Shown: piece by piece, positions 1-43,226 of the stretch
Numbering within the stretch: position 1 is the first letter of the stretch
Layout of the letters: the number at the start of each line of letters is the position of its first letter
Source: a virus
Length of the DNA: 43,226 nucleotides
Strand: one strand, 5' to 3'
Virus record (IMG/VR): IMGVR_UViG_3300030000_000017
Location: 1 to 43,226 of that record
Program-made: the position numbers and the translations under genes
Notes under the pieces: generated by a model
The model's database searches: none
What the model saw: the letters and a program-made list of their open reading frames with translations, nothing else
Told to the model about the DNA's origin: nothing

Positions 1-3000
1 TATTATATATATCAATTTCAGAAGCTTTAATACCTTGATTAGCAGATAGTAATCCACCCAAAGTTTTAAGTTCTTTAGAATAGTTATAAATTTTAATAAA
101 CTCATCAAAATAAGCTTTATTAATTCCAGCTTTAGCAGGATTAAGTTTTCCTAATTGTGCATCAATTGATGAACTTTTACCAGATTTAAAGAAGTCTTCT
201 TGTAAAGCAGCTTTAATTTTTAACGCATCATCACTAGTCATAAATTTACCAATAAGTGCTTCATCCATTCCTAATACTAACATATAAATATGCATTGAAG
301 CAAAATCTATACCAGCATTAATTTTAGCTAACATTAACTCTTTAGCATTATCAGTTGCAAGAGATAATAAAGCAGATATATTTAAAGCCGGATCATTTTC
401 ATCAAGAACTTTAGATAACTCTAATTTCTCTTCATCGTTAAATAAAGATCCATCTTTCTTAGTTAGATTAACTTCTTTAAGATTTTTATATACAATATCT
501 TCTAAAGTTTTAGTTGCTTTTTCTGTTAAGTTTAATCCTCCAATCTTTTTAAGATTGTAGTTCTTACCTAAAATATGAAAGTTTCTACTAAAGAATTCAT
601 TATCTTCTGATGTTACTTCACCATTATAATAATTAGAATAATATGTAACTAAAGCAAAATAATCTTTAAGTCCTGTAGCAGCAGCTCCAATTACTTTTTT
701 ACCTACAGCATTTTGTTCTTGTTGTAAGAATGTTGTATGACCATCATAATTACTTAAAGCATAAGAACCATCAATTTTCTTACCAATTTCTGTATACTTA
801 CCAAATGAGATTGGAGAATAAGATGCAACTTGATTTCTAGGACTAGTACTTAATGCAATTAACTTATTAACTACAAAGTTTTTAAATCCATTTTCATTAT
901 TGTATTTATTATGTTTAGATAATTGTTTAATAAATTTATCAGCAATTAAATCATTTTCACTATCAATATATTTAATTTCAGGATGATCTTTCAAATAGTT
1001 ATAAATATCAGCTCTTTCTTTTAATCTAAATGGATTCATGGTTGTAGGAATAACAAATGTTTCGCCTTCAAACTTTCCTCTAGTATATTCCTTTCCATTA
1101 GGTGCAGGAAGTCTTAAAGAATCTCTAACGTTATCATCAGATGAGAAATCAAAGAATGGTGATCATTTTTCAAAAGAACCATTTCTATAATCATACATCA
1201 TCATATAAACTTTATCAATATCAAAGTCAGAACCTTGTAACCATAATTGTCAGTGAGATACAAATGCATTATTCAAGTGTTCTTGAGTATATGCTACAGT
1301 ATTCATAGACATAAATGATTGATAAGCTTGTGCAGGAATACGAGCACTTAATGATAGATTAGACATTTTCCATGAATTAAACATAGTATTTTTCAAGTTA
1401 AACACATAACTGTCTTTAGCTCTACTTTCTCTTAATTTATCACGATATCCACCAGTATCTCAAAGATAACTACTAATATCTTTTGTTTTAGAATCTTGAG
1501 ATAAACCTGCTGTTTTAGCAGCATTTTTCATTTCAAGATAATACTTTTGTTTATTTTTCAAATAAGTTCTTGATGCAGCATCATTTGTATTATCAACTAA
1601 AAGTTTATATACATCTAATAAAGAATCAAGATTATCATCAGATACAATATTTTTATTAATGTTCATAAAATCATTTACATCAATTAGATCAAATTTGTTT
1701 TTACTACCACTAATAAATGATTTTAAATCTTCTAAAGAATTAACAACTAACATTTCATTATTTGATTTATCTTTAAATAATTTACTACCTTCTGGAAGAT
1801 TATACATCTTTTTACCTTGCATATCTTTACGAACTCTTACATCCTTTCCATTAAAATTTTCAGTAGATTCGTTAACAAAAAATGATTCTCCAATTTGAGT
1901 ATCTTTTCTTTTTAAAACATCATTGTCAATTGTATATCTATTATCAGAATTTATAATAATACCTAATTTCTTTCCAGTCTTTGAGTCAGATAAAAATACA
2001 TCACGTTCTAATTTTCTAGGAACATTTAATGCATTATTGATAATATTTCCAAAGAAATTCGGAGTTATATCAGCATGTTTAAATTCTTCTAATGAAAATT
2101 CAGATTGATAAACTTTAGGAATAATATTTTCAGCATGTTTATGTACATAATCACTAATTATATCTGTACTAAGATATTCAGCTTCTGGATCAATACCATA
2201 AGCAAATGTATCATTCTTTTCAGAACCACCTGATTTATATTTAAATATTTCATCAAAAGGATTAGCTGTTGTAGCGTCAGATGTTCTTTTAAAAATAACA
2301 CCTTTTTCTAATAAAGTATATGATCTATTAACTCATTTTTGCAAATATTTACCAATAAATTCATAATAATCTCTCATGTAATCTTTATGAGTTTCATGAG
2401 TATCTAATGGCATCATACTATGTATTGATTTAAAACGTTCATCATTCTTTGATAAATAATCAATGAAATTCAATACTTGTGGATGTGGAGCAAATACTCC
2501 AGTTTTCTTCCAAACCTTTATAGCTTGTTCAAAATTTCATTTAAGTTGAACTGCTTCTAAATCAAATGAGTTTTGACGTAGTCCATTAACATTATAAGTA
2601 ATTTCAACAGGTTTTAAATCTCTAGTAAGTCCATATATTTTTTCAAATTCATATTGACTATTTTCAAATAAATTCTTAAAGTTATAATAATTTTCAATTC
2701 TATCAAGATTAATTATATTGTTAGATTTATTATATTCAACTCCTCCAATTTCAACAGCATTATTATCTGTAAAAATAATTCGTATTGTATCTAAAGGATT
2801 GATTTCATTTAATAATACAGGTTTAGGTTTGAATTCATCAGAAAAATTTAAAACATGATCAATCTTAGATTTTAATTTATCATATTCAGTATCACCAATT
2901 GGAACAAATGATGCTTTAAGTTCATCAGAAAGTTTATCAAATTTACTAAGGATATCATCCATTATATATGTCTTGCCAACATTGTTCTCATAAATCTTCA

Positions 3001-6000
3001 TAATGCCCTGAGATGGATTTAAAACCATCGCAGCACCCCTAAATTTACGACGAATATAATCCGTATTTATTTTAGAAATTATTGATGAAACAAATTGTTT
3101 ATAAATTGTTTTATTACCATAAGGTATAAAATCAGAATCAGCAGGATTTAAAGTAGCTTCAACATTTTTATATAAAGAATCAACAATAATTTTACTGTTA
3201 TTTATTTGTGAACTATTCTCTAAACTTTTTACAAATAATTTAGTCAGTTGTTTCAGTTTATCTTCTCCACCTAACTTTTGGAATTGTTTTAAAGTATTAT
3301 CAATTATTGATCCAATTCCATTATATAAATCATTAAATAACTCAGGAGCTGCATTGTTTTCAGATGCAGCAGAAAGTACTTGTGTAATTTCAGATACAGA
3401 TGATTCATCAGAAGTGTGACCAGCATCTAATTGAATTCCAAAAAATGATGTATCAAAGTTAAACCAATTAGGTTTTGACTTATTAGTATGATGTAAAACA
3501 TCAGTATGATTGATATTAGTTGCACCATTTTTAACAGCAGATTCAGGTAAAAACATTGCAATCATTTTATCTTTTAATTTCAATCCTCCATTTAAAGCAT
3601 GCTTTTTAATGATTTCATTTACTATTTGAATTGATTGTTCAGTTTGAACAATTTTTTCAATCGTTCTACCATTTAAAAGTTTAGTAATCTTTTTAGATGA
3701 AAATGCTCCACCAAAGGCTTCTCATAAATCAAATAAGTTTTTAATTTTTAATGGTTGAATTTCAATATCTCCATTTGCATTAGCGTAACTTAATTCATAA
3801 CTTGTTTTACCTTTACCATCAGCTTTTTTAATAGAAATAACTTGTCTAAATTCTCCGTTAATTGGAATATATAAATTATCAAGATCAATACTTAAAGCTT
3901 CTCCTGTAAGAGATGTAAATATATTATCATGATCAGAATCTTTGAATATATCAAAATGATTCATTTTCTTCATCCATTCTCTTTGATTATAAGGAGAATT
4001 GATACTAGTTCTAATATTTTCATTAGTCATTCCAAATGTAGCACATTTCAAAAAAGTACTATGTCCATTGTGAATAGAAGTACCAATTGGTTTTTGAGTT
4101 CCGTTTAAACCTTTACCAGGTTGAGCAGATATAGATTGAGCAACAAAGAAAGGGTTAGCAGGAATACCACCATCAAATACTTTTTGATCATCTGATGCAC
4201 CAACTTGATTAAATACTTGAGCTTCTGGATCTTTAAATATTGCTAATTTAATTTGAGGTTCAATTCCTTGAGGACCTTTATTAAATATTGTCATACTAGC
4301 TCCAGTAATTACCATACGTTTTGTAAAACCTGTAGTTCTTTCTTTTTCTTCTAATCTCCAATCATTAAATCATCCTGATTCTTTAGTATTGATTTCAATA
4401 AAACTCTTTTTAAATGGGTGAATATATGCACCTTTAGTAGAAAGATTTTCATATTGACTTAATATTAAATTTCTAGACCACATATATTTTCTACCTAATT
4501 CAGATAGTTCAGTACCATCAGCATTATTCAATTTAAGATTACTAACTGATATTCTTTTACCATCTTCCATATTATAATCAAAAATATCATCAACATCTAT
4601 ATTAAAATGTTTAGCTATTTGTTCAGCAATGTGTTCAGATTTAACATGATAAGTTCCTTCGAATTTAGTATTTAATTTGATTTCTTTTGGAGAAATATGT
4701 GTATTTTCTAATGTTCAAGAAGCTAAACTTCCTTCCATATTTTTACTCCATTCATTAAATAATGATTGATCATTAAATATCATGAAATTAGTTTTAAGAG
4801 CTTGATTAATTTTCAAAGCCTTTTTACCATCAACTGAATATTCAGAATAATGTAAATCTCTAACTATTTCAGGATTTCTAAAATTATCATCATTACTATG
4901 ATTATGTGTATAAGATCTTGTTAATTTTTCAATAGCTTTAACACTAGTATTTTTTTCAAAGAATTCTTCAATTTGACTAATTTTATCTTTAGGATCACGT
5001 ACTGTAGATAATGAAGATGAATTATCAATCAATAATAAATCAGCATGAATATTATTTATAACTGATGTATAATATTGTAATTGATTTTGTTTAAAGTGAG
5101 ATTTTAATTCATCACTTGATAATTTAGCTAGTGTTCCACCTAAGTTATCTGTAACATTTGAATTAATTTCTAAAGCTAATATCTTACCTTTATCAGAAAA
5201 ATTCCAAGGTTGAATAAACATTCTATCTTCATTAATACTTGACATTAAGAAATTTCTAGTAAATGCAAGTTTAAATAAATCTTTTGAATTTAATTCATCA
5301 ATTGATTTAGCTTCATTTTTACCAACTACTTCACTTATAATAGCAGTACCTTTTATTAGATTAGGATTTTGTTTAAAGAAAGTATTAGCATTTGCTTTAG
5401 CTAATAATCTTCCAGTTAATGCTCCAACATAAGCAATTGACATAGTTGGTCATGAATCACCTTCCGAACTTTTAACTTGTGTTACAACGTTATATTTTTC
5501 TTCTTGATGTCTTAATTTAAATAACTTTTTAAAGTCAAATTCTTTAGATACATTATCTTCTTGTAGTTTAGCTATAATTTCATCATTAGTTAATACTCTA
5601 TCAGCTAAAGAGACATCTTCATTCATAACTTTAATATCTTTCATTAAAAGATTTTCTAATGATTTTCTAGTATTAGCTGTTAATGGATCTGATTCAGATT
5701 TAGTAGAACCTAAAAATGATTCTTTACTTTCTTTAGATAACTGTATATCAGCATATTTATCAATAAATGCAAATACTCCACCATAAGTAGAAAAATCAGC
5801 ATCTCTAAATATAGTAGAATCTGTTTTAAGTTTTTGCTTATAAGAAACTGTATTATTTACAAGTTGTTTGAAATCCACACCTACTTTAGTATCCATATGT
5901 AGATTGTCAACAGTTGTACCATTTCCTTCTACATCTTCCGATCTATATGTATTTTTAACTGTATTTCTTATAGCGTGAATTAATATTTGTTCAATATCAA

Positions 6001-7381
6001 TTGGTTTATCAGATATACCGATATTAGTTGCTTTCCATTCATTAAATAATCCCACAACTCCAGTATCTCTATGATATAAGAAATCATGAATACTATACAT
6101 ATAATTTTTAATGATACTTAAATCATCATATTTATCAGATTCATTTACTAAAGCTTTTAATATTGTTCTGAATGGTATATCGTTATTATCACGTTCATGT
6201 CTTTCAAATGCTTCATCAACTGTTAGTTTTGAACCTTTAATATTAAGTGTTAAGTCTTGAGGTAATGAATTCATTACTGCTCCAATAACATTAACACTAG
6301 TTGTTCCTAATGTAATACGATTATTTCCAAATAAATATCCTGAAGTTTTATCTCCATTTGATTCTTCAGATTCTTCAATTACATTGTGTTGTTTGAATGG
6401 GATGATATTAGAAAGTAATTTAAATAAACTTGAAGTATGATGTGATACATCAGTTCCTTCTATTGAATCAGAAGCTCATGTTGAAGTAGATGCTCCTTTA
6501 AATTTTAATGTATATTTAAATTCACTATTAGAAGGAGGTGCATATGTATTCATCCCATCCGGATTTACATTTATTACATCTCCATGTTTTTCTGACATTA
6601 ATTTATCAAAATTTGTAAGAATCAACATTCTTATATATCCTGATGTAGTTGAAATACCTTTAGTATCAATACTATATTTATCTAAAGCTTCAAATTTAGT
6701 TGTTACTGATTCTAATACTTTAGAATATGGTGTTTTACCATCTGTATCTGGAAAAAATAAATCAGGATTCAATCTAAATGCACGAGATCCAGTAGAATCT
6801 TTATCTGTATTATACAGATTAGAATCTTTTACTTCAGTTACTCCTGAAACTTTAGTTAGATATTTTCAAATATCATTCTTATAAACAAAGATATTATGTT
6901 CCAATGCTAAATCAGATACTACAAAGTTATTAAATCCGTTATCCCTGTTATCGTTATTAACGAATGAAACAGCATACATAGCGTACTCTAATTCAGAATC
7001 TAAAAAATTTTCAAGTGATTTATCATGTTTTAATAGTTTTGCTATATTTGAAGCATCTATTAAAGTTGGATTAGTTGATAACGATCCAGATGTTTTAGAT
7101 AGTCCATATCTAACTTGAGATATAATCTCATTAATATTATCAGAAGTTAAGTTAGGTTTGTTTAACTTTGACATTGATAAATATAACGAATTGAAATCAT
7201 ACACCCGTGCTTCAGGAGATTCTTCTATTCCCTTTAATATAAAATCTGACGCAGCAGATATTTCTTCATTTAATTTTTCATTATCTACTAAATCAGAACC
7301 GAAAATACCAAGGGGTTCTATCCCCTTGGCACCATTCAGTTTCTTGATTATTGCTTTAAAATTTTGTGAACATTTACTCAT
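1..7381 (-). CDS. Giant virion RNA polymerase, crAss-like (C-terminus beyond window)
   Basis: This gene is the single-chain multi-subunit-type RNA polymerase that crAss-like phages pack in the virion and inject to transcribe early genes. It starts at ATG 7379-7381, seven bases after the previous stop, and stays open to base 1 (2460 codons seen) if TGA is read as Trp. In-frame TGA codons lie at 6866, 6476, 5450, 4715, 4370, 3722, 2537, 1460 and elsewhere. The decisive motif is LQGSDFDIDK at 1211-1240 (first Asp is residue 2052). It is the Mg-binding loop of the beta-prime-like double-psi barrel; the DFDID form is that of the crAss-like phage phi14:2 polymerase and is related to DFDGD of YonO-type and cellular enzymes. 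An ARIPAQ stretch lies about 40 residues upstream, as expected for this barrel. The long N-terminal part (about residues 1-1200) has no domain I can name. The C-terminal catalytic modules are outside the window. The assignment is firm, but domain limits are not. Confidence 0.92.
7308..7329 (-). other. Start-proximal hairpin, RNA polymerase gene
   Basis: Perfect 8-bp inverted repeat CCAAGGGG-ttctat-CCCCTTGG lies 53-74 nt inside the RNA polymerase gene. It is very G/C-rich for this genome and encodes AKGIEPLG. Confidence 0.6.
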
Positions 7382-7388
7382 TTTTTAT

Positions 7389-10300
7389 TTAAAATTTACA
7401 ATTGTATTGGTTATTATCATTTAATCCACTTAATACTAGATTTTTGATTAATGAATTGTTTTTATTAAGTTGAACATTTTTATCAGGACCTAATTCAAAT
7501 AATGAACTTAGGGCACTAGTTATATTTAATCCGTCCATCTTTAACACTCCATTTTCAACATCTAAATCATCATAATTTTGATCAATAAATCCATTTATTA
7601 TTTTGCTTACTACAGCTTTACTTTTTTCAACATCTTTTGCTTTGTCAAACAAATTACCAAGTGGAACTCCAAATGTATTACCTTCAAAATCAAATGATAT
7701 GTGATTTGGTATTTCTACTCCAACTAATGTTGGTTCAGTTTTTACATTATTAGTATTTACTTCGTTTCCACCAATCTTACTTAATATTTTATCCATATTT
7801 AACATAATTTGATTAGGTTCAACAGGATATTGCATTTCATAATTATTATTAGTAGATACTGGTAATTTACCTTCAAATTCACCACTAACAGCAGGAGAAT
7901 CAATAATAGTATTGTAATAGATAGGTTTGTCATAAGTTTGAACAAAACTATTAAATCTAGTTACAGTATCTTCGTATTGAGATTTACCTTCTGTCATTAT
8001 ATTATGTATAACATATAAAGGATTTGGAATTTTAACAGGTATAACATCTCTAAATCTATTTCCGATTATGGATTTTAATTTAGGATTTTCTAATAAATCA
8101 TCAAAAGTTTTTTGAGTTGATGCATCATTGTTTATAAATCGCCCTAAATCCATTAAAGTTTCTACAATATGAAATGATTCTAAATCATTCTTAGATAAAT
8201 AATTTTTCCAAGAAATATGATTAACCATATCATCAATAATAGTATCAATGTTTTTACCAGCAACTTGTTCAGATTTTAAGAAATCATAGAATACTTTCCA
8301 TCCAGTATATTTAGACATTAATGCTAATTTTTTATATTTAGCATCTACATCTGTTTCATGGTCAGCAAGATGTTCTTGATTTTTTAATTTCTTATCAGCT
8401 TTAAGTTCTGTATCAGCTGTAGTTATTTGTGTTCAAGCTTCACTTAAAGTTCTACTTTTAGCATTTAATACAACTAATTTAGAATATTTAATATTTCCTT
8501 TAACATATTCAATAGTAACATAAGGTCTATAAGCATATCGGTTGTAATATTCTTCCGAGTTTCTTAATGTGAATTCATCATTAGTTTCATTCTTACCTTG
8601 AGTATTATAAGGAGTTTGTCTGTATTCTTCCATTGTTTTTTTAATATATTTAAGATAATCTCCATTTTGTAATACACCATGTGCATCATATTTTGGACCT
8701 CTAAATACTTTAATCTCACTAATGAAAGCTCCTGGAAATTTAGCTTTTAAATCTTTTACAGTTATAGCAGAATCCTTTTTAAAGGCATCTTTTTGAGCAT
8801 CATTCATAGTTGGAACTTGAACTCCCATATATGTTTTAATATCAGCACTATCAACTGTAATATCTCCTTTACTTGCTAAATCATATAACTTAGAAAGTTT
8901 TTCGAAATCAACATTAGCTTTAACAGCAGGATTTGAAATATCAGGCAATGCTGAAAGAGTTATAAAATGATTTGCACCACCAATTTCAACATTCATTCCA
9001 AGAACATAAATATCTTTACCTTTTAAAGCATTACTATTTACTAGTTTACCATAAGGATCAGTATACTCTCCACTTTTAAGTTTTCTTATTACTAAATCTT
9101 TTTGTTTAGTATCATTATTAAATAATCTAAAATCATCAGGTCTAGTATAAATTGTGTTATCAATTGTAGAAAATAATACTAAATTTTTCCATTTAATATA
9201 ATCGCCAACAACATCTCTAACACTTTGATCAGATATATTTACTAATCTAAGAATTGAACCTAAATCAGTTCCAGTACTATTCTTTATTAAGTCATCAATA
9301 TCAATATCAGATCCAATTATTTTATCTAAGTTATTAGAAATATCATGAATTCCAATATTATTAAAGAATGAATATCCTAATATATTACTAGGATCTTTAG
9401 TTTGAACAGTAGTAGAAATTGGAGTAATTATTTCAGGGTCTGAAGTTTCTTTCCAATCGGTATTAAATTTCTCATTTACAACTTTAACATCTTTATGTTT
9501 TATAGGATCAGATTGTTTATAATCCTTTGTCATATCTGATAATTCATCAATTCTCTTAGTTAAGAAATCTTTAGCTCTATCGTTATCAAATACTTTTTCT
9601 TCTGTACTTAATGACATTTCTGTTTTAATTCCAAAATTATCTAATAGAGTTTTAGAACCAACAATTAAAGTTCCAATTTTAGATCTAGTAACAAGAGTAT
9701 ATAAACTACGTATAGTATCAAAATCAGAATCAGATATTTTAATTGGATCAAGAATTACTACTTGATCAAATTCTTCACCTTGTACATTTTTAGAATAAAC
9801 TTTAATGTCAGCAGATTGAATACCTAAAGTACTTGTAATTAAAGATTGTGTTGAATCAGATAATTTACCACTATCAGTTAAGAACACAATTTCTTTAGAA
9901 GTATCTAATTTTAAAAGATCAGCTTTTGTAAGATTATCTACAAACTTATCTCCATTTAAAAATGTTTTATCATAATAAACTAAAGTAGGTCTATATTTAA
10001 TAGGTTCTTTCAAATATGAATCTCTATAAATAGCATCTGTAAAATTCTCCATAAGAATACAATTATCATTATGGTGTACATTCTTAGATCTAATTGTACT
10101 TTTAAGTTTAATAGATCTAGGAGTAGATATATTCTGTGTAGAAAATGATGTAGTACCAATTTTACTTCCATTTTGTAAATTATCACCCATTGCAATAACA
10201 TAGTAGTTATTGTTTTTAGCTAGATAATTAAACATTTGCCATTCAAGTGTAGATAATTGACTCATCTCATCAATCATTACAATTTTAGAACCTTCAATAT

Positions 10301-13300
10301 TATGACCTAAGAATACAGAATCTAACCATTTTTCATTTATAGCAACTGCACCATCTCCTTCACCTTTTATAAAAATCTCAGGATTTAAATCATCATATTT
10401 ATCTTGTTCTATTAAATTTAATTGTTCCATGTATTCATCATACTTAGAACCAATCATTGTTTTAATGTAGTCTTTAATTAAGTCTTCTTTTATTTCAACA
10501 GATACCTGATTCTTTAAATTCTCTTTTAATCCAGTAAGTGTTTTAGGTGTTGGTGCTAAAGCATGAATAGAAATATTTTCACTCGGAACTTTAGAATCAA
10601 TTATCATTCTTAAAGGAAAGTTTCCTAAAATTGTAGTTTTACCTGTTCCAGCAGAGCCAAGAACATTAAATACATATCCAATAGAGAAACTTCTAGATTG
10701 ATCAATAGCTTGTTTATAGGCTTCTTTTTCAGTAATTGTAGTACCTGCATCTTTTGCATCAGCAAGTATAGAATTCTTTAAAGTATAAATACTAGGTTGT
10801 ACAAACTCTATAGAATGAGCCATTATATCTTTTCCTAATCTACCATTAAAATAAGCTTGTTCTTGTCTTTGTACAAATTGTTGTACAAAAAATGGAGCTT
10901 TTACTTCCGACAAAGATACTTCATTTTCTAGTAACTTTTTATAGTTTAGATAAAAATCTTTACTACTAAGAGCCAGTACAGAATGTAAATAAAAATATCA
11001 ATCTTTTTTCTCAAGTTGAGTCAAATCCTTTGTCAGATTAGAATCCTTACCATCAATAATTGACTTGATAATATTTTCAGAATTATCATTGCCTTTAAAC
11101 GGAGCAAAAACTTCATCTAATTTGTCTGTCAAGTTTCCTTCAGCATTATGAAAATTAGTATAAATTCTATGTTCAAATTCAGCAAGTTTACTTTCAGCTA
11201 AAACTATTTTATTAATAGCATCAAGATCATTTTGATTTATTAAAGTTCTTCCATTCACAGTTAGTTTACCTGCTGAAATTTCAGAACCATCAGTCATTCT
11301 TTTTAAAATAGAACTAACTAATGCTGTTTTGATTAAATTATGTTCTTCAATTAAAGATCCAGAGTTTCTTTCTGCAAGAGTTTTAAAATAGTTTAATTTA
11401 TCTGAAATGAAAGTTAAATCATCATTTATGATCTTAGCTGACGTACTATCAACCAATCCAAATTTTCCACTAACTTCTTCGAACTTTTCAGCAGCCATAT
11501 TTAATGAAACATTATAACCATACAAATCACCACCTAATCCTACTTCTGTAGAAGTCATTGCTGAAATTACAGAACGTACAGCAGTTATTGTAGATAAAGC
11601 TTTATTTAATTGATCAATTTGAACATTATTTCTAATAAATTGAGACGGTGCTACAATATTATCAAATAAATCATAATTATCTCTTAATAGTTTAAAGAAT
11701 GAAATAGGACCTGTTTTACCTCATAGATTTATCTGAAACTCATTCAACTTGTCCAAAAACGTATTCATTTTACGTTTATTGTATTTAAGAATTTCATGAA
11801 TGTTTAAATAGTCTTTATATCCACGATCAATTAAAGCTTTACCTAATTCTGAATTTTCATCGAATTCAAAATTATCTAAATCAGGAATTAATGCAGAAAG
11901 AGAACTATTTTGAATATTTACTCTAATTTCATTAGCAGCATCTGTTAATTCTTTAACCGCTTCATTATCTAAATCTTCACCTCTAGCAATTACATTATTA
12001 GCATATTTAATTAATAAAGATCTACGTGGTGAAATCTTATCATTGCCTTTTGTAAAAGTATAATAATCATCATCAGAATGTAGCGCTTCATTATAAACTT
12101 CTTCTAATTTAGGATCTGAATTTCCTTGATTGATAGATATTTGATCCATTTTACTTTTAACAGTAGAATTGAATACATCTTGAATTTCAGTAAGTGTTAC
12201 ATCAGTTCCTTTATTTTGAACATAAGTATCTAATGCTGTAACAATATCATGAGTAACTTCATCAGTATCTTTGTCAAATCAGTCTGCTAAAATTTGGTCA
12301 GCATCAGAAAAACTAATAATTCCATCTTCATTAGTAACACTAGATAATTCATCTAATACTTTATTAGCTTCAACTAATAATTTAGATTTTATTAAATCTT
12401 TATTAACAGCTTTCTTTTCATATCCATTAACGTGGATTGTTCCAATGTTCCCAATAGTTGTAATTTCACTATCTTTGGCTAAATGTTGCATTAGAACATC
12501 TTCTGTAGCTAAATCCGCAGATTGAGAAATTGTTTCTTTCTCACCCATGATTTGTTTTACTCGTCCATTTTTACTTCCGTTATAAGCATCAAATGCTTTT
12601 TGTATAATACCGTAATCTAACTCTGTAGACGGAAGACCTAATGAATTTACAATAGCAAATAAATGTTCTTTATCTCCAGTACTTAAAGTATTAATATCCC
12701 TCTTTTGATTTAATTCTACATCAGCATTATTAATATCAGTATTAATTTCTTCTTGAAGTGGAGCAATTTTTTCATTTATTGTATTAATTTCATCTGGTTC
12801 TGTAACAGTAGATAATTGTTCTTCTAACTTATTTAATTCTTCAAGTTTAGGATTGATTAAAGCATCACGTCTGTTAATTATTTCAACTTTTTGTTCTTCT
12901 GGTAAACCAATTTGAATTAAATTCATATCGTTTAAGAAATGAGCAACATCAATATCAGTATCAGATGTAAGACTTGCAGTTCTAAAACCATTCTTATCTA
13001 ATTCAGTATTTAATTGTTGTAATCATTGTCAGTTAGTATAAGCGTCAGTTAAACTTAAACCTTTACCTTTATTTCTAAAGTTAGCTAAGAATGAACTTCT
13101 AGTATTAGCATATCCATCAGCATTAAACTCTGCAATTGAATGTGAGAACTCTTCATTAATTTCCAAAAATCTATCAAACATTGATTTCATTTTGTTTTTA
13201 AAATCACCTTTACTTTCATCAAATATATTATCAAATTCTGCTTTATAAGTTTTCTTTTCAGATTCACTAAGTGAATAGAAATCTTTATCATATTTATCTT

Positions 13301-15836
13301 TAACATAATCGTCAACAGATAAAGAAATAAATGGTGCGTGTAAATTTTTATTTAATGTAAATAGTGATAACTTATGATAGTATTCAGCCTTTTCACCTTT
13401 TAATAATTCTTCAACTAACTTTCTTTTTTCATTAAGTTTAGATTGAATATCACCTTTACCTACTTCATTTTTATTTACACTTTTATCATCTTTTTCAGTT
13501 TGTACATTTTCTAATTGAGTAGTAAGATCTACAATATCTCCAATTAATTGAGTAAAATCTGATTTTACAAAAGAATCAGTTCCGTTTTTCTTTAAATCAG
13601 CAATTCTAATATCATCAACAATTGCTTTTCTAATAACAGATTCATCATCTTCTTTTATGTTTTCAAGATTTAAAATTCTATCAGCATTTTGAATATATGC
13701 TTTAGTAGCATTAGCAATAACATCAGCTTGACTCATTCCACTATCACCATCTTTAGCTAGATAAATTTGTTTACCATCTACATTAGTTGTAACTGGAGAT
13801 AAATCAGTACTTCCAAATCTACTTTTTTGTTTATCAATTTCTTTATATAAATCTTCTGCTTGACCATTAGCTACAAGTTGAAGTACATTATATTTTGTTT
13901 CTTGTTCAATACCGTGTCCAGATAAAATAGGTGATATAACTGAATGTTCTAATTCAAACATAGGTCCTCCAACCATACCTCCAACTAAGTTAGATACATA
14001 ACGTTCAAATCCTGATTTACTAAATACATTATCAAATCCTCCAAATGAACCTTGTTTCTTAGTAAATCCACAAGCACTCATAATATCAACAATACCTTTA
14101 GCTGCATCAGAAGCAAGTTCTTCTGAAACTTCTTCAATACCTTCAATCATTGATACTTTAAATAATTTTTCAGCTAATTGACTTTCTCCAATAGGTTGTG
14201 TAATTAAATTTTGAAATCCTTGTTTAGCTTTTGAAAATACATTCCCCAATGCTTTTTTACCAGCAATTTTATCTGTTGCAAGTAAATTAACAGCTTCTTG
14301 TGTTTCACCCATTAATTCACGAGTAACACTTCTAATTCCAGCTTTATTAACTTCTTCAGTATAACCTGTAGATTTATCTAAAAACCAGTGACCTAAATTA
14401 TTATTCTTCATTAAAGCATATTGACCTGATGCGGCTAATAATGCAGCAAAACCTGCTGTTCTATTATCATATCCTCCAGCTTTAGCATCACCATAAACAT
14501 CAGCAGATTGCGTCATAGCCATGTAACCTAAGTTTAATGTTTCAGCTAATTGTGATCGTTTATGATTTATAGATTCAAGTGTTCCAATTTTATCGTAGGC
14601 AACTTGAGCAAGACGTTCGTAGTTTTCTTTACTTCTAGTTATACCTTTTACAGCATCACCAATAGCAACATCTTGAAGAATATCTTCAGTTTGATTAGCT
14701 AATTTTGCTAAATATTCAGTCTCATGTGACTTATAAAATAAATTAGACAAACTACCAGCAGCACGTTGTTCATAGATTTGTGAAAAAGTATCTGCAACCA
14801 TACTTCCCATTTGTTCATAATTCCACATAGATTGTGAACCCGCATCTGAAATACTTCTAACATCATATTTAGAAAGATATCCTTGTGCAGTATTCATTGC
14901 TTTCCATAGTGATGTTTCATTACCTTTTTCAGTATCACCTGTAAATAATGCTTCTGCGGCTTTATAAAAAGTTGGAAGTACAGTAGCTAAACCTAATGCC
15001 ATTTTCATTCCACCATAATATACATTAACTCCAGGAATTAAATAAGGTGCAACTTGTGTAGCAAGTTTCATAGTAGTCCCAAATACAGATTTATCTTTAC
15101 CATCAGAATCAAAGAAATCTACTTTATTTAATTTAGAACCATCAACAGTAATTAAATCCATAGGATTTACTATTTGTTTACCATATACTTCACGTTTACC
15201 AAGTGTTTCAATATAAAGATTTCCATCTTTATCATATTTCCAATCACCTTTTTTATGATTTACATGTCTTTTTGTCATAGGATCTATATCAGCACCATCT
15301 TCATCCCACTGAGCATAAACCATTGTAGGTCCCACTAAAGAACCCATTAAACCCATGTCATTAGCTGATTTATCTAATCATTGTTTAGATTCAGAATCAT
15401 ATACTTTTGATTGTTGAGCTAATTCTCTTAAAGATAAATCAGATACATCAATACTATTTATTCCAGTTTTACTATATAATTGTTTAAACGGATTATAATC
15501 CTTAGTTATAACTGGAGCTACATCTGCACGTAATGCTCCTTTTGGAGCAGTAAAATCTGTTGGATCATATTCTAACGCTTTAGCTAAAGCTTTATCATTT
15601 CCTAGGTCATTATACAACGACGCAGCTTTTTGATAAGCTGCGTTGAAGGTTTTGTCATCGAATTTACCAGATGCATCTTTAAACATCGATTGAACTTTAT
15701 CTAATTTTTTATAATCGTCCATAGGTAATAGTTGAGTATTACTTGGAACAACATTAGAACTAGCTAAATCGAATAAATTTAAATCTGGTTTCTGCACTAA
15801 TGCAGAAAATATATCATTTGGTTTTGTAATTTCCAT
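7389..15836 (-). CDS. Giant virion protein with embedded SF1 helicase domain
   Basis: This 2815-aa protein is assembled by reading seven or more TGA codons as Trp (8433, 10998, 11721, 12279, 13023, 13029, 15378); it ends in TAA at 7389. Residues 1-1650 are mostly helical and of unknown function, with a hydrophobic Gly/Ala-rich segment near residues 255-290. A superfamily 1 helicase/ATPase core follows: Walker A GSAGTGKTT (residue 1727, 10632-10658), motif Ia-like ALAPTPKTL, Walker B VMIDEMSQL (Asp1856-Glu1857), motif III GDNLQ, motif V NVQGEEFDQVVIL (about 2022) and motif VI TLVTRSK (about 2046). The order and spacing fit UvrD/RecD-type enzymes. About 750 unassigned residues follow. The gene lies directly upstream of the virion RNA polymerase (7-bp gap), so it is probably virion cargo injected with it. 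A role in opening DNA for early transcription or in genome entry is inference. Homologous large genes flank the polymerase in other crAss-like phages. Confidence 0.85.
15789..15808 (-). other. Start-proximal hairpin, helicase gene
   Basis: Perfect 8-bp inverted repeat TTTCTGCA-CTAA-TGCAGAAA lies 29-48 nt inside the 2815-aa gene. It belongs to a series of hairpins at similar offsets (see findings). Confidence 0.6.
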
Positions 15837-15844
15837 ATTATTGT

Positions 15845-17698
15845 TTATTTACTATTGAAAAAACTGAAATCAGCTTTAACTTGTGGAGTTTCATATTTTT
15901 GCAGATCTACTCTAGCATCTGTTAAGTTTTGTTGTTTATTCTGCATATGACCTGCAATTGAAGCAGCATATATAGAAGCATCTCGTTTATATGGAACTGC
16001 AATCATTCCTTTATAATAAGTGGTTGTCATATCAGTTCAACCAGTAGGAGCCTTAACTTTATTATCTTTTCATACTGTTTTTAAAGCATCTGATACAGTA
16101 TCTTGTTCTTTACTGTCCAAGGCTTTAACTTCAGAATTATTATCTGCTTCAGAAGCACCTTCAGCAGTATAACCATACATTATTAAGAATGGTTTTATAT
16201 TATTGTTTTCTCGTACTACAAAATCATTACCAACTTGAACATATCCAAATCCATGACGTTTGTAATAATCATTGATTATAGCAGGAGACCAATCATTTTT
16301 ATGTTTTTCAATTTCTGATTGAACTTCATTAAATTGTTTAAGTGCATTATAATTAACAGTACCATCATTATTAGACGGCATATATACTTTAGCAGCAGTT
16401 CCACCATCATAAATAATATCATTAGCGCCTTTCATTCCAATAATTTTATCACCAAATGTAGCCTTACTCATATCAACAAGAGAACCATTTTTAGAATTCA
16501 TTATATTTTTAAATGTAGTCATACCTAATGGAGTTCCATCTTCTGTAGCTAATCTTGCAGCACCTGTAACATGTAATATCATTTTCTTATTAGTTGTAAT
16601 ATCATTTCATTGCATTGGAGCTGAACCAGTTTTGCCATTATGTAATAATTCAAAAGGTGATACATTAGCTAATCCTTTTGCCGCGGCTGAAGCTTCTTCT
16701 GTAGCTCCTGGTAATTTCTCTGGAGAAATCGCAGAAGATGTTTTAGCAGTTGTATTAGTAATCAACATATCTAATATAAAATCTCTTGGATCTTTACCAC
16801 CATTAACTATAGCAGTTGCTTTTAGTTTTTGTTGAGCATGAACATCCATTGTTTTTCATAAATAGTCTAAAGCTTTATCAATATGATTTCTTTCTGAACT
16901 ATTTTCTGTAATAACTTTATAATGATCTCCAGGAGTGTTAATTATTTGATTTAAACTTTCTAAAGCAGATTGTTGTTCTTTTGTTGGACCTTTTACTGAT
17001 ACTTGTGATTTTAAAATATCATACTGTCCTTTAACTTGATCTTTAGAATAAAAATTTTCATTATGAGTATCTTCTGTTCCTAAAGAAGCAATTAAATCTT
17101 TAAGATTAGTTTTTATTTTATCTAACCCAATAGCATTATTTGCAACATCAAATATTGAATTTTGTCCTGATAATTTAGGATTATATTGTCTTTCATTTAA
17201 TAACTCTGCAACAGATAATAGTTTATATTGATCTTTGTGTTTATCGTATTCGTTAACGTTAATTGCACTAACATTTCCTTTAGCATCTTTACCATAAACC
17301 ATATCATTATTTACAGCAACTTCACCATAACCTCCTGCAGCAGTAGCTGTTTTAGCAGCTTCATCTCAAGCAGATTTACTTTGTTTAAGTTCATTAATTT
17401 TACCAACTAATCTTAATGACATTGCTCTATTATTACTTTGAGCATATGGATACATACTTCCCGAATTAGTTGATTCAATTTTAGCTAATTCAGAAACAAA
17501 TCCGTTAACATCATTTACTAAACCTTTACCCATTAAATCTTTAAATACATCATCATCTAACATAGATGAAATAGTATGTTTACTTTCTTTAGATGAACTA
17601 GATGATGAAGAAGTTGCTTGTACAGGTTGTTGTTCAATGATGGGGGTGAATGTTGCAAACCCACCCCCTTGTTGAAATTTATTTATATTATATTTCAT
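15845..17698 (-). CDS. Putative virion cargo protein, 617 aa
   Basis: I do not recognise a domain in this protein. It starts at ATG 17696-17698, which overlaps the previous TAA by one base (TAATG), and ends in TAA at 15845. Five or more in-frame TGA codons (17366, 16856, 16607, 16070, 16037) are read as Trp. The N-terminus MKYNINKFQQGGGFA has the FQxGG-type motif shared with neighbouring virion genes, followed by a Ser-rich linker. The rest is soluble and mixed helix/strand with no clear membrane segment. It lies in the block of large genes before the RNA polymerase, so it is probably a capsid-internal or ejected protein. A perfect 7-bp inverted repeat of G/C-rich sequence lies 31-57 nt inside the gene. 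Confidence 0.7.
17642..17668 (-). other. Start-proximal hairpin, 617-aa gene
   Basis: Perfect 7-bp arms GGGGGTG and CACCCCC with a 13-nt loop, 31-57 nt inside the gene. Confidence 0.55.
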
Positions 17699-20600
17699 TA
17701 TTTTGCATTTACTTTCTTATTGTTTGATGCTATTGTCTCATAAAATAATTTATCTGAATCTAAAGCATTTGTTTCAGTTTGACTCAAATCTATATTATGT
17801 TTATCCACAGGATTATTAACACTATGAATTACTTTATAAAATTGTTTTCTGTCTGCTTCTACTTTTTTAGCTATTTGTCCACCTTTCTTTAAAGATTGTC
17901 CGTACATCATAGCCATTTGAATATTTTTTAAACGTTCATTAAATGGTTTAATTTGAGATTCTTTAGCTTTAAGAGCAGTTTGTCATTTAGCATAATCAGA
18001 TGATTTTTCCCAATCAATAGGAGTTATTCCAGGAGTTTTCATTTGAGTATCATAATTCTTTCTAAATGAATTATTAGTTTCATCAGCTAATGTATTATAC
18101 TCTTCACCTAATTGTTTATATTTAGGATCTTGTAAAATATTAAACATTCCAGTTTGACCTTCACGTTGTTTTTTCATTATATCGTTTTTCTGATTAGCTA
18201 ATAATAGAACATTAAGAGCTGTATTCTGAGCTGAACTTTGAAGCGCATTTATTCCGTGGATTTTTCCAAATGCGTTAGCGGCTAAACCTCTATTCTTACC
18301 AAGAACTTCAGTATTATATTTAGCGGTATTAGCGTTCATTTGTAATTGTTGTCCACGCATTTGATCAAGTCTTTGAGTATCTGCCATTTGAGCTTTATCT
18401 TTTAAAATATTACCTTGATTAATTCCAGATAATCTAACACTAAATCCTTTATCAATGTCAGCAGTTGAAGCAGCCATTCTAGCAGTTTTACTGTTAACAG
18501 CAGCAGCTTGTTTGTCAGCTTCTAAAGTATGTGGTCTATCAGCTCTAATATAAGTATTTGACATATAAGGTAATGTGTACATACTATCTGCAACACCTTT
18601 CCTTTGAGCATTTCCAATATCTTTATTAGTTCTAACTGTATTTAAATACATTGCTGTATTTAATAAATCAACTTTATTAAGTTTAGGAAATTTAATTCCT
18701 TCACTTTGTTTATTAACTGTTGTTCCAGATTGTGTAGTTGGTGTAGTTGTGTTTCCAAATAAATTAGTTGGAAGTTTTACTGCGGCAACATCAAATCCTT
18801 TATTTTTAGGTTCTAATCTTGTAGCAGATTCATTAAATTTATTAGTCATATAATTATGATATGGACCATATTTATTATCAGTAGCTAATCCTTTAACTTG
18901 TGCTAAATCTTTTACTGATACATTACTTCCAGCAGATTGAATAAATTTATTTAAATCTTCTTTATTTCTAGCTAACCAATTTTCATCAAGACCATTAACA
19001 AAATTAGTGTATTCAGGAGTATACCCTCCATCTTTAGTTTGCCATGTAGATACATCTTTTAAATCACTATAAGGTAAATAATTACCTGAACCTGGATGTT
19101 TATATGTAGTATTAGCTGTTGGTGCAACTGTAACTTTAGGTGCAATAGTACCAACTAATTTAGTAGGAACAATTGGTTTATTAATAACAGGTGCAGATAT
19201 AATAGGTTGTTTTGTAGAATCAGGCAATGTCATAGATTGACCTTTATTATTAGTAAATGTATGACCAGAAGCTCCGATTGTTTCATTAGTAAATCCAGCC
19301 TTTCTAAGTTTACCTTCTTTTAAAGCTTTATCTAATACAGAAAAATCCATTTTAAATGCTCCACCTTGTTGGAATTGTATAACTCCACCTTCTTTATGTT
19401 CTACCATATTTTTATTATATTTGTTTCAGGCTTTGTTTAAACTTATTTTTCTTTTATAATCAGTGGCTTTATTAGCTCTATCTAATCCAAGAATAGCTTT
19501 TACTTTAGGATCTTTAAGTTTTTCTAAATTCTTTTGTTCACCTTGACGTAATTTACTAATAGCACTTTCTTGGAATTTCTTACCATATCAAGAACGTGGA
19601 TCAGATTCTTCTTTTATAACTCGTTCTGATTTAGCTTTGTTATCATTCATACCCGTAACCTTAGCTACTTTACCTTTAATACCTAACCAACCTTTATCAA
19701 TTTTAGCAGCTTTTTTAGCTTCATCAAGAGTTTCTATTTCAGCTTTAAGTTTAGAAATAGCACCTTCATCAGGAGTTTCTTTTGCATTTAAAGCATCTAA
19801 TACTGATTTTTTAGGTGCAATTACTTTATCAAAATGTTCATTAATTGCAACTTCTGGATCAGTTCCTTTAGGAATTGTAATTTTAGATTCAACACCTTCT
19901 GGTACATTCTTTAATTTAAAGTCCGTACTAGCTTCTTGTGTTTGAATTTTAGTAGTTCCAGCGTGTACTTGTGCTAAATTATATAAACCTTTAACAGCTT
20001 GCACACCATGTACTAAACCTCTAGCATCTTGAATAGAAACATTTCCTAATCCACCTTCTTCTATATCTTGTGCAGTTTGTCTAGCAGCTGTTCCAGCATT
20101 TACTAAACCATAACCTAAAAATGCAGGTTTTGCTAATTTTGCAGCTTTTGATACTATTGATGATGCTGGTTTGAATGCTCCTTTTACTAAAGCTTTAGTT
20201 TCTGGAATTCCATATTTAGCAATTTTAGCAACTTTTTCAACTTCACTTAAACCCTCAGCTGATTTTACAATAGCTTTAGCTCTATTTAAATTTAATAATT
20301 CTTTACCTACTAATTCAACACCTTCTGCATCTTTAATTGCAGTTTTTGCAATTTTAAGAATATGTTCAGCCTTTTCAGCTTTAGTTGCAAGTTTAGCTAT
20401 TTCAATACCTGTTTTAGCACCTTTTAAACCAAGTTTAGCAGATGCTGCTCCTGGAATTAATGATAATGCTGTAAATCCTAAATTCAATGCAGCATTTCCA
20501 GCAGTTTCTCCAAATCCATGTCCACGTAATATATCTGAACCTAATGTTGCAGCTGTTGATGTTAAACCTCCTGCAAGTCCGGCAGCGGTTCCACCTAAAC

Positions 20601-21606
20601 TTACAACATCTCCACCTAATGCAATAGCATCTAAATAATCTGCTGTAGATCCTTTTCCAGATAACATATCTCCAACTTTACCACTACCTGTAGCAGTTGG
20701 TTTTTCTTTTGGATGAAAATAAGTTGTAGTTGTTTTACGAATATATGCTTGTGGTTTATGTGGTGTTGGTACTACTGGTGCAGTTTTTGCAGCAGTTGCT
20801 GCTGTTAAAGCAGCTGCATCATCAGCAGCTTTCTTTTCTGCATCTAATTCAGTTTGTGTTTTTGGTGGAATCAAATAATCATTCATTTTCCAACCTAATG
20901 CATATGCTTTCTCAGTTACTTTATCCCAATTAGGATTTGGTTCACTTAAAGCAAGTTTTAATGCCTGAGCATTATCGTAATCTTTATAATCGTAAGAATC
21001 TTTATTCTTAGTGTAATCATTTAAATAATCATCAACTCCTTCTTTTGCCCAACCTAATACTCTAGCTTTTCTTTCATCATTAGTTTTGAAAGTATTTAAA
21101 TGTGTAGCAAGTGCATTAACATCATCATGATAATGTTTATTTGATACAATATTAGTTAAACCTTGTACTTCTTTTGAATACCCTGTTTGCGCTGTTGGAG
21201 TTGTAGTAGAATTTGTTGACTCTATGTGTGTTCTTAGTGCATTCATTGCTGAACTAAGTGATTCTTTATCAGCATCATTACCTCTAATCTTAACACCTAA
21301 TCCTAACATATCTTTACTAAGAGGTTCGTCATGACCTGTTCAGTTGAATTTCTTTAATTCTTCTGGAAGTTGAGATGTGTCAATACTATATGTTTGATCT
21401 GGATTAAATTTTAAAGCTTTATCCATAGCTCCACTTTTTACAAGAGCAGCTACTTGATCGTAAGCAGGCTTAGCTCTTCTAGCTTCTTTAGAAGACATCG
21501 AATACAAATTATCGTATAATGCCTTTTCTACCTGAGAATAATCTTTTGGAGTATTATTTGGATCAGGAGCTTTACTTCCCGTTTGTAATTTTCTTACTAA
21601 TGCCAT
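17698..21606 (-). CDS. Large Ala/Lys-rich putative ejected virion protein, 1302 aa
   Basis: This reading frame runs from ATG 21606 to TAA 17698 through TGA-encoded Trp at 21340, 19588, 19426 and 17983, among others. The N-terminus is MALVRKLQTGSKAP. Residues about 315-390 form a long run of Gly/Ala/Leu/Val, which could insert into a membrane, and are followed by Lys/Ala-rich amphipathic helices. Such composition is common in phage ejection or tape-measure-like proteins. At residue 734 an internal Met is followed by KEGGVIQFQQGGAFKMD, almost the same as the N-terminal motif of the next gene, as if two proteins had been fused or a processing site lies there. The C-terminal 570 residues are Gln/Asn/Lys-rich and polar. 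It follows a terminator and begins the block of giant genes that ends with the RNA polymerase. No named family recognised. Virion cargo is the best guess from context. Confidence 0.7.
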
Positions 21607-21633
21607 GTTTATAATTTTTTTAAATTAAACAAT

Positions 21634-21667
21634 AAAAGGGAAACAGGTTTTTTACTGCTTCCCTTTT
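21634..21667 (-). terminator. Intrinsic terminator after the small virion genes
   Basis: A 9-bp stem AAAAGGGAA/TTCCCTTTT continues past one A/C mismatch into CAG/CTG, with loop GTTTTTTA. On the minus strand it is followed by a T-rich tail. It lies in the 70-bp gap between the 98-aa gene and the 1302-aa gene and probably ends or reduces transcription there. No TAnnTTTG box is seen in the remainder of the gap. Confidence 0.75.
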
Positions 21668-21676
21668 AAGGTAGGC

Positions 21677-21973
21677 TTATTTTCTGCCCACGAATACTAG
21701 TTTACCGCCTTTTCTTTGGTAAGTAGGTTGACCTTGTGCTTCTGGAGCTCCACCTTGTTCACCTTGTGCACCTTGAAGCATTTGCATGATCATTTGTGCT
21801 AACATAGCAGCTGCTTCTGGTCCTAATTGTTGAACAATTTGTTGTGCCATTTGAGCAACTTGTTCTTCTGCTCCACCACCTTGTTGTCCACCTTCTGCAG
21901 GTGCTGCTGCCGGAGCTGCACCTTGTTCTGGAGCAGGAGCTGCTCCACCTTCTTGTAAAAATTTTACTTTCAT
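21677..21973 (-). CDS. Ala/Gly/Gln-rich small virion-associated protein, 98 aa
   Basis: This is a low-complexity protein: MKVKFLQEGGAAPAPEQG leads into Ala, Pro, Gly, Gln and Glu repeats, then an amphipathic Met/Gln/Ala helix (residues about 35-65) and a basic end with KGGKLVFVGRK. It contains no Trp. TAA is at 21677 and the gene starts 8 bp after the DUF192 gene stop. The LQEGG sequence near the N-terminus matches the motif in neighbouring virion genes. Similar short Ala/Gln-rich proteins occur in this position in other crAss-like phages. Function unknown. An intrinsic terminator follows directly. Confidence 0.72.
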   Translation of the reverse strand: MKVKFLQEGGAAPAPEQGAAPAAAPAEGGQQGGGAEEQVAQMAQQIVQQLGPEAAAMLAQMIMQMLQGAQGEQGGAPEAQGQPTYQRKGGKLVFVGRK

Positions 21974-21981
21974 TTTAATTA

Positions 21982-22560
21982 TTAATTTTTGGATTTTACA
22001 TATTCAGGATCAGTTTCAGACTGTACCTGTAAAAACTTAAACATTCTTTTACCTAATGTTTTGTAATCATTATCATTATTAGTTATTGCAGCTTTTTTCG
22101 CAAACTTAATTAATGTTTTAGTATGTGTCCGACTAAATATTCTTTCACCACCAACTAATTCCATTTGAGAATTTCCTTCTGCATCTAACACGTGCATTTT
22201 ATCTGATTTTAGTTTATTATCAGGTTTGAATTCTAGTTCATCACCTTCTTTAACTCCAGAATCTTTGTTTAATTCTAACACATACATCACATTTTGTTCT
22301 GTGATTAAGTCTTCTGATTCAGGTACTCCTTCATGAACTGATATAACGTTCATTTCTTCATCTATAAAAATTATATCTAATGGAATATGAGTATCTTTCA
22401 TATAGAAAGAAATCTCATCAGGCTCATTAAATATAAATAACATTCCTTCGTTTTCAGGTAATTCAGTTACACCTTGTAATCCTTTATCATGATCTTCATC
22501 AGATTCAGCAAGTTTAACCGTATATTCTTTATTACCAATCTCTATTTTTATTTCTTTCAT
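21982..22560 (-). CDS. DUF192 family protein, 192 aa
   Basis: Residues 1-100 match the DUF192 fold: the segments KGLQGVTELPENEGMLFIF and FYMKDTHIPLDIIFID are the family signature, seen in bacterial, archaeal and crAss-like phage proteins. The function of the family is not established. The C-terminal 90 residues are an extension with FSRTHTKTLIKFAKKA. There is no signal peptide, unlike many bacterial DUF192 proteins, and no Trp. The start ATG overlaps the end of the 86-aa gene by 13 bases. A DUF192 gene among virion genes is typical of crAss-like phages. Confidence 0.88.
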   Translation of the reverse strand: MKEIKIEIGNKEYTVKLAESDEDHDKGLQGVTELPENEGMLFIFNEPDEISFYMKDTHIPLDIIFIDEEMNVISVHEGVPESEDLITEQNVMYVLELNKDSGVKEGDELEFKPDNKLKSDKMHVLDAEGNSQMELVGGERIFSRTHTKTLIKFAKKAAITNNDNDYKTLGKRMFKFLQVQSETDPEYVKSKN

Positions 22561-22808
22561 TTGGTTAATATCTCAGGGATAATACTATTTAAAATTCCTC
22601 CATTTTCATGATGTCATTTTTTTGCATTTTGAGCAAAAATTGCACGTTTCTTCGTTAATGGATTTTTACTATGTGTAAGTTCTTCTGTAGATTTTCCAGT
22701 TTTCTTTTTAGTTGCAGTAAATTTTCCTTTATTTGCAGGATTAATATGAATACCACCCGATTTAAAACTTTGGATATTATTCATTTGATTTGATATTGTA
22801 TATTTCAT
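22548..22808 (-). CDS. Small conserved crAss protein with TGA-encoded Trp in a WHH motif, 86 aa
   Basis: This basic protein contains SGGIHINPANKGKFTATKK and ends with FAQNAKKWHHENGG before a short tail. The pattern GIHI-P-xxGTFT and NAxKWHH is a known small crAss-like family. The Trp of WHH is TGA at 22614 and a second TGA lies at 22557; the gene ends in TAA at 22548, inside the start of the DUF192 gene. With the standard code the conserved WHH end would be lost, so this small gene is good evidence for TGA=Trp. The N-terminus has the SFKSGG variant of the FQxGG motif. The start overlaps the HNH gene by 32 bases. Confidence 0.82.
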
Positions 22809-23424
22809 AATTTTTTATATATTCATTAATTAATCGTTGAGATTTTATATCTCCATCATGAGCAATATAATGACAATATATACACAAAGTTATTCCATTA
22901 GTTTCATCAAATTCTAATGAGTTATCAATTGATTTTGGAATAATATGATGAGCATGTTGTATAGTTTTTTCAGAATTACCACAATTTTGACAAGTATAAT
23001 TATCTCGAGTTTTTACTAATTTTCCTCATTTTCTAAATGCGTCTTTTCTTCCTTCAATATGATTACATTCTTTTCATTCATAATGATTTTTACCTATTGT
23101 GTATTCTTCTGAACATTTTTTACAACAGAAATTATTTGTAGAATTAATAAGATGTTCTTTTCTATTAAAATTTGAACCACAATTAGTACATTGTATTGCT
23201 ATTATATCTGAACTTTTATTTTTAACTTTACATTCATGCGAACAAAATTTAGAATCTCTATATTCTTGAACTTCATACTCTTTATTACATTCTTCACAAA
23301 TTAATATCTTTCTTAATTTTCTAGAATTATGTGAACATTCTTGACTGCAATATTTTCTAGTTTTTATCCCTTGAAATTCAGCTCCACAATGTTCACATAT
23401 TTTAGATTCTTTCTTATAACCCAT
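22777..23424 (-). CDS. HNH homing endonuclease with three zinc-finger-like repeats, 215 aa
   Basis: The N-terminal 110 residues hold three tandem CxxC...CxxxC units (CEHC/CSQEC, CEEC/CSHEC, CTNC/CCKKC), likely zinc-binding DNA-contact modules. The C-terminal part has a classic HNH nuclease core: CxxC, HAHHIIPKSIDN, Asn, then LCIYCHYIAH. TGA codons at 23074 and 23026 are read as Trp and the stop is TAA at 22777. The gene stands between two conserved crAss virion genes and has its own promoter-like box 25 bp upstream, as expected for a free-standing homing endonuclease. It overlaps the next gene by 32 bases. Confidence 0.86.
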
Positions 23425-23445
23425 ATTTTATTTTTTGATATTATA

Positions 23446-23453
23446 CAAAAGTA
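23446..23453 (-). promoter_or_regulatory. Putative Bacteroidota-type promoter for the HNH gene
   Basis: The minus strand reads TACTTTTG, matching the TAnnTTTG -7 box of Bacteroidota sigma factors, about 22 bp from the HNH start codon. It sits in a perfect 7-bp inverted repeat (ATTATAC-aaaa-GTATAAT, 23440-23457), which could also be an operator. The -33 TTTG element is not clear. The 83-bp spacer holds nothing else that I can see. Confidence 0.5.
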
Positions 23454-23507
23454 TAATAATTTTTCCATATAATATCTATAAACTGATTAAATTTTTAATT
23501 ACAAAGA

Positions 23508-24647
23508 TTAAGCTTCAACAGTTTCTATAAGTCCTGTATTGTCTTGAGTATTTTCTAATATCTCATAAACTAACAACTTACCAGCTTTAAGTGCTATGTC
23601 TTCATCTCCATCTTTATATTGTTTAAACATCTCTTCTAACTTGTCTGTAACATCTTTATTAAAAATGATTTCATTAAGTTCAATTTCTGCGTGTTGAGTT
23701 ATAGCACCACCTTCATCCATTGTTACAACCGGAATACCTTTATCAGTAACTTGTTCTGAAATTTCTTCTGGCAGATCGTGTTTTCTAGCATGTAATGCTC
23801 CATCAGGTATAACATTAAATTTACCACCATCTTCAAATACATCTATTTCAGGAACTTCAATTACTTCTATGATCGGTTTAACTCTTAAAGAATAATTAAC
23901 CCGATTTTTAATATTAGTCATTTGTAGTTTACTTCCGCGTTTTGCAGCTAATATATTAGTTGTTATACCTCCAAACAATTTCTGTTGATTTTTGGTAGCG
24001 ATGTCTCCAAATGAATTCGCAGAAGCTAACATATTCTGTTTACTTTGAAACATAGAATTACCCGCAAGTAAATTCTGTTTATCATCATATTTAGTCAAAT
24101 TGTTAGCATTTCTAGTTTTACCAGCTCAAGTACCTAATAAAGTCTGTTTCTTTCCAGCATTAGTATTCATATTAAATGAATATGCTCCAGTATCTAATCC
24201 AGTAGTACCTTGCTTTTTAGCTGTAGTTCCTGCAAATTTATTTAATGTTGTAAGAGCAGTAAGACCAGCTCCGATTCCCATTAATGCAGGATTACCAGAT
24301 TTAAGCATCATACCAGCTCCTTTATCCATAAGTCCCATTGTACCCTCTTCTAAATCTGAGCCAGTTTCAGCACGTTTTAAACCTGCTGCTTGTAATCCAG
24401 TTTCTAATAGTTGTGGAGCTTCTCCAAGTATTTCAGATCCTACAGAAGCAGCGGGTGCTGCTCCTGGGATTTGTGTTGAACCTGATTTAATAGTAGATCC
24501 ATTTGCATTCATACCTAAGTTTTTATTAAGTCCTTTTATAATTTTATTTATATCTAGACTATTTGTAGATAAATATGAATTCTTAGAACTTAATTGTTGT
24601 AAAGATCCAGATGGTGTTTGATATTTTTTAATTAATTCTTTAGGCAT
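23508..24647 (-). CDS. Conserved crAss virion protein, 379 aa
   Basis: The gene runs from ATG 24647 to TAA 23508 with one internal TGA (24126) as Trp. The N-terminus is MPKELIKKYQTPSGSLQQ; residues 30-130 are Gly/Ala-rich with a hydrophobic stretch. The C-terminal half is the recognisable crAss part: FEDGGKFNVIPDGALHARK, then GIPVVTMDEGG, NEIIFNKDVTDKLEE and GKLLVYEILENTQDNTGLI. I know this pattern from other crAss-like phages, where it lies close to the DUF192 gene. The exact role is unknown. The start overlaps the end of the 1419-aa gene by 8 bases. Confidence 0.78.
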
Positions 24648-27600
24648 AACTTATAGTGAATAATGTTCTTAGAGCATTAATGACTGCATATTGTGTACCA
24701 TCATATTTTACTCGTATTTTAATATATTTATCTCTAATTTTCATTTCATTTGCTTTAGTAAATAATAATTCATTATTTTTAACATAAGCATAAGTAAAAT
24801 TAATTGGTTGAATTTGAATATCTCAAGAATCTTCCATATATTGCATATTACCTTTTACTCTACCAAATTGTTTAAGGTTTAAACCTTGTTGATAACTGTT
24901 AACTAATTTTTCTTTAGTTTTATTATGTTCTTTAATACTTATATCTTTAGTACGTATTAAATTTCCATAAAATGAATTTGGTAAATTAATATCAAAATAT
25001 TCACTATTAGAATTACTATCTTTTTGTGTAATAATATAAGGAAGTTTTGGTGTTAAAGGTTTTGCAATTAAATAAAGTCTATAGCGTTCATCTAAATCTG
25101 TGATTCCAGTTAAATTAACTCCATTAACATTATTTATTGTGATGTTATTTAATTTTAATATTAAATCTTTATCTTTATTCCAATCAAATCCTTCGCCAAC
25201 AACTTCATAATAAAATGAGTTGGGTTCTGCTAAATTAGATATAATTTTTAAGTTATTAAATATTTTCTGAACTCCAGGAATTCCATTAGCAACAAATTCA
25301 AATTCGAATGGATATTGGGCATCATACCAATAAGTTGGAAGAATTGTTCCTTGCTCTTCTTCGAATCCCGCAAATCCGTGTTTATACAAGTAATTAGATG
25401 CATTTTCATGCTTCTCTGTATTTGCAAAGGTATAAAAAATATTATTTATATTTTCTGAAAATTCTGGAAACCATGTATATTGAGTAACCCATTTGTTTGT
25501 AAGTTCACTATGACATAAATGTCAAGATACATTATTATATTTAAACACAAACATAACATCTTGTTTAAATGCGTTATAATGTGATTTTACAAAATTTACA
25601 TTTATACTATTATCATAATCAGATTCTTTTAAATTAATATGATCATTTAAGAATTTTTGAATTTTCAAATCAGATATAACTTCAAATTGTTGTCCATTAG
25701 TTCTCCAAATCTTTTTAGCAACAGTATCAATACCGTAAATAAACTTAGATGTTTTAATTATAGAATCTGCTCACATAGATCCAAATGTATTTGATAATAC
25801 TTTAGGATTTTTAGGAAGTACTGTATCAGTATTAATGTATACATTATCTCCTTGTGCATTTGTCATCATTGCTCTTTCGTTTACAGGAATCATTAATACT
25901 CCATGTTCCATAACAGCAATAAGTGTTCCATATCATTCCTCTAATTTTACAAGTTCACCATGTTCAAGAGTATAATCTTGATAATTTGGAGATTCGAATA
26001 TACGAGTTCCATTTACAAATGATGATTGTTGTAATTTATTTGAATAATTGATTCTATTTGTAAATGAAGTTTTGATAAAAGGAACATCAGGGATTTCAAA
26101 ATAATTTTTATCTCCTAATGATTTACTAATACCTCCATTAATTATATGAGATTCAGGTAAACTATCTTGCATATCAATTGAATGATAAGGATAGAATCCT
26201 CTTTTCTTTTTATGAACAGCTTCTTCCATTGGATTTGAAAAATCTACATCTCTCATTGCTAAATTAGTATTACTGCAAACTTTAATTGTAACTCAATAAC
26301 CTAAAGGAACTGCATTAACATCAGGTTTATTAATCTTCTGTGATCCAAATAATCCATTAATTTCAGAATACTTTTTGAACTTCTTACCATCAGCTTCAAT
26401 TATTGAATTATTTCCAGGTTCTCCATCACTAGTTTCTCCTGAGAATGATGCAACAAAGTTTCCTCTATAAGTAAAAACGGGTAAAAGTTTTCTATACGAT
26501 AATGATTCAGTTGTAAGTGTTCCATCTGTTCCACCTGACTTAACAATTGTAGAAGCTTTATTAATAACTCTAAAATTTTTATATCAAGTTCAAGGATCTA
26601 TAATTTTTTTATTAGTTGGAACTTCACCATCAGTAAAATTTCAAGTCATTCTTTGAGTTACTGTATTTATATAACAATCACCTCTAAAAATATTATTAAT
26701 ATATTTTGAGTCAGTTCCAGATAATTTACTTCATTCAATTCTATCAGTAATAGGAAAAAATGGAGAAGAATTATTATATCTTATTTTAAAGTAATCTTTT
26801 CAACTTACATTAAAATTATAATCTTTTTGAAAAATATTATAGTATTCACCATCAACAATAGCATCTGATTCAGTTGCTAAATAAGTATTAAATATACCTC
26901 TAACTTTAGTAGATGTATAATTTACATTATCATCAGTAACTGTATTTTCTAAATCTTCATATGCTCCATATTTAGGATCTGCATATTTAGAAACATCAAT
27001 ATCATTACCTGCTTGTGAACTAAATGAGAATTTACTATTTTTAATTAATTCAATACCTGGTTCAATTAAAGTAATTGGGGTATTAATTTCTGTAACATCT
27101 GATACTTTTGGAATAGTATTTTCTAATATTAAATTTAAATAATCTTTGGAATTATTTATAAATGATTTATTAGAACGAGTATACTTAGTAGTTCTTAATA
27201 AGAATTCAGATGAATTAAAAAATGAATTAAATGTATTTACTTTTAAAGTAGCTTCTGGACAAAGTAATGCATTATGATTAATATCATCTACTTTAAATAA
27301 ACTTGTTCCTAATTTAGGTTTACCTGAATTATTTGTAGGACTATTAGTTGTAGTTAAGAAAGATTGTCCAAAATGAGCATCATTAATATCTTCTTTATAA
27401 TTGTTATTTACAATTTTTAAAGTTGGAGTGTATGCTTTTGTTGATGTAGATATACCTACAGCCTGAGCTAATATAGTAGGAATTCTTTTTTGTCTAACAA
27501 TAAAAAATCCTTTAGTTATGTCTTTTAAACCATCAATTATATCAGATCCTTCTAATACACTATTTCCAAGTTCATCATTTTGAAATGATACTTTTAAACC

Positions 27601-28899
27601 AATTGGTTTAATTGATAAAGTTCCATTCATCATTGACTTTTCAGTCATATCTATTTTGAATACACCTTTTACATTTTCATCAGTACCTTCGATTAAATAA
27701 TCATCTCCATAATTAATATCATCTCCAATTTTAGGAAGATATGAATATATTGTATTTTCATTAATAACTTTTTTACCTCTAATATTAAATACTGGAGATA
27801 ATGTATAATCATTCATAATATAAACTATTCCTAATCGATAAACTTCTTCATCTCAATATCCTAATTTATAATATATATTATTTGCATTAAAATATTCATT
27901 TCCTATAAATGGATATCTTTCATTATAATTTTCATCTAAATATCCAATGCCATTAGTATCATACATAGGAGTAGGTATAGCATATAAACTATACTTTTCT
28001 AATGTTTTAAATACTTCATAATTATTTGTAATATTTCCAGCAAAACAAATATTTTGACAAGTTGCCAATGTTTTTACTGAATCAAAATTTGCATATTTAA
28101 TATTAATACTATCTGTTGTAATTTCAGTATGATTTTCATAACCTGTAATAGAAATTTCAGTATTATTGTTTACAATTTTAAATTTGTCTTCAATAAAATA
28201 TGTTTTAACTATTTCAGAATCTCCATCACCTGTAGATCTTGTATAATATATATTAATGTAATCATAAGCTAAATCTAAATTGTTTAATCTAAATTTAATA
28301 ACTTTATTACTATTCTCATCTAATTGACCTCCTCTTATTGATTTAGGTGAATTTACTGTTCCTATGTGACATATTACTTTTCCTGATTCAGCAATAAAAT
28401 CTGATTCATTTCCATCATAATCTGCTAATTTAAAATAAAAAGTATAATTTCCAACTTTCATATTACCACCATCTTTAATTCCTAAAAAATCAATAGTAGT
28501 AATTTTATTAGTATTCTTTATTAAACTTGCTTCAATTTTAAAATTGTCAGCTGAATAAATATTTGTGTCTAAGTTACCATGTCTATCTGCAATTTTATAT
28601 TCAGTTGAACTTGTCAAATAGAATCTAGAATTTATGATTTTAGGAGGATTAACATCATCCGTAACTATTATATTTACTGAATCATCATAAGATACTTCAG
28701 TAGTAATCGCTATAGGATGATCAATATTTACTTTTGCTACATCAGCATCTAATCTTAACGGTAAAAGAGATTTTTCAGGTACAGTTGCACTAGGATTCAA
28801 TAAATTATAAAAAGGAGCATATTCATATAACAGGGTTCCTGATTCAGGAATCCCGTATATAGAATTAGTTATTGATAAATTTATTATTGGTAATGCCAT
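24640..28899 (-). CDS. Large conserved crAss tail protein (muzzle/stem-like), 1419 aa
   Basis: The frame is open from ATG 28899 to TAA 24640 with TGA read as Trp at 27853, 26800, 25933, 24823 and several other points. The N-terminal 330 residues are beta-rich and include GGNMKVGNYTFYFKLADYDG, NESDFIAESGKVICHIG and NIYYTRST. Further on come EEVYRLGIVY, LSPVFNIRG and TKGFFIVRQKRIPTILAQ. These are strongly conserved in a large structural protein found in all crAss-like phages, which I place in the muzzle or tail-stem assembly. The gene starts one base after the collar-domain gene. It carries a hairpin (TTCCTG-att-CAGGAA with a GGG/CCC extension) 46-67 nt inside. Virion role is firm; the exact position in the tail is inferred. 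Confidence 0.82.
28833..28854 (-). other. Start-proximal hairpin, 1419-aa tail gene
   Basis: TTCCTG-att-CAGGAA, then one bulged T and a GGG/CCC extension, 46-67 nt inside the gene. Confidence 0.55.
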
Positions 28900-28900
28900 T

Positions 28901-29548
28901 TTATTTTATTCTTAGTATATAATTAACTACAAAGTAAGGAGGCATATTATTATGAGGCATTGTTACTCCACTATCTCCACCAGCGTTACCTGTAAGACCT
29001 TGATAAGTACGTGCATTATTTTCACCAACTATTGTATTTGTAGCATTACCAGGCATTCCTGTAGTTACTTTATTATATACAAAGAAAGAACCATTATCAT
29101 CCGCAATACCATTTGGATGATTATGTACTGGTGATTCAGTAAGATCTAATTGATGTGAAAATTCACCTGCTGAAGCACCTAATTCAAGAGTTGCATATGC
29201 ATATAATGGAGGAATTCCTGCTTGAATTAATGATGATCCAGGTTTAATATAAGGAATACCTATAGTTGTAACTCCATCTCCTCCATAAACTAGAAACATA
29301 GGTCCCATTGTAGAAACAAATGAAGGATGACAATCTGCTACATTAACTGTTTGACCTGGAACATTACATCACACATATCCCTCTGGTGGTAACGTACTTG
29401 AGAAAAAAGGTTTAGGTATTCCTCAATCTGAATAATATAATGCTGAAATCATTTCATCATTTGCATTCACATGATCACCTCTCTTTATTTTATTCCCAGC
29501 TACTGGAATATAATTTTTTACAGCTGTTTTTATTGCTTCTAGTAACAT
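28901..29548 (-). CDS. Tail-collar-domain protein, 215 aa
   Basis: The start ATG 29546-29548 is reached by reading TGA as Trp at 29369 and 29423; the stop is TAA 28901. The middle has SDWGIPKPFFSSTLPPEGYVW and the C-terminus has SHQLDLTESPVHNHPNG, GDSGVTMPHNNMPPYFVVNY and a short basic end. That layout (PPEGYVWC, a His-rich loop, and a final PPYxxVNYI) is the phage tail-collar/fibre domain. It lies between the two muzzle-like genes rather than with the fibres at 41.7-43.2 kb. It may form a trimeric receptor-binding or adaptor element on the tail tip. Confidence 0.82.
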
Positions 29549-29569
29549 ATTTTTATATTTTTTTTGTGT

Positions 29570-30679
29570 TTAGTAATAATCATATCCTTCATAATCATTG
29601 GAATCATAATTAAAAACATTAGTTAGTAATTCAGAACCTGAGAGAGTATATTTATTTAAGTATATTGTTGGTAATTCATCTGTTACATCATCAGTAGTTC
29701 CAGGATTATTAAATACAGGAGTTATACTAAATTCTAATATATTTCCTTCTTCAGAAAATGGAATAGTAATTATATAATCATCTGTAGGTGAACCTAATAT
29801 AATATCAGTTCATGTTCTTGTAGCTCAACCATCTAATGAATAGTTTATTCGTAAATGTGTAATATTTCAAGTAGTTTGATTATCAACAGAAATATTAAAT
29901 GTAGCTTGATAACCTTGTCCATCTATTTGATCTAAATTATAATAATTTAAATGAAATAAAGGTAAATCTTCAAGTTCAACAGATAAAACTAATTTACCTT
30001 TAAAGTTATTTTTACAATAATATTTGAAAGTTGGATCATCAAACCAAAATTGGTCAGTTAATGTTCCACCTTTAAAACGTGCATATTCATTTCATACATC
30101 CGTTGTAAGGTCAATAAATCCATTAGTTAATTGAAGGTATAGTTTGACATTATATATTCTTAAATCTGATGAAATTCGTAAATTTCCTGAGTAATGATAG
30201 CGAGTTACATTTGATAAATCTAAATCAACTCCTTCAAATACAGTATATTCTCCAGCTTTAAATATATAATTATTTAAAACATTAGAAGTAAATAATGAAT
30301 ATTTTGTTGGATCATTAAATGTAAACTGAATTCCATTTCCTACTGATTCTTCTGTTAATATTTGTGGACATGGATAACTTCCAAACTCTACTTGATTAGT
30401 ATTTTTATTAGCAGATACAATATATAATACTCCACCAAATTCTCTTATTCCAATTGGATAAAATCCATCTGTTAAAGATATATATTTTGGAGTTTCTTCT
30501 GTCCAATCTGGTGCTTTAATCTTTGTATTTCCAGCATCATTTTGTAATGCCATTTCATCTGAATTAAAAGTTATGAAAGTTCCATTTATACAATCAGTTA
30601 ATGTATTAGAAGGCATCATAATTGGATTAATATCGTAATTTAATCCTTCAGAAAAAGTATTTATTGTTTCTTTTTTCAT
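29570..30679 (-). CDS. crAss muzzle-like tail protein, N-terminal family, 369 aa
   Basis: The N-terminus MKKETINTFSEGLNYDINP, then CINGTFITFNSDEMALQND and YPIGIREFGGVLYIVSANK, is the signature of a highly conserved crAss structural protein. The frame continues through TGA-encoded Trp (30092, 29867, 29825, 29810) to TAA at 29570. The protein is beta-rich throughout. In several crAss-like phages this N-terminal module belongs to a longer protein; here it ends at 369 residues and is separated from the 1419-aa protein by the collar gene. The ATG overlaps the stop of the GIY-YIG gene by one base (TAATG). Confidence 0.82.
30624..30646 (-). other. Start-proximal hairpin, muzzle-like gene
   Basis: Perfect 7-bp arms GGATTAA and TTAATCC with a 9-nt loop, 34-56 nt inside the gene. 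Confidence 0.5.
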
Positions 30680-31623
30680 TAATTAAAAATTTTATATTTA
30701 ATTATTATTTTCTGTCCATCTTTAGTTTTACAATATTTAGTTTTTCCAGATAATACATTAGATGTAGATGAACTTGTTATATTATAATAATCACAAACAT
30801 CTTTAGCACAATTAAAAGTTTTAATAAAATTATTTTCAAAATCAAAAATATCAACAATTATTGGTTTTAAAATTTTTTTATCTTCTAAATTAAAATTATC
30901 ATCTTTATATCTTCAAATTAATCTTAAATTTTCTAATTTACCACATGTTTGTACTATTCGTTTACAATTTTTTGTCACAGAACTAGGGTCAACATTATAA
31001 AATTTTGCTCCATCTTTAATACATTGAAATGTATTTATTAATGCTCCATCTTCTGTAAAAATATTAACCCCAAGTTGTAATCCTTCTTTTATTTTTTTAG
31101 ATCTTTCAGGATTATTTTCACAAGCTATTTTAGTATTAATTTTTATTTTTTCTTTATGTCCTTCAGAAAGTGAAATATTTAATTTAGCTTGTCTAATTCT
31201 TTCTTTAGATTCATCTGATCTTTTTGTTCCTAATTGTAAATCTCTTAATTTTTTTCTAGTTTCTGCAGATACAATTCTTCCTTTACTCCCTATACCACCT
31301 AAATTAGAATTATATCCATTTTCAAAAGAATCAAACTCTTTAATGTAACTAATTTCTAATTCAAATAATTCGTTATATAAAGAATCTTTATCTATATTCC
31401 TACAAATTTTAATAATTTCTCAATTAAAATTTTCTTCTCCATATTTACGGATTGCATTATAAAAATATGAATTTCGATCTTTATGCTTTTTATTTCTTGC
31501 AGCACTTAGATGTTCGGTTTTTCTTCTTTTTAAAGATCTAATTGTTTCACCAATATAACATTTATTGTTTAATTTACAAGTTGCTTTGTAAATATATCCT
31601 TCATATTCATTATCTTTCTTCAT
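30679..31623 (-). CDS. GIY-YIG homing endonuclease, 314 aa
   Basis: Residues 10-80 form a GIY-YIG nuclease domain: GYIYKATCKLNNKCYIGET, then LKRRKTEH and AIRKYGEENF, with Glu in FELEISYI. After it come ETRKKLRDLQ (NUMOD3-like) and helix-turn-helix-like repeats with TFQCIKDGAKFYNVDPSSV and FNCAKDVCDYYN (NUMOD1-like). TGA at 31420 and 30918 is read as Trp and the stop is TAA 30679. The start overlaps the preceding conserved gene by 14 bases and the stop overlaps the next ATG by one, so it is a free-standing mobile gene fitted between two essential virion genes. Confidence 0.9.
31572..31593 (-). other. Start-proximal hairpin, GIY-YIG gene
   Basis: Perfect 8-bp arms ATTTACAA and TTGTAAAT with loop GTTGCT, 31-52 nt inside the endonuclease gene at 30679-31623. 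Confidence 0.55.
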
Positions 31624-32629
31624 TTCTTAATTCTTGTCATGTTTTGTTAGATGGTGTGAACTTGTGTTCATAAGCTTCACCCATATATTCTAAATCTCTA
31701 ACTTTTAAACTATCTGCTCAATAACTCCATCCTTTAAAAGTTTTACTTTTAAATCTAAATACATAAATATGTTTTGCTTTATAATAAAGTTCTTCCTTAA
31801 TTTTACGAGGAATAATATTATTAAATTTGACAATTGATTTGCTAGTTTTATTATCTTCTAATCATTTGTTAAATCCGGTTGGATTTAATCCTATATAGTA
31901 ATATCCATCGAATGGAGTTTTCTTTCATCCTTCGATCTTTCTTAATTTTCTATCTCTACGAATACTGTATTCTTTAATCTGTATATCAGGAGTTAGTGTT
32001 AAATGTCCGATATAAGCTAAACAATTAATATGTCTTTTTGATATTATAGATATGGCACATCCATACTTTATAGCGGAATGCATACGTCTGAATCCATGTG
32101 TCAATAATCTTTTTATTTCAGGTTTTGTAAAAGTATTGAATTCCATTTGAACTTCATCTATAAAGTCATCTAAGAATACATCTTTTGTTGTGTAAAATTT
32201 AACTCCAGAGTTAACTCCTTCCATAAATTTTCTCTTTAATTCACTCCCAATATATATGGGAATCATTTTAGGATATGCTCTAGTTTTAAAATAATAATTC
32301 ATAAAATATCCTGTAAAATCAGATTCTACAAAATCAACTTCTTGAAATCGTCCATTCTGACGTTGTGTTATAAATTTATCACCCGTTACAATTTCGAAGT
32401 CTATATAAGACTCCGCAACTGTAGGGATTACAAATCTAACTCTATCATCAATAACTCTATGTAATATTAAACCAAGACAATATCTAAAAGGACCAGCTAT
32501 AGCATCTTCATATGTTGCATTTCATCCATAAGTATCATTAAGATTCCTTCATTTTTTATCAGTAACCTTTGTAGGAGTATTTGAATAAATCTCCCCAGGT
32601 GTTAGTCCATGATTAAATAATATACGCAT
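31610..32629 (-). CDS. Conserved crAss neck/tail protein, 339 aa
   Basis: This protein begins at ATG 32629 (TAATG overlap with the preceding gene) and ends in TAA at 31610. Several Trp codons are TGA (32555, 32534, 31925, 31862, 31718, 31637). The N-terminus MRILFNHGLTPGEIYSNTP is followed by beta-rich sequence, then basic helices with PEIKRLLTHGFRRMHSAI. The position, directly after the two small ring-like proteins and before the muzzle genes, matches a conserved crAss structural gene. A specific ring or gatekeeper role cannot be assigned from sequence alone. Confidence 0.75.
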
Positions 32630-33333
32630 TAACGAGTTGGTTTAAATGATTTACCGAAACGTTTTCTATCTCATGAAGAAGAAACATTAAGGATTTCATC
32701 CATTTCATTTTGATTTATATATTCGGGTACTCTAGCTTGAGTACACATTAATTTTCATTTCTGTTCAAGTAATTGAGACATTTGAATTATTCCTGAATTC
32801 ATAGTAATTAAACCTTTCTTAAAAAATTCAGCTTGCGCACAAAAAGCCGCAACAGCATCAATCTCTCTAACATCTAAATAAGGTAATCCTTCTTCATCAA
32901 CAATAACTCCTTTATAAAGAATATTTATTTTATTAAATTTATCAGCTAATTGAATTGTGTTTCCGGTTTGTTGATATTTAATAAATTTACCTGATGAATA
33001 TCCAAATCCTGTATTATATTTTCTTGATTCAACATAACCTTCAATTCATCCATTTTGATTATTTCCAGCTAATGTTGTTGGTGTAGTCTTTTGATAATCT
33101 TCATAATCTGCTGTAACAGCTTCGATTATATCACAATTACAAGGAAGATCTACATAAAAACTACCATCAGCATTTTTTTCAGCTTCAGTTTGGTAGTGAT
33201 ATCATCTATATTGTTTGTTACCTATTTTATCTCAAGCAATTAAACCTAATGTTTCAAATTCATCAGGGTTTATTTCAAGACCGTATAATTGTCTCATTTG
33301 AGTATACGCTGTATTAAATGGAAATCTTTTCAT
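32629..33333 (-). CDS. Conserved crAss ring/neck protein, 234 aa
   Basis: This gene was not visible under the standard code because it holds many TGA codons. With TGA=Trp it runs from ATG 33331-33333 to TAA 32629. The N-terminal part MKRFPFNTAYTQMRQLYG, LEINPDEFETLGLIAWDKIG and NKQYRWYHYQT matches a crAss family that typically follows the next upstream gene. Its downstream part has LPCNCDIIEAVT and VREIDAVAAFCAQAEFFKKG. It is probably a head-to-tail ring component. Both ends overlap neighbouring genes by one base (TAATG), suggesting translational coupling. Confidence 0.78.
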
Positions 33334-34004
33334 TAATGAGGAGCTTGTGTGTTAGGTATGGGTTGAGCAGCCATTTGACGATAATAACGTAATTTCTTTT
33401 CAGTTAAACGTTTTTTAATCTCAGCTGATATAAATGTATAATTTTCTAAATCATCTCCAGCACAACAATCATATTGTGTGAGTTGTCTTGGATCTTTTGG
33501 TATAAATATAATTGATACTTTCTTTAATAACGGAGTATTAAATACTCAACAATCATACATGTTATTTGCATTTGGTGTAGTATCAATATATACGTGAGGT
33601 TTATTAGAACCATGTCTAAGATATCTATGTGATCTAAATCCGTTAATTGTAGTATAAACTTTAAATACAATTTCTTTATGAATTGAACCTAAATAATCAA
33701 TTGCATCACAACTTAAATCATTTACTATTTGAGGAATTTCAAAATGCATTTCAGGTCTACTATAATCAGGAAGATTACAAGGACATTTATCTAATGATTT
33801 AGTATCAACATCTACACAATTAATAGACATTACTAAATCTCTTTTTGGAACAATTCCTTTTAAAGAATATTCCTTAATAATTTGAAGACGTTCGTCAACA
33901 CAATCATCTTCTAATTGTTGTAGTGATAAATTAGGAGTACTTGTTATACCAGCAAGACCTCCAATAATATCATTATATATAGCTGATGCTAATTTAGTTA
34001 CCAT
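33333..34004 (-). CDS. Conserved crAss ring/neck protein, 223 aa
   Basis: Starts MVTKLASAIYNDIIGGLAG and continues SLQQLEDDCVDERLQIIKEY and LKGIVPKRDLVMSINCVDVD, a conserved crAss pattern of a head-tail connector-type protein. One TGA (33546) is Trp and the stop is TAA at 33333. The C-terminus is basic and Gln/Pro-rich. It is the first gene after the terminator at 34.03 kb, and no promoter box is recognisable in the short space between. Confidence 0.8.
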
Positions 34005-34021
34005 AAGTTAGATTTAATAAA

Positions 34022-34050
34022 AAAGGGTGAGGCAAGACGCCCCACCCTTT
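34022..34050 (-). terminator. Intrinsic terminator after the Ig-like auxiliary gene
   Basis: An 8-bp stem AAAGGGTG/CACCCTTT extends across one mismatch to GGC/GCC, with loop AAGAC. The minus strand continues with a run of T. It is the most G/C-rich element nearby and lies 17 bp after the stop codon of the Ig-like protein gene. Confidence 0.85.
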
Positions 34051-34066
34051 AAGTAATTAATTAATA

Positions 34067-35149
34067 TTAAGCGATTACTGTAATTGTGATTGTACCAGTT
34101 GCACCAGTAGCATCAGTAGCAGTAATTACTGTAGTTCCAGCAGCTACACCAGTAACTACACCAGTTCCAGCTACAACAGTAGCAGTAGCAGTAGTTCCAG
34201 AAGCGAATGTTACAGCTCCTAATGCTCCAACAGGAGTAATAGTAGTAGTATCACCTACGACGATTAAGTTATCATTAGTAGTTAATTGGAATGCACCAGC
34301 ACCAGGACTAGAAGCTAAAATAGATAAACCAGTATTAGTAATTGCAGTTTCAAATGTTGTTACATTAGCAGCAGGTACATAGAATACATGAGTTGTGATT
34401 GAATTACCTTCTGCGAGGATTCCATCAGCACTATCTTTTTGGATTTTGTAACGAAGTGTATATTGAGAATAGTTTCCACCAATGATTGGTCTTTCTTCTT
34501 TGTTTGTACCAAAGAAACGAGTGTTTTCATAAGTAGGGAACATAATTGATCTTACCATGAAATCGTCATCTCCAAAACCAACAAGACCAGCAGTTGTAAC
34601 TGTACCTGTAGCTTTTACTGTATATTCAGGTTGAATAATTGAGTTAGAGTTTAAAGTTAATGCAACTTCTTCAGTTTGTTTAATTGAGAAAAATCTTTGG
34701 TTATTATCAGTAGCGGTTAATGTAATAATACCAGAACCACCAGAAGTAGCAGTGATATAAGAGAAACCGAATCTATCTTTAAGTCCGTTAATTTGAGCAA
34801 TAAGAGCAGTTGCGTCAGTAGCAGCTACACCTGATGAAAGTACTTCAACTACAACCGGTTTTTTGAAATACAAATAAGTATTTGCATATTCAGAATTGGT
34901 TTGTTGAGATAATCTTACATCTACTTCTAATCTATTTACTAGCCCACTTGTTGAAGCGGCGATTGTAATTGAAGCTACTTCTTTAACACCAGCACTATAA
35001 GCTTTTTTATAAACGCTTACGATACCTGCTTTCTTGAAGAAATTTACTCTAGTTACATTCAGACCTTGGGCAGTTCCAGCATATTTAGCTGTAGAACCAT
35101 TTGAATCTAATTGAGAATTTAAAATTGTTGTTGTTGTAAATTGATACAT
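34067..35149 (-). CDS. Auxiliary virion protein with C-terminal Ig-like (Big_2) domain, 360 aa
   Basis: ATG 35149 to TAA 34067, with no Trp at all. The N-terminal 270 residues hold a crAss-conserved part: FMVRSIMFPTYENTRFFGTN, KEERPIIGGNYSQYTLRYK and ITTHVFYV. The C-terminal 80 residues are Ala/Thr/Gly/Val-rich with VVGDTTTITP, GVVTGVAAGTTVITATD and ITITVIA, typical of a bacterial Ig-like group 2 fold used for surface decoration. The protein is probably a tail or capsid decoration protein; which of the two is not clear. Followed by a strong terminator, which suggests high or separate expression control. Confidence 0.83.
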   Translation of the reverse strand: MYQFTTTTILNSQLDSNGSTAKYAGTAQGLNVTRVNFFKKAGIVSVYKKAYSAGVKEVASITIAASTSGLVNRLEVDVRLSQQTNSEYANTYLYFKKPVVVEVLSSGVAATDATALIAQINGLKDRFGFSYITATSGGSGIITLTATDNNQRFFSIKQTEEVALTLNSNSIIQPEYTVKATGTVTTAGLVGFGDDDFMVRSIMFPTYENTRFFGTNKEERPIIGGNYSQYTLRYKIQKDSADGILAEGNSITTHVFYVPAANVTTFETAITNTGLSILASSPGAGAFQLTTNDNLIVVGDTTTITPVGALGAVTFASGTTATATVVAGTGVVTGVAAGTTVITATDATGATGTITITVIA

Positions 35150-35178
35150 TTTTTATAGTTTATATCATTTAAAAATAT

Positions 35179-36366
35179 TTATCTATGTCTTTGTTGTTGT
35201 TCTTGTTGTGGACCAGCTACTGATGTATTAACAGGAATATGTGATTGTAATCTAGGATCACTAGCATTTTCCATTAATATATTAGTTAGTTCATTTATAA
35301 TTTCTTGAACAACGTAATCTGGGAATTCTAATATTTGAGATGTATCTTCTACTGCATCTACCTGTTCTTGTGTAAGTCTGATAAATTGTGGAGATTTTAA
35401 ATAATCTACATATATTCTTGTTGGTTGAAAAATCTTATCATCTTTTCCAAATCTTAACTCCATTCTAGTTGCATCTCTATTACCGTAGCGAATATCTTCT
35501 TCTCTAGTTATTAAAGATCTTTCAACACTTTCATAAGTTAAAGTACCTGATGTATTAGATTTAGATACTACAAATGTATCATACATTGATTTAATTGTTA
35601 ATATATTAGTATTAACATCTAAAAAGTAGTATGCTCTTTGTATTTTAGGATCTGAACTTACAGATAATTTAGAATATAAATTTGCAAGAGTTCCATTATT
35701 AGTAGTATTTATTAATACTTCTAAAGGATTTGATATAGATGGTGAAGTTTTTAAAGTATATGTAATTCCATTTACTATAATTGTATCTCCATCTACTTCA
35801 GTTCCATCTAAATCTAATGTATAAATATTAAAATTAGTTCCCGATAAGATTGTTTTAGAATCTTCTGTTGGGAATGTATTTATTGTATTTACGTTATGAA
35901 TATAAAAATAAGGATTAGAATATGAAGGTCTTTGATAATAGTTATTAATTATTTGTGACCACATATCTCCAGTTAGACGTTTTGCACCCATTTGTAAATA
36001 TGAATTAGCATTGTAACATTTAAAAGATTTTAATACTTTATATTCTACAATACAATTCAAAATATGTACGTAATCTGGTGGTAAATCTACTTCATAAGTC
36101 GCTTGAAATAAAGGACTTGGTGAAGTAGGTGAGGTATAACCAGGGTATACCGTTTGTAATTTTGGTTCTAAAACAGCAGTACTTTTTAACACTCTCAAAT
36201 CGTCAGTTTTCTGTTGATTCATGTCATAAGCGTTATACATTTTATTAACGTATTGCAAAATTGCTTTATTAATAAAATAGTTATAATCTTCCAACAATAA
36301 ACTTGGAGCATTGACTTTATTTAATTCTGTTAGAGCTGCTTCAAATAGTTGGCTAGCTGTGATAAT
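35179..36366 (-). CDS. Conserved crAss tail/neck protein lacking an AUG start, about 395 aa
   Basis: The frame is open from TAA 35179 up to a TAA at 36376. The conserved N-terminus reads TASQLFEAALTELNKVNAPS, then LLEDYNYFINKAILQYVNKM, as in crAss homologues, but no ATG, GTG or TTG precedes it. The first TTG (36295-36297) would cut off the conserved part. The likeliest start is therefore ATT at 36364-36366 or an adjacent ATC, which is inference. The GIY-YIG gene ends only 21 bases upstream and has probably displaced the original start codon. The rest includes PPDYVHILNC, GAKRLTGDMWSQI and VDYLKSPQFIRLTQEQ, and ends in a Gln-rich tail. It contains no TGA codon. Confidence 0.78.
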   Translation of the reverse strand: MITASQLFEAALTELNKVNAPSLLLEDYNYFINKAILQYVNKMYNAYDMNQQKTDDLRVLKSTAVLEPKLQTVYPGYTSPTSPSPLFQATYEVDLPPDYVHILNCIVEYKVLKSFKCYNANSYLQMGAKRLTGDMWSQIINNYYQRPSYSNPYFYIHNVNTINTFPTEDSKTILSGTNFNIYTLDLDGTEVDGDTIIVNGITYTLKTSPSISNPLEVLINTTNNGTLANLYSKLSVSSDPKIQRAYYFLDVNTNILTIKSMYDTFVVSKSNTSGTLTYESVERSLITREEDIRYGNRDATRMELRFGKDDKIFQPTRIYVDYLKSPQFIRLTQEQVDAVEDTSQILEFPDYVVQEIINELTNILMENASDPRLQSHIPVNTSVAGPQQEQQQRHR

Positions 36367-36387
36367 TGTATAGTTTTAATAATTTAA

Positions 36388-37281
36388 TTATATTATCTTA
36401 TTTGGAGGATTATCTGATCTGGTTCATAAAAATCCATTACACGATCTTTTTAATTTTATAGCAGAACTAATACTAGCTAATTTTAAATCTAGTTTATTTT
36501 TAGCTTGAATAATAGTATCAAAACTATCAATATATATTCCATCTAAAGAATATCTATTTAATTTTTCTGATTTTTTATTAACTATTATTTGTAATTTATC
36601 ATATTTTTCAGTACTTATAAAGTATCCTGAAATTTTATAATTTGCTCTAATAGCTCTATTAAGATTTCCAGAATTTGTATCTAAAAATAATATAGCATCT
36701 GACATTTTTTCAAATTCTTCTACTAAAAATCCATCAACATCATAAATATAATATTTATTAGGATTATGTAGATTATATTCTGAAATATTTATTAGATTAT
36801 TATAACTCCATAAAAACCCATTACAAGTTCTTTTTTCATTAATTGCTCCATATATATTAGATATATCTCTTTCTATAATTTTACTAGCTTCTATAGCAGA
36901 TTCATATGATTTTAATAAATTTCCGTTAAAATCAAATTGATAAACAAAATTATATGGTCTAGGTCTTCCTTTTCCACCTAATGATGTATTGTATGTTTTA
37001 TCACTATTTATAAATTCTTCAGTAACTAATTCTGATTCTTTTATATACGCATCTTCTTCTTTTTCAAATACATATAAAATATCTCTTTTAAAATTTGATA
37101 TTCCATGTTTTATTATTGCAAAATGAAAAGGACGAATAGGATAATTCAAATAATGTGTATTGTTTAAATTAAATCCATTTCCTAAATATCCATCAAAAAT
37201 ATCAGGATTTTCAGTTTTATGTACTCCAATATAAATTTTATTGTTAATTAAACAAGTAGTTTTGTAAACAATGTATTTCAT
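36388..37281 (-). CDS. GIY-YIG homing endonuclease with NUMOD1-like repeats, 297 aa
   Basis: The N-terminal domain has IVYKTTCLINNKIYIGVHK (the GIY-YIG strand pair), GYLGNGFNLN, FHFAIIKHGISNFKRDIL with the active-site Arg, and an ESELV Glu. Two or three repeats follow, each of the type YQFDFNGNLLKSYESAIEAS ... RTCNGFLW (residues about 110-165 and 245-295), which are NUMOD1-like DNA-binding units. TGA at 36424 is the Trp of the last CNGFLW; the first copy of that motif uses TGG. The stop is TAA 36388. The gene lies in the short gap between two conserved head/neck genes and seems to have removed the AUG of the next one. Confidence 0.9.
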
Positions 37282-37304
37282 ATATAATTATATTATGGTT
37301 AATA

Positions 37305-38219
37305 TTATTTTTTAGATGTTGGTCCTTTTTTGACAGTAACTGTTTCAACAGGTTCTTCATAATAAGGAATATCTTTAGTGATATCTTCTTGAGCAACGTC
37401 AATTTCACGTTTAGTCATTAACTCAGGATAAGTTTCACGTTTAATAGAATCTAATAGTTTTTTGAATCTAATATCTCTTAGGAATGTTATTGTTGATTCT
37501 AATGAACCTCCAAGCATTTTATCATCGTATTTATATATTCCGTCTGAACGTCTAATTACTCCACGATCAACTGCATCGAGAATAAACAAATGCATTTTCC
37601 AATCTTCTCCTTCGTATAATTCAATTATCCTTTTTGGAGTTTTCTCAGCGATTTCAACTAGATAATCTAGTATATCAGCAGGGATTGCATTTCCTAAATT
37701 GCGTCCTAACACTCTACATTTTTTGATTCTTTCCGATTCTGAATCTTCATAGATATAACTTAAAGCTCTATAAACAAATTGTTTTTTGTCCATTTTAACT
37801 TTAGTAAGTTCTCCTGGTCTTTCAACATATAAATCAGCAATGCCATATTTACGAGCACCACCATCTACAATTAAATTACCATCTGAATCTCTTTGGAATC
37901 TATCTTTTGCAATCCAGTTACAATATTCAATAGCTTCTCATTTAGCTTTATCTATTACATCATCTAAGTCAAATGAAGTTCCGTCCACTATTTCAAATAC
38001 GTGATCGGCTGCAATATAATGGGCTTCACCATTACTCATTTTAGTAATATCATCTTCTGACAAAACCATTTCGGTAGCACCTTTATTGACATCACCTCTG
38101 ACTAATCTAACACAATCGGGGTATCTTCCTGTACGTGGATTTGGACAGGGTTGTATAAAGTACGTTTGATTAACTTTTCCATAAGCACTTCTAAGAATTA
38201 TTTCATTATTCATATTCAT
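37305..38219 (-). CDS. Conserved crAss head-associated protein, 304 aa
   Basis: Reading TGA at 37938 as Trp gives one protein from ATG 38219 to TAA 37305; with the standard code it would look like two genes (38219-37938 and 37793-37305). The N-terminal half has YFIQPCPNPRTGRYPDCVRL and the second half RVLGRNLGNAIPADILDYLV and RIIELYEGEDWKMHLF. The end is basic and Lys/Thr-rich. It follows the major capsid gene and its terminator, as in other crAss-like phages. The role, capsid or connector, is not known to me. Confidence 0.8.
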
Positions 38220-38269
38220 ATTTTTTTGTATTTTTTAATTTTCATCTACTTGTAAAATATCTAAAATTA

Positions 38270-38290
38270 GGGGAAGGTTAATCCTTCCCC
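38270..38290 (-). terminator. Intrinsic terminator after the major capsid gene
   Basis: A perfect 8-bp stem GGGGAAGG/CCTTCCCC has a TTAAT loop and is followed on the minus strand by TAATTTTAG. It starts 12 bp after the TAG stop of the capsid gene. A terminator right after the capsid gene would raise capsid transcript over downstream genes. The remaining bases to 38219 are T-rich with no promoter box that I can recognise. Confidence 0.88.
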
Positions 38291-38301
38291 ATTTTTTATT
38301 A

Positions 38302-39732
38302 CTAAACTTCTTCAATAATGAATGATTTATAAGGAGCGAATGCTGCAATACCAGAGTATCCTGCAACGATCAATTTAGATCCTGCGATTGGAGAACTAAC
38401 GATACCACTAGTGATACCATCTACACCACCAACACCTGGATATTTAGATGTTACAAATTCTGCACCTTCTAATGTAAATGCTGCGATAGCTGGTTGATTT
38501 GTTGAAACGTCAGGTGACATATCAAGACAAATACCGTATCCTTTTCTATCATATTCTTTAGTAAGAGCACGATCAACCATGAATGTTACCATATTACCGG
38601 CAATTTCATAAGAAGTGAAAGTTCCACCAACTTTGATAGGATTATCAGCTTTAACCATTGATTGAGCTGCTTTAGAATACATCATTGTTGGAGTTGATCC
38701 CCACAATTTCAACCAGTCTCCTAAAGTAGAGTTAATTTGACCCCAAAGTCTATCATTAACAATAAATGTGTAACTGTTACCAATTGCATTTGCTGCTTTT
38801 TGATTCATTTGATCAATTACTGTATTGATGATGTTTACATTCAATTTAGCATATTTATACTTAGATGCAAATCTTTCGATTTGAGGAATAAGACCATCAC
38901 CCGCGATAAGTGGACGACCATCTTCTGTAAGTACAGTAGATTTACCATTAACATCCATAGTTGTTTTTCCCCATAGTAAGTGGTTATTTTTAACTGTTTG
39001 GAAGTTTTCAAACAAATCTTTTTCCATTTTGTTTAACTTAAAGATCTTTTCTTTCAAGTCTCCAGCTCCATCTCCTGATGCAATTTTGATAAATTGATCT
39101 TCCATTTGAGCATAACGAGAAGAGTAAGAAATGTCATTTCTATGTTCTGTGATCCATTGACGATGTTTTTCAATGTTTGATTGATACTTAGTATAACCTT
39201 CTTCATGGTACTCAGGCATAATATTAGATAAGAAACGAGTTGTTCCACCTACTTGACATGCTGAAGCATCAAGAATTGAAGAGAAATCTGCATCAATTAA
39301 TTGAACCGTATATTCCCAGAATACATCTGCTTTTCTTTGTGGGGTTGCTTTAACAATACATTGCTGACGCGATCCGTCAATTTTGAATGTATCATATTTT
39401 TCATAATATCTTTCTTTGAAATACATTATGATATCTGCACCACCTGCACCAGTACCCGTTGGTGCTGCTGCGAATTCAACTCTTTTTACGAATTCTACAT
39501 CAATTTCCCATTCTACCATTAAGGTATTAAGTGGTTGAAATTTATTAGCTGTTTTAGAGTTGTAATAAATGTTCATTAAGGCTTCTGTTAAGAAAGTCGC
39601 TGTATTATGTGTATACATGCGAGCCATAACTCCCATCATTTTAGGACGAGTTCCTAAAAGTTTGTAGAAATCCTCATAGGTTCTACTGTGTGCCAATTCT
39701 GGCTTTACGTTAACGTAACTTGCTACTACCAT
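38302..39732 (-). CDS. Major capsid protein, HK97 fold, crAss type, 476 aa
   Basis: MVVASYVNVKPELAHSRTYE, TEALMNIYYNSKTANKFQPL and LMVEWEIDVEFVKRVEFAA are typical of crAss major capsid proteins. Later markers are FWEYTVQLIDADFSSIL, KHRQWITEHRNDISYSSRYA and INSTLGDWLKLWGSTPTMMY. Length fits the family (about 470-500 aa). The gene starts 14 bases after the scaffold-like gene, ends in TAG (not TAA) and has a strong terminator. All seven Trp codons are TGG and none is TGA, unlike the large genes nearby. Self-assembles into the icosahedral shell. Confidence 0.95.
   Translation of the reverse strand: MVVASYVNVKPELAHSRTYEDFYKLLGTRPKMMGVMARMYTHNTATFLTEALMNIYYNSKTANKFQPLNTLMVEWEIDVEFVKRVEFAAAPTGTGAGGADIIMYFKERYYEKYDTFKIDGSRQQCIVKATPQRKADVFWEYTVQLIDADFSSILDASACQVGGTTRFLSNIMPEYHEEGYTKYQSNIEKHRQWITEHRNDISYSSRYAQMEDQFIKIASGDGAGDLKEKIFKLNKMEKDLFENFQTVKNNHLLWGKTTMDVNGKSTVLTEDGRPLIAGDGLIPQIERFASKYKYAKLNVNIINTVIDQMNQKAANAIGNSYTFIVNDRLWGQINSTLGDWLKLWGSTPTMMYSKAAQSMVKADNPIKVGGTFTSYEIAGNMVTFMVDRALTKEYDRKGYGICLDMSPDVSTNQPAIAAFTLEGAEFVTSKYPGVGGVDGITSGIVSSPIAGSKLIVAGYSGIAAFAPYKSFIIEEV
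39664..39686 (-). other. Start-proximal hairpin, major capsid gene
   Basis: GTAGAA/TTCTAC stem, a two-base bulge, then CCT-cat-AGG, 47-69 nt inside the capsid gene. A 14-bp perfect palindrome (TTACGTTAACGTAA, 39705-39718) lies even closer to the start. Confidence 0.5.
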
Positions 39733-39746
39733 TGTAATCTAATTTT

Positions 39747-40745
39747 TTAAAAATTTAAGTCGTAAATGCTATTTTGTGTTTTGCCGGAAGGATTATTCCT
39801 AATAACGGCGGGTTTTGGTTTTATCTGTGATTTAAGTTTTGCTATCTCCGACTCATATGCATTCTTCAATGCATCGAATGAATCTTTTCCGTAACGTGAA
39901 AACCAAGCAAGTTCATATAATTTTTTTGGATCATTTAAACTTTTATAAAACTCACTGGTTCCATTTTCGTCTAAATCCAAAATCTGTGAAAGTACTTCAT
40001 TTTTTTCATCATCATCTAACTCTATTCCGTAGAATTCTGGCGTTTGCAATGCCACATTAACCATAGTTTCAGAAAATTGGTTAAATTGTTCTTCTCTTTC
40101 GGTTTCAGCTTCTTGCTTTTGAGCTTCGTTATATTGATCTTCTAGTTGTTTATATTCTGTTCTAAGCACACCTACTTTTTTAGTAAATAATGCCTCATCT
40201 TGTAATTCTTTTTCTAATTCTCTAGCTAATTCTTCTTCGGTTAAATCATACTTTTGTTTTAAGTCTAATAAGAATAATTCTTGATCATCGTAAGAATCAA
40301 TACTATATTCAGATGCAGCTCCTTGTGTAAATTCTTTAATTACTGAAGTTTTATATGCTTCAAGGAATTCTTCAACTGTTAAATTTTCACCTCTAATTTG
40401 ATTAATAAGTTCAATTTCTTCATCATCTAAATCGTGATCTACAGGTTCTTGTTCTGGATCAGCAGCTTTTAAAATTTCTAATTGTTCTTCTTCTGTCAAA
40501 TCATAGAAATCAATTTCTTGTTCATTATCGTTTTCATCCAAAACACTAATTTTAGAATTTTCAATTCCAAGTGTTTTAAGATATTTATTTAAAATAAACT
40601 CTTCGGTATCAGGTCCTTCGCTTTTTTCTGCAAAAAAGTCATCGACATCATCTCCAGGAATATCTAATTGTATTTCGGGTTCGTGTTGGGGGTTATCGGG
40701 CAAAAGATCGCCTTCAAAAAGTTCATCAAATTCATCCATATTCAT
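39747..40745 (-). CDS. Acidic coiled-coil protein, probable capsid scaffold, 332 aa
   Basis: Starts MNMDEFDELFEGDLLPDNPQ and is very acidic, with Asp/Glu-rich N-terminus, then Glu/Gln/Lys-rich coiled coil at about residues 170-230 (QLEDQYNEAQKQEAETEREE). The C-terminus has IKPKPAVIRNNPSGKTQNS. Position just before the major capsid gene plus composition and size suggest a scaffold, but no sequence family is recognised. The first gene after the 165-bp spacer with a promoter-like site. The second Met (codon 3) is an alternative start. Confidence 0.78.
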   Translation of the reverse strand: MNMDEFDELFEGDLLPDNPQHEPEIQLDIPGDDVDDFFAEKSEGPDTEEFILNKYLKTLGIENSKISVLDENDNEQEIDFYDLTEEEQLEILKAADPEQEPVDHDLDDEEIELINQIRGENLTVEEFLEAYKTSVIKEFTQGAASEYSIDSYDDQELFLLDLKQKYDLTEEELARELEKELQDEALFTKKVGVLRTEYKQLEDQYNEAQKQEAETEREEQFNQFSETMVNVALQTPEFYGIELDDDEKNEVLSQILDLDENGTSEFYKSLNDPKKLYELAWFSRYGKDSFDALKNAYESEIAKLKSQIKPKPAVIRNNPSGKTQNSIYDLNF

Positions 40746-40910
40746 TTATCATTTATAATGTGTATTATTTTTCTATCTATTAAATATATTCATCTTTCAT
40801 AATGATTTTTATATATTCATTATTTTATACAAAGTTACCACCTTTATCAACAATAAAATATATAAACTATAAACTTTATTGAAAATAATTGTGGTAACTA
40901 TTAAGATGCA
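40746..40910 (-). promoter_or_regulatory. 165-bp spacer with putative promoter and overlapping inverted repeat
   Basis: The largest gene-free stretch. On the minus strand TAACTTTG (40830-40837) matches the Bacteroidota -7 box TAnnTTTG, about 85 bp before the scaffold ATG. A -33 TTTG is weak. A 9-bp inverted repeat AGTTACCAC (40833-40841) and GTGGTAACT (40891-40899) overlaps the box and would fit a repressor or activator site. The rest is very AT-rich with no other element that I recognise. Confidence 0.55.
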
Positions 40911-41426
40911 CTAATTGAAGAATTTAACTTCGCCAGTATTAAATAACATAGCTTCAGACTGACGTCTAAAACTTAATCCTTTTAGAACTTTACCTCCAGC
41001 TTTATTTCACATCATGAATGCATGTTCAATATTAGCAGGAGTATCTTTTGCAATAATCCTTTTTAAAAGTGTACTCTTTGCAAGAGATCCAAATCCTACA
41101 TTATATGAAAATGAAATTAAAGCTTCATATTGATTCTGAGTTAAATCTAACTTCAATTTATCAATTTGTTTAGCAAATAGTTCCAAATCAACCTTTAACA
41201 TTTTAGTAGCATCTTCAATAGTATTAAGTTTATGATAACTATATGCTTTTTCTTTATTTTCAGCACCTCTAATCATTTTACCATCTCTATCTAATATAAC
41301 TTTTCCATAACCTTCAGTTCAGATTCCAATAGGATCCATTTTAGGTTGAAGTCCAATATGAGAGAGATCTCCGTCATGGAGACTCTCATAATGGGATACT
41401 AATTTAATCAGTTTGTCTGTAATCAT
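40911..41426 (-). CDS. GH24 lysozyme (endolysin-like muramidase), 171 aa
   Basis: The protein cleaves the MurNAc-GlcNAc bond of peptidoglycan. MITDKLIKLVSHYESLHDGD carries the catalytic Glu, followed by GIWTEGYGK (the GYG loop) and LTQNQYEALISFSYNVGFGS, MMWNKAGGKVLKGLSFRR and EAMLF: all standard GH24 blocks. Two of the family's invariant Trp positions, GIWTEG and MMWNKAGG, are encoded by TGA (the latter at 41007). The stop is TAG at 40911. Length is normal for the family. No signal peptide is seen, so a holin or virion placement is needed; position with the fibre genes fits either endolysin or a virion-associated lysin. Confidence 0.93.
41362..41387 (-). other. Start-proximal hairpin, lysozyme gene
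   Basis: GAGAG/CTCTC and CTCC/GGAG stems separated by a small internal loop, with loop GTCAT, 40-65 nt inside the lysozyme gene. Confidence 0.55.
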
Positions 41427-41427
41427 T

Positions 41428-41712
41428 TTATTTATTTAATTCAGAGAATATTGTATCAACATCTATTACAATTGTACTTCTAATTAATACTTCTGTATTT
41501 GAAGTAAAATTAAAATTAAAATTTATATTATTTTCAATTCCAGGATTATTCGATACATTAAAATTTCCTTTATTAACACCTTCTATATTAGCAGAGCCAT
41601 TAAAAGATATTATTTTACTTTCTTTAATTGAATAATTGAAAGTATAATCTACATTTCCAATTGTTACTTTAGCTTCAACACTAGTTGATTCATTTGTTTT
41701 TGTAATTTCCAT
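41428..41712 (-). CDS. Small beta-rich protein of unknown function, 94 aa
   Basis: MEITKTNESTSVEAKVTIGN is followed by alternating Ser/Asn/Ile-rich strands with NNINFNFNFTSNTEVLIRST. No Cys, no Trp and no membrane segment. ATG 41712 to TAA 41428. The lysozyme ATG is at 41426, one base beyond the stop. It may be a small fibre-associated or lysis-associated protein; its family is not recognised, though similar short proteins next to the lysozyme occur in crAss-like phages. Confidence 0.68.
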   Translation of the reverse strand: MEITKTNESTSVEAKVTIGNVDYTFNYSIKESKIISFNGSANIEGVNKGNFNVSNNPGIENNINFNFNFTSNTEVLIRSTIVIDVDTIFSELNK

Positions 41713-41737
41713 AATTTTATTTTATTAATTTTTTATT

Positions 41738-42841
41738 TTATAATCCACCTTTAGCATAATGATATGTTCCACTATTTGTAGGAGATACTGAAAGTAATGT
41801 TAATCCAGTAAAATAACCTCCGATTATAGTACTAGTTGATTGAGATTGTCCTGATGATATTGTTAAATTAGCTCCTGATACATTAAATGATCTTCCTGCA
41901 GCAGCATCATAATAACTATAATTAAATGTTATAGTAACATTTGTATTTACAACAACTGCACTCGGTGATCCTGCATATACTGAATACGCATACATTTTTC
42001 AATTTGTACCATCATATAAATAATCTACATATATTTCAACATATGTATCATTAATTACATAATTATCTGCATAAGCTCAAGCATCATTATTATTGTAACT
42101 ACAACAAGCTCCACTAGTTAAAGTAGATCATGTAGTATTATCAGTTACTATTGAAATATCATTTCCATTTCTATATTTAGTACCTCTTAAATTTGATGCC
42201 ATTCATACTTGATTACCAATTTTTACTGTCTTATAAGTATAACCACTATTATCAGTCATTATACCTGAATTAGTAGAATCATCTTTGATTAATCTAACTG
42301 AAGCACCTGTTGCAGATCCACCACCTTCTAAACTAACTCATTCAGAATCATAATGCATATCCATCATAGTTGAAGTAGATAAATATAATCCAGTCTGTTT
42401 TATATATGCAAAATTTCCAGTATTATATCTAAATCCTCCGCCGACAGCAGCAAATTGATATATATCTGTAGCATTAGTATTTGGAGTTAACCAATGAGTT
42501 GTATTTGCTTCTTTCAATTTTCCACCACCTGTAGTTGTTCCTCCAATAGTTGAAACTAAAGTTTCTAATTCTGTTAAAGTTGGAACATGTCATCCACTTG
42601 GAGATATATTTCTAGAATCTAATACAGCATATGAATTATATAATCTACCATAACCACCATTAGGTAGTATGTGTTGATAGTTTCTAAAATTATATAAACT
42701 GTTTTTACTACCTACGTAGTTACTATCAAATGCACCAATAGCAGCGGAGAATAACTCAGTTAAACTCCTATTACTACTATCAGCATATATTTCAGTAACT
42801 ACATCTCTTTGATTAAAATGATCATTATCTGGAACTGACAT
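41738..42841 (-). CDS. Fibre protein with FISUMP domain, 367 aa
   Basis: Reading TGA as Trp (42590, 42344, 42128, 42077, 41999) joins the pieces to one frame that ends in TAA 41738. The central part YGRLYNSYAVLD, PTLTELETLVSTIG, TYKTVKIGNQVWMASNLRG and TKYRNGNDISIVTD is the Fibrobacter succinogenes major paralogous (FISUMP) domain, common in Bacteroidota surface proteins and their phage fibres. The C-terminal 90 residues are Tyr/Ser/Gly-rich beta sequence. It starts inside the end of the S74-domain gene (29-bp overlap). It is probably a receptor-binding or decorating fibre. Confidence 0.85.
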
Positions 42842-43226
42842 ACTTTTCCTCCAATTGTTTTATTCTTGATTCAGCACTAGCAAGTTTTGCTATTATCAAG
42901 TCAATGTATTTTACTTTATATTCACCCTCTCTATTTCCAACTACAAATTCACTAAATCCATTAGATAATAAATCTTGAGCAATAGTACCAAATCTTAATT
43001 CTTCTAAGTTATTTTTAAAATTAAATGAAACTAAATTGAGCCTACTATAGTCTTTAATGATTGGTTGAATATTAGTCTTTAAAGTTCTATCTGACGATAA
43101 AATAAAATTACTAGCAGTAACATTACCATTGAAATGAGAATTATCACTTCCATCAATATAAAATGGAGTTGTACCATCGGAAGCATTTCTAATTGAAAAT
43201 CCAGTGTTTGAAATTCCTTGTATTGA
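42813..43226 (-). CDS. Tail fibre C-terminus with S74 endosialidase-type chaperone (N-terminus beyond window)
   Basis: The visible 137 residues end in TAA at 42813. ILSSDRTLKTNIQPIIKDYS is the start signature of the intramolecular chaperone domain (peptidase S74), and the segment FNFKNNLEELRFGTIAQDLL, then YKVKYIDLIIAKLASAESRI fits its core and end. The Ser of SSDRTLK is where family members cut themselves off after helping the fibre trimer fold. The last Trp is TGA (42822). Probably the receptor-binding tail fibre. Confidence 0.88.

Follow-up and report, generated by a model that had tools for sequence, protein, structure and literature searches.

CrAss-like phages are very abundant in the human gut and have a long genome to bring into the cell and begin transcribing. 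Virions of PhicrAss001 contain gp45, gp46, gp47, gp49, and gp50 by mass spectrometry (PMC10172136). The gene for gp47, a Steigviridae cargo protein annotated as a putative RNA polymerase subunit, follows those for gp45 and gp46. The protein bears an HEAFH motif near its C terminus, which we take to be zincin-like, and a further string that is presumably PD-(D/E)XK-like. In the Steigviridae phage cr111_1, the muzzle gene, the gp45-, gp46-, and gp47-position genes, and the polymerase gene are all on one strand, with the polymerase following. Outside the crAss-like phages, giant proteins that are injected include P1 DarB and other polyvalent proteins, a helicase module being present in some of them (PMC5512222).

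The DNA analyzed here (the window) is a viral stretch of 43,226 nucleotides, and all the genes described below lie on its minus strand. A crAss-like RNA polymerase gene occupies positions 2–7381, where it is cut by the window edge after 2460 aa; in one copy of the locus (L003) the same frame has 2985 codons. The assignment is based on a match of the family to the profile of PhicrAss001 gp50 (hhalign probability 95.3%, E 2.4e-8, 61 columns around GSDFDID), the GSDFDID string being the DxDxD polymerase motif, at 1214–1234. A PHROGs search with the polymerase returned nothing, and no polymerase was found when a three-sequence polymerase profile was compared with the PDB. Upstream of the giant gene under study (7389–15836), at higher coordinates, lie a 617-aa gene (15845–17698) and a 1302-aa gene (17698–21606), in the positions of gp46 and gp45, respectively. 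Both were recognized by position only, the latter from a comparison of gene order; the gp46-position proteins had no detectable similarity to the gp46 profile (0.1%). Beyond at least three further frames lies the gene for the muzzle protein (24640–28899; Pfam crAss_MUZ, 71.2 bits, cut-off 27), and the major capsid protein is encoded at 38302–39732 (Crass_capsid, 48 bits, cut-off 27). With a crAss capsid, a muzzle, and a DxDxD polymerase all present, the window is assigned by its sequence to Crassvirales.

The giant gene is thus found in the gp47 position, after the gp46-position gene and beside the polymerase. When 36 loci (duplicates included) were compared, the giant gene was immediately preceded by a homologue of the gp46-position gene in 35, and polymerase profile matches were obtained downstream in 23. 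Six of the other 13 loci were cut by a contig end; in the seven uncut ones, the three-sequence polymerase profile gave no downstream match. The location given in a first-pass annotation, next to the virion polymerase and among giant cargo genes, was borne out, the neighbor being the crAss RNA polymerase gene and the block one of structural and cargo genes.

That annotation had placed the gene at 7389–15836, which is correct, and had left the strand, which is minus, unstated. The frame opens with ATG, ends with TAA, and contains seven in-frame TGA codons (codons 153, 936, 938, 1186, 1372, 1613, and 2468) and no TAG; a table 11 reading breaks it. Since all the internal stops are TGA and the terminal one is TAA, the 2815-aa product (P0001) requires that TGA be read as tryptophan. 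A code with TAG as glutamine was rejected for the window. Homologous genes are uninterrupted under the standard code in three relatives (L006, L034, L043), and across the window and its relatives the gene is kept under three codes (standard, TAG=Q, and TGA=W). Five IMG/VR contigs match it at 100% identity, one of them over residues 1–2373 only. An assembly error or a pseudogene was rejected because the stops are only TGA, the five contigs agree, and the frames of relatives are open in the standard code. A tRNA with the anticodon UCA is present on a 213-kb contig near-identical to the window. Together with the opal and amber recoding and contigs of relatives of up to 194 kb, it is suggestive, though only suggestive, of the Zeta crAss-like group (proposed Echekviridae). 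According to the paper on that group (PMC12386605), phage Lera has TGA codons interrupting its ORFs for the polymerase and a helicase, and this helicase ORF may be the giant gene. A hydropathy scan of P0001 found no strongly hydrophobic stretch, and a PHROGs search with the protein gave nothing significant (best E 0.091).

Residues 1610–2121 (9474–11009) form a putative SF1 helicase domain, identified by Pfam, by profile comparison with the PDB, and by an AlphaFold2 model with fold searches. The first-pass annotation had listed five motifs, and all were found in the order given: motif I or Walker A, GSAGTGKTT (residues 1727–1735, 10632–10658); motif II or Walker B, VMIDEMSQL (1853–1861, 10254–10280); motif III, GDNLQ (1884–1888, 10173–10187); motif V, NVQGEEFDQVV (2017–2027, 9756–9788); and motif VI, TLVTRSK (2047–2053, 9678–9698), which includes R2051. 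To these we add the motif IV arginine, R1916 (10089–10091), so that motifs I to VI are all present in order. The protein passed the Pfam cut-offs for AAA_30 (E 2.7e-9, 37.5 bits, cut-off 27) and AAA_19 (E 2.3e-7), and matched UvrD_C_2 below the cut-off (E 3.9e-5, 23.9 bits against 27.4). Single-sequence searches of the PDB with P0001 and P0002 gave no match. A profile of 25 sequences of the domain reached NAM7 (yeast Upf1, 1.6e-11) and RecD (1e-9), and also HelD (6wvk, 1.5e-8; 6yxu, 2.4e-4). Taken together, the Pfam matches, the profile search, and the predicted structure ruled out a chance match of the motifs. The Pfam scan of the giant protein revealed no second enzyme, whether methylase, protease, ADP-ribosyltransferase, or another.

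AlphaFold2 predicted residues 1610–2121 as two RecA-like domains (pLDDT 81, pTM 0.82); the lack of such a pair, which would have spoken against the original helicase assignment, was not what the model gave. Fold matches included T4 Dda (3upu; Z 20.1, 285 residues aligned at 3.8 A, spanning model positions 24–450), UvrD (Z 17.5), Pif1 (Z 17.0), RecD2 (Z 16.3), and HelD (Z 15.6), and the identity in the structural alignments of the model was 14–17%. We infer from sequence and model that the internal domain is an SF1 enzyme of the RecD/Dda/Upf1 type, and that it would act as an ATP-driven translocase on nucleic acid. The HelD matches in both the profile and the fold searches, taken with the neighboring polymerase gene, could point instead to a module whose main work is not DNA unwinding: it would bind an RNA polymerase, either that of the phage or, after entry, that of the host, and spend ATP on opening, protecting, or recycling this enzyme. 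We regard this as quite unlikely, as T4 Dda, DSH9, and Pif1 all outscored HelD, with RecD2 about level, in what was a core-only comparison, and mutual resemblance is general among SF1 folds.

The catalytic residues were compared in 27 non-redundant helicase sequences with a median identity of 23%. The Walker lysine (K1733), D1856 and E1857 of motif II, Q1888 of motif III, R1916 of motif IV, and R2051 of motif VI were invariant (27/27), as were G2020 and T2047; D1885 and E2022 were each retained in 26 sequences and Q2019 in 25. The exceptions were small: in L040, motif III had N for D and motif V had P for Q; in L043, the first glycine of motif I was missing and motif V had Q for E; and in L041, motif V had H for Q. 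Estimates of dN/dS for five pairs ranged from 0.06 to 0.29; in three of the four pairs that allowed both regions to be compared, the helicase was under weaker constraint than the N terminus. Catalytic invariance over such diverged relatives and the low dN/dS argue, at the level of sequence, that the ATPase is used, as had been expected from the motifs. The departures in L040, L043, and L041 would fit a relict that still binds ATP for a structural or regulatory purpose but no longer translocates; with the lysine, the DE pair, the motif III glutamine, and both arginines unchanged in every sequence such a loss is very improbable.

When loci were collected by the N terminus only, the helicase was present in 24 of 28 loci outside the window; the remaining four comprised two that were truncated and two left unaligned. 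MT835492 and L018 encode the helicase half in an ORF of its own. By tblastn, the giant protein found two records in the phage collection, the helicase domain of L027 found the identical two, and that of L043 found none there.

The N-terminal region (residues 1–905, 13122–15836), delimited from alignments A4 and A6, has a conserved mixed alpha/beta start followed by a long, mostly helical stretch. In hhalign it matched gp47 weakly, with a probability of 45% when six gp47 sequences were used and 22% with seven, the controls being at or below 0.4%. Homology of this region to the packaged gp47 of PhicrAss001 is therefore only suggested by the sequences. Blastp with P0001 gave no gp47 match at E 1, the same question put by blastp with P0006 left the homology unproven, and a search of viral contigs with P0006 confirmed no relative. 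The model of residues 1–900 was of low confidence (pLDDT 70.7, pTM 0.49); its PDB matches (best Z 8.6 over 68 residues) were uninformative, and a fold search with it returned no entry recognizable as gp47.

With homology to gp47 not established, the giant protein might be an enzyme that is made late and is neither packaged nor injected, serving replication, recombination, or DNA packaging. On the 213-kb contig, AAA_30 matched only the giant protein and one PhoH-like protein, the latter rejected as a further SF1 helicase, so the giant protein might be the general helicase there. Against this stand the placement of the gene between the gp46-position gene and, where detected, the polymerase, and the additional separate AAA_30-type protein that MT835470 and MT835492 already possess. 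We consider this explanation improbable, about as much so as a HelD-like role.

A related arrangement was seen in cr118_1 (MT774379, Suoliviridae), which encodes a 4946-aa chain annotated ‘DNA helicase’. This chain carries GSDFDID at about residue 3209, with similarity to gp50 at E 4e-26, and a RecD-like SF1 core at residues 4469–4924 (AAA_30, E 5.2e-29). Like the window, cr118_1 thus encodes an SF1 core of the RecD-like kind within a giant protein, and its upstream genes, annotated as hypothetical, resemble the gp45-position, gp46-position, and muzzle genes in size; unlike in the window, the helicase is C-terminal and on the polymerase chain. Helicase motifs had been proposed as something to look for in other crAss-like phages. 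Their main catalytic residues were there in all 27 non-redundant sequences. Of 14 named crAss-like records, nine were without an AAA_30 match; these were five Steigviridae and four of the five Suoliviridae, and they include PhicrAss001 and phi14:2. Hence the helicase is not a universal need of crAss polymerases, and a strict requirement for it in promoter opening is weakened.

Our preferred reading, at a probability of roughly 45%, is that the giant protein is a late SF1B translocase carried as virion cargo, which enters the cell along with the polymerase and acts on the incoming genome. It would be made late and packaged, as suggested by the place of its gene in the gp47 position of a transcription-cargo block, between the ejection-position genes and the virion RNA polymerase. 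The N-terminal 900 or so residues would probably serve packaging, passage, and assembly with the other cargo. Once ejected into the cytoplasm, the protein may refold, either close to the polymerase that arrived with it or in a complex with that polymerase, and by unwinding or tracking along the entering DNA it could allow the first transcription to start. It may also clear host proteins and so help to draw the genome in. Coupling of helicase and polymerase is suggested by the gene neighborhood and by the single chain of cr118_1, and retention of the helicase in diverse relatives suggests that, as infection begins, these phages deliver it along with the polymerase that they encode. The first-pass interpretation had gone as far as a packed and injected helicase that could open promoters, pull the genome in, or strip host proteins from DNA. 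An SF1 core with all its catalytic motifs, in a giant protein beside the crAss polymerase and within the structural and cargo block, held up; packing, injection, and the three activities would belong to the proposed reading.

The same tracking along incoming DNA could serve anti-defense, in the manner of DarB, with the giant protein blocking or dislodging restriction, RecBCD-like, or other defense complexes and the polymerase a mere fellow passenger. The precedent of giant, injected proteins with helicase modules (PMC5512222) and the weaker constraint on the helicase, as might fit a conflict, would agree with this. We think it unlikely, in view of the lack of a second enzyme in the Pfam scan where DarB has two, the polymerase gene beside it, both in the window and in 23 of the 36 loci, and the cr118_1 chain, which unites an SF1 domain with the polymerase. 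A broader version of the preferred reading, cargo delivery with the polymerase, is that a whole branch of the crAss-like phages packages and ejects a pre-made SF1 helicase–polymerase pair, an early transcription machine with a helicase motor that would open the genome and reel it in for the virion polymerase, and which in cr118_1, of another family, forms one chain; this we hold to be doubtful, although less so than the anti-defense role. Should the cargo indeed include a working SF1 motor next to the polymerase, a helicase may be what drives both genome entry and early transcription in this branch.

The first-pass annotation knew of no described case of this fusion, a point that calls for correction, since giant injected proteins with a helicase are known and public entries already name relatives: besides the cr118_1 chain, UniProt A0A8S5RTY8 (‘RecD-like protein’, Siphoviridae sp. 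gcode 4) and A0A8S5TKT5 (‘Helicase’, Podoviridae sp. ctz6O13) matched the helicase model in BFVD with TMq 0.71 and 0.61. They were the two best BFVD matches for the helicase and N-terminal models alike, and in each the two models fell on consecutive fragments; the likeness is one of model match, and the names are database labels. Our literature search, largely outside full texts, brought up no paper recognizable as describing a crAss virion-cargo protein that contains an SF1 helicase. Yutin 2021 (PMC7886860) describes giant proteins of the transcription block and lists ‘SF1 helicase’ among its gene abbreviations, and its Figure 3 may mark such a domain.

The giant protein shares two RecA-like domains and motifs I–VI with the SF1B enzymes T4 Dda, RecD2, Pif1, and Upf1, but its core, of about 500 aa, is internal to a protein of 2815 aa whose gene occupies a cargo position. 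PhicrAss001 gp47 shares that position but has no helicase match. Giant injected proteins with an SF2-type helicase are known in P1 DarB and the polyvalent proteins, which resemble the giant protein in size and in having a helicase module, injection being a property of theirs; DarB, compared by its description, combines a methylase with an SF2 helicase, whereas the giant protein has SF1 and neither methylase nor SF2 in Pfam. Poxviruses carry a helicase as well as a polymerase in their particles, and delivery of the giant protein with its polymerase, if true, would make these phages a counterpart of such viruses.

The giant gene runs on the minus strand, from 15836 down to 7389 (the first-pass annotation gave no strand). 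Under the standard code its frame was broken by seven internal stops, all TGA and none TAG, and ended at TAA. Reading TGA as tryptophan gave 2815 residues, and neighbouring window frames likewise grew longer. A 213-kb contig (record G001, locus L005) holds a copy of the giant with 100% identity. The same contig carries a tRNA with a UCA anticodon (L054:14014-14087; labelled tRNA-SeC by ARAGORN), which, judged from its anticodon, could be a reader of TGA; 24 tRNA genes lie within one 16-kb stretch of it, and its products include a chaperonin resembling Cpn60 and an ATPase resembling PhoH (L054:6081-7529 and 10091-10873; L055).

When the N-terminal ~900 residues, helicase excluded, were searched against viral contigs, 33 loci were recovered, comprising five window copies and 28 non-window loci (L022-L049). 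In relatives neither cut nor split, the giant frame spanned ~2,700 to 4,000 codons and was open under one of three codes: standard (e.g., L006, L034, L043), TGA=W (L025, L035, L040), or, at most other loci, TAG=Q. Since homologous frames are uninterrupted under three codes, the sequences indicate that the giant frame is a real gene, read under all three within the clade. L006, L007, L017, L018, and L022-L049 form one group of related phages with homologous giants and these codes. In two related phages the giant is split ahead of the helicase, and its two ORFs overlap and lie in different frames (L007:19992-24614 and 24596-29263; L018:4908-9527 and 9515-14164). As the two helicases are 88% identical, a single sequencing error hardly explains the split, which may reflect separate proteins or frameshifting. 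Pieces of the N-terminal model also matched three BFVD entries of CrAss-like virus sp. ctYsL76 (A0A8S5QLU6, A0A8S5QMC9, A0A8S5QLK8). One ctYsL76 entry bears the name 'Type III restriction enzyme, res subunit', and the set resembles what piecemeal annotation of a recoded giant gene would leave.

An AlphaFold2 model of residues 1610-2121, built from 25 sequences, had a pLDDT of 81.1 and a pTM of 0.82. Its best VIA-align partners were DSH9 (Z 20.2; 307 aligned, 5.2 Å) and T4 Dda (Z 20.1; 285 aligned, 3.8 Å), followed by UvrD (17.5), Pif1 (17.0), RecD2 (16.3), and HelD (15.6). Foldseek gave E-values of 1e-8 to 1e-7 for RecD2, RecD, and Dda, with low TM-scores of about 0.2-0.4; the two domains may be set differently. 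The domain's sequence profile matched NAM7 (1.6e-11), RecD (1e-9), HelD (1.5e-8), and human Upf1 (3.6e-8). From these fold partners and profile matches, the domain is predicted to be an SF1 core, most like SF1B, and the comparison with UvrD, RecD, and Pif1 proposed earlier came out positive. With HelD among the partners, a rival reading takes the giant for a HelD-like polymerase remodeller.

The giant holds an intact SF1 core under selection. The motifs first noticed by eye were borne out by Pfam, with AAA_30 (2.7e-9) and AAA_19 (2.3e-7) above the cut-off and UvrD_C_2 below it. Conservation was assessed in 27 non-redundant sequences (19 TAG=Q, 5 TGA=W, 3 standard; L019, L020, L021, L026, and L049 removed beforehand as duplicates or near-duplicates), with a pairwise identity of 23% at the median and of 94% and 88% in one pair each. 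K1733, D1856, E1857, Q1888, R1916, G2020, T2047, and R2051 were identical in all 27; D1885 and E2022 were kept in 26 and Q2019 in 25, and position 1734 was T in 23 and S in the other four. The helicase dN/dS was 0.06-0.29 in five pairs picked among closer relatives, partly saturated because dS reaches 1.5. The N-terminus was under stronger constraint than the helicase in three of the four pairs compared for both, and the C-terminal region under weaker constraint than the helicase in all five. The rival reading here is an inactive relict core.

Of the 28 non-window loci, 23 gave a helicase-domain match to an iterated profile. Two of the other five (L024, L044) terminate ahead of it; in L043 its motifs are recognisable by eye and in the alignment; the remaining two are L045 and L047, whose frames equal that of L043 in length. 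Among 14 named crAss-like records, AAA_30 was present in five: twice each in MT835470 and MT835492 (in the giant and in a further frame, 456 or 506 codons long), only in a separate frame in cr110_1 and crAss002 (Intestiviridae), and in the final part of a 4946-aa protein in cr118_1 (Suoliviridae; L065:16381-31221), where a zincin-like HEAFH, the polymerase GSDFDID, and the C-terminal SF1 helicase occur together. It was not found in the Steigviridae records PhicrAss001, cr111_1, cr126_1, cr116_1, and phi14:2, nor in the Suoliviridae records cr1_1, cr4_1, cr124_1, and cr55_1. From this distribution, the helicase looks like a branch-specific component of the transcription cargo, in two arrangements, and not like something that every crAss polymerase requires.

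The window's markers (Crass_capsid for the major capsid protein, crAss muzzle, and a polymerase with GSDFDID) identify its source, by sequence, as a crAss-like phage. Directly upstream of the giant lies a 617-aa gene (15845-17698) at the gp46 position, and its homologue held that place in 35 of 36 loci, duplicates counted; the exception, L026, begins at the giant. A three-sequence polymerase profile had a downstream match in 23 of the 36; of the remaining 13, six run into the contig end and seven, uncut, gave none with this profile. The polymerase family matched a gp50 profile (PhicrAss001, cr111_1, cr126_1, cr118_1) with 95.3% probability; the match spans 61 columns about the DxDxD motif. Muzzle, gp45-, gp46-, and gp47-position genes, and polymerase follow in single-strand order as in cr111_1 (Steigviridae), although the window has at least three extra frames between the muzzle and gp45-position genes. 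Homing-endonuclease-like genes lie amid the structural genes (36388-37281 and 30679-31623; hits to phage homing endonucleases with tblastn, and to GIY-YIG in Pfam), and a Fib_succ_major domain protein (41738-42841, E 6.3e-26) is possibly, as a guess, part of receptor binding. In two relatives, the gp46-position gene forms part of a longer frame (L046:6489-10001, 1171 codons; L048:6246-9983, 1246 codons). In MT835470 the polymerase frame (L006:28904-35731) ends within the DxDxD motif (LQGSDYRLN...), and the polymerase profile finds a match in a later ORF, a pattern that an inserted intron would give.

Mass spectrometry found gp45, gp46, gp47, gp49, and gp50 in PhicrAss001 virions (PMC10172136). 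Given the giant's gp47-like place, its packaging is likely by analogy of gene position; the competing view is a late enzyme that stays unpackaged. Profile comparison of the giant's N-terminus with gp47 gave a weak link, at 45% probability with six gp47 sequences and 22% with seven (controls 0.4% or less), and gp46-position proteins had no profile similarity to gp46. The intact core under selection and the gene neighbourhood are the established part of our best explanation. Beyond them, the giant would be packaged and then ejected into the host, where its SF1 domain would move on the entering genome, driven by ATP, and assist the co-delivered polymerase in opening the DNA, removing proteins, and pulling the genome inside.

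In the literature searched, we recognised no description of such a helicase as virion cargo with a polymerase. UniProt lists, under the names 'RecD-like protein' and 'Helicase', proteins with fragments that match both modelled halves of the giant, and the cr118_1 giant is annotated 'DNA helicase'. Work on Zeta phages mentions, in phage Lera, a helicase ORF interrupted by TGA (PMC12386605), which may be the same gene. Among polyvalent proteins, giants that are injected and contain a helicase module are already known, P1 DarB being the archetype of the methylase and SF2 combination (PMC5512222). The giant could be read as a DarB-like anti-defence translocase; the DarB helicase, however, is SF2 and joined to a methylase, whereas that of the window giant is SF1.
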